58,244 bases of DNA from Ignavibacteriota bacterium. Lineage in GTDB: Bacteria; Bacteroidota; Ignavibacteria; Kapaibacteriales; UBA2268. Both the position numbers and the translations under genes were made by a program. The DNA lies in the NCBI GenBank assembly GCA_020437395.1, contig JAGQWJ010000015.1, forward strand, positions 1-58,244, written 5' to 3'. Each line of letters starts with the position of its first letter. Position 1 is the stretch's first letter. Positions 1-58,244 of the stretch are shown piece after piece. Under the pieces are notes generated by a model. That model was not told where the DNA came from, searched no databases, and saw nothing but the letters and a program-made list of their open reading frames with translations.

Positions 1-141
1 AAATATACAGAAGTCTATTATATCGAGGATGAAAACACTTTGACTAGAAAATTTAAAGTTAGCAATACAAAACACGGTGAAGAGAATTATAAAGTGAAGT
101 CAGAATTACATTATATTGAAAATTCGCAAACTGAAGAATAA
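1..141 (+). CDS. C-terminal end of an unidentified protein (partial)
   Basis: An open frame runs in from the left edge and stops at a TAA at 139-141. It encodes 46 residues, hydrophilic and rich in Lys, Glu and Tyr, ending ENSQTEE. No start codon is inside the window and no motif is recognisable, so no function can be given. It points the same way as mreB, 143 bases upstream of it. The frame is open from the first base and its composition resembles coding sequence, but a 46-residue open frame is not proof on its own. Confidence 0.5.
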   Translation, partial: KYTEVYYIEDENTLTRKFKVSNTKHGEENYKVKSELHYIENSQTEE

Positions 142-284
142 TATTATGACTAACTTTCAGTGAATCTAATTTGAAGAAGTTTTTTTTTTCCTTAATAAAA
201 ACTACTTAGTATATTTAATTATAAAATAACTTTCAATTTCGGTATATTTGTAAATGTACCTTATAACAAAATTGAATCCGATTA
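142..284. other. Intergenic region upstream of mreB
   Basis: This 143-base gap holds a run of ten T (180-189) with no convincing stem in front of it, so it is at best a weak terminator for the upstream gene. The rest is A/T-rich and contains the candidate mreB -7 element at 243-250. I see no small gene here. Confidence 0.5.
243..250 (+). promoter_or_regulatory. Candidate -7 promoter element of the mre operon
   Basis: TATATTTG matches the Bacteroidetes -7 consensus TAnnTTTG. It would place the transcript start near 256, about 28 bases before the mreB ATG. The expected TTTG at -33 is not present at the right spacing, so the call rests on one half of the consensus and the location. Confidence 0.35.
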
Positions 285-1310
285 ATGTCATTTTTTAATG
301 TATTTTCAAACGATGTCGCAATCGATCTTGGCACTGCTAACACCCTTATCTGGATGAAAGGTAAAGGGATTGTTCTTAATGAACCAACTATCGTAGCATT
401 CGACCGTCAAACTAAAAAAATTATCGCCATTGGTAACGATGCACAATCAATGGTAGGGAAGACCCACAAAGACATAAAAATTATCCGTCCACTTCGTGAT
501 GGTGTTATTGCCGACTTTGAAATCACTGAAGGAATGCTTCGTGCATTCATCAGAAAAGTATCTAACACTTGGCAACCAGCTCGTAGAGTTGTAGTTGCTG
601 TACCCTCTGGTATCACTGAGGTAGAAAAGCGTACGGTTCGTGATAGTTGCGAACACGCAGGTGCTAAGGAAGTCCACCTAATAGCTGAGCCAATGGCTAG
701 TGCTATAGGCATAGGGCTGAATGTACACGAGCCAGTAGGTAATATGATAGTTGATATTGGTGGTGGTACTACGGAAGTTGCGGTTATAGCACTTTCTGGT
801 ATAGTAACTGCCGAATCAATCAAGCACGCTGGTGATGAGATGACAGACGCTGTTTCTCAGTATTTCCGTCGTTATCATAATATATTGATAGGTGAAAGAA
901 CTGCTGAAATGATCAAATGTAATGTTGGTTCTGCTATGCCACTTGAAGAAGAAATAGAAATAGAAGTCAAAGGTAGAGACCTTGTTTCTGGTATCCCTAA
1001 GATGATAAATGTAACATCAGTTGATATTCGTAAAGCCCTTGCTGATTCAGTTGATAAGATAGTTACAGGTGTACTTAGGTTATTAGAGAAAACTCCACCC
1101 GAACTTTCGGCAGATATTTTTGATAGAGGTATTTTGCTTAGTGGCGGTGGTGCTTTGCTCAAGGGTTTAGCAGAGAAGATTACAAAGGAAACAAATTTGC
1201 CCGTTCACGTAGCCGATGAACCTTTGACGTCTGTTGTCTTGGGAACAGGAAAAGCATTAGAAAACCTAAGTGATTTTTCGTCAGTTTTAATAAAACGAAA
1301 TTCATATTAA
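285..1310 (+). CDS. mreB: Rod-shape-determining actin homologue MreB
   Basis: MreB is a bacterial actin that polymerises under the inner membrane and guides the lateral cell-wall synthesis complex. The 341-residue product has the actin-fold ATP-binding signatures: phosphate-1 loop DLGTANTL near residue 14, phosphate-2 loop DIGGGTTEVAV near residue 158, and the adenosine motif LLSGGGALLKGL near residue 285. AEPMASAIGIG and the C-terminal LTSVVLGTGKALEN are also typical. Length matches the family (about 335-350). It is the first gene of mreBCD: mreC starts 15 bases downstream. The ATG at 285 gives the usual short N-terminal membrane-binding segment. The window therefore suggests a rod-shaped cell. 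Confidence 0.97.
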   Translation: MSFFNVFSNDVAIDLGTANTLIWMKGKGIVLNEPTIVAFDRQTKKIIAIGNDAQSMVGKTHKDIKIIRPLRDGVIADFEITEGMLRAFIRKVSNTWQPARRVVVAVPSGITEVEKRTVRDSCEHAGAKEVHLIAEPMASAIGIGLNVHEPVGNMIVDIGGGTTEVAVIALSGIVTAESIKHAGDEMTDAVSQYFRRYHNILIGERTAEMIKCNVGSAMPLEEEIEIEVKGRDLVSGIPKMINVTSVDIRKALADSVDKIVTGVLRLLEKTPPELSADIFDRGILLSGGGALLKGLAEKITKETNLPVHVADEPLTSVVLGTGKALENLSDFSSVLIKRNSY

Positions 1311-1325
1311 AAGTAGTGTTCTCCT

Positions 1326-2174
1326 ATGTTGCAGCTTCTGAATTTAATAGTAAAATTTAAAGACTATGCTGCCCTTACTCTTTTGTGTATTATCAGTCTA
1401 TCATTGATTTCCATAGGTGATGTCTCAAAAATAGGTGGTTATAGAGCTTTCGTTGTTGGAACAATCGGTTGGCTCGAGGAAGCTTTTTCATGGGTTCCCA
1501 ACCCAGATGCTTTGAAGACCGAAAATAGGGCTGTAAGAGAGCTTAATCTCTATTTATCTTCAGAATTAATGAAATCTCGTAAAGCTCTTTCAGAAAATAG
1601 AAATTTGAGAGAATTGCTTGAATTTAAAGAAGGAGCTGATTACAATCTTATTTCAGCGGAAGTAATAGGCAAATCTGTTATCGAATTAAGAGAGTATATC
1701 ACAATAAACAAAGGAAGCAACGACGGTATCGATCGGGGTATGTCAGTCAGAACTGATGCAGGATTAACCGGTGTTGTAGTTGTGGTTGAAGAAAATTACT
1801 CTTTAATCGAAACTCTTAACAACAGGCAAATAAAAATTTCGGCTAAGATTGAAAGAACTGGAATAGATGGGATACTGATTTGGAGTGGCTCGAAGTATTT
1901 CAATATGATGAATATACCTAAGTCATTTGATATTAAAGTGGGTGATGAGCTAATTACTTCAAATTATAGTAGAAAGTATCCACCTGATTTACCAATAGGA
2001 AAAGTAGTTAAAGTAGATGAAGATAAATCGAGTCTATTTCATAAAATATATGTTGAACCTTTTGTTTCATTCAGTACTTTGGAGCAAGTATTTGTAATAC
2101 AATTTGTGAACGACCCAGAAAGATTAGAATTAATAGAGAAAATGGAAGAACGCTTAAGGTTGTTGAAAAAATAG
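1326..2174 (+). CDS. mreC: Rod-shape-determining protein MreC
   Basis: MreC is a bitopic inner-membrane protein that links MreB to the periplasmic cell-wall synthases. The 282-residue product has one N-terminal membrane helix (about residues 13-33), a coiled-coil stretch (about 62-100, with the typical ENRNLRELLEF) and the paired beta-barrel domain with characteristic INKGSNDGIDRGM and ELITSNYSRKYPPDLPIGKV. The C-terminus adds a short charged helix. Position directly between mreB and mreD supports the call. The stop codon is followed immediately by the mreD ATG. Confidence 0.95.
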   Translation: MLQLLNLIVKFKDYAALTLLCIISLSLISIGDVSKIGGYRAFVVGTIGWLEEAFSWVPNPDALKTENRAVRELNLYLSSELMKSRKALSENRNLRELLEFKEGADYNLISAEVIGKSVIELREYITINKGSNDGIDRGMSVRTDAGLTGVVVVVEENYSLIETLNNRQIKISAKIERTGIDGILIWSGSKYFNMMNIPKSFDIKVGDELITSNYSRKYPPDLPIGKVVKVDEDKSSLFHKIYVEPFVSFSTLEQVFVIQFVNDPERLELIEKMEERLRLLKK

Positions 2175-2693
2175 ATGAACAGAACGAAGAAAAAGATAAA
2201 TCATGGTTTTCAAAGATATGTTGTTTATGCAATAGTAGCTATTTTACTTTCGCTAATTCAATTTTCGTTACTTAATTTTGTTGAAGTTCAAGGTATAACT
2301 CCGGATTTATTGCTTATACTTTGCGTATGGATAGCAATTCGCGAAGGTAGATTTACTGGTATTATTGCGGGATTTCTTATCGGTATTACTCTTGATATAG
2401 TGTCTTTTGATTTAGTTGGAATAAATGCATTCACTAAAACAATTGCAGGATTTGTTGCTGGTTCTTTCTATCAAGAAGGTAAAGAGCAGTTGATATTACA
2501 TGGTCTAAAGTTCTTGTTAATTGTTTTTATTTCTTCTTTCATTCATAATTTAATATACTTCTTTTTCTATATCAAACTAAGTGATATAACTTTTGTTTCA
2601 TTCTTTCTTAAATACGGAATAGCATTCTCATTCTACACTACTGTTTTTGCTGTTATCCCTATGTTGATAAAGAGAAAAGAGAGAATAATTTAG
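2175..2693 (+). CDS. mreD: Rod-shape-determining membrane protein MreD
   Basis: MreD is a small polytopic inner-membrane protein of the elongasome. This 172-residue protein is strongly hydrophobic with about five membrane segments and carries the MreD-like stretch TPDLLLILCVWIAIREGRF near residue 41. Its ATG touches the mreC stop codon with no gap, indicating translational coupling. MreD is poorly conserved in sequence, so much of the confidence comes from position. The usual downstream partners pbpA/mrdA and rodA are not here; smc follows instead. Confidence 0.88.
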   Translation: MNRTKKKINHGFQRYVVYAIVAILLSLIQFSLLNFVEVQGITPDLLLILCVWIAIREGRFTGIIAGFLIGITLDIVSFDLVGINAFTKTIAGFVAGSFYQEGKEQLILHGLKFLLIVFISSFIHNLIYFFFYIKLSDITFVSFFLKYGIAFSFYTTVFAVIPMLIKRKERII

Positions 2694-2706
2694 GAATTAA
2701 AAATTT

Positions 2707-5700
2707 ATGTTTTTATCTGAACTTGAAATAACAGGATTCAAATCTTTTGCAGGGAAGACTAAATTCAAATTTGCAGATGGTATAACTGCAATCGTAGGGC
2801 CTAATGGATGTGGCAAGTCAAATGTAGTCGATGCTGTTCGTTGGGTATTGGGTGAACAAAAAACTTCTGTTCTCAGATCTGATTCAATGGATAGTGTTAT
2901 TTTCAACGGTACATCAAAAAGAAAGCCCTTAGGTATGGCTGAAGTAACAATGAGATTAGAAAATAATAAATCCGTGTTGCCAAGTGAATATGATTCTATT
3001 CAAATATCAAGACGATTATTCAGAGATGGTGCTAGCAACTATTTATTAAACAAAACTAAATGTCGATTGAAAGATATAAATGATTTGTTTATGGATACTG
3101 GTCTTGGCCCTGATTCTTATTCTGTCATTGAGCTAAAAATGGTCGAAGCTCTTATTAATGGTAAAATGGATGAACGTCGACGAATGATAGAAGAGGCGGC
3201 AGGTGTAACTAGATATAAACAACGCAGGAAGGAGACGAACAATAAACTTAGTAAAGTCCAAGAAGACTTAGAACGTATAAATGATATACTATCCGAAGTT
3301 GAAGTTAATGTTAGAAGATTGTCTCGTCAAGCTAAAAAAACAAAAAAATATAATGAATATTCTGAAAAATTGAAGAACATTGAAAGCGAATTGCTTAAAA
3401 ACGAATATGCTTCTTTCAAATCTAAAAATAATGATGTAAAAAAAGCTATTAACGAATTATCTAATAATATCACTTTGCTTGAGGAAAATTTAAATAACCT
3501 TGAGAATGAACTTGTAAAAAGTAGAGAAGAAAAAACATCTTTAGATACGAAGATTAGCGAGATAACAGGCAACGAAAATATGCTTAATAATAAACTTGCT
3601 GAATCAAAAAGATTAATCTCTGTTAACAAAGAAAAGCTGCTATCTTTGAGTAATATTAGTAATAGACTTATAGAAGATAACATTAATAGTGAAAAGTTTA
3701 TTCAAAAATTGGAAAATGACATATCACAATTAGAAATCAAATTTTCGAGAAGAGAAGAAGACACGAGGACTCAAAACGAATCACTTGAAGAATTGAAGTC
3801 AGAGAAAAATCTAAGAAAAAAGGAATTAGATGAAGCTCGGGATATGGCTAATGCAGATTTAGATGTTTTAAATAAATTAAAAAATTCAATACAATCGGAA
3901 TATTCTATTATCGAAAATAATGAAAAACGTATTGAGAAAATTAGAACTAAAATTGAGAATTATAAAGAAGAAATTTCTCAAGAAAATAAAGAAATTGAAA
4001 TAAAAAATAATTTAGAAATAGAACTAACAAGTAAACTTAAAAATCTTAATGCAGAATTAAAAGATAAGAACGAAGATTACAATATTACTACGAGTAAACT
4101 TGAGAATTTGAACAATGAATTGAATAATATTAATGATTCAATTTCAGATTTAAGAAGCAATATATCTGGTAAAAAAGCACAGCTAGAATTCTTAGAGAGT
4201 TTGTCAGCAGATGATGACACAACTCAAATGCTTTTAAATTCAAAAGAATGGGAGAGGCCAAAAAATCTGACCTTGCTTGAAGAATTAATTTCGAGTGACG
4301 AAAAATATAGCAAGGCTATAAGTTCTATATTGGGACCTTACAGGAACTTGATAGTAGTAGATACGAAAAAACAAGCAGAATCAGCTTTCCAGCTTTTAGA
4401 AAAGAAAAACCTTAGTAAAAGAGCTATAATATGCCGTGAACTAATTCCAAGAATTAATAGTAAAGTGTCAGTCAAAGGAGTTGAATTATTCACTGACGTT
4501 ATAGAAACTGATGAAGATATTAAATCATTAATAATATCTTTATTTGGTCAAGTTGCAATAACTGAGAATAGAGAAGAAGCGTATTCTTTGGTACAAAATA
4601 AATTTAAAATTGCTGTTACACTCGATGGCTTTTTAGTAAATAGTAATGGTATAATCAGAGGGGGTGGGTCATCAAAAAATGACACTGCTAATCTTGGTAA
4701 ACAAAAAAGAATTAAGGATATAACATTACAACTTGATGATCTCAATTCGAAGTATGAGATATTGCTGAATAAGAAGAGTGAGTTAACTACTAAGAAAAAT
4801 GAGCTTAATCCTGATAGATTACTTCAAGAGCAAAAGAAATTAGAAAATGAAATCAAACAGATAGAAAGTACAAAACTTCAATCTACGATGAAAATAGATT
4901 CTCTAAAAAATAATATAGAGATGTATGAAAAAAGTATTGAAGCATCAAAACAGGAACTCGAAGATTTACAAACAGAAATAAAGACTTTAAATTCTGATAT
5001 TGAGATTAAAAAAGAAAAGCTGAAATCGGCCGAATTGAATAAAGAAGATAAGATGAAAACTCTTAATAATGCCGAGATAAGATATAACAAATCGAATGAG
5101 GAATTGCAAGCTGCCGAAATTTTAATGATTCAATTGAAGTCAGATTTGAACAATATAAAGAACGATATTGAAAGAGCTAAGAGTCAATTGAGAGCAGAGA
5201 AAAATAGGGTTCAGAGTAAAAAAGATCAAATTATTCATAATGAGAAATCAAATATAGAAATTGTCTCACTTAATAATGAATTAGAAGCTAAATCAGAAAT
5301 AGACAGAAAGAGCCTAATTGAAATTTCCAATAAGAAAGATCAATTAGATGAAAAAAGAAAGATTATAGAAGAAAATCATATTAATTCTACTAATGAACTC
5401 CACACTAAACGCAATCAATATAATAAGTTAAAAGATGAATTCCATAAGGTCGATATTTCAAGAAGTGAATATGAAACAAAAATGGAATCATTGGAAAATC
5501 GGGCAATTGAGGCCTATGATTTAGATTTAGTTTCACTTGATTTAATGTATGATGAAAACTTCCCAATTTCTGAATACAAAAGGGAAGTTGCAGAGTTAAA
5601 AAATAGTTTAATTAGTTTGGGAAGCATAAATTTTGAAGCAGTAGCTGAATACGATGAGCAAAACGAAAGATTATTATTCTTAACTAAGCAAATTAACGAT

Positions 5701-6225
5701 TTGACGGAATCTGAAAAGACTTTAAAAGAAACTATCAAAGAGATTAATATTAATGCTGAAGAAAGATTTGAATCAACATTCAAAAAAATAAAAGAAAACT
5801 TTTCAAACCTATTCAAAAAATTATTCAACGAAGAAGCAGTAGCAGATATTTCTCTTACAGATAATAATTTATTAGAATCGAACATAGAGATAATTGCGAA
5901 ACCTCCAGGAAAGAAACCACGTAGTATAGATATGTTGTCAGGTGGAGAAAAGACATTAACAGCAATTGCACTTTTGTTCGCAATCTATCTTGTTAAACCA
6001 TCTCCGTTTTGTATATTAGATGAAGTTGACGCCCCATTGGACGACGCTAACTTAAGAAGGTTCAATAATTTAATAAGGGATTTTAGTAAGAATACTCAAT
6101 TTATTATTGTTACTCACATGAAAATTACTATGGAAGCTGCAGATACATTATATGGAATAACACAACAAGAAGTTGGGATTTCTAAAATAGTTTCCGTAAA
6201 CTTGAAAAAAGACGAAATATTATAA
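2707..6225 (+). CDS. smc: Chromosome segregation/condensation ATPase SMC
   Basis: SMC forms a V-shaped dimer that, with ScpA/ScpB, extrudes DNA loops and organises the chromosome. The 1172-residue length is standard. It begins with the N-terminal ATPase half (Walker A GPNGCGKSNVVDAVRW, about residues 30-45). Two long coiled-coil arms rich in Glu, Lys and Asn follow, separated by a hinge at about residues 515-665 ending VNSNGIIRGGG. The C-terminal ATPase half has the signature MLSGGEKTLTAIALLF and Walker B FCILDEVDAPLDDANL. It starts 13 bases after mreD and is probably cotranscribed with the mre genes. scpA and scpB are not in the window. Confidence 0.97.
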   Translation: MFLSELEITGFKSFAGKTKFKFADGITAIVGPNGCGKSNVVDAVRWVLGEQKTSVLRSDSMDSVIFNGTSKRKPLGMAEVTMRLENNKSVLPSEYDSIQISRRLFRDGASNYLLNKTKCRLKDINDLFMDTGLGPDSYSVIELKMVEALINGKMDERRRMIEEAAGVTRYKQRRKETNNKLSKVQEDLERINDILSEVEVNVRRLSRQAKKTKKYNEYSEKLKNIESELLKNEYASFKSKNNDVKKAINELSNNITLLEENLNNLENELVKSREEKTSLDTKISEITGNENMLNNKLAESKRLISVNKEKLLSLSNISNRLIEDNINSEKFIQKLENDISQLEIKFSRREEDTRTQNESLEELKSEKNLRKKELDEARDMANADLDVLNKLKNSIQSEYSIIENNEKRIEKIRTKIENYKEEISQENKEIEIKNNLEIELTSKLKNLNAELKDKNEDYNITTSKLENLNNELNNINDSISDLRSNISGKKAQLEFLESLSADDDTTQMLLNSKEWERPKNLTLLEELISSDEKYSKAISSILGPYRNLIVVDTKKQAESAFQLLEKKNLSKRAIICRELIPRINSKVSVKGVELFTDVIETDEDIKSLIISLFGQVAITENREEAYSLVQNKFKIAVTLDGFLVNSNGIIRGGGSSKNDTANLGKQKRIKDITLQLDDLNSKYEILLNKKSELTTKKNELNPDRLLQEQKKLENEIKQIESTKLQSTMKIDSLKNNIEMYEKSIEASKQELEDLQTEIKTLNSDIEIKKEKLKSAELNKEDKMKTLNNAEIRYNKSNEELQAAEILMIQLKSDLNNIKNDIERAKSQLRAEKNRVQSKKDQIIHNEKSNIEIVSLNNELEAKSEIDRKSLIEISNKKDQLDEKRKIIEENHINSTNELHTKRNQYNKLKDEFHKVDISRSEYETKMESLENRAIEAYDLDLVSLDLMYDENFPISEYKREVAELKNSLISLGSINFEAVAEYDEQNERLLFLTKQINDLTESEKTLKETIKEININAEERFESTFKKIKENFSNLFKKLFNEEAVADISLTDNNLLESNIEIIAKPPGKKPRSIDMLSGGEKTLTAIALLFAIYLVKPSPFCILDEVDAPLDDANLRRFNNLIRDFSKNTQFIIVTHMKITMEAADTLYGITQQEVGISKIVSVNLKKDEIL

Positions 6226-6243
6226 ATTAATTTGAGATAAATT

Positions 6244-6879
6244 ATGAGAATAATAAAATACTTTTTGTTAATAATGCTATTTTCTTTTAGCTATTCTTTC
6301 TCACAAATGCAGGATTTAGGTGGTCAAGAAGAAGGTGGTAGTTCAGAATTTCAAGATTTATCTGAGCCAGAAAAGAAATTAGAAATAAAACAAAAAGCCG
6401 ATGGTTCCTTAGAAAGACCAAAAGACCACGACGAGGCAATGAAATATTACAAAGATAAATACTACGATGAACTTGAGGGTGTTTATTTTGAGGATTTATG
6501 GAATGCTGTTATTTCGGCTCTTTCAGATCAAGGTTGTGAATTAATGACTAAAGTACAAAAAACAAATGATGAAGGTTTTCTAAAAGGAGTGATGAAATCT
6601 GAATTTTGTGTATTTGTAAATGATGAAACAACATTTGATGCACTAAGATTATATAGCGTTAAAATGCCAGTCATAAGGGGTGGTATTTGGGTCAATGGTC
6701 GGATTCAATATAAAATAATTCTAGAAGAGATTAATGAAGGTGAGGGGACTTCGATACTAGTAACTGGAGAGTTAAGTGGCTCTGAAGAGAATGTTACTAA
6801 TGAAGTTCATTTCTGGGCTTCTAATGGTTGGTTTGAAACTGATTTGCTTTACAGAATTAAAAAGAAAGTTGGAAGATAA
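6244..6879 (+). CDS. Exported protein of unknown function
   Basis: The 211-residue product starts with a clear signal peptide (hydrophobic core to about residue 20, ending FSFSYSFSQ). A short acidic, low-complexity linker follows (to about residue 60), then a folded domain of about 140 residues containing VYFEDLWNAVISALSDQG and HFWASNGWFETDLLYRI. The alpha/beta look of FEDLWNAVISALSDQG, followed by alternating strands, is reminiscent of BamC- or DUF-type lipoprotein domains, but there is no lipobox and I cannot assign a family. It lies 18 bases after smc and overlaps the next gene by one base, so it is probably cotranscribed with both. Confidence 0.8.
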   Translation: MRIIKYFLLIMLFSFSYSFSQMQDLGGQEEGGSSEFQDLSEPEKKLEIKQKADGSLERPKDHDEAMKYYKDKYYDELEGVYFEDLWNAVISALSDQGCELMTKVQKTNDEGFLKGVMKSEFCVFVNDETTFDALRLYSVKMPVIRGGIWVNGRIQYKIILEEINEGEGTSILVTGELSGSEENVTNEVHFWASNGWFETDLLYRIKKKVGR

Positions 6880-7328
6880 TGTTTAAGATTATTTCAATGC
6901 CTCTAATTCTAGGGGCATTTTTATTTGTTTTAATGTTTAATTCACAAAATCTGATGTCTAAAGATGCTGTTCAGTTGACTGTAAAAATAACAAATACTGA
7001 AAGCAATAATGGACAATTAGTTATCTATTTACACAATAATCCTGATTATTTCCCCAAGGAGAAGAAAAAGGCATTCAGAGTTATTAAATCAAAAATAGAA
7101 AAAAACACCGCAAAAATAATAATCAAAGATATTCCAACTGGTAAATATGCTATTGCTGTACACCACGATGAAAATGGGAACAATGAAGTTGATACTAATT
7201 TTTTAGGAATACCTAATGAGGACTTCGGTGCATCAAATAATGCGAAAGGATTTATGGGTCCACCAAGTTTTGAAGATGCTTCGTTTTTGATAGAAAATGA
7301 TAAGACAATCACCATAAACATGGATTAA
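6879..7328 (+). CDS. Exported DUF2141-family protein
   Basis: The 149-residue product has an N-terminal signal or anchor helix (about residues 5-25). Its single domain carries the hallmarks of DUF2141: GKYAIAVHHDENGNNEVDTN, then FLGIPNEDFGASNNAKG and GPPSFEDASF. The family is widespread in Bacteroidota and its function is unknown. The Asp/Asn-rich DENGNNEVD loop could bind calcium (inference). The ATG overlaps the previous stop as TAATG, suggesting translational coupling. It ends tail-to-tail with waaA, overlapping by four bases. Confidence 0.88.
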   Translation: MFKIISMPLILGAFLFVLMFNSQNLMSKDAVQLTVKITNTESNNGQLVIYLHNNPDYFPKEKKKAFRVIKSKIEKNTAKIIIKDIPTGKYAIAVHHDENGNNEVDTNFLGIPNEDFGASNNAKGFMGPPSFEDASFLIENDKTITINMD

Positions 7329-8572
7329 TTGCTCTTAATCAAATTTTCATAGACTATTTGTGATGCTCCGCTGTGAGAATAGACAAACTCCTTATTCTGA
7401 TTTCCAATTCTTTGTCTCAATTCTTCGTCAGACAATAATTCGTTTAATTTACTAAGAAGTTGATCGCTATTTCCAACTGGTACCAACCCACCTTTCGCTA
7501 CTAATCTTCTTGCATCTTCAGAATTTTTATAATGTTGATTGCCACAAAAAATAGGTACGCCATAGCCCGCTGGCTCTGTTACAGAATGAACTCCTGCACC
7601 AAATGCACCACCAACGTATGCTATATCAGCGTATTTATATAAATCTAATAATAGCCCAATCTCATTAACAATTAGATCTTTATCAATGATTTGTCCGTTA
7701 GTTAAATCCGAATAAATTAAACAATCATCTATCTTATTTTTGATATTAGCAATTGTTTTGTCATCTATTTCATGAGGAACATAGATTGTGATTAGATTAT
7801 GGTTCTTTTTTACTTTTTTGACAACTGACGAAACCAAAGAAATATCAAGTCTCCAACTGCTACCTACTACTAGTACTTTGTTACCGGGTGCAATATTAAG
7901 CAATTTATTATTACTTGCAAACTCTACTCTTGAAATTATTCTATCATACCTAGTATCTTGAACAAGAGAAATAGGAACACTAATTTTGATAGATTCGAAT
8001 TTTCCTAAGTGATAATCATTTACTGCATATATACTGGTTAATCTTTTTAGTAAGAGCTTGTAAAAATTAACTCCTAAATATTTTTTACCAAGAGATTTGC
8101 TAATGGTATAAGTAGCATTAATTAAGTGTGTAGGTATATTGTATTTATTCAAATATCTGACAAAGTTGTACCATAGGTCATATCTCACCACTAAAACAAT
8201 GTCAGGTTGAATGTGGTCAATGAATTTTTTAACTCTATTCTTAAAATCTAATGGTAGATAAACTTTATAATCAAAATACTTTTTCTCTTTGAGGTTATTA
8301 TATCCAGAAGGTGAAAAAAATGAAGCAATTATTTCTGTATTAGGTTCGTTTTTTCTGATTATTTCAACTAAATATTTTACTTGTTCATATTCTCCCATCG
8401 AAGAAGCATGTATTAGTACACGTTTGTTCTTCTTTGGAGGAATATCAAGGTACGATTCAGAAAATTCCTCTCTTTGTTTTATCTTATCATTAGTCAAAGA
8501 CATTAGCTTTGAATATAAGAACAAGAGAGGAAGTGCTATTAAATTATAAATTAATTTTAGGAATATCTGCAT
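7325..8572 (-). CDS. waaA: 3-deoxy-D-manno-octulosonic acid (Kdo) transferase
   Basis: WaaA/KdtA transfers Kdo from CMP-Kdo to lipid A precursor at the inner membrane, so the cell has Kdo-containing lipopolysaccharide. The 415-residue length is normal. There is an N-terminal membrane-associating helix, the acceptor-side motif HASSMGEYEQV near residue 55, and a donor-domain GGAFGAGVHSVTEPAGYGVP near residue 315 followed by FCGNQHYKNSEDA. The usual ETEIWPN motif is replaced by RYDLWYNF near residue 130, a variation of the kind seen in Bacteroidota. It is the second gene of a minus-strand pair, sharing one base with the upstream crotonase. Confidence 0.93.
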   Translation of the reverse strand: MQIFLKLIYNLIALPLLFLYSKLMSLTNDKIKQREEFSESYLDIPPKKNKRVLIHASSMGEYEQVKYLVEIIRKNEPNTEIIASFFSPSGYNNLKEKKYFDYKVYLPLDFKNRVKKFIDHIQPDIVLVVRYDLWYNFVRYLNKYNIPTHLINATYTISKSLGKKYLGVNFYKLLLKRLTSIYAVNDYHLGKFESIKISVPISLVQDTRYDRIISRVEFASNNKLLNIAPGNKVLVVGSSWRLDISLVSSVVKKVKKNHNLITIYVPHEIDDKTIANIKNKIDDCLIYSDLTNGQIIDKDLIVNEIGLLLDLYKYADIAYVGGAFGAGVHSVTEPAGYGVPIFCGNQHYKNSEDARRLVAKGGLVPVGNSDQLLSKLNELLSDEELRQRIGNQNKEFVYSHSGASQIVYENLIKSN

Positions 8573-9351
8573 TATTTACCAATAAAATTTGCTTTCCGTT
8601 TTTCTAAAAATGCTAAAGTACCTTCTTTGAAATCCTGAGAACCACAAACTTCACCAAATAATTTAGATTCATATTCTAAACCTTCTTTTAACGATAATAT
8701 TGTTGAAGCTCTGACAGTATCAACTATTGCAGAAACAGCAATCGGACTTTTACTAATTATTTTCTCAATTAGTGCAATTGATTTCTCAATTAATTCTGTT
8801 TCATCAAATACTTCGTTTACTAGTCCAATTCTCTTTGCTTCGTCGGCACTAACAATGTCACCAGTTAAGTTTAACTCCATTGATTTTGCAACACCAACTA
8901 ATCTAGTTAACCTTTGAGTTCCACCATAGCCAGGTAATATTCCTAAGTTAATCTCTGGTTGACCTAATTTAGCATTAACACTTGCGTATCTAATGTGACA
9001 AGACATTGCTAATTCACAACCTCCTCCCAAAGCAAAACCATTAACTGCAGCGATAACTGGAATACTCATAGATTCTAATCTTGCCATTACTTTACTTCCA
9101 AATTCAGAAAAGTGTTTCCCCGATCTGCCGTCACAAGCGTTAAGTTCTTTTATATCCGCTCCTGCAGCGAAAGCTTTTCCCTCGCCAGTTAATAGCACTG
9201 CTCTTATATCCTTGTCCAATTCAATAGTAGTAATAACTTCGTTCAAATCTGTGAACAATTGTTTATTCAATGCGTTCAACTTGTCTGGCCTATTTAGAGT
9301 TATTATAGCATATCCAGCTTTTTTCTCATACTTTATTGTTGTAAATTCCAA
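8572..9351 (-). CDS. Enoyl-CoA hydratase/isomerase (crotonase) family protein
   Basis: Crotonases hydrate trans-2-enoyl-CoA in fatty-acid or amino-acid breakdown. The 259-residue product has the oxyanion-hole motifs AAGADIKEL (near residue 63) and NGFALGGGCELAM. Both catalytic acids of true hydratases are present: Glu113 in GGGCELAM and Glu133 in GQPEINLG, followed by PGYGGTQRL. The typical C-terminal CGSQDFKEGTLAFLEKR is present. This matches short-chain enoyl-CoA hydratase closely, but the exact substrate cannot be read from sequence. The pairing with waaA may be only positional. Confidence 0.92.
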   Translation of the reverse strand: MEFTTIKYEKKAGYAIITLNRPDKLNALNKQLFTDLNEVITTIELDKDIRAVLLTGEGKAFAAGADIKELNACDGRSGKHFSEFGSKVMARLESMSIPVIAAVNGFALGGGCELAMSCHIRYASVNAKLGQPEINLGILPGYGGTQRLTRLVGVAKSMELNLTGDIVSADEAKRIGLVNEVFDETELIEKSIALIEKIISKSPIAVSAIVDTVRASTILSLKEGLEYESKLFGEVCGSQDFKEGTLAFLEKRKANFIGK

Positions 9352-9379
9352 CTTATTTCCATTTAAAAATGCAACATAT

Positions 9380-9391
9380 TATTAGCTAATA
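9380..9391. promoter_or_regulatory. 12-bp perfect palindrome in the divergent crotonase/glycosidase gap
   Basis: TATTAGCTAATA is a perfect dyad lying between the divergent starts of the crotonase (minus, 9351) and the phosphodiester glycosidase-like gene (plus). Such a position fits an operator for a dimeric repressor, but no regulator is nearby. In AT-rich DNA a 12-bp palindrome can also occur by chance. Confidence 0.3.
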
Positions 9392-9411
9392 TAACAAAAA
9401 CAAAGTTTAAT

Positions 9412-10671
9412 ATTAGAATTTATATTTACATATTATCTTTTTTTATTTTCACAACTGCTTTTTCAAAAAAGATTGAGAATAAACTAATTGTATCTGATAC
9501 TATTCAAGATGGGCTTGTCTATCAGTACTATGAGATGGGTAGCCGATCAAAAAAGTTAAAAGTTCATGTTGCAAAAATGTCAAGGAAATCTAAAAATCTT
9601 GTTTTAGAGCCTCACTTAGTAAGTGAATCCGGACGACAATTGGGTTCATTAATTGAATTTGATAGCACGCACAGTAATTCACTGGTATCATTGAATGCTT
9701 CGTTTTTTCAAGGTGGGACAAATCTGCCAGTAGGAATAACAGTAATCAACAAGGAAGTACTGCAGCTAAGAAAATATAAGAATTGGAGTTCAATCATTTT
9801 CACTGATAATGGACTCAGCTTCAGTGAGTTAGAAGCGAAAGTCAATCTTTCATTTGCAAATTCAATTGTGGAGATAGATAGGTTTAACTATAGAACTGAT
9901 AGTACTCAAATCGTAGCTTACAATAGCTTTTATAACACTCAATTCCCAAGGGTAAATGAAGTCGAATTGGATAGCTTATATATAAAGTACTTAATCGATA
10001 ATAGTCTAAATACCATAGCTGGTGATGAAACTGAAGAATTGATGTCGATAAATGATTTCAAAGAAATTTATATGAGTACTATGGATTTTGATTCAACTCA
10101 TAACTATTTTTATTTTAAAGCAATACCTATTAATAGTATTGGTTTAGGTAAAAATAAAGAGTACAGAGTAGAATCAGTAAAAAATTTACCAGTAGAGATT
10201 AATAAAGGCGAGATTCTATTCGAATCAAAAATGAAATTTCCTTTATTTGATAATGATACTATTCAATTAAGCTCAGATTTGAATATAGAAGAAAATTCGA
10301 TTAATCATATTATTTCAACAACTCCTATAATTATGAAAAATGGGAAGGTTTTCATTAATTCAAAATATGAAGGTGCAACTTCTAGAAGATTTAATTCTAA
10401 TCATCTTTCAAGATCAGCTATTGGCTATAACCAAGATTATTATTTTATTGTTGCTGTGGAACCAAATCAAGGAAGAAATATCAAAGGGGCTACGTTATTA
10501 GAATTAGCTTGGGTTATGGAAACTTTAGGTGCTACTGATGCTATAAACTTAGATGGTGGAGGCTCAACAAGTTTTGTAATTAACAAAAAAAACTTAGCTT
10601 TCCCATATAGTCCTAATTATAATAGGAAAATTTCCACTGGGATTAGTATTTTTAAAAAAGAAAATAGATAG
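9412..10671 (+). CDS. Exported phosphodiester glycosidase-family (NAGPA domain) protein
   Basis: The C-terminal domain carries the NAGPA/DUF2233 signature [12 protein letters not shown], preceded by [15 protein letters not shown] and [16 protein letters not shown]. Family members remove sugars linked through phosphodiesters, or act on wall or exopolysaccharide. The first ATG (9535) would give 378 residues starting inside the domain. The frame is open upstream to 9367 and encodes an evident signal peptide ([17 protein letters not shown]) followed by [14 protein letters not shown], the normal start of the mature domain. There is no ATG, GTG or TTG in that stretch. An ATT at 9412 (or 9418) is the simplest start; a sequencing or real frameshift after the out-of-frame ATG at 9369 is the alternative. 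It lies 8 bases before the ABC ATPase gene. Confidence 0.82.
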
Positions 10672-10679
10672 AAAAATTA

Positions 10680-11702
10680 ATGTCAATAATAAAATTAGAA
10701 AATGTCTCAAAGAGTTACGACGATGATAAGTTCGCAATACAAAATTTATCATTAGTTGTAAAAGATGGCGAGTTTCTTGTATTAGTTGGTCCATCGGGTT
10801 GTGGAAAATCAACTACATTGCGAATGATAGCAGGGCTAGAAAGTATAACTAGTGGTGAAATTTCGATTGATGGTCAAGTTGTGAATGATCTTTCCCCAGG
10901 CAAAAGAGACATTGGGATGGTATTTCAGAATTATGCTCTTTATCCACACATGACCGTTGAAGAAAATCTTGCATTTCCTTTGAAAATTAGAAAAACAAAC
11001 AAAAAAAGTATTAATGATAAGGTTAATGAAATATCACAACTTGTAGAATTGAATGATTTGTTGAAACGTTATCCTAAGCAACTTTCAGGAGGACAGAGGC
11101 AAAGAGTAGCCCTTGGTAGAGCTATAATAAGAAATCCTAAAGTTTTTTTGTTTGATGAACCGCTATCGAATCTTGATGCGAAACTCAGAACTCAAATGAG
11201 AAATGAGATTATTTCGTTACAAAGAAAATTAAAAGTCACTGCAATTTACGTAACGCATGACCAAACAGAAGCAATGACTATGGGAGATAGAATAGTTATA
11301 ATGAACAATGGGCAAATAATGCAAATTGGAACACCTGATGAGATTTACAACAAGCCGTCTAACTTATTCACGGCTGAATTCATAGGTAGTCCAAAGATAA
11401 ATATTTTCACTGTTAATAATATATCAAAACTTGGAAATACATTGAGTATAAATGACAAAACTAAGTATATAGCTATAAGACCTGAAGATTTAATCATTGA
11501 TAAGCAGGGAACAATAGCATCTATTACTAATATAGAAAATCTAGGACATGAATTTTTATATCAATTGTCTATGGAAAATTCAAAATATGTTGTACGTAAC
11601 AATAGTACATTAGATGTTAACATTGGGCAATTAGTTGGTCTTAATATCAATTGCAGTAGATTATTACAATATGATGAAAAGGAAGAATTAATTTATGATT
11701 AA
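10680..11702 (+). CDS. MalK/UgpC-type ABC transporter ATP-binding protein
   Basis: This 340-residue ATPase resembles the ATP-binding subunit of carbohydrate importers (MalK, MsmK, UgpC). The ATPase domain has Walker [10 protein letters not shown] near residue 37, signature [14 protein letters not shown], Walker [17 protein letters not shown] and switch [15 protein letters not shown]. After about residue 240 comes a shortened TOBE-type regulatory domain ([11 protein letters not shown]); typical members are 360-380 residues. No permease or binding protein is nearby, so it is an orphan ATPase that may serve transporters elsewhere. It overlaps the next gene by eight bases. Confidence 0.92.
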
Positions 11703-13665
11703 CGTTTCTAACTTAACTTTATCATTTGGTGGTCGAACTTTACTTGATGAAATTACTTTTGTACTAAACCCAAAAGAAAGAGTAGGATTAATTGGTCGTA
11801 ACGGACAAGGTAAATCTACTTTATTAAAAATATTGATAGGTTTAACTACTCCAAACGAAGGCAATATCTCGCATCCAAAAGATTATGAAATTGGTTATTT
11901 GCCACAAGAGGGTGGTGCCAAATCTGATTTAACTTTATTCGATGAAGTAAAAAAAGCATTCGCAGCTCAAAATCAACTGACGGAAAGAATAGATAGAATT
12001 ACAAATGAGATTGGAAATAGAAACGATTATCATACTGATGACTATAATAACCTAATAATAAAATTAGCTGAGCTAAACGATCATTTGAATATTCTTGATT
12101 CTGGATCTATAGAAGCAAAAATCGAAAGAGTTTTGATAGGATTAGGGTTCAAAAGAGATGAATTCGAAAAATATTGCAATCAATTCTCAGGTGGTTGGCA
12201 AATGAGAATAGAATTAGCTAAAATTCTATTAAGTAAACCAGATTTGATTTTACTTGACGAACCAACAAACCATTTGGATATTGAATCTATAATGTGGTTA
12301 GAATCATTTCTCAAAGATTATTATGGTGCAGTTGTGATAGTATCACACGATAAGAGATTTTTGAACAATGTCACCAATAGAACAATTGAAATCTTCAATG
12401 GTAAAATTTTCGATAAAAAATTCTCATATAGCAGATTTATTGAAGAAAGAAAAGCTGATATCGAATTACAAAAAAAAGCTCAAATCAACCAAGAAAGACA
12501 TATAAAGAGTGTCGAACAATATGTAGAGAGATATAGGGCAAAAGCACGTCATGCATCGCGGGCACAATCGAAACTCAAACAACTAGATAAACTAGACAAA
12601 ATAGAAATCGATGATTTTGAAGATAAAAGAATCAAGTTCAAATTCCCAGAACCACCTCGTTCGGCGAAACTTGTAGTTGAGACAAAAGGCATTCAAAAGA
12701 GTTTTGGTCATAAACATGTATTAAAAGGTGTTGATTTTGCTTTAGAAAGAGGCGAGAAAGTCTCTTTTATAGGTAAAAATGGGACTGGTAAATCAACTTT
12801 AACAAAAATTATAACTGAGCATATTGATTATGATTTGGGTGAGCTTAAATTTGGTAGCAATGTCAAATTAGGATATTTTAGACAAGACCAATCTCAATTG
12901 CTCAACGAAGAGTTAACAGTTTTGGATACTATAGCCAATGTGGCAAATGAAGATATTAGACCTTACGTAAGAGACTTATTAGGTGCATTTCTTTTCTCTG
13001 GAGACGACGTTCAGAAAAAAGTAAAAGTACTTTCTGGAGGTGAAAGAGCTCGTTTGTCAATTGCCAGATTGTTACTTGAACCTACTAACTTTCTTGTTAT
13101 GGACGAACCGACAAACCATTTGGATATTTCATCAAAAGAGATACTAAAAGATGCTTTAAAAAGCTTTTCTGGTGCTTTGATTTTAGTTTCACATGACCGT
13201 GATTTCCTTCAGGGGATAACTGATAGGACAATAGAGTTCACAGAACAAGGCACTAAAGAGTACTTAGGGGATATAGACTACTATCTTGATAAAAGGGAAT
13301 TCTCTGATATTACTGAAATTGATCTAGAAAAAGTACCAAAGAATAATAATGATTGTTACGAAAAGGAAAAAAGTGATTCACAACAGAAAAGACTAAAACT
13401 AAAAGAATTAGAAAAGACTAAAAGAAAAATTGAAAGAGAGATAAGTGAAACCGAGAATAATATTAGTGATTTTGAAGAAAAAATGAATGATTTGGATGAA
13501 GGTTTTTCCAACCCTGATATTTATAATGACCCTGAAAGAGTTTCTAATCTTAAAATAGAGTATAGCCAATTAGAAACTAAACTAAATGAGTCTATGGAAA
13601 AGTGGACAGAGTTAAATACTAAATTAGATGAAACTTTGTCAGAAATTTCTATCCACCAAACTTAG
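11695..13665 (+). CDS. ABC-F family ATPase (ribosome-associated type)
   Basis: ABC-F proteins have two ATPase domains and no membrane part; many act on the ribosome E site in translation control or antibiotic protection. The 656-residue product has NBD1 ([39 protein letters not shown]) and a charged interdomain linker (about residues 245-320, the P-site tRNA-interaction motif region). NBD2 ([37 protein letters not shown]) and a C-terminal coiled coil (about 550-656) follow. This layout resembles the Uup/YdiF/YheS housekeeping groups rather than known resistance proteins, but subgroup cannot be fixed by eye. It converges with the NlpC/P60 gene, overlapping it by 17 bases. Confidence 0.95.
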
Positions 13666-14488
13666 TGTTAGGTTGTTCGTCTTGTTCTTTCACTGTACTA
13701 AGCTGTATAATATCCTCATCTGTTAATCGACGACCACCAATAAATCTTTTATTGTAATAGCCACTCTTAAGAGATGATACAGTAACACCATGTCTCGAAC
13801 TTGCATGAGCAAACAAGTTATCACCTAAGTAAATACCGCAATGTGAAGCTCTTGCATAAGATCGCGTATGAAAGAAAATTAAATCTCCAAACTGCAAGTC
13901 ATCTAAATTATCAATTTTTTCACCTAAAGTGTATTGCCATCTTGCAGTTCTTGGTAATTTTACTTCAGCAGCTTCTTTGAAAATAGTTTGAGTGAAAGCT
14001 GAACAATCAATAGACTTTCTAGATGTACCACCAAATCTATATGGAGTACCAAGCCAATCTAATATTGATTCCATGATTTGGTCTTTTCTAATACCGTTTT
14101 CAGTGAAAGTACTAGTTTCTCCATCTGAAACATAAGAAAGCCATTGTTTCTCAAAATTATTTATATCAACATCAACATCTTCGTAATTCTCGTCTTCTTG
14201 TTCCATCAAATCTAATACTTGTGCTTCCTCATCGTCTAATTCTGCATCACTTAATAATTCAGAATCATCGTTCATATTTTCAATTAAGCTAGAGTCAGCT
14301 GTGATTGGTTCAAGACCAGCTATTTCAGAAACAGATTCAGAATTTGCTCTAATCATTTCAATCGCTTTCTTTTTGGTTTGTTCGGGGTTATAATATCTTC
14401 TAGCAGAAAGATGCGTACTAGAAAAAACTATAATTGCTATCGCTACAATAGACTTATACAAAAAATTAGTGATTGAGTTTGTTTTCAT
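13649..14488 (-). CDS. Exported NlpC/P60 cysteine peptidase
   Basis: NlpC/P60 enzymes cut peptidoglycan stem peptides, usually at the D-Glu-mDAP bond. The 279-residue product has a signal peptide (to about residue 29, SSTHLSA). An acidic, probably disordered region follows (about 60-110), then the catalytic domain. The triad is complete: Cys162 in KSIDCSAFTQ, His216 in RASHCGIYLG and His228 in LFAHASS. The supporting motifs LGTPYRFGG and FGDLIFFHT are present. A short tail of about 30 residues follows. It starts 84 bases from the divergent nitrilase gene. It likely acts in cell-wall remodelling. Confidence 0.94.
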   Translation of the reverse strand: MKTNSITNFLYKSIVAIAIIVFSSTHLSARRYYNPEQTKKKAIEMIRANSESVSEIAGLEPITADSSLIENMNDDSELLSDAELDDEEAQVLDLMEQEDENYEDVDVDINNFEKQWLSYVSDGETSTFTENGIRKDQIMESILDWLGTPYRFGGTSRKSIDCSAFTQTIFKEAAEVKLPRTARWQYTLGEKIDNLDDLQFGDLIFFHTRSYARASHCGIYLGDNLFAHASSRHGVTVSSLKSGYYNKRFIGGRRLTDEDIIQLSTVKEQDEQPNTKFGG

Positions 14489-14572
14489 CTTTTAGCTTTA
14501 ATTAGTTTTTTAATATATTGAAAATAATATCGTGCAAGTTAAATATTTAGTTTACTTAATACAAATAATAAA

Positions 14573-15358
14573 ATGAAATTATCAGTAATACAATTTGAAA
14601 CTCTCTATAAGAATAAAGAAAATAATTTGAAAAAAATTAATGGTTATATTAGCGAGATTAACTCAAATATATTGGTATTTCCTGAATTAGCTACTTCTGG
14701 ATACTTCTATACAGACAAAAATGAGTTAAGAAAAATAGCAGATAATTACGAAAGTGAAACCATAAAAAAAATTCAAAAGTTATCAACAGAACTTGAAAAA
14801 ATTATAATTCTTGGCTTTCCGGAGCTTGATAATGATAAAATATATAATTCTGCAGCTGTACTAATACCTAATCCAAAATTGAGTAGAGTTTATAGAAAAA
14901 CACATTTGTTTTACAAAGAGAGGTTTGTATTTGAGGAGGGGAATACTGGTTTTTTTGTAATTGATTATAATGGTTTGAAATTAGGTACAATGATATGTTA
15001 CGATTGGCGGTTTCCTGAAGCTGCCAGATCTCTTGCTTTAAAAGGTGCAGATTTAATAGTTTGCCCATCTAATCTTGTTACTGGTGTGTGGCAAAATGTA
15101 ATGAGTGCCAGAGCGTTAGAGAATAAAGTATATATTGCTGTCTCTAATAAAATAGGTAAAGAGTCAGATAGCAATCAAGAATTAGAATTCAACGGAGAAT
15201 CCGCTATTTATTCATACAATGGTTCAGTGATTTCAAAAGCAAGTTGTAATAGCGAAGAAGTGATAACATCGACTATTGATCCTGAGAAAACAAGAGATAA
15301 ATCTTTTAATCAAATTAATAATATTTTTTTAGATAGAAGACCGGAATATTATAAGTAA
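14573..15358 (+). CDS. Nitrilase-superfamily carbon-nitrogen hydrolase
   Basis: The 261-residue length is that of a stand-alone nitrilase-fold amidase. The Glu-Lys-Cys catalytic triad is complete: Glu38 in VFPELATSG, Lys109 in RVYRKTHLF and Cys142 in MICYDWRFPEAAR. The surrounding ALKGADLIVCPSNL and ARALENKVYIAVSN are typical. The YDWRFPE context is that of omega-amidase or carbamoylputrescine-amidase-like branches; the substrate is undetermined. It is transcribed toward murC, with a tiny hydrophobic ORF in between. Confidence 0.92.
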   Translation: MKLSVIQFETLYKNKENNLKKINGYISEINSNILVFPELATSGYFYTDKNELRKIADNYESETIKKIQKLSTELEKIIILGFPELDNDKIYNSAAVLIPNPKLSRVYRKTHLFYKERFVFEEGNTGFFVIDYNGLKLGTMICYDWRFPEAARSLALKGADLIVCPSNLVTGVWQNVMSARALENKVYIAVSNKIGKESDSNQELEFNGESAIYSYNGSVISKASCNSEEVITSTIDPEKTRDKSFNQINNIFLDRRPEYYK

Positions 15359-15433
15359 ATGTACTGGTTCATAAAGAAATTTCTATATATAGTTTTAAAA
15401 TTGTTAATTTTCGGATTATTACAAATACAATAA
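15359..15433 (+). CDS. Possible 24-residue hydrophobic peptide
   Basis: An ATG directly abuts the nitrilase stop codon and opens a 24-residue frame, MYWFIKKFLYIVLKLLIFGL plus LQIQ. It could form one short, positively charged membrane helix. It ends 9 bases before murC. The zero-base spacing and the membrane-peptide character make translation plausible. In AT-rich sequence, however, short hydrophobic frames arise easily, and nothing else supports it. Confidence 0.25.
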   Translation: MYWFIKKFLYIVLKLLIFGLLQIQ

Positions 15434-15442
15434 CCTTAATTT

Positions 15443-16813
15443 ATGTTTACAACCGTTAAGAAAATTCATTTCGTTGGTATTGGTGGAATTGGAATGAGTG
15501 GTATTGCTGAAATACTTCTATCACAAGGCTTTAACGTTAGTGGTTCTGATATGAACCAATCCGAAAATACGGATTATCTAATCAAATTAGGTGCAGAAGT
15601 ACATATCGGTCATTCTGAAAAAAATATCGAAGGTGCAGAAGTAGTTGTCTATTCAAGTGCAGTTAAACCAAATGAAAACCCAGAAACTAAACTTGCATTG
15701 GAGAAGAATATACCAGTGATTAGAAGGGCGGAGATGCTTGCAGAACTATCAAGACTTAATTATTGTATTGGAATAGCTGGAACTCATGGCAAAACTACTA
15801 CTACTTCAATGATAAGTCTAATATTAATCGAAGCGGAGATAGACCCTACGGTCTTAGTTGGAGGTCGTTTACAAGACTTTGGTGGAACTAATGCACGATT
15901 AGGTAAAGGAAAATGGATTGTAGTAGAAGCAGATGAATACGATAGATCGTTTTTGCAGCTAACTCCAACAATAGCTGTTGTCAACAATATTGAAGCTGAT
16001 CATCTTGATATATATTCTGATATAAATGATATTTATGAAACTTTCAAAGACTTTGCAAATAAAGTCCCTTTCTACGGATTAGTAGCACTTTGTTTGGATG
16101 ATTTAGGTTGCAAAGAGATTTATTCTAGTATTAACAAGAAAATTGCAACTTATGGCTTTTCTAGACATTCGATGATTAGAGGAGAAGACGCTCAATATGA
16201 TGAGAGACGTAGTTCTTGTAAAGTTTATAAAGGCGGAGAATATTTAGGAATCATAGAAATAGGTATGCCAGGAAAGCATAACTTAACAAATGCCTTAGCC
16301 GCTACTACAGTAGCTTTGCAGATGGGGGTAGAGTTTACAATAATCCAGAAAGCTCTAAAACAATTCAATGGTGTATTCAGAAGATTCGAAAATAAAGGTA
16401 CTTATAAGAATTGTTTAGTAATTGATGATTATGGGCACCATCCTTCTGAAGTAAAAGCAACTTTAGAGGCAGCTCAGAAGGGGTGGAATAAGAAAGTTAT
16501 ATGTATTTTTCAACCGCACACTTATAGCAGAACTCAAGAAATGGCGGAAGAATTTGGAATGTCGTTTGATAATGCAGATAAATTAATTGTAACTGATGTT
16601 TATCCAGCCCGAGAATTACCTATTGAAGGAGTAACTGGAGAACTAATTGCCAATGCTGCCAGAAACTATGGACATAGAAATGTGGAATATGTATCAGATA
16701 ATGATGAATTAAAAACTGTTCTCGATAAACTTATTGATGACGAATACGTTATTCTAACCGTTGGTGCTGGCAATATTTTCAAATTTGCTGAATTATTAGT
16801 TAATAGTAAGTAA
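15443..16813 (+). CDS. murC: UDP-N-acetylmuramate--L-alanine ligase MurC
   Basis: MurC adds L-alanine to UDP-MurNAc, the first step of the peptidoglycan stem peptide, in the cytoplasm. The 456-residue product has the N-terminal nucleotide-sugar-binding domain starting HFVGIGGIGMSGIAEIL and the ATP-binding P-loop GIAGTHGKTTTTSMI (near residue 112). The Mur-ligase central domain contains VVEADEYDRSFL and NNIEADHLDIY, and the C-terminal domain contains VIDDYGHHPSEV and FQPHTYSRT. Length and motifs are standard. It stands apart from a division and cell-wall cluster. Other mur genes are not in the window. Confidence 0.98.
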   Translation: MFTTVKKIHFVGIGGIGMSGIAEILLSQGFNVSGSDMNQSENTDYLIKLGAEVHIGHSEKNIEGAEVVVYSSAVKPNENPETKLALEKNIPVIRRAEMLAELSRLNYCIGIAGTHGKTTTTSMISLILIEAEIDPTVLVGGRLQDFGGTNARLGKGKWIVVEADEYDRSFLQLTPTIAVVNNIEADHLDIYSDINDIYETFKDFANKVPFYGLVALCLDDLGCKEIYSSINKKIATYGFSRHSMIRGEDAQYDERRSSCKVYKGGEYLGIIEIGMPGKHNLTNALAATTVALQMGVEFTIIQKALKQFNGVFRRFENKGTYKNCLVIDDYGHHPSEVKATLEAAQKGWNKKVICIFQPHTYSRTQEMAEEFGMSFDNADKLIVTDVYPARELPIEGVTGELIANAARNYGHRNVEYVSDNDELKTVLDKLIDDEYVILTVGAGNIFKFAELLVNSK

Positions 16814-16832
16814 AATATAAATTATAAATAAC

Positions 16833-18863
16833 ATGAAAAAATTAGTATTATTAGTATCGATTTCTTTTTTACTGTTCTCAAATTCAAAATCTGCAACTCT
16901 CGAGAACAAAGTATTAGCAAAAGTTGGTAATGATGAAATTACTTATGGTCGCTTAGAAGCTGCATTTCAAAAGAATATGTCTGGTGAAAAAAAGAGATTA
17001 TACGAACTTGACAAAGATTCTTTACATCAGTTTCTAAATTTGTTTATTGATTATAGACTAAAGGTTCAAGATGCAATTGACAGAGGGTATGACAAAGAAG
17101 AAGACGTAGTTAAAGAAATAGAACAAAACAACAAATTACTAACAGAATCATATTATTACGATAAAAAAGTTTTTCAACCAGTAGTTGACAAACTTTTAGA
17201 TAGACGACAATATTACATAAAATTCGCTTATGTATTATTTCCTTTTGCTCAAGAAGCAGAGATAGTTTCTCCAACTTATCCTAAAGAATTAGCACAAAGT
17301 GTTTTAGATAGTATCTTGAGTAAAAAAATAACATTTGCTGAAGCCGCTAAGAACCATTCAAAAGAAAAAACATTGGCTGAAAATGGTGGAGTAGTAGATA
17401 GGTATTTGATTTCAGGTACGATACAGAAACCTATTGAAGAAGCACTATTTACTCTTGGTATAAATCAAATATATCCGACAATATTAGAAACATCTTATGG
17501 TTATTTTATTCTCAAATTAATAGAAAAAGAACCACGCAAACAAGTCTTAGTTAGTCATATTTTGATTAGTAATAAACAACAAGAGCTTTCAGATAATGAA
17601 CATAGAAAAGCTGATTCACTTTTGAAACTCCTAAGAAAAGGAGCTAATTTTGAAAAATTAGCAGAGTTGAATTCCGAAGATCATGCTAGTGCAATTAATG
17701 GTGGCTCTTTGAATGATTACTATGATTTAGCGACTGGTTTCACAAAAACACATTCGTTTTTAGATAAGAATTTTATTCAAGCATTTATGGATTTAAAAGA
17801 CGGAGAGATCTCCGATACAATTCATACCGCTTATGGAATCCATATTATAAAACGTCTAGATTCAAAAACACCAGATAGTAAAATAGATGAAAAAGACGTA
17901 AAAGAATACTACAAGAAAAGTGGATATGAAGACGATAAAAAAGATTATTACTTAAACTTCGTAAAATCAAATGGTTTTGAACTCAATGAAACTGCAATGG
18001 GAATAATTCTTTCTAATGTGAGTACTACAAAAACTAATCTGGACAGTAGTTGGGCAGATAAAATTCCAAATGACAAAATGAAAATTAAATTGTTTAGTTT
18101 TCAGAATAAATCTTGGACTATTGGTGATTTCGTAGAATTACTAAGTGATAAGTCTCAAACCCAATACAGAGCAACTGCTCTTAACAGAGAAGGTATTGTT
18201 TCTGCAATTTATAAGACTCTCAAACCACAAGTATTATCTATGTGGCAATCTGAATTAGAAAAAAGTGATTCGGATTTCAAGAAATTGATTCGAGAATTCC
18301 ACGATGGTATTTTGCTATTTAAAGTAGAAGCTTTGGAAGTTTGGGATAAACTTCAGTTAGATACAGCAATGGCGAAAGATTACTATGAAAATTCGGGAGA
18401 AAAGTTTTATACTAATAAAAAGTACGATATAAGTGAGATTTTTGTATTGCAAGATTCATTGGCACAAAGTTTATATAACCGAGCAAAATCGGGTGAAGAT
18501 TTTGGAGATTTGGCTACAAAATTCACTGTTCGACAAGGTTACAGAGAAAAAGCAGGACATCATGGTGAGTTAGATGCATCAGAAAATAAATTTAGTCAAC
18601 AACTTGCCGATGTTGAGATAGAAGAGGGGACAATAATTGAACCAAAAGTTTATCAAAGTGGTTATTCAATTATTAAAATTAATAAGATAATAGAACCAAG
18701 GGAGAAATCTTTCGAAGAAGCGATTCCAGAAATGGCACCAATTGTTCAAAGATTGAAACAAAAACAATTGGTTGAAAATTGGCTCAAAGGAGTAAAAGAT
18801 AAACATAAAATTGAAATATACGAGAATACAATAAATGAGATTTATGCAAACAAATCTAAGTAA
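16833..18863 (+). CDS. Periplasmic parvulin-type prolyl isomerase/chaperone, three PpiC-like domains
   Basis: The 676-residue product has a signal peptide (to about residue 20, LFSNSKSA) and a SurA/PpiD-like N-terminal chaperone region beginning KVGNDEITYGRLEAAFQ. Parvulin-like domains follow at about 137-235 and 240-350 (VSHILISNKQ ... YGIHIIKRLD), with a third, more divergent one at about 520-640 (YDISEIFVLQ ... YSIIKINKI). Such proteins escort outer-membrane proteins through the periplasm. It overlaps the next gene, a second SurA-like protein, by 29 bases, so the two are surely cotranscribed and probably act together. Confidence 0.9.
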   Translation: MKKLVLLVSISFLLFSNSKSATLENKVLAKVGNDEITYGRLEAAFQKNMSGEKKRLYELDKDSLHQFLNLFIDYRLKVQDAIDRGYDKEEDVVKEIEQNNKLLTESYYYDKKVFQPVVDKLLDRRQYYIKFAYVLFPFAQEAEIVSPTYPKELAQSVLDSILSKKITFAEAAKNHSKEKTLAENGGVVDRYLISGTIQKPIEEALFTLGINQIYPTILETSYGYFILKLIEKEPRKQVLVSHILISNKQQELSDNEHRKADSLLKLLRKGANFEKLAELNSEDHASAINGGSLNDYYDLATGFTKTHSFLDKNFIQAFMDLKDGEISDTIHTAYGIHIIKRLDSKTPDSKIDEKDVKEYYKKSGYEDDKKDYYLNFVKSNGFELNETAMGIILSNVSTTKTNLDSSWADKIPNDKMKIKLFSFQNKSWTIGDFVELLSDKSQTQYRATALNREGIVSAIYKTLKPQVLSMWQSELEKSDSDFKKLIREFHDGILLFKVEALEVWDKLQLDTAMAKDYYENSGEKFYTNKKYDISEIFVLQDSLAQSLYNRAKSGEDFGDLATKFTVRQGYREKAGHHGELDASENKFSQQLADVEIEEGTIIEPKVYQSGYSIIKINKIIEPREKSFEEAIPEMAPIVQRLKQKQLVENWLKGVKDKHKIEIYENTINEIYANKSK

Positions 18864-20136
18864 GGTATTATTCTTTTTACTAGCATTGTGCTACGTCGCG
18901 GGTGCTCAAGTAAGAGAAGGTGAGAAGCTGAATGGAATAGCTGCTGTAGTAGGTAAACAATTAATTACCGATGCAGAAGTAAGGGCTGAGGTTATGACTT
19001 TCCAACAAATGGAACCTAATAATGGATTTAGTGATTCAGAATTATATGACAAAGTATTAGACAACTTAATAAATCAGAACTTAATGGTAACCAAAGCACT
19101 TGAAGACTCTATATCTATTTCAGATGACGATTTGAATAATGCATGGGAAACAGCTCTGAACAACTTAGTAAGAAGATATGGTTCTGAAAAAAGAATTGAA
19201 GACGTATATGGCAAATCGTTAAATAGATTAAGATTTGAATACTCGGATCAGATTAGAAAGAATTTATTAATCCAAAAACTCCAACAAAAAGAGTTTATGG
19301 ATGTAAAGGCAGGTCCTAGTGAGGTTGAACAGTTTTATGAAAATTATAAGGACTCAATTGAAACTATACCGCAAAGAATAGAAATATATCACATTGTAAA
19401 GAATGTTTCTTCGAATAAAGGAAAAAAAGAGCAGACTTTACAGCTTGCAAGAATGGTAAGAGATTCGATTCTGAAAGGTGATTTGAACTTTGATATTGCA
19501 GCAAAAAGATATAGTGCAGATTTAGCAACAAAGAACGATGGCGGTAATTTAGGTTGGTTTAACAAAGGTAAATTAGTCCCAGAATTTGAAAATGCTGCAT
19601 TCCAATTACAAGAAGATGAACTTTCATTACCAGTTGAAACTCCATTCGGATTTCATATTATTCAGACTTTAGAGAAAAAAGAAAACTCTATTAATACGAG
19701 GCATATAGTATTTTCGATTAAAACTACGCAAGAAGATAATGACAAAGTAAAAGAACTACTAATTGAAATAAAAAAGAAAGTTGATAATGGTGAATCTTTC
19801 GAAAAATTAGCTAAATTGTACTCAGACGATAAAGAAACTAAAGGATTTGGTGGATTGATTGGAAAATTGACCATTGAAAATATACCTGCTAGTATCCGTT
19901 CGACAATTGAAAATATGAAAGAAGGGGAAGTCAGTTCGCCGATACCATATAATGCTGACCCAACCAAAACAGCATTTCATATTATTTATAAAAAAAGAAT
20001 TATAGCGTCGCATAAGCCATCATTAGAAGAAGATTATGAATTACTTCAAAATTATGCGTCTAATAAGAAAAGACAAGATGCTATGAAAAACTACTTTGAG
20101 AAACTGAGAGAGGAAATATATTGGAAACGCTATTAA
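18835..20136 (+). CDS. surA: SurA-like periplasmic peptidyl-prolyl isomerase
   Basis: SurA is the periplasmic chaperone for outer-membrane beta-barrel proteins. The 433-residue length equals that of classical SurA. It has a signal peptide (ending CYVAGAQ) and the SurA N-domain (GIAAVVGKQLITDAEVRAE, LIDQ-like NLINQNLMVTKAL). Two parvulin domains follow at about 180-285 (EIYHIVKNVS, GGNLGWFNKG, PFGFHIIQTLE) and 290-390 (NTRHIVFSIK, GFGGLIGKL, FHIIYKKR). Starts at 18835 or, nine bases later, 18844 both give a good signal peptide. It overlaps its neighbours on both sides, making a three-gene unit with the upstream PPIase and the downstream lipoprotein. Confidence 0.93.
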   Translation: MRFMQTNLSKVLFFLLALCYVAGAQVREGEKLNGIAAVVGKQLITDAEVRAEVMTFQQMEPNNGFSDSELYDKVLDNLINQNLMVTKALEDSISISDDDLNNAWETALNNLVRRYGSEKRIEDVYGKSLNRLRFEYSDQIRKNLLIQKLQQKEFMDVKAGPSEVEQFYENYKDSIETIPQRIEIYHIVKNVSSNKGKKEQTLQLARMVRDSILKGDLNFDIAAKRYSADLATKNDGGNLGWFNKGKLVPEFENAAFQLQEDELSLPVETPFGFHIIQTLEKKENSINTRHIVFSIKTTQEDNDKVKELLIEIKKKVDNGESFEKLAKLYSDDKETKGFGGLIGKLTIENIPASIRSTIENMKEGEVSSPIPYNADPTKTAFHIIYKKRIIASHKPSLEEDYELLQNYASNKKRQDAMKNYFEKLREEIYWKRY

Positions 20137-21188
20137 AAATAATAATTGCTATATCTCTCGTTGTATTATTAAATTCTTGTGAAGTTGCAGGAATTGGTAA
20201 GATTAATTACAACGATAGAGTTGGCAATGAACTTATGGATTTCAATAATCCTGAGAGAAATATAGAAAAAAAAGCAGTTTATTTGTTTCAGCTAGAATCT
20301 GCAAATGATGATACAGTTTCTTTTTATGATTCTGATATAAAAGGTACTGATAAGACTAAAATTAAATTCTTAGAAAAATATACTTATACTTATCGGCTAG
20401 GCAATGTTGATTCAATTGAAGTTAAATTAATTGACCCAACTAATAATGAGCTTTTTAATCTTACCCGTCCCTATGAATCAGTTACTTTTGTTGCAGAACC
20501 AGGTACTTATACTTTAAGTGTTAAGAACTTGAAATTTAACAAAGGAGTTAGAAAAATATTTTGTAAACCTGACTACGATACAATTAGAACATTTGCTATC
20601 TTTAACTCTAATAATGACGTAATTTTCTCAATAATAACTGAAGATGAATGTAGAGATTGTAAATTAACAGATGGCAATTTCAAAGAGTTCCAATTAGATA
20701 GTATTGATTTTACAAGTGCAGATTTTCAAAATACTAATTTACAAGGGGCTAACCTTAGATACAGTATCCTTAATTATGTGAGCTTTCTTTCTACAAAAGC
20801 TGATACTGCAGATATGTCCTATGTTCTTTTCGATTCACCGCGAGACTTAAGACATGCCAGTTTCAACTTAACAAAAGCCTGGGGAATCAGAATTAATAAT
20901 GCAAATTTGAATTTTTCAAAATTTTACGATTGTGATTTATCTAACAGTACGATTGAAGGTAGTCAACTCAATGAAGGGGAGATGTTTGCGTGCAATCTAT
21001 CAAGCTCTACTTTAAAAAATAATAACTTTACGAATTCCACTTTCGAATGGTGTAGATTTGACTATTCTAATCTAACTGGTACGTCTTTTTGTGATTCTGA
21101 TTTAAAAGATGCAACTTTTCTGAAAACTAAAGGTGATGAAACTACATTATGTGTTCCTGATTCTGCAAGAGGTAAGGGTATTCAATAG
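20121..21188 (+). CDS. Pentapeptide-repeat lipoprotein
   Basis: Translation must begin at TTG 20121, because only that start gives the signal peptide and the lipobox VVLLNSC (Cys20). It overlaps surA by 16 bases. After a beta-rich region (about residues 45-180) comes a run of pentapeptide-like A(D/N)LXX repeats at about 190-335. Examples are TSADFQNTNLQGANLRYS, NANLNFSKFYDCDLSNSTI and DYSNLTGTSFCDSDLKDATF. These form a right-handed quadrilateral beta-helix. The function of lipid-anchored members is unknown. Being cotranscribed with two SurA-type chaperones, a role at the outer membrane is possible (inference). Confidence 0.88.
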   Translation: METLLKIIIAISLVVLLNSCEVAGIGKINYNDRVGNELMDFNNPERNIEKKAVYLFQLESANDDTVSFYDSDIKGTDKTKIKFLEKYTYTYRLGNVDSIEVKLIDPTNNELFNLTRPYESVTFVAEPGTYTLSVKNLKFNKGVRKIFCKPDYDTIRTFAIFNSNNDVIFSIITEDECRDCKLTDGNFKEFQLDSIDFTSADFQNTNLQGANLRYSILNYVSFLSTKADTADMSYVLFDSPRDLRHASFNLTKAWGIRINNANLNFSKFYDCDLSNSTIEGSQLNEGEMFACNLSSSTLKNNNFTNSTFEWCRFDYSNLTGTSFCDSDLKDATFLKTKGDETTLCVPDSARGKGIQ

Positions 21189-21874
21189 GAAACAGCAATA
21201 ACAGCCAAATCTACTCTCCTTGTGCCTGATTTCAGTAGTTTAACAGCACATTCGTTTGCAGTTGTGCCTGTAGTAAGTACATCGTCAATCAATAATACTC
21301 TTTTCCCGTAAACTAAATTACTATTTGATACTTTAAATTTCTTATCTAAATTCGATTTACGTTCTGTTCTATTTAACTTTGCCTGAGAGTATGTATATCT
21401 AGTTCTTTCCAAAATATTTTCGTCCATTGGAATTTTTGTGACATCACTTATGCTTTGACCTATTACCTCTGATTGATTAAATCCCCTTTCTCTTCTTCTA
21501 GCGTGGTGAATTGGAATTGGAATTATCAAATCGTAATCTTCCGGATTGATTAAATTGGAAATCATATTACCGAATTCGGTCCCTATTTGACTAATTCCAA
21601 GATATTTGAATTTGTGTATTGAGTTTAGAATATTATGATTATCACTAATTTTGAATAAAGATATTATTTTACTTATTCCCAAATCATCAGGATTATATTC
21701 CGACAACAATCTATCTCGAACTATTAATGGATGAGGGGGTGGGGATAGTTCTAATAATTTCTCTGAGCTTAAGTATCTGTAATCTCTGTCGTTTTGTAAT
21801 AATTCTCCCGAAATGATACATTCATCGGGATTAATCAAATTCAAAAACTTATCAAAAAGAGAAGCTCTATACAT
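21182..21874 (-). CDS. ComF-family phosphoribosyltransferase-like protein
   Basis: The 230-residue product ends in a type-I phosphoribosyltransferase domain with the PRPP-binding motif VLLIDDVLTTGTTANECA (near residue 195), preceded by IPIPIHHARRRERGFNQSE, a ComF hallmark. ComF proteins take part in DNA uptake and transformation in some bacteria, mechanism unclear. The usual N-terminal zinc ribbon with four cysteines is degenerate: only one Cys (DECIISGE, near residue 19) remains. It ends seven bases inside the end of the lipoprotein gene. It lies four bases from DoxX in the same direction. Confidence 0.87.
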   Translation of the reverse strand: MYRASLFDKFLNLINPDECIISGELLQNDRDYRYLSSEKLLELSPPPHPLIVRDRLLSEYNPDDLGISKIISLFKISDNHNILNSIHKFKYLGISQIGTEFGNMISNLINPEDYDLIIPIPIHHARRRERGFNQSEVIGQSISDVTKIPMDENILERTRYTYSQAKLNRTERKSNLDKKFKVSNSNLVYGKRVLLIDDVLTTGTTANECAVKLLKSGTRRVDLAVIAVSY

Positions 21875-21878
21875 TCAG

Positions 21879-22316
21879 CTATTTTAGTTTAAATTTATTA
21901 GAATTAGTTAGAGATATTACTGATGTTAAAATAATTAATCCGAAATTTTCTAAGATTTTTAACCAACCTACTTTTTGCTGTGCATTTCCGCCAGAGCATC
22001 CGCAATTTATGTCTAATCCACTTGCGAAAGCAAATATAACAGCAAATGTAAACATCAGTAACATTGCAGTTGCTATTAATCCATTTTCATTTTGATAAAT
22101 TCCGAAAAGTAGTAAAACACCAACAATCAATTCAGCCCAAGGTAAAATTAATGCCATTAGTTGAGTAATAAAGTCAGGTGTCATACCATAATTACCAATT
22201 TCATTAGCAAATTGTGATGGATCTGCAATTTTTGCAACACCATAGAAAATGAATAGTACTCCGATAAAACTTCTAATTATTAAAATTAAAACAGGGTTGT
22301 CAATTAATTTTCTCAT
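21879..22316 (-). CDS. DoxX/MauE-family inner-membrane protein
   Basis: The 145-residue protein has four predicted membrane segments, with the DoxX features FIGVLFIFYGVAKIADP near residue 15 and PWAELIVGVLLLFGI near residue 60. A CGCSGG cysteine pair lies near residue 104, just before the last helix, as in DoxX proteins with MauE-like redox motifs. The family is linked to disulfide or thiosulfate/quinone-linked redox chemistry; the specific role here is unknown. It forms a minus-strand pair with the comF-like gene and is divergent from the phosphohexomutase. Confidence 0.85.
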   Translation of the reverse strand: MRKLIDNPVLILIIRSFIGVLFIFYGVAKIADPSQFANEIGNYGMTPDFITQLMALILPWAELIVGVLLLFGIYQNENGLIATAMLLMFTFAVIFAFASGLDINCGCSGGNAQQKVGWLKILENFGLIILTSVISLTNSNKFKLK

Positions 22317-22326
22317 ATCTTTTTAC

Positions 22327-22350
22327 TTTGAAATGTATGTGTTAAATTTG
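22327..22350 (+). promoter_or_regulatory. Candidate promoter of the phosphohexomutase gene
   Basis: TAAATTTG at 22343-22350 is an exact TAnnTTTG -7 element, 32 bases before the ATG. A TTTG sits only 12 bases upstream (22327-22330). The normal -33 position holds TTTT. The 13-mer TGTGTTAAATTTG, with a TTTG 12 bases upstream of its TAAATTTG, recurs before the HlyD-like gene at 41806-41829. Confidence 0.5.
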
Positions 22351-22382
22351 AGTAATTTAAAAATATTAATTGAAATAATCAA

Positions 22383-23765
22383 ATGCCAATAATCAGATCA
22401 ATCTCAGGAATAAGAGCAACTTTAAATGATGGACTTAGACCAGATATATTGACTAAATATGTAGCAGCTTATTGCAATGCAATTCCAAAAGGCGATATAG
22501 TAGTTGGTAGAGATGGACGACCTTCTGGTAAATGGATATCAGAATTAGTTTGTGCTACTATTAATGCTTGTGGAAGAAACGTAAAACTATTAGATATTTG
22601 TCCTACACCTACGGTGCAATTGATAACTGAAAAAACTGATGCTGTTGGAGGAATTTCAATAACCGCTTCTCATAATCCTGAACAATGGAATGGCTTGAAG
22701 TTCTTGAATCAAGAAGGAGTATTTTTGAATAAGGAAGAGAATGAAAGATTCTGGATTCTCTTTGATACCGATGATATAGAATATTCCATTAATCCTTCGA
22801 ATGAAATAAAAATAGAAAAAATTGATTCACTCCAAAAACATATAGATGCAATTGTTAATTCAGACTTATTTGATGTAGTGAGAATCAAATCTCAATTAGA
22901 AAGTCGCAAATTTAAAATTGTAGTAGATGCTGTTAATGCCTCGGGATCTACTTTTGTACCCCAATTGCTAAAAGTATTAGGTTGTGAAGTGATAGAACTT
23001 TTTACAGACAACAGTGGAATATTTCCTCACACCCCAGAGCCAATAACAGAAAACCTTGGCCAACTTTGTCAATCAGTAATTGATAATAGTGCAGACTTAG
23101 GGATTGCTGTCGATCCAGATGCAGATAGGTTAGTATTAATAGATGAAAATGGAGATGCTATTGGAGAAGAAAAAACAATTGCAATTGCCGTAAAATCTGC
23201 ATTGGAGAACAATAGACTTAAATCCGACTATTATGAGAACTGCATAACTGTGAATTTGAGTACAAGCGGAATGACCGAAAAAATAGCTAGTATTTATGAT
23301 GCTGTTGTTGAGAGGTCAGCTGTTGGAGAGATTAATGTAGTTAGCAAAATGAAAGAAAATAAATCTTTAGTCGGTGGTGAAGGCAGCGGTGGAGTGATAT
23401 TACCACATATTCATTACGGACGCGATTCATTAGTTGGGATTACACTACTATTAGATATAATTTCATCTAAGAATCTTAGTTTAAGTGAATTATCAAATTC
23501 ACTACCTGTTGTATTCATGATTAAAGATAAAATAGAGATAAATAGCAATCCAAATGAACTAATGAACAAGCTAAAATCAAAGTTCACTGGATATAATATT
23601 AATACTGAAGATGGAATTCGTATTAGAATAAATGACAACGAATGGGTTCATATAAGGATTTCAAATACTGAACCTATAGTCAGAATTATAACAGAAAGTA
23701 ACACTAGAGCACGTGCAAAAGAGATTTTTGATGATTATAAAACTATTTTGCAAGAAATATCTTGA
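22383..23765 (+). CDS. glmM: Phosphoglucosamine mutase/phosphomannomutase-family phosphohexomutase
   Basis: These enzymes interconvert hexose-1- and hexose-6-phosphates through a phosphoserine. The 460-residue product has the catalytic loop ITASHNPEQWNGLKF (Ser96), the Mg-binding loop DPDADRLVLID (near residue 245), the sugar-specificity loop GGEGSGGVILP (near residue 334) and the phosphate-binding RISNTEPIVRII at the C-terminus. The GEGSGG loop agrees with GlmM, which makes glucosamine-1-phosphate for peptidoglycan and LPS. Phosphomannomutase/phosphoglucomutase activity cannot be excluded. Confidence 0.88.
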   Translation: MPIIRSISGIRATLNDGLRPDILTKYVAAYCNAIPKGDIVVGRDGRPSGKWISELVCATINACGRNVKLLDICPTPTVQLITEKTDAVGGISITASHNPEQWNGLKFLNQEGVFLNKEENERFWILFDTDDIEYSINPSNEIKIEKIDSLQKHIDAIVNSDLFDVVRIKSQLESRKFKIVVDAVNASGSTFVPQLLKVLGCEVIELFTDNSGIFPHTPEPITENLGQLCQSVIDNSADLGIAVDPDADRLVLIDENGDAIGEEKTIAIAVKSALENNRLKSDYYENCITVNLSTSGMTEKIASIYDAVVERSAVGEINVVSKMKENKSLVGGEGSGGVILPHIHYGRDSLVGITLLLDIISSKNLSLSELSNSLPVVFMIKDKIEINSNPNELMNKLKSKFTGYNINTEDGIRIRINDNEWVHIRISNTEPIVRIITESNTRARAKEIFDDYKTILQEIS

Positions 23766-23930
23766 ATTTGTTGAAAATTTTTTAATCTTCTGAAATAGGC
23801 CATATCTTTATATAATACAATTATGTCCGTAAATAGGTTATTTTGAGTCTTATTTAACAAAAGGACTAAATTTTAATAAAAGATTTTATATTCAGATATA
23901 TTATTTTAATTTTACAGTTGATATAAATAC

Positions 23931-23969
23931 GCTGATTAAAAAAGTGTTCTAATATATAGACGAATCAGC
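23931..23969 (+). promoter_or_regulatory. Inverted repeat in the leader of the respiratory operon
   Basis: GCTGATT (23931-23937) is exactly inverted as AATCAGC (23963-23969), 25 bases apart and ending 33 bases before the actA GTG. It lies in the 237-base gap 23766-24002, which otherwise holds no gene and no clear TAnnTTTG promoter; the nearest candidate is an imperfect TTATTTTG about 23841. It could be an operator or a leader stem. Confidence 0.35.
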
Positions 23970-24002
23970 ACAGAATTATTTTTAATAGTAATTAGGAATA
24001 AC

Positions 24003-24575
24003 GTGAAAAAATCAGTTCTGGACTACGGACTTAGAGTCAGATTACCAATAACAATAATGGTGATTCTTATTTCCTACGCAATTACATTCTACGTATCTCG
24101 TTCTGAACGAGACGGAGTTGGGTACAAGCCTGATCAGCCTATTAATTTCTCACACAAACTTCACGCGGGAGAAATGGGTATAGATTGTCAATACTGTCAT
24201 GTTGGAGTTGAAAAATCGCGACATGCGGTAGTACCTCAAGCCAGCACTTGTATGAACTGTCATACAATGGCTAAAACAGACAGCCCTGAAATTAAGAAAT
24301 TAACAAATTACTACGAATCGGGTGAAGCTATTCCTTGGAAAAGAGTTCATCAGGTACCTGAGTATGCTTACTTCAATCATAGTGCACACGTAAATGCGGG
24401 CATAGATTGTGCTTCTTGCCATGGTGATATCGCATCTATGGAAAAAGTAGAGCAGGTACATGCTTTTAATATGGCTAATTGCTTGAGTTGTCATAGAGCT
24501 CCTCATGAAAAAATGCCATATCTAGCTGATGAAATTAAGAAGGGTCCCGAAGATTGTAGTGCTTGTCACAGATAA
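24003..24575 (+). CDS. actA: Alternative complex III pentahaem cytochrome c subunit ActA
   Basis: ACIII oxidises menaquinol and reduces a periplasmic electron carrier, replacing the bc1 complex. ActA is its membrane-anchored multihaem subunit. The 190-residue product has one N-terminal membrane helix (about residues 14-30). Five CXXCH haem-binding motifs follow: CQYCH, CMNCH, CASCH, CLSCH and CSACH. Further His residues (FSHKLHAG, FNHSAHV) can serve as distal ligands. Five haems is the normal ActA count. The start is GTG; no nearby ATG would include the membrane helix. It is the first gene of a 15-kb operon ending at the terminator at 39063. Confidence 0.95.
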   Translation: MKKSVLDYGLRVRLPITIMVILISYAITFYVSRSERDGVGYKPDQPINFSHKLHAGEMGIDCQYCHVGVEKSRHAVVPQASTCMNCHTMAKTDSPEIKKLTNYYESGEAIPWKRVHQVPEYAYFNHSAHVNAGIDCASCHGDIASMEKVEQVHAFNMANCLSCHRAPHEKMPYLADEIKKGPEDCSACHR

Positions 24576-24589
24576 TATTGGAAATAATT

Positions 24590-24775
24590 ATGGAAAATAG
24601 TAAAAGAAAGTTCTTTAAGTTGTTTGGTGCTGGTGCTGTTGGTGTCACTCTGACTTCATTGGCTTCTCCCAAGAAAATAATTGCCAATGTCTCTGACCTA
24701 GATAATAAAAAAAGTAACTCAAATTTAGAAGTTAAAATTCACCCACAATCTGTTAAAAGAACAAAAAAGGGTTAA
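24590..24775 (+). CDS. Small Tat-signal-like protein in the ACIII operon
   Basis: ATG 24590 opens a 61-residue protein (an earlier in-frame start at 24563 would overlap actA). It begins MENSKRKFFKLFGAGAVGVT, which looks like a twin-arginine signal with KR in place of RR. A short polar tail ending KRTKKG follows. It sits between actA and actB. Small proteins that are little more than a Tat signal are known next to formate dehydrogenase large subunits. That family's C-terminal Tyr/His motif is absent here. A role in export or maturation of ActB is possible (inference). Confidence 0.7.
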   Translation: MENSKRKFFKLFGAGAVGVTLTSLASPKKIIANVSDLDNKKSNSNLEVKIHPQSVKRTKKG

Positions 24776-24780
24776 GCTAA

Positions 24781-27700
24781 ATGAATAACTCAGTGGATAA
24801 AAATAAAAATCAAATTGATTTGCCAGTAGTGAAATCCGATTCAAAGCCCTCTGTTTGGAGAAGCTTAGATGAATATGATAATACTAATTCTGACAATCAA
24901 TTAAAAGTAAAAGCAAACGAATTTGCTGATGGTGCTGAGAATTTTGATATCAGCTCGAAATCTAAATTCTCAAGAAGGAAGTTTATGGCACTTATGTCTG
25001 CTTCTTCTGCTATGGCAATGGCTGCTTGTACTGACTATCGTGATAAAGGCGAAATAGTACCTTACATTGATAAACCTGAAGAGGTTATACCTGGTATTCC
25101 TAATTTCTATGCTTCTACTCTTATTAGTGATGGAAGCGGACAAGGTGTACTTGTAAAAACTAGAGAGGGAAGACCTATCCTTATTGAAGGTAATCCTCAA
25201 CATCCAATTTCTAAAGGTAAATTGGATTCGAATGGTATAGCAAGATTGCTTGACATGTACGATCCGAATAGATTGCAAAACCCTAGAAAACTACAAGAGT
25301 CAAAACTTGTAGATACAGACTGGGGTACAGTTGATAAAGAAATTATTCAATCTTTGAATTCGGCTTCAAGTTCTGGAAAAGAAATTGCGTTGTTCACAGG
25401 TAAGATAATATCTCCTACTTTTGCAAAGCTTATTGAAGATTTCAAAGCAAAGTACCCTACTACTAAAGTATATAGCCACGAATTATTCAATGATAATAAT
25501 AAGCAAGAAGCTTGGAATAAGTCAACTGGTGGAACAACATATCCACTCATACACTTGGATAAAGCATCTATTATTTTGTCTATTGATTCAGATTTCTTAG
25601 GAACTGATGGCAATGTAAATGAAAATATTAGACAGTTTGTTGTTAATAGAGATTTTGAAAATCCAGCAAACTTCAGTAGATTTTATCAAGTTGAAGGCTC
25701 TTATACTTTGACAGGTTCTAATGCAGACTATAGATTAAGATTAACACCAGAAAACTATTTGGATGTTATAGCTTCTTTAGTTAATCATTTTGCAGCTAAA
25801 CAAGGCAAACAAACAATGTCAGGTTTCAAGTCATTGGAAGCACTTGCAAAAGAAAATCATTGGAAACATGAAGCAGTTTCTAAGTTAATCAATGATTTAG
25901 AAAGCAATAGAGGCAAAGCTATTGTAATAGGTGGTAAACAATTGTCTGTCGATCACCATATTGCTATTAATTATTTGAATGAATTAATAGGTGCTAATGA
26001 GCTTTATAATAAGAGTGAATCTGATTACAATGTTATAAGTTTGTCAAATGATAAAGAAATTTCTTCACTTGCGAGCAGAATGAAATCTGGCAATGTCGGT
26101 GTTTTAATTAATATTGACAAAAACCCTACTTATCATTTGCCTAAACTATTTAGCAAAGAAAATTTAAGCAAAGTTAAGACAGTAGTTTCGCTTAATGAAT
26201 TTGAAAATGAAACTACAAACAATAGCAATTATGTTCTAGGCATTAATCACGATATCGAATCTTGGGGAGATGCCAAAATAAGAACAGGGGTGATTTCGAC
26301 TCAACAACCTGTGATTGCACCACTTTACAATACAAGACAAAAAGAAGCAATACTTTTAAACTGGATTAATAACGTTGAGAATTACTCCGAAGATGTTTAT
26401 CACAAATACTTACAAAGTAATTGGGAAACAAACATTTATCCTTCATTGAATAGATCTGTTCCTTTCAAGGAATTTTGGTTCGCAACACTTCATGATGGTG
26501 TAACAACTTTCAATGAAACTAGCATCGTTCCAACTGAATTTGATGTTAGTACAGTTAATAGTATCAAGCCAACAAAGAAATCTAACTATAGCGTTATCTT
26601 ACAAGAAAATTATTTTATTAGAGATGGTAGATATGCTGGAAATGGGTTCCTTCAAGAATCAGCTCATCCTATAACTAAAGTTACTTGGGATAACTGCGCT
26701 ATGGTATCGCCAGCTACTTCTAAAGAATTAGGAGTCGAGATTGGAGATATGCTAGAAGTAACTCTTAATGGTGTTGCTATAGAGTTGCCAACTTTGATTC
26801 AACCTGGTATGGCTGAGAAAGTAATAGCAGTTGATTTAGGATATGGAAGAACTAATAGTAGTCCAATAGGAAATGGTGTAGGATTCGATGTTACACCGTT
26901 TATGTCTGAAAAAGGAATATCAAATTGGATTTATACTGGTGCTTCTGTCAAATCAACTGGTAATAAGTATGAATTAGTCTCTACTCAAGAACATCATGCA
27001 CTCGATGATGAGTTTTTAAGAACTCAAGTAAGAAAAGACGAGAAAGGGAATGTAATTGGGGGAGATGAAACTTTTGCTCGTGCTAGAGGAATAATTCAAG
27101 AATCAACGGTGGAAGGATATTTAAAAAATCCAAGGATTCTAAAAGAACATACTCATAAAGTTTTCAGCATTACCAAAGACTTTGAATATAACAACATGAA
27201 ATGGGCAATGTCAATCGATATGAATAAATGTATTGGTTGTAATGCTTGTAGCATTGCGTGTTATGTAGAAAATAATATTCCTGTAGTTGGTAAAGAAGAA
27301 GTTGGCTATGGTCGTGAAATGGGATGGATGCGAATAGATAGATATTTTGCAGGTACACCAGACGATCCAATAATGAGTAATCAACCAATGCTTTGTCAAC
27401 ATTGTGACAATGCACCTTGTGAAAACGTATGCCCAGTAGTTGCAACTACACACAGTCAAGATGGACTAAATCAGATGGTCTATAATCGTTGTGTAGGAAC
27501 ACGTTATTGTGCAAATAACTGTCCTTATAAAGTTAGAAGATTTAATTTTTATGATTTCAGAGATAATTTAGCAAACGGCTATTATAAAACAGAATCAACT
27601 AAGATTATGATGAACCCTGAGGTTACTATCAGAGCAAGAGGGGTAATGGAAAAATGTACATTCTGTGTACAAAGAATATCAGAAGCAAAACAAAAAGCTA

Positions 27701-27936
27701 AAGAAGAAGGCAGAGCACTTAAAGGTTCTGATGTAACTACAGCTTGTCAAGACGCTTGTCCAGCAAATGCGATTGAGTTTGGAAATGCGAATGATAAAGA
27801 TTCAAGATTAGCGATGATGAGAGATCATAATCTTGGGTACCATGTATTAGACTATTTAAATGTGAAACCAAACGTAACATATTTAGCAAAATTACGGAAT
27901 TCAGATTCATTGGGAGTGAAGAGTGAGCACCATTGA
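24781..27936 (+). CDS. actB: Alternative complex III iron-sulfur/molybdopterin-like subunit ActB
   Basis: The 1051-residue product is the periplasmic electron-transfer subunit. It has an ActB-type N-terminal extension (VWRSLDEYD) and a Tat signal [20 protein letters not shown] (twin Arg at 65-66, possible lipobox Cys83). The B1 domain (about 85-790) resembles molybdopterin oxidoreductases but has no visible cofactor-ligand motif or N-terminal iron-sulfur cysteines, as known for ACIII. The B2 ferredoxin-like domain (about 800-1030) has cysteine groups [41 protein letters not shown] and CQDACP. These fit three [4Fe-4S] and one [3Fe-4S] cluster. It overlaps actC by 14 bases. Confidence 0.96.
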
Positions 27937-29305
27937 TTATACAAAAAATGAAGTAAACGTCCATGGGAACAGGTCTCTGAAAGAGATTGACGATTTAATC
28001 GTTGCACCCTTAGACAGAATACCAGATAAGAGATTTTTTATAGCAATTGGATTTACTTCCACTTTGCTATTAATTGGAGTAATAGGAGTAGCATTATCAT
28101 TGTATTATGGTACTGGACTTTGGGGTAATAATAATCCTGTGGGCTGGGCACTTCCTATTGTAAATTTCGTATTTTGGGTTGGTATCGGACACGCAGGAAC
28201 GTTAATTTCTGCAATTTTATTTCTCTTAAGACAAAGATGGAGAAATGGTATTGCAAGATTTGCTGAAGCTATGACAATATTTGCTGTCATAACTGCTTTA
28301 ATATTCCCAATTATCCACACTGGACGACCTTGGGTTGCCGCTGTCTATCTATTACCTTATCCAAATCAACATGATATTTGGGTGAATTTTAACTCTCCTT
28401 TACTGTGGGACGTATTCGCTGTTTCAACATACTTTACAGTTTCTCTTGTGTTCTGGTATGTGGGTCTAATCCCTGATTTCGCTGTTCTAAGAGATAGAGC
28501 AACTGGTAAAATTAAAAAAGTTATTTATTCAATATTTAGTTTAGGTTGGAGATTTTCTAACAGACACTGGCAACATTACGAAATGACGTATTTGATTTTA
28601 GCTGGCCTTGCAACTCCACTTGTACTTTCAGTTCATACTATAGTATCCTTTGACTTTGCAGTATCAATCCTACCAGGATGGCATACTACTATATTCCCGC
28701 CATATTTCGTGGCTGGTGCTATCTTCTCCGGATTTGCAATGGTTCAAAATTCGCTGATTGTTATTAGAAAAGTATTTGATATGAATGATTTAATTCCTTT
28801 GAAAACTCTAGAAACAATGAATAAAATCATTTTATTAACTGGAACTATGGTAGGTTATGCGTATTCTATGGAGTTTTTCATAGCTTGGTACTCAGGTAGT
28901 CAACCAGAATACTTCACTTTTGTTAATAGAGCATTTGGACCTTATTCTTGGGCATATTGGACAATGTTTAGTTGTAACGTATTTATCCCTCAACTATTCT
29001 GGTTCAAGAAAATCAGAACAAGTATAATCCCAATGTTTATCATTGCAATATTTGTGAATGTTGGTATGTGGTTCGAAAGATTTGTAATTGTAATTACATC
29101 ATTATCTAGAGACTTTTTACCATCAAGTTGGGCATATTACAGACCGACAATTACCGATTTTGCAATACTATTAGGAAGTTTTGGTTTGTTCTTTACTCTA
29201 ACATTATTATTTACAAGATTCTTACCTTCGATAGCAATTGCTGAAATTAAAGCTGTATCCGAAGGAGCACAACCATCTCATCACGGAGGTGAAGACCATG
29301 AGTAA
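27923..29305 (+). CDS. actC: Alternative complex III quinol-binding membrane subunit ActC
   Basis: ActC is a NrfD/PsrC-type protein with ten membrane helices that binds menaquinol. The 460-residue product has hydrophobic segments throughout. Typical motifs are [18 protein letters not shown] (near residue 72), [19 protein letters not shown] (near residue 128) and [20 protein letters not shown] (near residue 233). The start is GTG 27923, inside the end of actB. The C-terminus carries a His-rich SHHGGEDHE tail. The next gene starts eight bases before its end. Confidence 0.95.
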
Positions 29306-30431
29306 ATTATATTCTGTAGCGGCTTTATTTAATACGCCAGACGATATTATGCATGCAGCAGCAAAAGTTGCTGATGCTGGTTATGAAAAATATGACGTAA
29401 ATACTCCTTACCCTGTCCACGGTATGGATGGTGCGATGAAATTAAAATCATCAAAAATGGGGTATTATACTATTGCAATTGGTTTGACGTGTATGTCATT
29501 AATGTTGTTCTTTATGTATTGGGTTTATAACATTGATTATCCTCAAGTAATTGGAGGTAAACCTTTATTCCCTTTACCTGCATTTGTGCCAATTATGTTC
29601 GAAATTACTGTTCTAACAGGTGCGGTACTAACAGTTGCAGTAATGTTAATCTTTTATTTCAAATTTCCTAATAATGCACATCCGTTACATGATAGCGGTT
29701 ATATGAAAGCAGTATCATCGGATAAATTTGGAATTAATATTGAAGCTGAAGATTCTAATTTTGATTTAGATAAAGTAAAAGCATTTCTTTCTTCGTTAGG
29801 GGCTTACAAAGTAGATGAAATATATTTTGATGAAGAAGAAGCAAACACCAAACACAAAATATTAGATACTAAGTTTGTTTTTGGGATGTTTTTAATTGCA
29901 GGATTTACATCTTTGAGTGTTTATTTACACATGAATAAAGTGTTGTATATGCCACCATTTGATTGGATGTTAGTTCAGCATAAAGTAACTTCTCAAGATA
30001 AATCTGATTTCTTTAATAATGGAATAAGTTCAAGAGAGCCTGTGAAAGGGACAGTAGCGAGAGGATTTATGCCTTATTTATTTACCGATGATCCAGAAGG
30101 TGCTGCTGAGAACTTAGTAAATCCTTATGTAGCTGATGAAGAAAATATAGCACTTGGTAAGAGAAAATACTTAACATATTGTAGTCCTTGCCATGGTGAT
30201 TTAGGTAAAGGTGATTCAAGATTGAAAGGGCAATTTCCAAATGGTCCAACTGTTCACTCAGATAAAGTAAAATCATGGACAGATGGTCATATATATCATG
30301 TTATTAGTGAAGGACAAAACGTTATGCCTGGTTATAAGAAAACTGTAACAAGAAAAGAGAGATGGGCAATTGTGAATTATGTTAGAACATTGCAAAGAGC
30401 ACTAGACGCTAAAGAGGAGGATATGCAATGA
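29298..30431 (+). CDS. actD: Fused alternative complex III subunits ActD and ActE (DUF3341 plus cytochrome c)
   Basis: ATG 29298 is the likely start: GGAGG lies seven bases upstream, and it gives [18 protein letters not shown], the normal ActD beginning. Residues 1-180 are ActD (DUF3341), with two membrane helices at about 50-70 and 88-115. The chain then continues without a stop into a third helix (about 190-210) and a monohaem cytochrome c domain at about 275-365 with CSPCH and a candidate distal Met in NVMPGY. That second half corresponds to ActE. In described ACIII, ActD and ActE are separate proteins. The gene overlaps actC by 8 and actF by 4 bases. Confidence 0.92.
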
Positions 30432-31630
30432 GCAATCACGAAAAGAAAATAGAATATACTAAAAAAGAATTACCGAAAGGATTTCTGAAATATGGTTTAC
30501 CTCTTCTTTTAATTGGGATTATATCAGTTGTTCTAGCTTATCAATTTGATCCAATGAGAGCTTCTTTTAATAATATTATAGCTTTGTTGGTAGTAGTTAG
30601 CGTTGGAATGGGTGCTATATTCTTAGTTGCATTAGAGCACATTGCTGGTGCAGTGTGGAGTGTTCCATTTAGAAGAATTGCAGAACATCAAGGTTTTATA
30701 TTTTTGGCTACACCTTTGTTAGCAATCCCAATAATATTTAATATGCACGACATATTCGAATGGACACATAACAGCGTTGTATTGAATGACCCTATTTTAT
30801 ATCAAAAATCTCCTTACTTAAACACAGAGTTTTTTATTGCTCGATCAGTAGGAGTATTTGTATTAATGACATTCTTTCTATTTGTTTATCTTAGAAATTC
30901 TACAAAACAAGACACGACTCATAGTCAAAAAACGACTAAGATAAATGCTTTAATCTCAGCACCGTTTATGGTATTTTTTGCAATTGGGATTACACTTATT
31001 GCAATTGACTATGCCATGAGTTTGGAACCTCATTGGTTCTCTACTATTTTTGGAGTATATTATTTTGCAGGAACTTTTGCTACAGCAATGGCTGTTTTGA
31101 CCTTAATTACATTAAGTCTGAAGAGTAATGGTAATCTACTTAAGGAAATAAATAGAAATCATTACTACAGCATGGGTGGTTTAATGTTCGCATTCACTGC
31201 ATTTTGGATGTATATGGCATTTTCACAATATATGCTAATTTGGTACGCAAATATTCCAGAGGAAACATTCTGGTTTCTACCAAGAATGGAAAATGGATGG
31301 GAATATTTATCTATTGCACTAATATTAATCAAGTTTATAATACCGTTCGGGTTATTATTAAATAGAAACTCTAAAATGAACCCAAGTAGGTTGAAGTTAG
31401 CTTCATTTTGGATTATTGGTGCACATATTTACGATATGTATTGGTTAGTTATGCCGTCTTATAATAGAATGAGTGGTACAGAAGGTCCTGTATTTGGTTG
31501 GATTGAATTAAGTTTTATTGCCCTATCTGCTGGTATAATTTTAGTTTTTTACTACCTTGCGGCAAGAAATAAAAATCATATACCAATCGGTGATCCTAAG
31601 TTAAATAGAGCTTTAGATTTTCATATATAA
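30428..31630 (+). CDS. actF: Alternative complex III membrane subunit ActF
   Basis: ActF is the second NrfD-related integral subunit of ACIII, with ten membrane helices. The 400-residue product is strongly hydrophobic. It contains ALEHIAGAVWSVPFRRIAEH (near residue 67), AIDYAMSLEPHWFSTIFGVY (near residue 195), AFSQYMLIWYANIPEETFWF (near residue 263) and HIYDMYWLVMPSY (near residue 335), all ActF hallmarks. Its ATG overlaps the preceding stop as ATGCAATGA-type coupling (four shared bases). Confidence 0.95.
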   Translation: MSNHEKKIEYTKKELPKGFLKYGLPLLLIGIISVVLAYQFDPMRASFNNIIALLVVVSVGMGAIFLVALEHIAGAVWSVPFRRIAEHQGFIFLATPLLAIPIIFNMHDIFEWTHNSVVLNDPILYQKSPYLNTEFFIARSVGVFVLMTFFLFVYLRNSTKQDTTHSQKTTKINALISAPFMVFFAIGITLIAIDYAMSLEPHWFSTIFGVYYFAGTFATAMAVLTLITLSLKSNGNLLKEINRNHYYSMGGLMFAFTAFWMYMAFSQYMLIWYANIPEETFWFLPRMENGWEYLSIALILIKFIIPFGLLLNRNSKMNPSRLKLASFWIIGAHIYDMYWLVMPSYNRMSGTEGPVFGWIELSFIALSAGIILVFYYLAARNKNHIPIGDPKLNRALDFHI

Positions 31631-31650
31631 TTTAAATTATAGAGTAAGAA

Positions 31651-32574
31651 ATGTCAGATAACAAAAAATATCAAACAGAAGTTGACTTCAAACAAATATT
31701 CACTACACCCTCAAGATGGATGGGCTTGGTTTATTTAGTTGTTCTTGTTTCTATAATAATTGCTGGAAAATATTACGTTCAACATCAAGATTATATGTCA
31801 GACAACGATCCAAAGTTCATCAATAGCATAAAGTTAGATAGGGAAGACGATGTAGTTGAACAAAAAGGTCAATTGCAGGAAGGAATTAATGTAGAAGAAT
31901 TAGGGAAAGCGCCTTCTGAGGAATTAATAGCTACTGGAAAAGAGCTTTATCAAGCAAATTGTGTATCTTGTCATGGTGACAATGGTAAAGGTGATGGACC
32001 AGCTGGCGGCGGATTAAATCCACCACCTAGAAATTTTCATTCAACTGATGGTTGGACAAATGGACGTACTTTTGAAGGTATGTATAAAACTTTAGAAGAA
32101 GGAATTGTTGAAAATGGGATGAATTCATTTAATCAACTTTCTGTAAAAGAGAGATTTGGAATAATTCATTATATAAGAACCTTTGCTCAATTCCCTGATA
32201 TTACTGATGATGAGTTATCAAATTTAGATTTGACATATTCATTGGCAGATGGTAGAACTACTAATAATCAGATTACAATAGAAAAAGCAACTAAAATAAT
32301 TGCTAAAGAGAAAACAAGTAACTATAATGCTGTTTTATATAATTACAATAATTCTACTGAGAGTTCAATCATTAAGAAAAATACAGTTGATATTAATAGA
32401 GCTTTGTATTCTTTAAATAACAGTAATGATTGGAAATCAGATATTTATAAATTTAAAAATATTGTTTTAAGTGATTTACCACAAAATGGTTTCAATGCAG
32501 GAGTTGTGAATCTGACAGACGAAGAGTGGATACAATTACACTCAAAATTAGTTGGTTTATACTCAGTTAATTAA
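31651..32574 (+). CDS. Membrane-anchored monohaem cytochrome c with an unassigned C-terminal domain
   Basis: The 307-residue product has one N-terminal membrane helix (about residues 24-43) and a cytochrome c domain at about 92-180 with CVSCHGDNGKGDGPAGGGL and a candidate Met ligand in ENGMNSF. About 120 further residues, rich in Asn, Ser and Lys, match no family I recognise. Its position between actF and the SCO gene suggests it shuttles electrons from ACIII to the oxidase, whose subunit II has no haem-c domain of its own (inference). Confidence 0.88.
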   Translation: MSDNKKYQTEVDFKQIFTTPSRWMGLVYLVVLVSIIIAGKYYVQHQDYMSDNDPKFINSIKLDREDDVVEQKGQLQEGINVEELGKAPSEELIATGKELYQANCVSCHGDNGKGDGPAGGGLNPPPRNFHSTDGWTNGRTFEGMYKTLEEGIVENGMNSFNQLSVKERFGIIHYIRTFAQFPDITDDELSNLDLTYSLADGRTTNNQITIEKATKIIAKEKTSNYNAVLYNYNNSTESSIIKKNTVDINRALYSLNNSNDWKSDIYKFKNIVLSDLPQNGFNAGVVNLTDEEWIQLHSKLVGLYSVN

Positions 32575-32583
32575 TTTAATATA

Positions 32584-33372
32584 ATGTTATTTAAAAATAT
32601 TGTTCTTTGTTTATTGTTACCTGCTATATTATTTGCTCAAGAAGAAGCAAATAAGAAAGTAGGAGTAGAAGAAAAGCTAAACGATTACATTTCTAAAGAT
32701 TTGATTTTTACTAATTCAGATGGAAAAAAAGTAAATCTATTAGAGCAATTCGATGGTAAACCTGCTGTAATATCAATGGTTTACTTTAACTGCCCTGGGA
32801 TTTGTAGTCCTTTACTAGAAGGTTTTGCAGAGGTAATAGAATCAACAGATTTGATACCAGGTCAAGATTATAACGCATTCTCTATAAGTTTTGACCATAA
32901 CGAAGATTCAGAAATATCTTCAAAATGGAAAAAAAACTATTTAGCTGGACTTCAAAGAGAGATAAATCCTGATGGTTGGAAATTCATGACTGGAGATAGT
33001 CTTCAGATACATAAATTAACAAAATCACTCGGTTTTAATTTCTCAAAAGAAGGTGAAAAAGACTATTTACACAGTGCAGTTTTGGTAGTGCTTTCTCCTG
33101 ATGGCAAAATAACTAGATACCACAATGGTACAGAGTTTTTACCCTTCAATTTCAAAATGTCGATAATTGAAGCTAATAAAGGTTTGGCACAACCAACAAT
33201 AAACAATTTTTTAGAAATGTGTTTCAAATATGATCCTGAGGGAAGGACATATGTATTGAACTTACTCCCGATTGTTGGAGGAACTGTAACACTAACGTTA
33301 CTAATATTTATTGGATATTTAATATTTTCTTCAAAAAAAGAGAAAAATAAATTGGAGACAGTTGTAAAATGA
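32584..33372 (+). CDS. SCO1/SenC-family copper chaperone
   Basis: SCO proteins deliver copper or reduce the cysteines of the CuA site in oxidase subunit II. The 262-residue product has a signal peptide (to about residue 18) and a thioredoxin fold with the copper-binding pair CPGIC (near residue 76) and the third ligand His in YLHSAVLVV (near residue 162). A C-terminal membrane helix lies at about residues 228-248. Its TGA overlaps the coxA ATG by four bases, tying assembly factor and oxidase together. Confidence 0.95.
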   Translation: MLFKNIVLCLLLPAILFAQEEANKKVGVEEKLNDYISKDLIFTNSDGKKVNLLEQFDGKPAVISMVYFNCPGICSPLLEGFAEVIESTDLIPGQDYNAFSISFDHNEDSEISSKWKKNYLAGLQREINPDGWKFMTGDSLQIHKLTKSLGFNFSKEGEKDYLHSAVLVVLSPDGKITRYHNGTEFLPFNFKMSIIEANKGLAQPTINNFLEMCFKYDPEGRTYVLNLLPIVGGTVTLTLLIFIGYLIFSSKKEKNKLETVVK

Positions 33373-35057
33373 GCATAAGTACTACAACTAATAATAATTA
33401 TACGAATTTTTTTCAGGTCAAAACTAAGCATAAAGGTTTACTAGCTTGGTTATTGACAACTGACCATAAGCGTATTGGTATTATGTATTTAGTATCAATA
33501 TTGACTTTTTTCTTAGTTGGTTTAACATTTGCATTCTTAATGAGACTTGAGATGTTAACTCCGGGACCTACTATCGTAGATGCTCAGACTTACAACTCAT
33601 TCTTCACCCTTCATGGAATGATAATGGTGTTCCTTTTCATAATACCTGGAATACCTGCGGTGTTTGGCAACATATTTATACCATTGCAAATTGGTGCAGA
33701 AGATGTTGCATTTCCTAGGTTGAATTTATTATCTTACCATTTGTATTTGATAGGTGCTTTTTTAGCATTATATTCTTTAATATTCCAAACTCATATAGAT
33801 ACAGGTTGGACATTCTATGTGCCGTATAGTTTAAGAACGGGTACAGATGTAACGCTAACCCTCCTTGCTGCTTTTATTTTAGGATTCTCTTCTATATTGA
33901 CAGGTTTAAACTTTGTTACAACTTGTCACAGAATGAGAGTCAAAGGAATGAAGATGTTTGAGATGCCTTTATTTACATGGGCATTATATTCAACTGCATG
34001 GATTCAAGTTGTAGCGACTCCTATTATTGGAATAACAATTGTTTTAGTACTTTTAGAAAGAACGTTCAAATTTGGTATATTTGACCCTACATTAGGTGGG
34101 GACCCAGTCTTGTATCAACATTTATTCTGGATTTATTCGCATCCTGCCGTTTATATTATGGCAATACCAGCTTTCGGTATAATTTCCGATGTAGTAGCGA
34201 CTTTTTCTAGAAAATCTGTCTTTGGATACAAAGTGATGGCATATTCAACTTTAGCAATTGCTGTAATTGGATATATGGTTTGGGCTCACCACATGTTTAC
34301 AAGTGGTATGAGTGATACAGCTAGAACTGTGTTCTCTTTCTTGACATTCTTCGTTGCTATTCCAACTGGTGTTAAAGTATTTAACTGGGTAGCGACATTA
34401 TGGAGAGGAACAATTGTTCTTTCTTCACCAATGCTAATGGCGTTGAGTGCAATTTTCTTGTTCTCAATTGGAGGTTTAACAGGACTTCACTTAGGTGCCA
34501 TTTCTACTGATATACATTTACATGATACTTATTTTGTTATAGCCCACTTTCACTATGTGATTATAGGTGGTATATTATCTATGTTTATTGCTGGAATGCA
34601 TTATTGGTTCCCTAAAATATTTGGGAAAATGCATAATGAAAAAGTAGCAAAAGTTGGTGTCGTTTTATATTTCATAGGAGCGAATGTATTATATTTCCCA
34701 ATGTTTATAATGGGATATATGGGGATGCCAAGAAGATATTTTGACTATCTTCCAGAATATCAAATCTACCATCAAATTTCAACTGTTGGTTCGTGGATTT
34801 TGATTACTGCAATATTGTTAATGTTTATAAATTTACTAATTGGTATAATTAAAGGTAAGCCTGCTGGTCCAAATCCTTGGGGTGCTAAAACTCTTGAGTG
34901 GACAATGCCATCGCCTCCACCATTATTGAATTTTATTGAAACGCCTGTACCAAGTCATGATCCTTATGACTATCATGGTCATGACGAAAGAAATTTTAAA
35001 AACGGGAAATTTATAAAAAACGAAGAAAATGATATTATAAATCAGGAGAATAGCTAA
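33369..35057 (+). CDS. coxA: Cytochrome c oxidase subunit I, A2 type
   Basis: Subunit I of the haem-copper oxidase reduces oxygen and pumps protons. The 562-residue product has about 12 helices and all six metal-binding histidines: His82 (low-spin haem), His258, His307-His308 (CuB), His393 and His395 (haems). Helix VI reads IYSHPAVYIMAIPAFG. The proton-channel Glu of A1 enzymes is absent; the YSHPxVY pattern (Tyr256-Ser257, Tyr262 cross-linked) is that of A2 enzymes such as the Rhodothermus caa3 oxidase. The His/Asp-rich C-terminus (HDPYDYHGHDERN) is unusual. Confidence 0.96.
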   Translation: MSISTTTNNNYTNFFQVKTKHKGLLAWLLTTDHKRIGIMYLVSILTFFLVGLTFAFLMRLEMLTPGPTIVDAQTYNSFFTLHGMIMVFLFIIPGIPAVFGNIFIPLQIGAEDVAFPRLNLLSYHLYLIGAFLALYSLIFQTHIDTGWTFYVPYSLRTGTDVTLTLLAAFILGFSSILTGLNFVTTCHRMRVKGMKMFEMPLFTWALYSTAWIQVVATPIIGITIVLVLLERTFKFGIFDPTLGGDPVLYQHLFWIYSHPAVYIMAIPAFGIISDVVATFSRKSVFGYKVMAYSTLAIAVIGYMVWAHHMFTSGMSDTARTVFSFLTFFVAIPTGVKVFNWVATLWRGTIVLSSPMLMALSAIFLFSIGGLTGLHLGAISTDIHLHDTYFVIAHFHYVIIGGILSMFIAGMHYWFPKIFGKMHNEKVAKVGVVLYFIGANVLYFPMFIMGYMGMPRRYFDYLPEYQIYHQISTVGSWILITAILLMFINLLIGIIKGKPAGPNPWGAKTLEWTMPSPPPLLNFIETPVPSHDPYDYHGHDERNFKNGKFIKNEENDIINQENS

Positions 35058-35058
35058 A

Positions 35059-35739
35059 TTGGGTACTACTACAGTTGATGCTCACGGGCATTCAAATAAT
35101 CATGCAGGTCATGGTTACGGTGATAACGATCAATTATATGTACATTTCCATAGGGATGATTATGGTTCCAAATTTGGTATGTGGTTGTTCTTATTTACAG
35201 AAGTATTATTATTTGGAGGTCTATTCGTACTGTATTATGGGTACAGAATAGCATACCCTCAAGACTATCATAATGCGGCTATGGAACTAAACATTGTAAT
35301 GGGTGCTGTCAATACTCTTGTATTGTTAACCAGTTCACTTACTATGGTACTTTCTATTGTGGCATTGAGAAGAGAGAATATTAAAACATCACTACTATAT
35401 TTGGCAATTACATTTGGATTTGGTGCAACATTTTGCGTCAATAAGTATTTCGAATGGTCTGCAAAAATTCATCATGGTATTTACCCTGGTTCTTTAGAAT
35501 TACAAGAAACGAGACCAGCTGGTGAGGTAGTATTTTTTGGTCTTTATTACTTAATGACAGGATTACATACTTTCCACGTAATAGTTGGTATGGTAGTAAT
35601 GGTATTCTGTTATATATTTATTAAAACTGGAACAATTAATTCAAACAAATACATCGTATTAGAAAACGCAGGATTATACTGGCACTTAGTTGATTTGATT
35701 TGGATTTTCTTATTCCCATTATTCTATCTATTACATTAA
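35059..35739 (+). CDS. coxC: Cytochrome c oxidase subunit III
   Basis: The 226-residue product has about five membrane helices and the subunit-III motifs KFGMWLFLFTEVLLFGGLF (near residue 38), FYLMTGLH-like GLYYLMTGLHTFHVIVGM (near residue 155) and YWHLVDLIWIFLFPLFYLL at the C-terminus. Translation starts at TTG 35059, one base after the coxA stop. No later start would include the first helix. The N-terminus is His-rich (DAHGHSNNHAGHGYG), which might bind metal (inference). The call is secure from these motifs and the operon position. Confidence 0.94.
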   Translation: MGTTTVDAHGHSNNHAGHGYGDNDQLYVHFHRDDYGSKFGMWLFLFTEVLLFGGLFVLYYGYRIAYPQDYHNAAMELNIVMGAVNTLVLLTSSLTMVLSIVALRRENIKTSLLYLAITFGFGATFCVNKYFEWSAKIHHGIYPGSLELQETRPAGEVVFFGLYYLMTGLHTFHVIVGMVVMVFCYIFIKTGTINSNKYIVLENAGLYWHLVDLIWIFLFPLFYLLH

Positions 35740-35749
35740 AAGGTTGAAA

Positions 35750-36067
35750 ATGAGCGGACACAACGAAAATACAAGTGTTGATACACATGAGCATTTACCT
35801 AGTTATGGTAAAAATGTTATGATATGGTTAGTATTGGTTGCATTAACAGCATTAACTGTTACTGTAGCAAGCATTAACCTTGGTGATTATACATTCTTTT
35901 TTGCTATGCTTATTGCTTCAATAAAAGCAATGCTTGTTATAAATATATTTATGCATATAAAATATGATGATTTACTTATGAAAGGCATCTTAGTTGCATG
36001 TGGGTTCATATTTATGATCATTTTTGTTATTTATTCATTTGATTTATTCAATACATACACTGGATAG
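35750..36067 (+). CDS. coxD: Prokaryotic cytochrome c oxidase subunit IV
   Basis: ATG 35750 (a TTG two codons earlier is possible) gives a 105-residue protein with three membrane helices and the family signature AMLIASIKAMLVINIFMHIK near residue 58. This small subunit assists assembly or stability. It lies 10 bases after coxC and 3 bases before coxB, an order (I, III, IV, II) that places subunit II last. Confidence 0.9.
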   Translation: MSGHNENTSVDTHEHLPSYGKNVMIWLVLVALTALTVTVASINLGDYTFFFAMLIASIKAMLVINIFMHIKYDDLLMKGILVACGFIFMIIFVIYSFDLFNTYTG

Positions 36068-36070
36068 AAG

Positions 36071-36688
36071 ATGTTTGAACAAACTTCAAAATACGTAGGC
36101 ACAGTAGATGGGGCAATGCTCTATATTACTGCATTTTCGGTACTCATGCTACTATTGATTACTGTTGCGATGATTTACTTTGTAATAAAGTATAGAGCAA
36201 GTAAAAACCCAATACCAACTCAATATCATGGTAATGCAGTTATTGAGGTAATTTGGATTGTTATCCCGACTATTATAGTATTATCAATGTTCTATTATGG
36301 ATATACTGATTTCTCCGATTTACGTAATACTAAACAATTTGATGAAGAGTATCATGTAACTGCAAAAATGTGGGATTGGGACTTTAAGTACGATAATGGA
36401 GTTATTACGGATACATTGTACGTTCCTGTAGGTAAAACTTTAAAATTTAATATTACATCTATAGATGTATTACATAGTTTCTATTTACCAGCGTTTAGGA
36501 TAAAAGAAGATGCAGTTCCGGGAAGAAACGGTTTTATTTTTATAACTCCTAATAAAACTGGTGTTTATGATATCGCTTGCGCAGAGTACTGCGGTGTTAA
36601 TCACTGGGATATGTACAAGAAGCTTATTGTTATGGAACAAGATGAATACTCTAAATGGTATAACTCTCAGTCTCCTGATAAAAATTAA
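36071..36688 (+). CDS. coxB: Cytochrome c oxidase subunit II (CuA domain, no haem-c domain)
   Basis: Subunit II takes electrons at its dinuclear CuA centre. The 205-residue product has two membrane helices (about 16-39 and 57-77) and a cupredoxin domain with the complete CuA ligand set: His135, Cys170, Cys174, His178 and Met181 (CAEYCGVNHWDM). The WDWDF aromatic patch for electron entry is at 101-105. Many A2 oxidases carry a fused cytochrome c here; this one stops after the cupredoxin domain. The electron donor must therefore be separate, plausibly one of the two membrane cytochromes in the operon. No signal peptide is obvious. Confidence 0.95.
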   Translation: MFEQTSKYVGTVDGAMLYITAFSVLMLLLITVAMIYFVIKYRASKNPIPTQYHGNAVIEVIWIVIPTIIVLSMFYYGYTDFSDLRNTKQFDEEYHVTAKMWDWDFKYDNGVITDTLYVPVGKTLKFNITSIDVLHSFYLPAFRIKEDAVPGRNGFIFITPNKTGVYDIACAEYCGVNHWDMYKKLIVMEQDEYSKWYNSQSPDKN

Positions 36689-36699
36689 GAATATTTGAA

Positions 36700-36719
36700 A
36701 CCTCTTAAAATCAAGAGGT
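36700..36719 (+). promoter_or_regulatory. Stem-loop just before the ctaB start codon
   Basis: ACCTCTT and AAGAGGT form a perfect 7-bp stem around a 6-base loop, ending five bases before ATG 36725. The AAGAGG arm could also serve as a ribosome binding site, so the hairpin could mask it. It has no T run and does not look like a terminator. Confidence 0.45.
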
Positions 36720-36724
36720 ATTTG

Positions 36725-37609
36725 ATGAACAGTTCTGTGAAAATAGAAGAAGTAAGTATAATAAAAGATTTATTTGATTTAGGTAAATACAGAATATCGA
36801 TTTCCGTAGCAATTACTGCTGTAGCAGGTTATTTACTTTATGAAATCAAATTTGATTTGAATTTGTTTTTAACTTTTTTTGGCACTATGTTAATGTCTAT
36901 GGGAGCTGCCTCTTTTAATCATTGGCAAGAAAGAAATCTTGATTCATTGATGGAAAGAACTAAAAAAAGACCTATTGCTTCAGGTAGAATTAATCAACAA
37001 AAAGGTTTTGCAATTTCAAGCGTGCTTAGTTTAATGGGCATGTTATTACTTTTAGGAACTGGTGAATTAGTGGCTATGTTAGTGGGACTAGTTACTTTGT
37101 TGTTTTACAACGTTGTTTATACACCAATGAAAAAAGTATCAAATTTGGCAGTTTTACCTGGTGCTATAGTAGGAGGTTTACCACCACTAATTGGTTGGGC
37201 TGCGGCTGGAGGATATTTTTATGCTCCTGCTATTTGGGCTTTGGCTCTTTTTTTATTCTTGTGGCAAATGCCTCATTTTTGGTTGTTGTTGCTCTTATTT
37301 GATGACCAATATGCAAAGGCAGGATATGTGATGCTCAATAGATGGTTAAACAGAGCACAAATTGGTAGAGTTACCTTCGTATGGATAGTTTCACTTGCAT
37401 CATTAGCATTGATAGTACCATTTTACGGAGTAATAGACAATCGATACACTCAAATAATCTTTTTTCTATCAGAAATAGTATTATTGTATAATGCTAGATT
37501 TCTTCTTGAAAAAAAATTGGAACGGAAAAGAATCAGAAAGACGTTTATGTATATTAATATATATGTACTTTTGGTTTTAATTTTAATAATAATTGATAAA
37601 ATAATTTAG
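36725..37609 (+). CDS. ctaB: Protohaem IX farnesyltransferase (haem O synthase)
   Basis: CtaB attaches farnesyl to haem b, giving haem O on the way to haem A for the oxidase. It is an inner-membrane UbiA-type prenyltransferase with about nine helices. The first Asp motif reads FNHWQERNLDSLMERTKKRP (near residue 65) and the second cytoplasmic motif reads FLWQMPHFWLLLLLFDDQYAKAGYVML. ATG 36725 gives 294 residues. A TTG at 36695 would give 304 but would put the stem-loop inside the coding region. Haem A synthase (ctaA) is not in the window. Confidence 0.93.
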   Translation: MNSSVKIEEVSIIKDLFDLGKYRISISVAITAVAGYLLYEIKFDLNLFLTFFGTMLMSMGAASFNHWQERNLDSLMERTKKRPIASGRINQQKGFAISSVLSLMGMLLLLGTGELVAMLVGLVTLLFYNVVYTPMKKVSNLAVLPGAIVGGLPPLIGWAAAGGYFYAPAIWALALFLFLWQMPHFWLLLLLFDDQYAKAGYVMLNRWLNRAQIGRVTFVWIVSLASLALIVPFYGVIDNRYTQIIFFLSEIVLLYNARFLLEKKLERKRIRKTFMYINIYVLLVLILIIIDKII

Positions 37610-37623
37610 AAAAAGGCAAAGTA

Positions 37624-39042
37624 ATGGAACTATTTAATGACTTGGTTATTCCCGTTGGTTCTAGTCATTTGACGTTAATCAGATTGATGCTATATATTTC
37701 AGCATCATTCTTATTCGCCTATACAGGTTTGTTGTTTGGCTCCGTATTTCTTTCCACTAGAGCAGCTAGTAAAGCAAAGAAATATAATGACTTCAGATAT
37801 CAGAAATTGGCACAAGACCTTATTAAAGTTGGTACTGGAATAACAGGTATGTGGTTCGGTCTCGGTATTGTACCGTTACTTAGTTTTATATTGAGTTATC
37901 CTCAGTTATTAGCTGGTACTAAAGGAGATGTAGTTGGCTACCTAATAGTAGCATTGCTTGTATTCTCGATGGCTGTTGCTTCTATCTACGTTTATAAAAA
38001 TTCAATAAATTTTAAATCTATATTTTATTCATTTAAAACTAATGTACGATCAAAAAGTGAGTCAATTGTAGAAGAATATCACTCTTTGGATGAAGATATA
38101 GAGAATACTGGTTCTTTTACGGGTATATGGGGCATATTATTGCTTTTAGTATCTACATGGTTCCTTTCAGGAGCAACAACTTATGCTTACGACCACTCTA
38201 TGTGGGGTCAATCTATATTTACAATGTTACTTAGTGCAAATACAGTTTTCAAAGCACTATTAATATTGTCTATGGGTGTTGCTTTTGCTTCAGCAGTCTA
38301 TTTGTTCTATGCATTCTCATGGCAAGATGGATACAAGTTTGCTAATGATGATGAAAAGGAACTTTCGAAGAAATTTGTTCGTAAATTTGGCTTATACTCA
38401 GCTTTATTAATACCATTAATCTACGCTTTCCAAATTGTCTCTATACCTAATAATGCACTTTCAGGATTAATGTTCGTATTTGGATTGTTGTCCTTGTTAT
38501 TTGTTGTGTTCTTCGCACAATCGATTTATTTGACAAAATCAAGTGAACATGCATCAGGTGTCAAATATGGATTTATGTTTATAATGATATCTTTCGCTAT
38601 GTTTGCAGCCCAAGATCAACAAGCTTTCCACATAAGTATAGCTGAAAATCTAAATAATATATCTGAAATACACAACAAAGCAGAAGAAGAAAGACAAGCA
38701 CTTTATGCTAAATCAGAAGAAGAACCACAAGTAGATGCTCAAGCTATTTTTGATACACGTTGTGTTGCTTGTCATAAATTCGATACAAAGTCGGTTGGAC
38801 CCGCTTATAACGATGTTGTTCCAAAGTATGAAGGAAAAGAAGGTGATTTAGTTAAATTTATACTTAACCCAACACCTCAGAATCCTGCTGAATATCCTGC
38901 TGGTATGCCTGCACAAGGTCTTTCACCTGCTGAAGGTAAGGCATTGGCGAAATGGCTTTTAGATAAAGTATTAGGTGGCGGCGAAAAAGAAGCTGAACCA
39001 GCAGCTGAAAAACCTGCTGAAGAACAAACAGCCACTAAATAA
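37624..39042 (+). CDS. Polytopic membrane protein with C-terminal cytochrome c domain
   Basis: The 472-residue product has about eight predicted membrane helices (around residues 19-41, 71-90, 103-124, 166-186, 203-227, 253-273, 277-300 and 310-328). A charged linker and a monohaem cytochrome c domain (about 370-450, CVACH with a candidate Met ligand in PAGMPAQG) follow, then an Ala/Glu/Pro-rich tail. I do not recognise the membrane part. Scattered His residues (in SSHLTLIR, YDHSMWG, KSSEHAS, QAFHIS) could bind haem or quinone. As the last gene of the ACIII/oxidase operon, it could pass electrons to the oxidase or form another redox module (inference). Confidence 0.88.
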   Translation: MELFNDLVIPVGSSHLTLIRLMLYISASFLFAYTGLLFGSVFLSTRAASKAKKYNDFRYQKLAQDLIKVGTGITGMWFGLGIVPLLSFILSYPQLLAGTKGDVVGYLIVALLVFSMAVASIYVYKNSINFKSIFYSFKTNVRSKSESIVEEYHSLDEDIENTGSFTGIWGILLLLVSTWFLSGATTYAYDHSMWGQSIFTMLLSANTVFKALLILSMGVAFASAVYLFYAFSWQDGYKFANDDEKELSKKFVRKFGLYSALLIPLIYAFQIVSIPNNALSGLMFVFGLLSLLFVVFFAQSIYLTKSSEHASGVKYGFMFIMISFAMFAAQDQQAFHISIAENLNNISEIHNKAEEERQALYAKSEEEPQVDAQAIFDTRCVACHKFDTKSVGPAYNDVVPKYEGKEGDLVKFILNPTPQNPAEYPAGMPAQGLSPAEGKALAKWLLDKVLGGGEKEAEPAAEKPAEEQTATK

Positions 39043-39062
39043 TAGAAATAAAAAAGAATTAA

Positions 39063-39092
39063 AAAAATGCCACTCATTTGAGTGGCATTTTT
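39063..39092. terminator. Strong bidirectional terminator
   Basis: A 14-bp perfect stem, AAAAATGCCACTCA paired with TGAGTGGCATTTTT around two T, lies between the convergent ends of the respiratory operon (39042) and the M24 peptidase (39115). A-run and T-run flanks let it work on both strands. Confidence 0.93.
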
Positions 39093-39114
39093 ATTAGTAC
39101 TTTTTGAAGATTAC

Positions 39115-40293
39115 TTATATAATTACTAACTCTTTTTGTATTTCTCCTGCTACCTCAACTTCACCTGAATTCGTAATTATAACATCAATCTCAGTCCTAA
39201 AACCAAGTTTTTCTTCTGGGATATATATACCTGGCTCTATTGAAAATATAGTCCCTTTAATCAATAATCTATCATCTTTTGTTTCCAAGTTATCAATATG
39301 TGCACCATTACCATGACAATCAGTAGCAATATTATGACCCGTTCTGTGCCAATAATATTCTCCATAGCCAGCATCTACAATTACTTTTCTTACTGCATCA
39401 TCAACTTCTGCTCCAGATATTGTCTCATTATTCGAGTATCTTTCCTTTACTAAATTTAATCCTGCGTCTCTTGCTTGCGTCGCAATTTTAAAAATTTCTT
39501 TTACTCTATCTGGAACATTATTACCTACATAACCCATCCACGTCACATCATAAAATATACTACCTTCTTTTTCAAATCTTGCAAAAAGGTCAATTAATAC
39601 CAAATCACCTTCATTTATTCTATGACTATTTTCCGGTGTGGGCTCAAAATGTGGGTCGCCTGCATGTTCATTGATTCCAACAATTGGACCATGGTCCCAA
39701 AATATATCATTGTCTCTGAACTGCTGATGCATATACTGCTGTACTTCATATTCTGTAGCAGGATTTCCCCTGTCAATTCTATTTCGAATATACTTAAAGG
39801 CATTGTCTTTAATTGATTGCATCACATAACCGCATTGTCTATGGTCTTCAATTTCTTTATCTGTTAAATGAGATTCAAATAAACTTACCAAGTTACCACT
39901 ACTTACTACATTTACTCCAAAACCTCTTATTAATTCAATAGTTCCAGCATCAACTATTGAAACATAGGGAATATCATTGTTTGGGGAATATTGCATTGCT
40001 ATTTTTTTTGAACCATTTAATATAGTTTCAAGTTTGGATCTTAATTCTTGCCATGGAAGATATAATTCTTTTTCTCCAGGTAAATGATTCAAATAATTTG
40101 GTTCAATTTTATGATTGAGTTTAATAGGACTGCCCTCAGAAGGTATAAAGTAAAACCATCTTCGTGTTGCCATGTGTCCAGAAGGTATTTTAAGTATTCT
40201 AGCTGCTATGTGGTCTCTACCATGAAAATCATAGAACAACCAACCATCTACGCCCATCTTTCTTAACTCTTTTTGAATATTCTCTATTTGCAT
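39115..40293 (-). CDS. M24-family metallopeptidase (Xaa-Pro aminopeptidase-like)
   Basis: The 392-residue product has a creatinase-like N-terminal domain (to about residue 150) and a pita-bread catalytic domain. The dinuclear metal ligands of M24 are visible: Asp in VLIDLFA and Asp in FYDVTWMG, His in HRTGHNIATDCHGNG, Glu in FSIEPGIY and Glu in FRTEIDV. This suggests cleavage of X-Pro bonds by an Xaa-Pro aminopeptidase or prolidase; which one is not resolved. It is a single minus-strand gene between a shared terminator and the divergent DNA glycosylase. Confidence 0.9.
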   Translation of the reverse strand: MQIENIQKELRKMGVDGWLFYDFHGRDHIAARILKIPSGHMATRRWFYFIPSEGSPIKLNHKIEPNYLNHLPGEKELYLPWQELRSKLETILNGSKKIAMQYSPNNDIPYVSIVDAGTIELIRGFGVNVVSSGNLVSLFESHLTDKEIEDHRQCGYVMQSIKDNAFKYIRNRIDRGNPATEYEVQQYMHQQFRDNDIFWDHGPIVGINEHAGDPHFEPTPENSHRINEGDLVLIDLFARFEKEGSIFYDVTWMGYVGNNVPDRVKEIFKIATQARDAGLNLVKERYSNNETISGAEVDDAVRKVIVDAGYGEYYWHRTGHNIATDCHGNGAHIDNLETKDDRLLIKGTIFSIEPGIYIPEEKLGFRTEIDVIITNSGEVEVAGEIQKELVII

Positions 40294-40349
40294 TATTTTT
40301 CCACTTTAAATTTTTAAATTAGTAAAACATTAATATAAAATTTTTTATA

Positions 40350-40979
40350 ATGAATTCCATACAATTGCCGATTAAATTTCAAGAAAAATACGAAAAACTC
40401 AAACCATTAATTAGACAAAGGTTATTTGATTTTGAAAACGTGTCAGAATCGAAATATTTTTATGAACTCTGTTTTTGTATTTGCACTCCTCAAAGTAAAG
40501 CTAGTTCAGCGCTAGCAGTTCAAAATCGTTTAGAAGAATTAGAGTTCTTAAATAATGAAATTGACGTAACTACTATTCTAGAAGATAGAAAAAATTATAT
40601 ACGATTCCATAATCAAAAGTCTAACAGATTACAGCTTATCAAGACACAGTGGAATGAAATTAAAACAGTCTTAGATTCCGGCTATTCAGCTGAAGAAAAA
40701 AGAGATTGGATAAATGACAATGTAAAAGGTATTGGTAGGAAAGAGTCTGCACATTATTTAAGAAATATTGGATATAAAAATTTAGCTATACTCGATCGCC
40801 ACATACTAAAACACTTAGTTTCGTGTGGGATATTCAATGAAATACCAAATATTGCTACTAAGAAAAGATATGATGAAGTTTCTGAGAGGTTCAAATGGTT
40901 TTCTGAGAAAGTCGGTATTCCAATGGATGAACTCGACTTATTATTTTGGGCAGAAGAAGCAGGGGAAATATTAAAATGA
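40350..40979 (+). CDS. Ogg2-type N-glycosylase/DNA lyase (8-oxoguanine repair)
   Basis: This 209-residue member of the HhH-GPD superfamily removes 8-oxoguanine and cuts the abasic site. The helix-hairpin-helix reads NDNVKGIGRKESAHYLRNIG with the catalytic Lys131. It is followed by LAILDRHILKHL with the catalytic Asp149, the pattern of the archaeal-type Ogg2 family. The C-terminal LDLLFWAEEAGEILK also fits. No iron-sulfur cysteines follow, unlike endonuclease III. It shares four bases with truA. Confidence 0.9.
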   Translation: MNSIQLPIKFQEKYEKLKPLIRQRLFDFENVSESKYFYELCFCICTPQSKASSALAVQNRLEELEFLNNEIDVTTILEDRKNYIRFHNQKSNRLQLIKTQWNEIKTVLDSGYSAEEKRDWINDNVKGIGRKESAHYLRNIGYKNLAILDRHILKHLVSCGIFNEIPNIATKKRYDEVSERFKWFSEKVGIPMDELDLLFWAEEAGEILK

Positions 40980-41734
40980 AAACCTTGATTATAAAGTTTC
41001 AATTTGATGGTACTGACTTCTGTGGGTGGCAAATGCAGCCAGGTCAGCGTTCTTTGCAAGGTGAACTTACGAAAGCATTTCAATTAAAAACTGGAATCGA
41101 GTTAAAAATTATAGCAGCTGGAAGAACTGATACTGGAGTTCATGCTATCAATCAAATTGCAACAATCAAAATCGATGATTTTAAAATACCTGAAAATAAA
41201 ATTGTGCCAGCCATCAACACAGTTTTACCAAACGATATTCAATTATTAGATGCGATGATTATTGAAGAAGAATATAATGCACGTTTTGATGCAATTTCTA
41301 GAGAATATAGTTATTATATCACCAGTGATTATTCTGTTTTCAAAAGAAGATATTATGCTCACTATAAAGAGAAGCTTGATGTAAATCATATGAATTTAGC
41401 ATCTTTATCTATAATTGGTAAATATGATTTTACTACCTATTCTAAAGTGAACAATGATTTGAATCATTATGTATGCGAATTAGAGAAATGCGAATGGACT
41501 CAAATGAATGAAACAGATATTAAATTGAACATTAAGTCTAATAGATTCGTATATTCTATGGTAAGAAGTCTTGTTGGTACAATGGTGGATATTGGCTCAG
41601 GTAAATTACCAGTCGATTATTTATATGACTCTTTAATGAAAAAAGATAGAAGTCTATGCTCTACAATAGCACCAGCCAATGGTTTATTCTTCGAAAAAGC
41701 TTATTTTAATTCAGATTATAGTATTCTAAAATAG
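40976..41734 (+). CDS. truA: tRNA pseudouridine(38-40) synthase TruA
   Basis: TruA converts uridines 38-40 of the tRNA anticodon stem. ATG 40976 overlaps the previous stop (ATGA) and gives MKTLIIKFQFDGTDFCGWQM, the canonical TruA start, and 252 residues. A longer frame from 40946 is out of keeping with the family. The catalytic Asp is in AGRTDTGVHA (near residue 52), and FVYSMVRSLVGTMVDIGSGK near residue 198 is the conserved C-terminal motif. Confidence 0.95.
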   Translation: MKTLIIKFQFDGTDFCGWQMQPGQRSLQGELTKAFQLKTGIELKIIAAGRTDTGVHAINQIATIKIDDFKIPENKIVPAINTVLPNDIQLLDAMIIEEEYNARFDAISREYSYYITSDYSVFKRRYYAHYKEKLDVNHMNLASLSIIGKYDFTTYSKVNNDLNHYVCELEKCEWTQMNETDIKLNIKSNRFVYSMVRSLVGTMVDIGSGKLPVDYLYDSLMKKDRSLCSTIAPANGLFFEKAYFNSDYSILK

Positions 41735-41805
41735 ATTAAAATACAATTTTCAATAGATGATTATAAATTAGAACAAAAGAGATTTTTATCATTATTAGTC
41801 TTTTA

Positions 41806-41829
41806 TTTGTTAAAATTGTGTTAAATTTG
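41806..41829 (+). promoter_or_regulatory. Candidate promoter of the HlyD/VTC/DUF4956 cassette
   Basis: TAAATTTG at 41822-41829 is an exact -7 element in a 100-base gap with no other feature. It lies so close to ATG 41835 that the mRNA would be nearly leaderless. TTTG occurs 12 bases upstream, as in the copy before the phosphohexomutase gene. Confidence 0.4.
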
Positions 41830-41834
41830 TTACT

Positions 41835-42869
41835 ATGATAAGAAAATACTCAGTCATATTATTATTTATTGCACCACTTTTTATATTAGCTCCATTTGAG
41901 GTTAATTATTTAATTGAAGCAAATTCACTTGTCTATTCGGCAAAAGAGTGGCGACTTTTACGTGATAATAATGGAGAATTGAGTTCAATGATTGTTGATA
42001 ATGATAGAAATTTTTCTTCAGCAAAGACTGACTATATATTTGATAGAGGCGATGTTGCAAAAATTGAGTTTTATAATCATTCCAAAGATATCCAATCAGG
42101 CGATACTATTGCAGTTATAAATTCTGATGTTATCAATGAACAGATATTAACACTGCAATCTGAACTTGAAATTGCAAAAGCAGAATACAAAGATAAATCT
42201 AGTGGTGAAAAAATTTCGGTTGTTAAGGAGTTTCAAGAAAAAGTAAAAATTGCTCAAAATAATGTGGAATTTACTTCTCTTCAATTACAACGTGCAGAAA
42301 AAATGGTAAAGGAAGACCTTATTCCACAATTGGAATATGAACAATATAAAAATGCAAATGACCTAGCTAAAATCAATTTAATTTTAGCTAAAAAAAGTCT
42401 TGAGTCTGCATCAACGGGTGAAAAAACAGAAATTCTGAGAATTATAAACTCGCAAATAAATACATTAGAAGAAAGAATTACAAACTTGGTACAAAAAAGA
42501 AATAAGTATATTATTGAAGCTCCTTTCGATGGCATAATCAATTATTATCAAGACAGTATTAACCTAATTAAGATAAAAAATTCTTCAGATTTAATTGTTA
42601 AAATACCAGTTAAAGTATATGAAATAGGTTATGTTGATTTGGATGACAAAGTAGAACTTTCAATTGAGAAAACCGACAAATTGTACAATGCTACAATTAC
42701 AAATATTGAAGATGAAATTCGTATAAGGGGGAGAGACCAGTTCTTTTTAGTCACTGCTAGAATTAATAATCCAGATAGATTTATAAAACCTGGTATGATT
42801 TGTAAAGCATCGATCTATTCAGATAAAATACCACTTTATTCCTTTGCAAAAAGAAAATTGGGATTTTAG
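41835..42869 (+). CDS. HlyD-like membrane-fusion/periplasmic adaptor protein
   Basis: The 344-residue product has an N-terminal signal or anchor helix (about residues 6-22). Half of a barrel-sandwich (lipoyl-like) domain is followed by a long coiled-coil hairpin (about 105-215, heavy in Lys, Glu, Gln and Leu). The second lipoyl half (YIIEAPFDGIINYYQD) and a beta-barrel domain (about 255-335) complete it. This order is that of adaptors for RND or ABC efflux. No transporter or TolC is nearby. Instead it precedes a VTC-domain and a DUF4956 gene by two bases, implying a joint function. Confidence 0.82.
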   Translation: MIRKYSVILLFIAPLFILAPFEVNYLIEANSLVYSAKEWRLLRDNNGELSSMIVDNDRNFSSAKTDYIFDRGDVAKIEFYNHSKDIQSGDTIAVINSDVINEQILTLQSELEIAKAEYKDKSSGEKISVVKEFQEKVKIAQNNVEFTSLQLQRAEKMVKEDLIPQLEYEQYKNANDLAKINLILAKKSLESASTGEKTEILRIINSQINTLEERITNLVQKRNKYIIEAPFDGIINYYQDSINLIKIKNSSDLIVKIPVKVYEIGYVDLDDKVELSIEKTDKLYNATITNIEDEIRIRGRDQFFLVTARINNPDRFIKPGMICKASIYSDKIPLYSFAKRKLGF

Positions 42870-42871
42870 AG

Positions 42872-43600
42872 TTGAGATACGAATACAAATTCTATGTGCA
42901 CAGAAATAAAATACCTTTGCTGCGCAATATTATACTGACAAAACTCAAATTAGATAAACACGTTGATTCAAGCCGAAAACACTATACAGTGCGAAGTATC
43001 TATTTTGACTCTATAGATCTAAGGCACTATTACGAAAAAATTGGTGGCTTAAAGCATAGGAAAAAAGTAAGATTAAGGGGGTATGATTACAATCCAGATT
43101 CGATTGTTTTCTTTGAAATAAAAAGAAAATATGAAGAGCCAGGTATGAAAAATCGATTTTCGACTAATTATTATAATGCTTTAGAAATGTTTAGAAATAG
43201 AATGATAAGCAAGGAAAATGAAGATTTGAATAAATTTTTTTTCCAAATAATGTCATATAATTTAAGACCAATTGTAAATGTAATATACGACAGAGAACCT
43301 TATACGGAAATAGTAAAAACTCAGAACAATCTTAGGATTACTTTTGATAAGAACTTAAGAAGTGTTGCATATCCGAAGATAGATGAGTTATTTGTTGATG
43401 ACAATATCAAGCCAGCTATGTTGGATTATTTTATTTTAGAAGTAAAATTCGATGATTATTTACCCAGCTGGGTCCGCAATATGTCTGAATCGTTATCTTT
43501 GAAACGTGAATCAGCATCAAAGTATGTTATTTGTATAGACAGTCAGAAATCAATAGTAAAACAGTCGCGATTTGCTTATCTTCGTGCAGAACAAATATAA
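42872..43600 (+). CDS. VTC-domain (polyphosphate polymerase-like) protein
   Basis: The VTC domain of yeast Vtc4 makes polyphosphate inside a tunnel lined with basic residues. The 242-residue product starts at TTG 42872 with RYEYKFYV (Arg2, Glu4, Lys6). It continues with SIYFDSIDLRHYYEK, HRKKVRLRGYD, FFEIKRKYEEPG and ILEVKFDDYLPSWV, the expected tunnel elements. Bacterial members often pair with DUF4956 membrane proteins, as here (two bases to the next gene). The product in bacteria is mostly unproven; polyphosphate synthesis is the family inference. Confidence 0.88.
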   Translation: MRYEYKFYVHRNKIPLLRNIILTKLKLDKHVDSSRKHYTVRSIYFDSIDLRHYYEKIGGLKHRKKVRLRGYDYNPDSIVFFEIKRKYEEPGMKNRFSTNYYNALEMFRNRMISKENEDLNKFFFQIMSYNLRPIVNVIYDREPYTEIVKTQNNLRITFDKNLRSVAYPKIDELFVDDNIKPAMLDYFILEVKFDDYLPSWVRNMSESLSLKRESASKYVICIDSQKSIVKQSRFAYLRAEQI

Positions 43601-43602
43601 TT

Positions 43603-44289
43603 ATGAATGAATTTCAATATATAGAACTATTCCCTGTAACAGCATTAGAAATAATTTACTCGTTGAGTATCTCTTTTATCTGTGGGGTGCTTATTTCAAT
43701 CGTTTACCGTGTTACTTATAAAGGACCAAATTATTCTAGAACATTTGTAAGTTCCCTAATAGTACTAACAATAATTACTTCACTTGTCTTGTTAGTGATT
43801 GGTAATAACTTGGCTACTGCATTCGGGTTAGTTGGAGCTATGTCAATTATTCGATTCCGTACAGCAGTTCGCGATGTTCAAGATATAGTGTTTATTTTCT
43901 TTTCTCTCGGTATAGGTATGGCGTCAGGAGTTGGTCTTTACCTAGTTGCGGTTATCGGAACTATTTTTATATGCTTAGTTTTATTGCTTCTTTCTAATAC
44001 TAACGTTTTCCAAACGGCTGACGTAAATTATTTGATACATATTACTTATAAGCCCAATGAGATAAATGACGAGGTTAAAAAGCTATTAAAATCGAGTACT
44101 AATTCACTGAAAGTAGTAAATGTTAGAGCATTGGACGAAAAAGATTTTATTGAAGTTTACTACAATATGAAGCTCAAAAAAGGTGTAGAAAAAGAACTTC
44201 TTATCCGCAAATTAAAAAACTTCGAAGATGTTCGTGATATAAACATCTACTTTGATGACGATGATACGAACGCACCAGCAGCGTATTAG
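43603..44289 (+). CDS. DUF4956 membrane protein
   Basis: ATG 43603 gives 228 residues; an earlier frame start at 43531 would lie inside the VTC gene. Four membrane helices fill residues 14-140. The family signature between helices, FGLVGAMSIIRFRTAVRDV, precedes DIVFIFFSLGIGMASGVG. A cytoplasmic alpha/beta domain of about 80 residues follows. DUF4956 proteins accompany VTC polymerases and may form the membrane pore or anchor for them (inference). A strong terminator follows at 44390. Confidence 0.9.
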   Translation: MNEFQYIELFPVTALEIIYSLSISFICGVLISIVYRVTYKGPNYSRTFVSSLIVLTIITSLVLLVIGNNLATAFGLVGAMSIIRFRTAVRDVQDIVFIFFSLGIGMASGVGLYLVAVIGTIFICLVLLLLSNTNVFQTADVNYLIHITYKPNEINDEVKKLLKSSTNSLKVVNVRALDEKDFIEVYYNMKLKKGVEKELLIRKLKNFEDVRDINIYFDDDDTNAPAAY

Positions 44290-44389
44290 GCATTCGACTG
44301 TCAATCTGTGTGTAATAAAGATTCTAATATAAGTTAAATAAATTTTAGTTACTTTCTTGACTGACTTTAACTTATAATTTCTAAATAAA

Positions 44390-44419
44390 AAAAAGCCGAA
44401 TAGAAATATTCGGCTTTTT
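44390..44419. terminator. Bidirectional terminator between DUF4956 gene and rpsA
   Basis: A 13-bp perfect stem, AAAAAGCCGAATA paired with TATTCGGCTTTTT around a GAAA loop, separates the convergent gene ends at 44289 and 44449. A and T runs on either side allow termination in both directions. The rest of the 159-base gap shows nothing. Confidence 0.93.
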
Positions 44420-44448
44420 CATTTTAAACTGTATTAAAAGTAAAGTGA

Positions 44449-46560
44449 TTATTCTTCTTCAGATTTTTCTTCAGAAGCATCATCTTCTTTTTTCTTCTTA
44501 GTTGCTTTAGCTTTCTTAGGTTTTTCTTCTTCTGTAACTTCAACAGATTCCTCTACATTTTCAGTAGTTTCTTCATTTGTAGATTCTTCAGATTCCTTTT
44601 CCTTCGTAGCTTTAGCTTTCTTTGGTTTTTCTTCTTTAACTTCTTCAGCTGGCTCTTCCGCTTTAACTTCTTCTTCTTGCGAATTTTCAGCTTTTTCTTG
44701 CTTAGGAGCTAAAGTATTACTGTTTAGTACACTTGTCTCTCTTAGGAAATCTTCAATTTCTTCTGGAGTAGCTTGTTGTACAGACTCTAAAGTGTATTTT
44801 TCAGCATTTGGTACTTGATGCTTTTTGTTATAAGCTTCTATATCTTCAGCTGTTCTATGTCTCAGAGCCTCAACTACAGACAATACGATTTTCTTAGATT
44901 CCTTATCGAATTCAACCACTCTTAGTGGTAAAGTATCACCTGGTTTGAAGTAATCGCTGATATTTTTGACAGGTGCAAACGAAAGTTGAGAAACTGGAAC
45001 GAAACCATCAACGCCATCTGGCAACTCAACAATAACTCCTTTCTCAATGATTCTCTCAATTTTTGCTTCTGTTTCAGCATCAACGCCATAAGAATTCTCA
45101 AAAGTATCCCAAGGATTCTCTAATACTTGTTTATGCCCCAAAGCAATTCTTCTTTGCTCTGAATCAATGCTAAGAACTATAACATCTAATCTGTCATTTT
45201 TCTTAACGAATTCACCAGGGTGGCGAATTTTCTTTGTCCATGATAAATCACTTATGTGAACTAAACCATCAACTCCAGGTTCCAACTCCACAAATACGCC
45301 AAAGTTAGTTAAGTTTCTAACAATACCCTCGTGTTTAGAATCTACAGGGTATTTCTTCATCAGATCTTCCCAAGGATCTGGCTCAAGTTGTTTCATACCC
45401 AAAGCTAATTTCTTATCATCTTTGTCAATGTTTAGTACTACAGCTTCTACGTCTTGTCCCATTGATACCATTTGCGAAGGATGTTTAATGTGTTGTGTCC
45501 AACTCATCTCACTAATGTGGATTAAACCTTCTATTCCTTTCTCAATCTCAATGAAAGCTCCGTAGTCAGTAAGACTAACAACTTTACCTGTGACTTTTGT
45601 GCCTTCTTCATACTTAGCACCAATACTTTCCCAAGGATGCTCAGTAAGTTGTTTCATTCCGAGAGATATTCTCTTTCTTTCTTGATCATAATCAAGAATA
45701 ACTACTTTTACAGTTTCATCCAAATCTACCACTTCTGAAGGATGTGAAACACGTCCCCAAGATAAGTCAGTTATGTGGACAAGACCATCAACACCGCCCA
45801 AGTCAACGAAAACACCAAAATCAGAAATGGCTTTTACTGTACCTTCTAGTACAAGTCCTTTTTCTAAGTTAGACATTATTTCGTCACGTTGCTCTGCTAA
45901 TTGCTCTTCTAACAATACTTTATGAGAAACGACTACGTTTTCGTTCGGGTGATTAACTTTTACTACTTTTACTTCAATATCATTTCCAACCCATGAGTCA
46001 AAATCTCTTACGGGTCTAACATCAATCTGAGAGCCAGGCAAGAAAGCTTCTATTCCCATCAAATCTACTACCATACCACCTTTTATTCTTCGTAATATAT
46101 TTACAGTAGTAACTTTGCTGTTTTCGTACATATCCATAATATCATCCCAGATTTTCATGAAATCTGCACGTCTTCTTGATAATATCATGTGGCCATTAGT
46201 ATCTTCTATATTTTCAATAAATACATCAAGTTGTTGACCTACTTCATAGTTCTCTGAACCAATTAATTCAGCTCTTGGTATTATACCTATAGATTTGAAT
46301 CCAATGTCAACATGAACTTCGTCTTTGGTAATATTTACTATTCTACCTTCAACTAATTCATCTTCCTTGATTTCGATTAATGATCCTGAAGCCATTTGAC
46401 CATAAGAATCATCATCTAAGTTAATGAAATTATCAAATCCTTTTTCCATTAGCTCTGTAACTGTTGGTTTGTTACTTTGCTTTGGTGTAGAAGCTACTGT
46501 TGCTTTTGCAGCACTTACTTCTTCGTTTTTTTGTGATTCGTTCACAGCATTATCTGCCAT
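44449..46560 (-). CDS. rpsA: 30S ribosomal protein S1
   Basis: S1 binds mRNA and helps it dock on the 30S subunit. The 703-residue product has six S1 (OB-fold) repeats between about residues 62 and 575. The clearest are DFGVFVDLGGVDGLVHITDL, DYGAFIEIEKGIEGLIHISE and NFGVFVELEPGVDGLVHISD; the sixth is divergent (EKGVIVELPDGVDGFVPVSQ). An acidic/basic low-complexity tail of about 90 residues repeats EEKPKKAKATK twice. The short N-terminal extension (about 35 residues) is Ala/Lys/Ser-rich. A well-matched promoter and a GGAGAG ribosome site precede it. Confidence 0.96.
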   Translation of the reverse strand: MADNAVNESQKNEEVSAAKATVASTPKQSNKPTVTELMEKGFDNFINLDDDSYGQMASGSLIEIKEDELVEGRIVNITKDEVHVDIGFKSIGIIPRAELIGSENYEVGQQLDVFIENIEDTNGHMILSRRRADFMKIWDDIMDMYENSKVTTVNILRRIKGGMVVDLMGIEAFLPGSQIDVRPVRDFDSWVGNDIEVKVVKVNHPNENVVVSHKVLLEEQLAEQRDEIMSNLEKGLVLEGTVKAISDFGVFVDLGGVDGLVHITDLSWGRVSHPSEVVDLDETVKVVILDYDQERKRISLGMKQLTEHPWESIGAKYEEGTKVTGKVVSLTDYGAFIEIEKGIEGLIHISEMSWTQHIKHPSQMVSMGQDVEAVVLNIDKDDKKLALGMKQLEPDPWEDLMKKYPVDSKHEGIVRNLTNFGVFVELEPGVDGLVHISDLSWTKKIRHPGEFVKKNDRLDVIVLSIDSEQRRIALGHKQVLENPWDTFENSYGVDAETEAKIERIIEKGVIVELPDGVDGFVPVSQLSFAPVKNISDYFKPGDTLPLRVVEFDKESKKIVLSVVEALRHRTAEDIEAYNKKHQVPNAEKYTLESVQQATPEEIEDFLRETSVLNSNTLAPKQEKAENSQEEEVKAEEPAEEVKEEKPKKAKATKEKESEESTNEETTENVEESVEVTEEEKPKKAKATKKKKEDDASEEKSEEE

Positions 46561-46624
46561 TTAGCTCTCCAAAAAAAATAATTTAGTTTAACAAAATGGA
46601 TGTCAATTGATTAGTTAAAATTGC

Positions 46625-46654
46625 ATCCTTTAAATATTTGCATTAGCAAAGGAT
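46625..46654 (-). promoter_or_regulatory. Hairpin at the 5' end of the rpsA leader
   Basis: ATCCTTT (46625-46631) and AAAGGAT (46648-46654) form a 7-bp stem with a 16-base loop, right at the predicted transcript start. The leader is then about 88 bases long. In many bacteria S1 represses its own translation through leader structure, so a role here is plausible but unproven. Confidence 0.4.
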
Positions 46655-46655
46655 A

Positions 46656-46686
46656 CAAATTTACGAAATAAATATTTAATTACAAA
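46656..46686 (-). promoter_or_regulatory. rpsA promoter matching the Bacteroidetes consensus
   Basis: On the minus strand TTTG (46683-46686) is followed after 19 bases by TAAATTTG (46656-46663), an exact match to TTTG-N19-TAnnTTTG. Transcription should begin near 46649. Confidence 0.75.
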
Positions 46687-46688
46687 TA

Positions 46689-48194
46689 TTATAAGTGTTT
46701 AGTTAATTTTCCATTGCAAATAGTTGCAATTACTTTTGTGTATTTGATAGTATCAGTATTGGTTAAATCGTTGTCTATAATTGAAATGTTGGCTTTTTCT
46801 CCTTTTTCCAAAGTGCCACCAAGTTGTGTTTTAGTTGAGAAGTGAGGGGTGTAACAGTATGATAATAAAGCTTCTTCGATAGATAAGGTTTCCTCTTTCT
46901 GCCAAGATTCTTCTTCGTTTTCTGCCGTTCTATTTATAAAAGAATCTATACCCAAAAATGGATTGTGTGATTCAATCGGAAAATCGGAGCCAGCAATAAT
47001 CAATGCTCCATTTTTCATTAATGTTTTCCATGGATATGCATATTTATAATTCTCGCCTAACCTTCTAATTGCCATACTCTTATCCGATGTACAATGAATC
47101 GGTTGGACAGAAGCAATTACATTCAAATTATTAAATCTAACAATATCTTCAGGATGTATTAATTGAGAATGTTCTATTCGAAGATTATTTTCATAGCAAT
47201 CTTTTCTAAGTCTTTCATATACATCAAGAACATTCCTGTTTGCTCTATCTCCAATTGCGTGAACAGCAATGTCCCAATTATTCTCGCAACCTTCCTTGGC
47301 TCTCTTATAAAGTTCATCTCTACTTATTAACTCTAAACCATAAGTTTCTGCATCATTATATTTATCAAGCATTAAAGCTCCTCTACTACCTAACGCTCCA
47401 TCTGCATAAAATTTCAAACCTATGATATGTAGATTGTTACCACTGTAGGGAGAGGGTTGTATATGTTTATATTCACCATCGAATCCTCTGATATATTGTA
47501 CAAGTCGAATAGGTAAAAGGTTTTCTCCGTCTAACTCTTTATAAGCTTCAATGTGATTCAAATGTACATCCATATCATGTACTTCTGTAATCCCATTTCT
47601 CAAACACTCATTACAAGCGTCAATTATATATTTTTTAATTGTGTTTTTATTTATCTTGGGTATATTGTTTCTTACTAACTCAATAGCATTATCTATTAAT
47701 AAACCCGTAGGTTTACCTTCACTATCTTTTACTATTTTACCACCCAATGGGTTTTTAGAATTTGAATCGATCCCAGAAATACTCAATGCTTTTGAGTTTA
47801 CCCAAGCTGCATGTCCATCTACTCTGACTAAAAAAATTGGCACTTCTGAACTTATAGTATCTAAGTCACTGCTGTTTAAGTTATTATCATCCCAGTTTTC
47901 CTCATTCCACCCTCTACCACAAATCCAACCATCTACAATATCAATTTGCTTTACCATTTTGAGTAATTCATTCTTCGATTTCGCGTTTTCCAGTCTAATA
48001 GTGTTGAGATTTTCTCCAAGCCCAATTATATGAGCATGTGAATCAACTATACCAGGAATAATAAATGAGTTTTCGAAGATAATCTTTTTCCCTTCTAATA
48101 TTATAGTAGTTAAATCAGATTCAAAAATAGAATTGATTATCCCATCTTCTATTTCAATAGTTAATTTATTGGGTTTCATATTTTTTAAATTCAT
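46689..48194 (-). CDS. YtcJ-like metal-dependent amidohydrolase
   Basis: The 501-residue product is an amidohydrolase-superfamily TIM barrel. Metal ligands are visible: His53 and His55 in VDSHAHIIG, His in AVHAIGDRANRNVLDVYE, His in RIEHSQLIHPED and Asp in AGSDFPIESHNP. The arrangement, with GWICGRGWNEENW near residue 90 and the C-terminal GTLEKGEKANISIID, is that of the AmdN/YtcJ group, whose substrates are largely unknown. The annotated start overlaps the upstream glycosyltransferase by 29 bases; a second Met at codon 6 (48179) would reduce that to 14. It is the last gene of a three-gene minus-strand run. Confidence 0.9.
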   Translation of the reverse strand: MNLKNMKPNKLTIEIEDGIINSIFESDLTTIILEGKKIIFENSFIIPGIVDSHAHIIGLGENLNTIRLENAKSKNELLKMVKQIDIVDGWICGRGWNEENWDDNNLNSSDLDTISSEVPIFLVRVDGHAAWVNSKALSISGIDSNSKNPLGGKIVKDSEGKPTGLLIDNAIELVRNNIPKINKNTIKKYIIDACNECLRNGITEVHDMDVHLNHIEAYKELDGENLLPIRLVQYIRGFDGEYKHIQPSPYSGNNLHIIGLKFYADGALGSRGALMLDKYNDAETYGLELISRDELYKRAKEGCENNWDIAVHAIGDRANRNVLDVYERLRKDCYENNLRIEHSQLIHPEDIVRFNNLNVIASVQPIHCTSDKSMAIRRLGENYKYAYPWKTLMKNGALIIAGSDFPIESHNPFLGIDSFINRTAENEEESWQKEETLSIEEALLSYCYTPHFSTKTQLGGTLEKGEKANISIIDNDLTNTDTIKYTKVIATICNGKLTKHL

Positions 48195-48999
48195 TATACC
48201 AATCTATATCTCGTGACAAAAAAGCTGTTTCCATGTGAGTTGCGAGTGCAGGAACTGCTTGAACCAAGATTCTTTTTTTCCCAAAGATGGTTTGTCCAAA
48301 AGAAAAATAATAAAGTTTGAGAAAATATTTGAAGAATTGAAAATTAGTGAACAATAACTTTGTCATTAACGCCACATTGAATGCATTCAACTTAGTTAGT
48401 GACAACCAAAGAGAAGCGTCATAATTTCTTACTGTGTATGTATCAAATATTTTTTTAGTTTCCTTCAAAACTCTTTTCGTAGTCATAAAAGTCATTGTCG
48501 TACTCGACATTATACCCCATTTGTAACCTTCTATTTTAATATATTTCTTCTTGTAGTTATGAAAGTCTGTCCTGTAAGTATCTGGGTGATCATAAGGAGT
48601 CACAAAATCTACATCCGGATGTTTTATAGCTTTTATTAGTTCTGTAAAGGCATTTTCAAGATAAAAATAGTCATCTTCAGCAAAGTAAATAACATCACTT
48701 TTATCTTGATTTAATAGTAAGTCCATCTGCAAATTAAAAGTTTGAGCATTTCCTATTCCTCCCTTTTCAATAAACTCATAATCTATTCCAATTAGTGTTT
48801 CCTCAAATAGTTTTTGATACTCCAAGGGACAACCATCTAAAATTATATAAATATAAGCTTTAACATTCTTTACAGAGTTATAAAACGATTCAAGACAAAC
48901 TCTTGAAAGTTCATATTTATTATCCGGGTGTATTGCTTGAATCTTAGATATTTTGGGATAAATTCTATATGCTATAGCTAAATCATATTTATTTTCCAT
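48166..48999 (-). CDS. Glycosyltransferase-like protein (GT-A fold)
   Basis: The 277-residue product begins DLAIAYRIYPKISK and contains IYIILDGCPLEY and the acidic motif VIYFAEDDYFYLENAF (near residue 105), which would bind the metal-nucleotide-sugar. SSTTMTFMTTKRVL follows. I cannot name a CAZy family; it differs from ordinary GT2 enzymes. The pairing with a GT2 gene (11-base overlap) suggests work on a surface polysaccharide or glycan. Confidence 0.75.
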   Translation of the reverse strand: MENKYDLAIAYRIYPKISKIQAIHPDNKYELSRVCLESFYNSVKNVKAYIYIILDGCPLEYQKLFEETLIGIDYEFIEKGGIGNAQTFNLQMDLLLNQDKSDVIYFAEDDYFYLENAFTELIKAIKHPDVDFVTPYDHPDTYRTDFHNYKKKYIKIEGYKWGIMSSTTMTFMTTKRVLKETKKIFDTYTVRNYDASLWLSLTKLNAFNVALMTKLLFTNFQFFKYFLKLYYFSFGQTIFGKKRILVQAVPALATHMETAFLSRDIDWYNEFKKYETQ

Positions 49000-49909
49000 T
49001 CAGAACCAATTTAATTGCATTAATATATTTCTTATTATTTTCAATACGATTTTTATCATTTATTAACTTACTTTTTATCAATAATAATCTAAAAAATAAT
49101 AGTTGAAGGACAAAGTATATTTTTTTAGTAATAGAGTTATGATGAATATCTATGAATAATGCTTCAGAATTAATTATCATCATTATACTCTTTTCATTCA
49201 TCCCACTGTTTTCTTGCGAGCCACCTCTGTGATGTACTATAAGACTTTCTGTTGTTAGAACTGATTTGATATTAGAAATTCTTGCTCGGTAGCAAAAATC
49301 TGATTCCTCGGAAAAGAAAAAATATCTCTCGTCAAAACCTTGTAAGTTATTGAATATATCTCTAGTAGTGCATATTGCAGCACCATCAATATAATCAACA
49401 TAGTAATCTTTAATTATTTTCTTTTTGTACCGTTGTTCTTTTATTTTTTGATTTATCTTACTAATTGCGAATAAATCAAATATTCCTCTTTTTATTGATG
49501 GAAAAAAACCATAAGAACGTTGATAGTCACCATTACTAAAAGTTTGTTGTGGCCCCACTATGACTCTACAGTCTAACTCCTTAACTTTAGAAACTAAATT
49601 ATTGATACTATTCTTCTTATATATAACATCTGCATTAGAAAGTAATAGAAAATCTCCGTTAGATTCTTTTACACCAATATTTATCGCAGCAGCATAACCT
49701 AAATTAGTTTTGTTATCTATTACTTTTACTTCTGGAAATAAGTTGGTTATGTATTCAACTGTACCATCATCGGAATTATTATCTACAATTACTATTTCAG
49801 GTGTAAATTCATAACATGTCAAAATAATTGACTTTATGCAATCAACTAAATATTGTTTACAATTATATGATATTATTATTACAGAGATATTTTCGTACAC
49901 TTTTTCCAA
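48989..49909 (-). CDS. GT2-family glycosyltransferase (rhamnosyltransferase-like)
   Basis: The 306-residue product starts with the GT2 core VSVIIISYN-type NISVIIISYNCKQYLVDCI. IVDNNSDDGTVEYI follows (near residue 41) and then the DXD-like SNADVIY (near residue 92). YIDGAAICTTRDIF and FDERYFFFSEESDFCYRAR complete it, a pattern typical of rhamnosyl- and related transferases. The C-terminal part is Lys/Asn-rich and probably membrane-associated. It is the first gene of the minus-strand run ending with the amidohydrolase, and divergent from the AbgT gene, 19 bases away. Confidence 0.92.
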   Translation of the reverse strand: MEKVYENISVIIISYNCKQYLVDCIKSIILTCYEFTPEIVIVDNNSDDGTVEYITNLFPEVKVIDNKTNLGYAAAINIGVKESNGDFLLLSNADVIYKKNSINNLVSKVKELDCRVIVGPQQTFSNGDYQRSYGFFPSIKRGIFDLFAISKINQKIKEQRYKKKIIKDYYVDYIDGAAICTTRDIFNNLQGFDERYFFFSEESDFCYRARISNIKSVLTTESLIVHHRGGSQENSGMNEKSIMMIINSEALFIDIHHNSITKKIYFVLQLLFFRLLLIKSKLINDKNRIENNKKYINAIKLVLNGK

Positions 49910-49928
49910 AATTTGATAAATTGATTAA

Positions 49929-51446
49929 ATGAATAATAACAAAAATTTAATATTTAGTTTTCTAAAAACTGTAGAAAAGGTATCGGACAAACTACCAAAT
50001 CCTTTCTTTTTATTTATTATACTTGCATTATTTACTATAATTTTTTCATTGTTCTTTAGTTTACTGGGAACATCAGTAGTACATCCGATAACAAATGAAA
50101 CAATAGTAGTTAAAAGCATATTATCCACTGAAGGAATTAGAAATCTTTTAACCACAATGGTTGATAATTTTATCAATTTTCCACCTTTAGGTGTAGTATT
50201 AGCAACTATGTTTGGTATTATAATAGCAGAAAAATCTGGGCTGTTCGAAGCAACTTTAAAATACACTATTTCAAAAGTACCTGATAATTTTGTAGTATTT
50301 ACATTAGTTTTCGTTTCAGTAAATAGTAGTCTAATTGCAGATGCAGGATTAATCGTCTTGCCCCCATTAGCAGGACTAACTTACAGAGCAATTGGTAAAA
50401 ATCCACTTGCAGGAGTTATCACATCTTTTGCTACAATAAATGGTGGATTTTCTGCAAATCTTTTAATAACTGCCTTAGACCCCTTACTTTCGGGATTAAC
50501 TCATCAAGCAGCACAAACAATAGATAGTGGTTACAATGTCTATCCAACAGCCAATTATTACTTTATGTTTGTTTCAACATTTTTAGTATCGATAATTTGT
50601 ACCGTAATAAATAATAGAGTTGTTGAACCTCGATTAGGAAAAGAATTTCAACATTCAGATTTAATTAGTAGTAGTGGTAAAGAAACCAATTTTAATATTA
50701 ATAAGAAAGCACTACTTTTGTCATATTCTGTTTTTGTTTTAATACTAATAATAATAACCTTGTTTTCAATACCAGAAAATTCGCTATTCAGAGATGAAAA
50801 TGGAGAATTAACGTATTTATTCAAGAGCATTATACCTATTATTATTATTATTTTCTTTTTTCCAGGGCTTATTTATGGAAAAATGACTGGAAAAATCAAT
50901 AGTTATAGCGATATAGTCGAAATGCTTAATTCTGGTATGAGTACTATGGCGTCTTATATTGTAATTGCTTTTGCAGCAGGTCAATTCCTTCATTATTTTA
51001 ATTGGTCTGAATTAGATATGATTATTGCCGTTAAAGGAGCAGAATTTATATCCTCAATTGGATTAACGGGTTTACCTCTTTTTTTGGCATTCCTAATTTT
51101 TAGTATGATTTTAAATATATCAATTTCAAGTGCTTCAGCAAAGTGGGCAATATTAGCACCAGTTTTTGTACCAATGTTTATGATAATTGGAATTACACCT
51201 GAAGCTACACAGCTAATATATAGAATAGGGGATAGTACTACAAATATGATTACACCTTTATTACCATATTTCCCATTATTAATTGTTTTCGCACAAAAAT
51301 TTAAAAAGGATGTTAGTCTAGGAGAATTAATATCTTCATTGTTACCATTTTCAATAGCACTTTTCTTCGGATGGGTACTATTATTAGGAGTTTGGTACGT
51401 TTTTGAATTCCAAATTGGACCTAATATTTCCTTTTTTCTGCAGTGA
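49929..51446 (+). CDS. AbgT-family transporter
   Basis: AbgT proteins move p-aminobenzoyl-glutamate or, in some species, export sulfonamides. The 505-residue product has the family length. Its features are LPNPFFLFIILALFTIIFS (near residue 19), VDNFINFPPLGVVLATMFGI (near residue 78), GFSANLLITALDPLLSGLT (near residue 173) and the C-terminal ISISSASAKWAILAPVFVPM and GDSTTNMITPLLPYFPL loops that build the substrate site. About 11-13 helices are expected. It has no obvious folate genes nearby. Confidence 0.93.
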   Translation: MNNNKNLIFSFLKTVEKVSDKLPNPFFLFIILALFTIIFSLFFSLLGTSVVHPITNETIVVKSILSTEGIRNLLTTMVDNFINFPPLGVVLATMFGIIIAEKSGLFEATLKYTISKVPDNFVVFTLVFVSVNSSLIADAGLIVLPPLAGLTYRAIGKNPLAGVITSFATINGGFSANLLITALDPLLSGLTHQAAQTIDSGYNVYPTANYYFMFVSTFLVSIICTVINNRVVEPRLGKEFQHSDLISSSGKETNFNINKKALLLSYSVFVLILIIITLFSIPENSLFRDENGELTYLFKSIIPIIIIIFFFPGLIYGKMTGKINSYSDIVEMLNSGMSTMASYIVIAFAAGQFLHYFNWSELDMIIAVKGAEFISSIGLTGLPLFLAFLIFSMILNISISSASAKWAILAPVFVPMFMIIGITPEATQLIYRIGDSTTNMITPLLPYFPLLIVFAQKFKKDVSLGELISSLLPFSIALFFGWVLLLGVWYVFEFQIGPNISFFLQ

Positions 51447-51494
51447 AATAAAGTAATAAAATTATAATAGTTGAAAAAAAATGGATTTAATTCA

Positions 51495-51525
51495 TTTGAA
51501 TTTTAATTTCAATGCCTTATATTCG
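51495..51525 (+). promoter_or_regulatory. Candidate secD promoter
   Basis: TTTG (51495-51498) is followed after 19 bases by TATATTCG (51518-51525), one mismatch from TAnnTTTG. The transcript would start near 51532, about 58 bases before the TTG start. A short palindrome AATTCATTTGAATT (51489-51502) overlaps the -33 box. Confidence 0.5.
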
Positions 51526-51578
51526 TGCTTGTACTTTTCACAATTTTTCATAATAAGAGATTATCGAGATAAATACTC

Positions 51579-51583
51579 GGAGG
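51579..51583 (+). promoter_or_regulatory. Ribosome binding site fixing the secD TTG start
   Basis: GGAGG sits six bases before TTG 51590. Such sites are uncommon in this window, and this one supports the non-ATG start. Confidence 0.6.
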
Positions 51584-51589
51584 CATTAA

Positions 51590-53725
51590 TTGAAATCGAA
51601 AATTGGTAAAATAGCTTTAATAGTTATACCTATAATAGCTGCAATATTTGCACTTTATCCGTCATATAACTATTCCCAATTGGAATCCAAAAGAGCTGAA
51701 TATTTGCAGAGAGCAAGCCAAGCGGCAAATCCTGCAGATTCTTTAGCTATAATGAATGAATTCAAAAAGAACTATGGTCAAGAATACCAAAGTGCAAAAG
51801 AGAACTCTTTGCAACTTGGGCTTGACTTAAAAGGTGGTATGTATGTGACAATGGAAGTTGACGTGGTTAAACTTCTAAGAGAAACAGCTCAGAAAGAAGC
51901 TATCGATGAAACTTTCGATAGAGTTTTAGAAGCAACTGAAAAAGAGTCTCAGACATCAGATGAATCTGTAGTTGATATCTTTGCACGTAAGTTCAACGAA
52001 ATTGCAAAACCAGAAGGTAAAAGCTTAATTTCTTATTTTGACTTAGGTGATATTAGTAATGCAACTGAAGAAGGAATACTTGAAGAGTTGACTAATAATG
52101 CCGACGGTGCTATAAACCAAGCACAAGAAGTAATTAGACAACGTATTGATAAGTATGGTGTGTCTGAGCCGAATATACAAAAACAAGGTAGCAGAAGAAT
52201 ATTGCTTGAGTTACCAGGTGTTACAGACGAATCACAAATTAGAAGTTTATTAGAAACTACTGCCCGACTTGAATTCAAATTAGTTAGATCAAATGCTGCA
52301 TTAGTGCAATCTTTCCAAAAGATTGACAACATGTTAGCTGAGAAGCAAGGTAATAAACCTATTTCTGCAAATGCCACTCAAACGGATTCAGCAAAAGTAA
52401 CAGAGCAAGAGGTACCTGCTCCTAGTCCTTCTACAGAAATAAGTTCTACAGAAGCGGCTGATGAGAACAAAGATGTAGTAGAGGTTGCAGATACAAACGA
52501 TACTCAAGAAGAAACAAAAAAAGATACTACAAATCCTTACGAAGGTTTGTCTGAAACAGATGCTCAGAATCTATATGCATCTAAGCACCCATTCACAAGA
52601 ATGTTTGCTACTTTCTGGGTAGGAGACAACAAAAATGGTCAGATGCAGCCAGTTAGTTACGATATAAGCAGCTTCCCTCAACAAGGTAATTATTACTTTA
52701 GAATCCACGAAGATTCTTTAGCAAAACTTAAAATAATGTTGACGGATCCTAAAATCAAATCACTATTACCGTTTGATACTGAATTAGCGTTTCAAGCTAA
52801 ATCAGAAGCAACTGAATCAGAAAAAATAACAGGTCAATTCTTAGATTTCTACGGTTTAAAATCAGAACCAGAATTGACTGGAGATGTAATTATAGATGCT
52901 GGTAAAAATGTTGATCCAACTACAAATTCATGGGTTGTAAACATGTCTATGAACTCTGATGGTTCAGAAAAATGGGCATCAATTACTGGAGCAAACGTTG
53001 GTAAAAGAATTGCAATCGTATTAGATGGTAATGTTTATTCAGCACCTAACGTAAATTCAAAAATATCTGGTGGTAGCTCACAAATATCTGGTATGGCAAA
53101 TGCTAAAGAAGCTAGCTTACTTGAAATTGTGTTAAAAGCTGGTGCATTGAAAGCTCCTGTTAAAATTATTGAAGAGAAAGTTGTTGGTGCTTCACTTGGT
53201 GATGATTCAATTGCAAGCGGAATAAATTCAACTTTATTCGCATTCGGTTTGGTAGTTTTATTTATGATGCTTTATTATTCTAGAGCTGGACTTGTAGCTG
53301 ATATTTCATTATTAATAAATATATTAGTAATTTTCACAATACTTGCCTCTCTTGGTGGTACATTATCTCTACCTGGTATAGCTGGTATCGTCCTAACACT
53401 AGGTATGGCCGTAGATGCAAATATACTTATTTTTGAAAGGGTAAGAGAAGAATTGAATAAAGGTCGTTCTATTCGTTCAGCAATCGATGAAGGGTTTAGT
53501 AAGGCTATGTCGGCAATCTTCGATTCAAATATTACAACATTTATGACAGGTCTAATTCTTTACTATGTTGGTACTGGTCTTATTAGAGGGTTTGCATTAA
53601 CTCTGATGATTGGTATTCTTAGTACTTTATTTACTGCCATTATGGTTTCTCGTTCACTTATTGAACTTCAACTTTCTGATGGTAAAAACCCATCTTTTAG
53701 TTTTGGTCAATCTAAAAATTCATAA
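51590..53725 (+). CDS. secD: Protein translocase subunit SecD
   Basis: SecD, with SecF, uses the proton gradient to pull proteins through SecYEG. The 711-residue product has helix 1 (about residues 5-22), then QLGLDLKGGMYVTMEV. The first periplasmic domain has VIRQRIDKYGVSEPNIQKQG. The second contains VNMSMNSDGSEKWASITGAN. Five membrane helices follow, including the RND motif GMAVDANILIFERVREEL. A Thr/Glu/Asp-rich insertion at about residues 258-318 separates the two periplasmic parts and is probably disordered. secF follows 18 bases later. Confidence 0.96.
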   Translation: MKSKIGKIALIVIPIIAAIFALYPSYNYSQLESKRAEYLQRASQAANPADSLAIMNEFKKNYGQEYQSAKENSLQLGLDLKGGMYVTMEVDVVKLLRETAQKEAIDETFDRVLEATEKESQTSDESVVDIFARKFNEIAKPEGKSLISYFDLGDISNATEEGILEELTNNADGAINQAQEVIRQRIDKYGVSEPNIQKQGSRRILLELPGVTDESQIRSLLETTARLEFKLVRSNAALVQSFQKIDNMLAEKQGNKPISANATQTDSAKVTEQEVPAPSPSTEISSTEAADENKDVVEVADTNDTQEETKKDTTNPYEGLSETDAQNLYASKHPFTRMFATFWVGDNKNGQMQPVSYDISSFPQQGNYYFRIHEDSLAKLKIMLTDPKIKSLLPFDTELAFQAKSEATESEKITGQFLDFYGLKSEPELTGDVIIDAGKNVDPTTNSWVVNMSMNSDGSEKWASITGANVGKRIAIVLDGNVYSAPNVNSKISGGSSQISGMANAKEASLLEIVLKAGALKAPVKIIEEKVVGASLGDDSIASGINSTLFAFGLVVLFMMLYYSRAGLVADISLLINILVIFTILASLGGTLSLPGIAGIVLTLGMAVDANILIFERVREELNKGRSIRSAIDEGFSKAMSAIFDSNITTFMTGLILYYVGTGLIRGFALTLMIGILSTLFTAIMVSRSLIELQLSDGKNPSFSFGQSKNS

Positions 53726-53743
53726 TTTGGAAGGAAATTAAAC

Positions 53744-54679
53744 ATGCAATTTTTTGATAAAACAAATATAGATTTCGTAGCTAAGAGAAAAATACTACTT
53801 ACAGTATCGCTTAGTACAATAGTTTTCGGATTAATATTAGCTTTCGTTTTTCCTCCAAAGTTTGGTATTGACTTTACTGGTGGTACTGAGGTTGGAATTA
53901 AATTTGAAAAAACTATGTCAACTTCTGAATTAAGAACAGCAGTTAGTGAGATTGGTTTTGAATCTAGTGAAATAAAGACTTTTGGGGCTGAAGGTTCATT
54001 CCTTATTAGGATTGCTGATTCAGACAATGCACCTGAATTATTAAAGAGCGGTTTGAATAATAAATTTGCTGATAATCCTCATGTTGTCCTTAAGGTTGAT
54101 AAGATTGGACCTAAAATAGGTAATGAAATGCGTTCACAAGCATTTCTAGCAATTTTATTTTCCGCAATTGTAATATTGTTATACTTAGCGTTCAGATTTG
54201 AATTTAGTTTTGGTTTAGCTGCGCTTGTGGCATTAGTACACGATATTATGGTAACTTTCCTAATTGTGATTATATTCCAAAAAACAGGTATTTTCAGTTT
54301 AGAAATTGATCAAACTATTTTAGCCGCTATGCTTACTGTAGTAGGTTATTCTATTAACGATACGGTTATTATCTTTGATAGAGTTAGAGAAAACAGAGAT
54401 TTGATGAAAGGCAAATCATTAGTTAGTATTTTTAATAGAAGTATTAACGAAACCCTTTCTAGATCAGTAAATACCACTTTAACGACTGAGATAGTACTAT
54501 TAGTATTATTATTCTTTGGTGGACCTACTCTAGAAGGATTTGCATTTACTATGTTTGTTGGCTTTATTGTAGGTACTTATTCTTCAATATTCATCGCTAC
54601 ACCTTTTGCATTGTGGTACTTTAACAATGTTAAGAAAATTGATGTTGGCGAGAATGATATGAAAACAGCAACAGCTTAA
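53744..54679 (+). CDS. secF: Protein translocase subunit SecF
   Basis: The 311-residue product has the SecF layout. Helix 1 is near residues 16-36, followed by FGIDFTGGTEVGIKF. A short periplasmic domain precedes five helices with the RND-type AMLTVVGYSINDTVIIFDRV (near residue 195) and NRSINETLSRSVNTTLTT. The TLTGGT-like substitute FFGGPTLEGFAF follows. It couples proton flow to preprotein release with SecD. It lies two bases before a STAS-domain gene, an unusual neighbour. Confidence 0.96.
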   Translation: MQFFDKTNIDFVAKRKILLTVSLSTIVFGLILAFVFPPKFGIDFTGGTEVGIKFEKTMSTSELRTAVSEIGFESSEIKTFGAEGSFLIRIADSDNAPELLKSGLNNKFADNPHVVLKVDKIGPKIGNEMRSQAFLAILFSAIVILLYLAFRFEFSFGLAALVALVHDIMVTFLIVIIFQKTGIFSLEIDQTILAAMLTVVGYSINDTVIIFDRVRENRDLMKGKSLVSIFNRSINETLSRSVNTTLTTEIVLLVLLFFGGPTLEGFAFTMFVGFIVGTYSSIFIATPFALWYFNNVKKIDVGENDMKTATA

Positions 54680-54681
54680 TT

Positions 54682-55011
54682 ATGAAATTGACAAATGAAA
54701 ATAATGCTTCTATTCTTTCACTTCCTAATGAAGTTTTAGGTGGAACACAAGTCATAGAGTTCTCAACTCTTGTTGAAGAAGCTCTTAGTAAAAATCCAAG
54801 CAAAGTTATAGTTGATTTGTCGGATGTAAAAGTTTTGAATAGTTCTGGTCTTGGAATGATAGTTGGGGCTCACACTAGTTGCACAAAAAATAATTGTAAA
54901 TTAGTTATTGCTTCGCCAAGTGAAAAAGTATTAGAATTATTTAGGATTACTAATCTAACACAAATATTGACAATTAAAGACTCTCTCGAATCTGCTAAAA
55001 CTGTAGATTAA
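54682..55011 (+). CDS. STAS-domain protein, anti-sigma-factor-antagonist-like
   Basis: The 109-residue single STAS domain has the signature KVIVDLSDVKVLNSSGLGMI with Ser54-Ser55 in the position phosphorylated in SpoIIAA. The Asp usually preceding the Ser pair is Asn53. It resembles Bacteroidota STAS proteins used in partner-switch control. No kinase or phosphatase gene is in the window, so its partner is unknown. It lies two bases after secF and is cotranscribed with secDF, ending at the terminator at 55038. Confidence 0.9.
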   Translation: MKLTNENNASILSLPNEVLGGTQVIEFSTLVEEALSKNPSKVIVDLSDVKVLNSSGLGMIVGAHTSCTKNNCKLVIASPSEKVLELFRITNLTQILTIKDSLESAKTVD

Positions 55012-55037
55012 TTAGGAGTTAAAAGGTAATTTTATAT

Positions 55038-55070
55038 ACTCCGAACGTACTTGTTCGGAGTTTTTGTTTT
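55038..55070 (+). terminator. Terminator after the secD-secF-STAS operon
   Basis: ACTCCGAAC pairs perfectly with GTTCGGAGT across a 6-base loop, and TTTTGTTTT follows. It lies between the STAS stop (55011) and purA (55088). Confidence 0.9.
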
Positions 55071-55078
55071 CTATTTAA

Positions 55079-56362
<1,284 letters not shown>

Positions 56363-56374
56363 AAAGTAACCAAT

Positions 56375-57994
56375 ATGAATTTTAAGTGTTTATATAGGAT
56401 GAAGTTAATAAACACATTTTTCTTCGTATTTTTTGTATTTTCAATAAATACCTATTCTCAATCTTTTGTAAAGGAAGGTATTTATGCCGACGGTCGATTA
56501 GAAGTTGGTGCCACCGGAAGTATGACCAAATATTTTGGCGAATTTACTGACAATAATGTGGGTTTAGCCGGAGGTTTTTTTACACGTTATTTCTTCCCTT
56601 ATGTACCAGAATTGGCAATAGGAGCTCGTGCTGGTTTTGGCTATCTAAATTATGAACGAAGATATATAAACAGACTTGGTTCTGATTTTTACAGACAATT
56701 TCCACGTGAATATTTCTTAGATGCTGACAGAAGGGCTTATGAAAGATCAACAAAAATTACGACCGTAGATTTATTACTTTTCGTAAACTTATTACCACGC
56801 TCCCAAATCAATTACTATATCTTTGGTGGTTTTTCTGTACTTTCCTTCCAAAATCAAGATATTCAGGAAAGTCCATTAGATCCTGGTGGTGACAGAATAC
56901 ACTACCCAGAATTCAAAGTCCAAGATGAAATAGATTTTCATCCAGTTGGTGGTATGGGTATAGATGTATTTCTATACAGAGATTTATCTTTAGGTATTCA
57001 CGCATCTTATCATATACTAACTACAGATTACTTAGATGGTTATGCCCAGATTCCTCCTGAAGGTTCTCTTGCTAATACCGATGGTATTGGTGAGGTTGGT
57101 ATGAAGTTGTCATATTATCTCTTTAGTGATAATGACCCAGATAATGATGGTTTAACAAATGATGAAGAAAAGGAATATGGAACTTTTCCCTATAAAGCGG
57201 ATACTGATGATGATGGTATAAATGATTATGATGAAATTCATCTTTACAAATCTAATCCTCTATCGATTGATTCTGACGGAGATGGATTGACGGATGCCCA
57301 AGAAGTAGCAAATAATACTAACTTAAACACAGTAGATACTGACAAAGACGGTTTAACAGACTATGAAGAAATAATGCTTCATAATTCCAATCCGAACATT
57401 GCTGATTCTGATAGAGACGGTTTGACTGATTTAGAAGAAGTTAAAGCTGGATCTGACCCGATGAAAGGAGATACTGATGGCGATGGAATACTTGATATAG
57501 ATGATAAATGCCCTTCTGTATTTGGGATAAAGATACTTCAAGGGTGCCCACAAACAGAAGCATTCGTAAAGGAAATAGAAACAAGAGACACTGTATTTGT
57601 CAAATCAAAACCTGATACTGTAATAATAGTTCAAGAAATAGAAAAGATAAAAAAAGGGGAGACTTACAAACCTAAAGGTATTCACTTCTTAACAGGTAGT
57701 GCTGAGATAAGAGTAGAGTCAGAACTTATACTCGATGATATAGCCAATTGGCTAGAGAGAGAAAAAGATATAAAAATAGAAATTCAAGGTCATACTGACC
57801 AAGAAGGAAATGAAGATGTAAATATGAGATTATCCATAGATAGGGCAGAGGCAGTTATGTTCTACCTGATAAAGAAAGGAATATCTCCTACAAGACTTCA
57901 GGCCAAAGGATTTGGTGAAACTAAACCACTCGACACAAGTGGAACTAAGAAAGCTATGGCTAAGAACCGAAGAATTGAATTCAAGATTATTTAA
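56375..57994 (+). CDS. OmpA-family outer-membrane protein with thrombospondin type-3 repeats
   Basis: The 539-residue product has a signal peptide ending INTYSQ (start at 56375, or at 56399 which gives a shorter n-region). A beta-barrel-like N-terminal domain of about 230 residues follows, then five DxDxDGxxD-type calcium-binding repeats at about 252-385 (for example DSDGDGLTDAQE, DTDKDGLTDYEE, DSDRDGLTDLEE, DTDGDGILDIDD). A C-terminal OmpA domain (about 425-539) contains IEIQGHTDQEGNEDVNMRLS and LQAKGFGETKPLDT. It anchors the outer membrane to peptidoglycan. It is 12 bases after purA and may share its transcript. Confidence 0.94.
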   Translation: MNFKCLYRMKLINTFFFVFFVFSINTYSQSFVKEGIYADGRLEVGATGSMTKYFGEFTDNNVGLAGGFFTRYFFPYVPELAIGARAGFGYLNYERRYINRLGSDFYRQFPREYFLDADRRAYERSTKITTVDLLLFVNLLPRSQINYYIFGGFSVLSFQNQDIQESPLDPGGDRIHYPEFKVQDEIDFHPVGGMGIDVFLYRDLSLGIHASYHILTTDYLDGYAQIPPEGSLANTDGIGEVGMKLSYYLFSDNDPDNDGLTNDEEKEYGTFPYKADTDDDGINDYDEIHLYKSNPLSIDSDGDGLTDAQEVANNTNLNTVDTDKDGLTDYEEIMLHNSNPNIADSDRDGLTDLEEVKAGSDPMKGDTDGDGILDIDDKCPSVFGIKILQGCPQTEAFVKEIETRDTVFVKSKPDTVIIVQEIEKIKKGETYKPKGIHFLTGSAEIRVESELILDDIANWLEREKDIKIEIQGHTDQEGNEDVNMRLSIDRAEAVMFYLIKKGISPTRLQAKGFGETKPLDTSGTKKAMAKNRRIEFKII

Positions 57995-58107
57995 TTCTTG
58001 TAAAAAGTGCACCCCATAATAAAATGGATTTAAAACTTCGTTATAATTACCCCAATATTTACTATTTACAACTAAATACAATAAGGGGACGTGTTCCCTT
58101 AATTTAA

Positions 58108-58149
58108 AATGTTACTAATTCAAACCTTTTTAACTCTAGTAGTAACATT
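58108..58149. repeat. 10-bp inverted repeat
   Basis: AATGTTACTA (58108-58117) is exactly inverted as TAGTAACATT (58140-58149) with 22 bases between. It could be a hairpin in a leader or terminator, or a protein-binding site for a gene beyond the edge. No T run follows. Confidence 0.5.
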
Positions 58150-58196
58150 ATGTTGTGACTGTTGATAAAAAAACTGGTTTTTCACTTCTTATTTGC

Positions 58197-58226
58197 AAAT
58201 TAAATTAAATTAAATTAAATTAAATT
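58197..58226. repeat. Six tandem copies of AAATT
   Basis: A perfect pentanucleotide array of six units lies in the non-coding right edge. The array may be prone to copy-number change and could tune a promoter beyond the window. Confidence 0.85.
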
Positions 58227-58244
58227 AGACCTCAATTTTGTTTT

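Follow-up and report, generated by a model that had tools for sequence, protein, structure and literature searches.

Gene content of the respiratory operon

The window, by which we mean the whole stretch of 58,244 nucleotides of Ignavibacteriota DNA analysed here, carries on its forward strand a respiratory operon that ends with a gene encoding a 472-residue protein. The open reading frame of this protein is genuine, running from an ATG to a stop codon, and the opposite strand in the same frame is full of stops. The features to which we refer are as follows.

24003-24575, plus strand: ActA-like multihaem cytochrome of ACIII
24781-27936, plus strand: ActB, iron-sulphur subunit of ACIII
27923-29305, plus strand: ActC, NrfD-like subunit of ACIII
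29238-30431, plus strand: ActD fused to a cytochrome c domain (ActDE)
30428-31630, plus strand: ActF, assigned by position and a profile match to ActC
31651-32574, plus strand: monohaem cytochrome c with one N-terminal hydrophobic stretch
32584-33372, plus strand: SCO1/SenC copper chaperone
33369-35057, plus strand: COX1, haem-copper oxidase subunit I
35059-35739, plus strand: COX3
35744-36067, plus strand: COX4
36071-36688, plus strand: COX2 with a CuA motif and without a cytochrome c domain (205 aa, no CxxCH)
36695-37609, plus strand: CtaB, haem O synthase
37624-39042, plus strand: 472-aa protein (open reading frame and homologue matches)
37624-38673, plus strand: its eight-helix membrane domain, residues 1-350, with a predicted bd fold and Leu at residue 30 (model, alignment and profiles)
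38719-38979, plus strand: its class I cytochrome c domain, residues 366-452, with CVACH at 380-384 and Met428 (Pfam, fold and alignment)
39063-39092, minus strand: 13-pair hairpin in the gap to the convergent neighbour, terminator-like for the minus strand only

The order of the operon is ActA-B-C-DE-F, the monohaem cytochrome c, SCO, COX1-3-4-2, CtaB and the gene for the 472-aa protein. Because this last gene starts 14 nt after the ctaB stop codon, the gene 3' of it is convergent and a hairpin lies between the two, it can be said to close the operon. A first-pass annotation, made from the letters of the window, had described it in this way, and was likewise right in noting that it is encoded together with ACIII (ActA to ActF) and an oxidase (COX1-3-4-2) whose subunit II lacks a cytochrome of its own. 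The hairpin possibly serves both convergent genes; a hairpin scan gave four terminator-like sites in the region against 1.2 expected. ActF has no Pfam match over the cut-off and was recognised through its profile similarity to ActC. Among the best matches to ActD, which in the window carries the fused cytochrome c domain, frames are about 360-420 aa long in the GTDB family of the window, whereas those from elsewhere in the order measure about 180-230 aa.

Topology and the cytochrome c domain

Two AlphaFold2 models of the protein contain eight helices long enough to span the membrane (residues 13-54, 76-95, 103-140, 146-189, 205-232, 242-273, 281-305 and 310-338) and an additional helix at 57-71. 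A hydropathy scan (19-residue mean above 1.6) marked seven of the eight, the helix at 310-338 falling under the threshold, in good agreement with the earlier estimate of about eight hydrophobic helices. The family means for lysine plus arginine, as raw counts that are not normalized for loop length, are 5.4, 4.3, 3.3 and 2.2 in the four presumed cytoplasmic loops, and 0.65, 0.36, 0.69 and 0.60 in the N-terminus and the three presumed periplasmic loops; the tether following helix 8 (338-370), presumed to lie outside, has a raw mean of 3.8. From this distribution over the loops both termini and the cytochrome are predicted to be outside, in the periplasm and on the CuA side.

The CVACH tail seen in the first reading of the sequence belongs to a class I cytochrome c domain, having both the CxxCH motif and a distal methionine. 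Pfam Cytochrom_C matches residues 371-446 (E 8e-8), the fold of the domain matches c551 (Z 10.5), and C380, C383, H384 and M428 are invariant in an alignment of 77 distinct members of the family (89 sequences minus 12 exact duplicates, with the frames below 380 aa at L101, L115 and L116 left out). In the PDB, most sequence matches were to cytochrome c proteins and fell within residues 361-448, and the remaining few had E-values no better than 0.9.

A protein encoded at the same place in Melioribacter roseus has already appeared in print. The cluster there is numbered 0045-0040 for ACIII, 0039 for SCO and 0038-0035 for the oxidase, then 0034 and 0033 (PMC3534657, PMC5492636), and both the genome description of 2013 (PMC3534657) and the multi-omics study of 2017 (PMC5492636) call Mros0033 a class I soluble c551/c552 cytochrome, the former placing it 'encoded upstream' of the oxidase. 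The later study termed the oxidase cc(o/b)o3, with a CoxI of class A2, and in its membrane proteome Mros0033, like CoxI and CoxII, was reliably identified only in aerobically grown cells (PMC5492636). From the gene order and numbering we infer that Mros0033 is the orthologue of the 472-aa protein, and its label as 'soluble' is therefore very probably a misannotation. The published reading, in which a soluble class I cytochrome c shuttles electrons from ACIII to the oxidase, agrees with the c551 type of the cytochrome domain, but eight helices are predicted in the same chain and 77 distinct homologues align over the membrane part; unless the cytochrome domain is cleaved off this reading is contradicted already, and we give it almost no weight.

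The membrane domain and cytochrome bd

The membrane part had initially been assigned to no recognised family, and in the narrow sense this is correct, as neither Pfam nor NCBIfam has a match to residues 1-350 (PF01654 and PF02322 included) and the NrfD/ActC family PF03916 does not match the protein. Its predicted structure, however, points to the cytochrome bd fold superfamily. An AlphaFold2 model of the membrane domain alone (48 rows) has a pLDDT of 90.2 and a pTM of 0.90, that of the full-length protein (20 rows) a pLDDT of 81.7. Among 982 chains compared with the membrane-domain model, cytochrome bd entries gave Z scores of 23.2-26.6, the best at 3.3 Å over 304 residues with 9% identity, and NrfD-like chains of ACIII and polysulphide reductase gave 14.6-19.6; apart from these two groups nothing exceeded 8.2, and the full-length model ranked the folds in the same way. 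CcmF and UbiA were considered as fold relatives and set aside, their Z scores being only about 7-8. The best Foldseek match of the membrane-domain model was also to a bd chain (E 3e-4), and the full-length model had no match under E 1e-3; as these E-values are modest, we rely on the VIA Z scores and on a chain of sequence comparisons.

This chain begins with two distant relatives found in a profile search of the phylum, at L190:6669-7670 (E 3e-19) and L189:9094-10458 (E 4e-17), each preceded by a second gene with a frame of 492-527 aa and a cytochrome c of its own. The two-gene bd-like systems thus comprise L189:9094-10458 with 10445-12025 and L190:6669-7670 with 5190-6665; Pfam and NCBIfam name their cytochrome parts only and leave the membrane parts unmatched. 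Twenty rows collected from sequences of this kind form the bd-like alignment, and the family of the second gene is referred to as the partner. Profile comparison gave 99.2% (E 1e-19) for the bd-like rows against the family of the 472-aa protein, 97.8% (E 7e-13) for the partner against the bd-like rows, 95.6% (E 1e-8) for the partner against the 472-aa protein family and 95.4% (E 2e-8) for the partner against CydA, and the partner profile also found the true CydA of one genome (G020, E 3e-4). All controls were below 1%, both against the bd-like rows (ActC, COX3, CtaB, COX1 and ActF) and against the partner (ActC and COX3). The bd-like rows scored 13.2% against CydA and 12.0% against CydB, and the partner 1.4% against CydB. 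Direct hhalign comparison of the 472-aa protein family with CydA (2.1%) and CydB (8.2%) was not significant, with COX3 at 4.1% and the others below 1%, although this is a weak comparison in which CydA and CydB themselves, from the same small alignments, reach only 0.4%; homology to CydA consequently needs the partner family as a link.

By predicted fold, and by profile homology through these intermediates, the membrane domain is thus placed by descent within the cytochrome bd superfamily, with which it shares the fold over its entire length. The resemblance to NrfD and ActC is of another order, since the helical fold is similar but the Z scores are below those for bd (23-27) and a link in sequence is absent (<1%). 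The superfamily comprises the qOR, OR-C and OR-N families (Murali, Gennis and Hemp 2021, as cited in PMC10839748, PMC13189123 and PMC11707229). The two-gene systems at L189:9094-12025 and L190:5190-7670 are possibly oxygen reductases of the OR-C or OR-N type.

The same bd-like systems are the closest relatives found for both domains of the protein. A profile of its cytochrome domain scored 57 bits on the cytochrome of the L189 protein (L197), which has the same order of membrane domain followed by cytochrome c, whereas none of the 24 other c domains listed scored above 17; these belong to bd-like partners and, in selected loci, to COX2, ActDE and the monohaem cytochrome c of the operon. The simplest reading is that the cytochrome fusion was inherited from a bd-like ancestor and that a haem ligand was lost afterwards. 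The L189 and L190 systems differ in that they keep a histidine in the first transmembrane helix (TM1) and that their gene follows one for a CydA-like partner, itself bearing a cytochrome c; the surrounding sequence, read over 20 kb and 17 kb, showed no recognisable cox or ACIII gene. Maximum-likelihood analysis of 51 rows groups the 23 from the 472-aa protein family into one clade (99/100 support), the placement of which among the bd-like rows is weakly supported.

Loss of the haem ligand

The TM1 histidine is present in 20 of the 20 bd-like rows and, after the ligand roles in Escherichia coli CydA, we take it to be the ligand of the high-spin haem. In a joint alignment the corresponding column of the 77 distinct members of the 472-aa protein family holds Phe (45), Leu (28), Tyr (2), Val (1) or Trp (1), and never His; the residue in the window is Leu30. 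A second site, at column 213, which is presumably that of the low-spin haem ligand, has His in L196 and L197 and in eight of the 77 members, and Leu in the window, and it varies among the bd-like rows as well. Conservation of histidines had been put forward as a check on the membrane part, and the outcome is negative: no position in it exceeds 65% His in the 77 rows, the commonest being columns 15 (65%), 97 (56%) and 129 (47%), at which haem binding in some members is possible.

Because the TM1 histidine is replaced in every member, the protein is probably a catalytically dead bd subunit, and, with no conserved histidine elsewhere, its membrane domain most likely binds neither b nor d haem. 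What was at first taken for a membrane redox module would then be a scaffold, probably inactive in redox terms. The bd fold and homology could be thought to indicate a bd-type oxygen reductase in its own right, driven by quinol or by cytochrome, but the TM1 histidine, the second histidine and a partner subunit in the genome, by which such an enzyme is recognised, were not found for the protein of the window; profile searches of its genome found no CydA, CydB or CydA-like partner, and with no family-wide histidine in the membrane part we regard this reading as very improbable. The absence of the histidine, the lack of a detectable CydA-type partner in the genome of the window and the tie to a haem-copper oxidase operon all set the protein apart from cytochrome bd. 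Other carriers do have cydAB, and in one (G008, contig C8, 52582-56402) cydA and cydB lie on the same strand directly 3' of the homologue of the gene described here.

Distribution

A protein search at E 1e-3 of 60 genomes, 36 from the GTDB family of the window and 24 from other families of its order, gave matches in 29, the window's own included. In 20 of them, namely the genome of the window and 19 relatives, the match extends over the membrane part with an E-value of 3e-24 or lower; in the other nine it was confined to residues 332-454, essentially the cytochrome. All 20 carriers belong to the window's GTDB family and none to the other families of the order. An apparent relative on contig C108 of G019 proved to be a different small cytochrome.

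A scan of public species genomes with one conserved motif found at least 72 loci, 69 of them with a frame of 404 aa or more. Most are labelled Ignavibacteria, Ignavibacteriales, Melioribacter, Stygiobacter, Kapabacteria or Bacteroidetes, the exceptions being a few labelled 'bacterium' and one (L060) labelled Desulfobulbaceae. Of 395 genomes sampled from the phylum, 62 had a match to a profile built on the membrane part alone. Fifty-eight of these are in the class of the window, eight in its own GTDB family and 50 in ten others; the class, as read from the names of the scan loci, is Ignavibacteria. The four outside it are G113, with the distant bd-like relative (E 4e-17), and the weak matches G135, G189 and G341. 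A scan of viral contigs found no relatives. One genome (G184) has a second copy outside any cox operon (L191:7774-9063), close to a gene that by eye resembles a DoxX protein and to an Rrf2-like regulator.

Linkage to the oxidase and to ACIII

In three of the 72 scan loci the contig stops at the gene. The 69 with readable upstream sequence all have ctaB directly upstream, 68 have COX2 upstream and 52 have ACIII genes there; of the 17 others, fifteen offer no more than about 6 kb of upstream sequence, and L103 and L104 have about 10 kb with other genes instead of ACIII. The link with oxidase operons elsewhere, on which the first reading of the locus depended, is therefore firm. In the 60-genome sample, ctaB is directly upstream in 18 of 18 regions, which overlap the 72-locus set (G018 and L104 are probably one genome). 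The oxidase block is kept without adjacent ACIII genes in G012, G018 and L103. In two other genomes the gene directly follows COX2: the contig of G147 then ends, and in G222 CtaB is next. The genes on the 3' side vary and look unrelated (eight loci).

Within the GTDB family of the window, a close COX1 is present in 21 of 36 genomes. Of these, 20 have the 472-aa protein; in the one exception, G019, the contig runs for only 34 nt beyond COX2. None of the 15 genomes without this COX1 has the protein. Five genomes (G007, G009, G010, G016 and G026) have ActD without this COX1, and all five lack the protein. G007, G009 and G010 have an ACIII block, with the gene for the monohaem cytochrome c included, but neither oxidase genes beside it nor the gene for the 472-aa protein; this cytochrome gene thus remains beside ACIII when the oxidase is missing. 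In G016 the contig breaks off behind the ACIII block. The other families of the order have a more distant COX1 (best match 38-44% identity) in 23 of 24 genomes and lack the protein. In the GTDB family of the window the 472-aa protein thus tracks the oxidase rather than ACIII. A divergent ACIII-like cluster in G026 (L233, contig C178) has weak matches to ActA, ActB and ActF and no recognised oxidase genes.

The suggestion that the protein co-occurs with ACIII is accordingly borne out in part, the operon link extending far beyond the window but its presence following COX1. An alternative in which the protein serves ACIII instead of the oxidase, perhaps as an anchor gathering ACIII electrons for several acceptors, would suit the ACIII genes found upstream in most loci and the short upstream sequence in nearly all of the others, but it fits poorly with the five genomes that have ActD and lack the protein, and with the three loci that keep the gene with oxidase genes and no adjacent ACIII; we consider it distinctly unlikely. 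A partnership with ACIII where the oxidase is present is a different matter, and may well exist alongside, since every genome of the GTDB family with this COX1 seems to have ACIII genes: ActD is found in 20 of the 21, and G001 has ActF, apparently on the same contig as L049 (same match coordinates). Pairwise distances of the 472-aa protein correlate with those of eight operon genes at 0.76-0.83 (36 loci), no higher for the oxidase than for ACIII, and so do not separate the two kinds of partnership.

The lack of a cytochrome in COX2 had been offered as the context for the protein. This is true of the window but cannot be the whole reason for it, as 16 of 68 loci encode a COX2 that bears a CxxCH and keep the homologue nevertheless; the protein is therefore probably more than a substitute for the COX2 cytochrome. 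The CuA motif CxExCxxxH is present in 64 of the 67 COX2 frames longer than 180 aa.

Proposed role

We think it reasonably likely that the 472-aa protein is a dead bd-type subunit that has been recruited as a dedicated partner, and probably a subunit, of an A-type haem-copper oxidase, with a carrier or subunit role. The computed observations behind this proposal are the predicted fold, the homology chain, the loss of the histidine, the fused cytochrome, the operon position and the co-occurrence. The eight-helix bd-fold domain would serve as a membrane anchor free of haem b and as a docking scaffold, holding the c551-like domain in the periplasm on a short tether; this domain would receive electrons from ACIII, through the c haems of ActA/ActDE or through that of the neighbouring cytochrome, and pass them to the CuA centre in COX2. 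Supply of electrons to CuA is the function with the best support, since the protein has a single c haem, is unlikely to carry a b or d haem and is linked to the oxidase. The idea of a tethered haem that bridges the two complexes, already raised from the sequence, therefore stands as the leading mechanism, in which we infer both the binding to the oxidase and the direction of electron flow. The protein may act structurally as a subunit, relay electrons ahead of the COX2 haem or help in assembly; in the 16 loci with a CxxCH-bearing COX2 a second relay is not obviously needed, which counts against the carrier role. A bolder version, which we offer tentatively and with rather less than even confidence, is that a bd relic has become a permanent structural subunit of an unrelated haem-copper oxidase across much of Ignavibacteria, positioning the cytochrome that feeds CuA within a supercomplex of ACIII, pseudo-bd protein and haem-copper oxidase.

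In caa3-type oxidases a cytochrome c is fused to COX2, and there is an ACIII-caa3 supercomplex. The arrangement that we propose is similar in having a tethered cytochrome c near CuA, and differs in that the cytochrome is on a separate eight-helix bd-like protein, which in 16 of 68 loci is present besides a COX2 cytochrome. Intake of electrons from cytochrome c would be a feature shared with OR-N enzymes, as these are thought to operate (PMC10839748). The nearest parallel in print is that of the bd-like enzymes near cytochromes in Nitrospira and Nitrospinota (PMC6606698, PMC10839748). In those parts of the literature covered by our search, which did not extend to Murali et al. (2021), there is no account of a bd-like protein in this operon. 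A widespread, tightly linked and so far unexplained respiratory gene thereby gains a structural identity, and the protein becomes a candidate 'pseudoenzyme' among respiratory oxidases, having lost an active-site ligand and been kept as a carrier. The proposal also makes a testable prediction about the route by which electrons of ACIII reach an oxidase that has no cytochrome on its COX2.

A role in assembly deserves consideration as well, given that the gene adjoins ctaB in 69 of 69 loci, lies between COX2 and ctaB in G222 and is near SCO, and that it is kept even where COX2 has its own cytochrome. The bd-like scaffold would then aid the insertion of haem or copper into COX1 or COX2, and the cytochrome c domain would act as reductant for copper or thiols. 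Against this, the only conserved cysteines are those of the c haem, and nearly all of the invariant residues are in the cytochrome domain. Detection together with oxidase subunits is, moreover, more usual for a working component than for an assembly factor. The syntenic product of M. roseus was reliably detected along with the oxidase subunits (PMC5492636), and overall we consider an assembly factor unlikely, if deserving of some weight.

Haem A synthesis

The analysis sharpens a further question, in that a haem-copper oxidase and a haem O synthase are present with no recognised haem A synthase. CtaA was found in 23 of the 24 genomes from the other families of the order and in none of the 36 of the window's GTDB family. 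With the gene adjoining ctaB, it could be supposed that the 472-aa protein replaces CtaA, the more so as the two are nearly mutually exclusive in the class, where CtaA is present in one of the 58 carriers (G147) and in nine genomes without the protein. CtaA works with His-bound haems, however, and the membrane part has no conserved histidine and no Pfam match to CtaA (PF02628). The published oxidase of this type is described as containing o/b haem rather than A (PMC5492636), and the 15 genomes of the GTDB family that lack both COX1 and the 472-aa protein also lack CtaA. As non-carriers lack CtaA too and no histidine is conserved, we do not take the exclusion as a sign of haem A synthesis, and a replacement of CtaA seems to us highly improbable. 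The oxidase of the window's GTDB family probably uses haem O or B. In the phylum sample as a whole CtaA is present in 227 of 395 genomes, ten of them in the class of the window, of which G147 alone carries the 472-aa protein.
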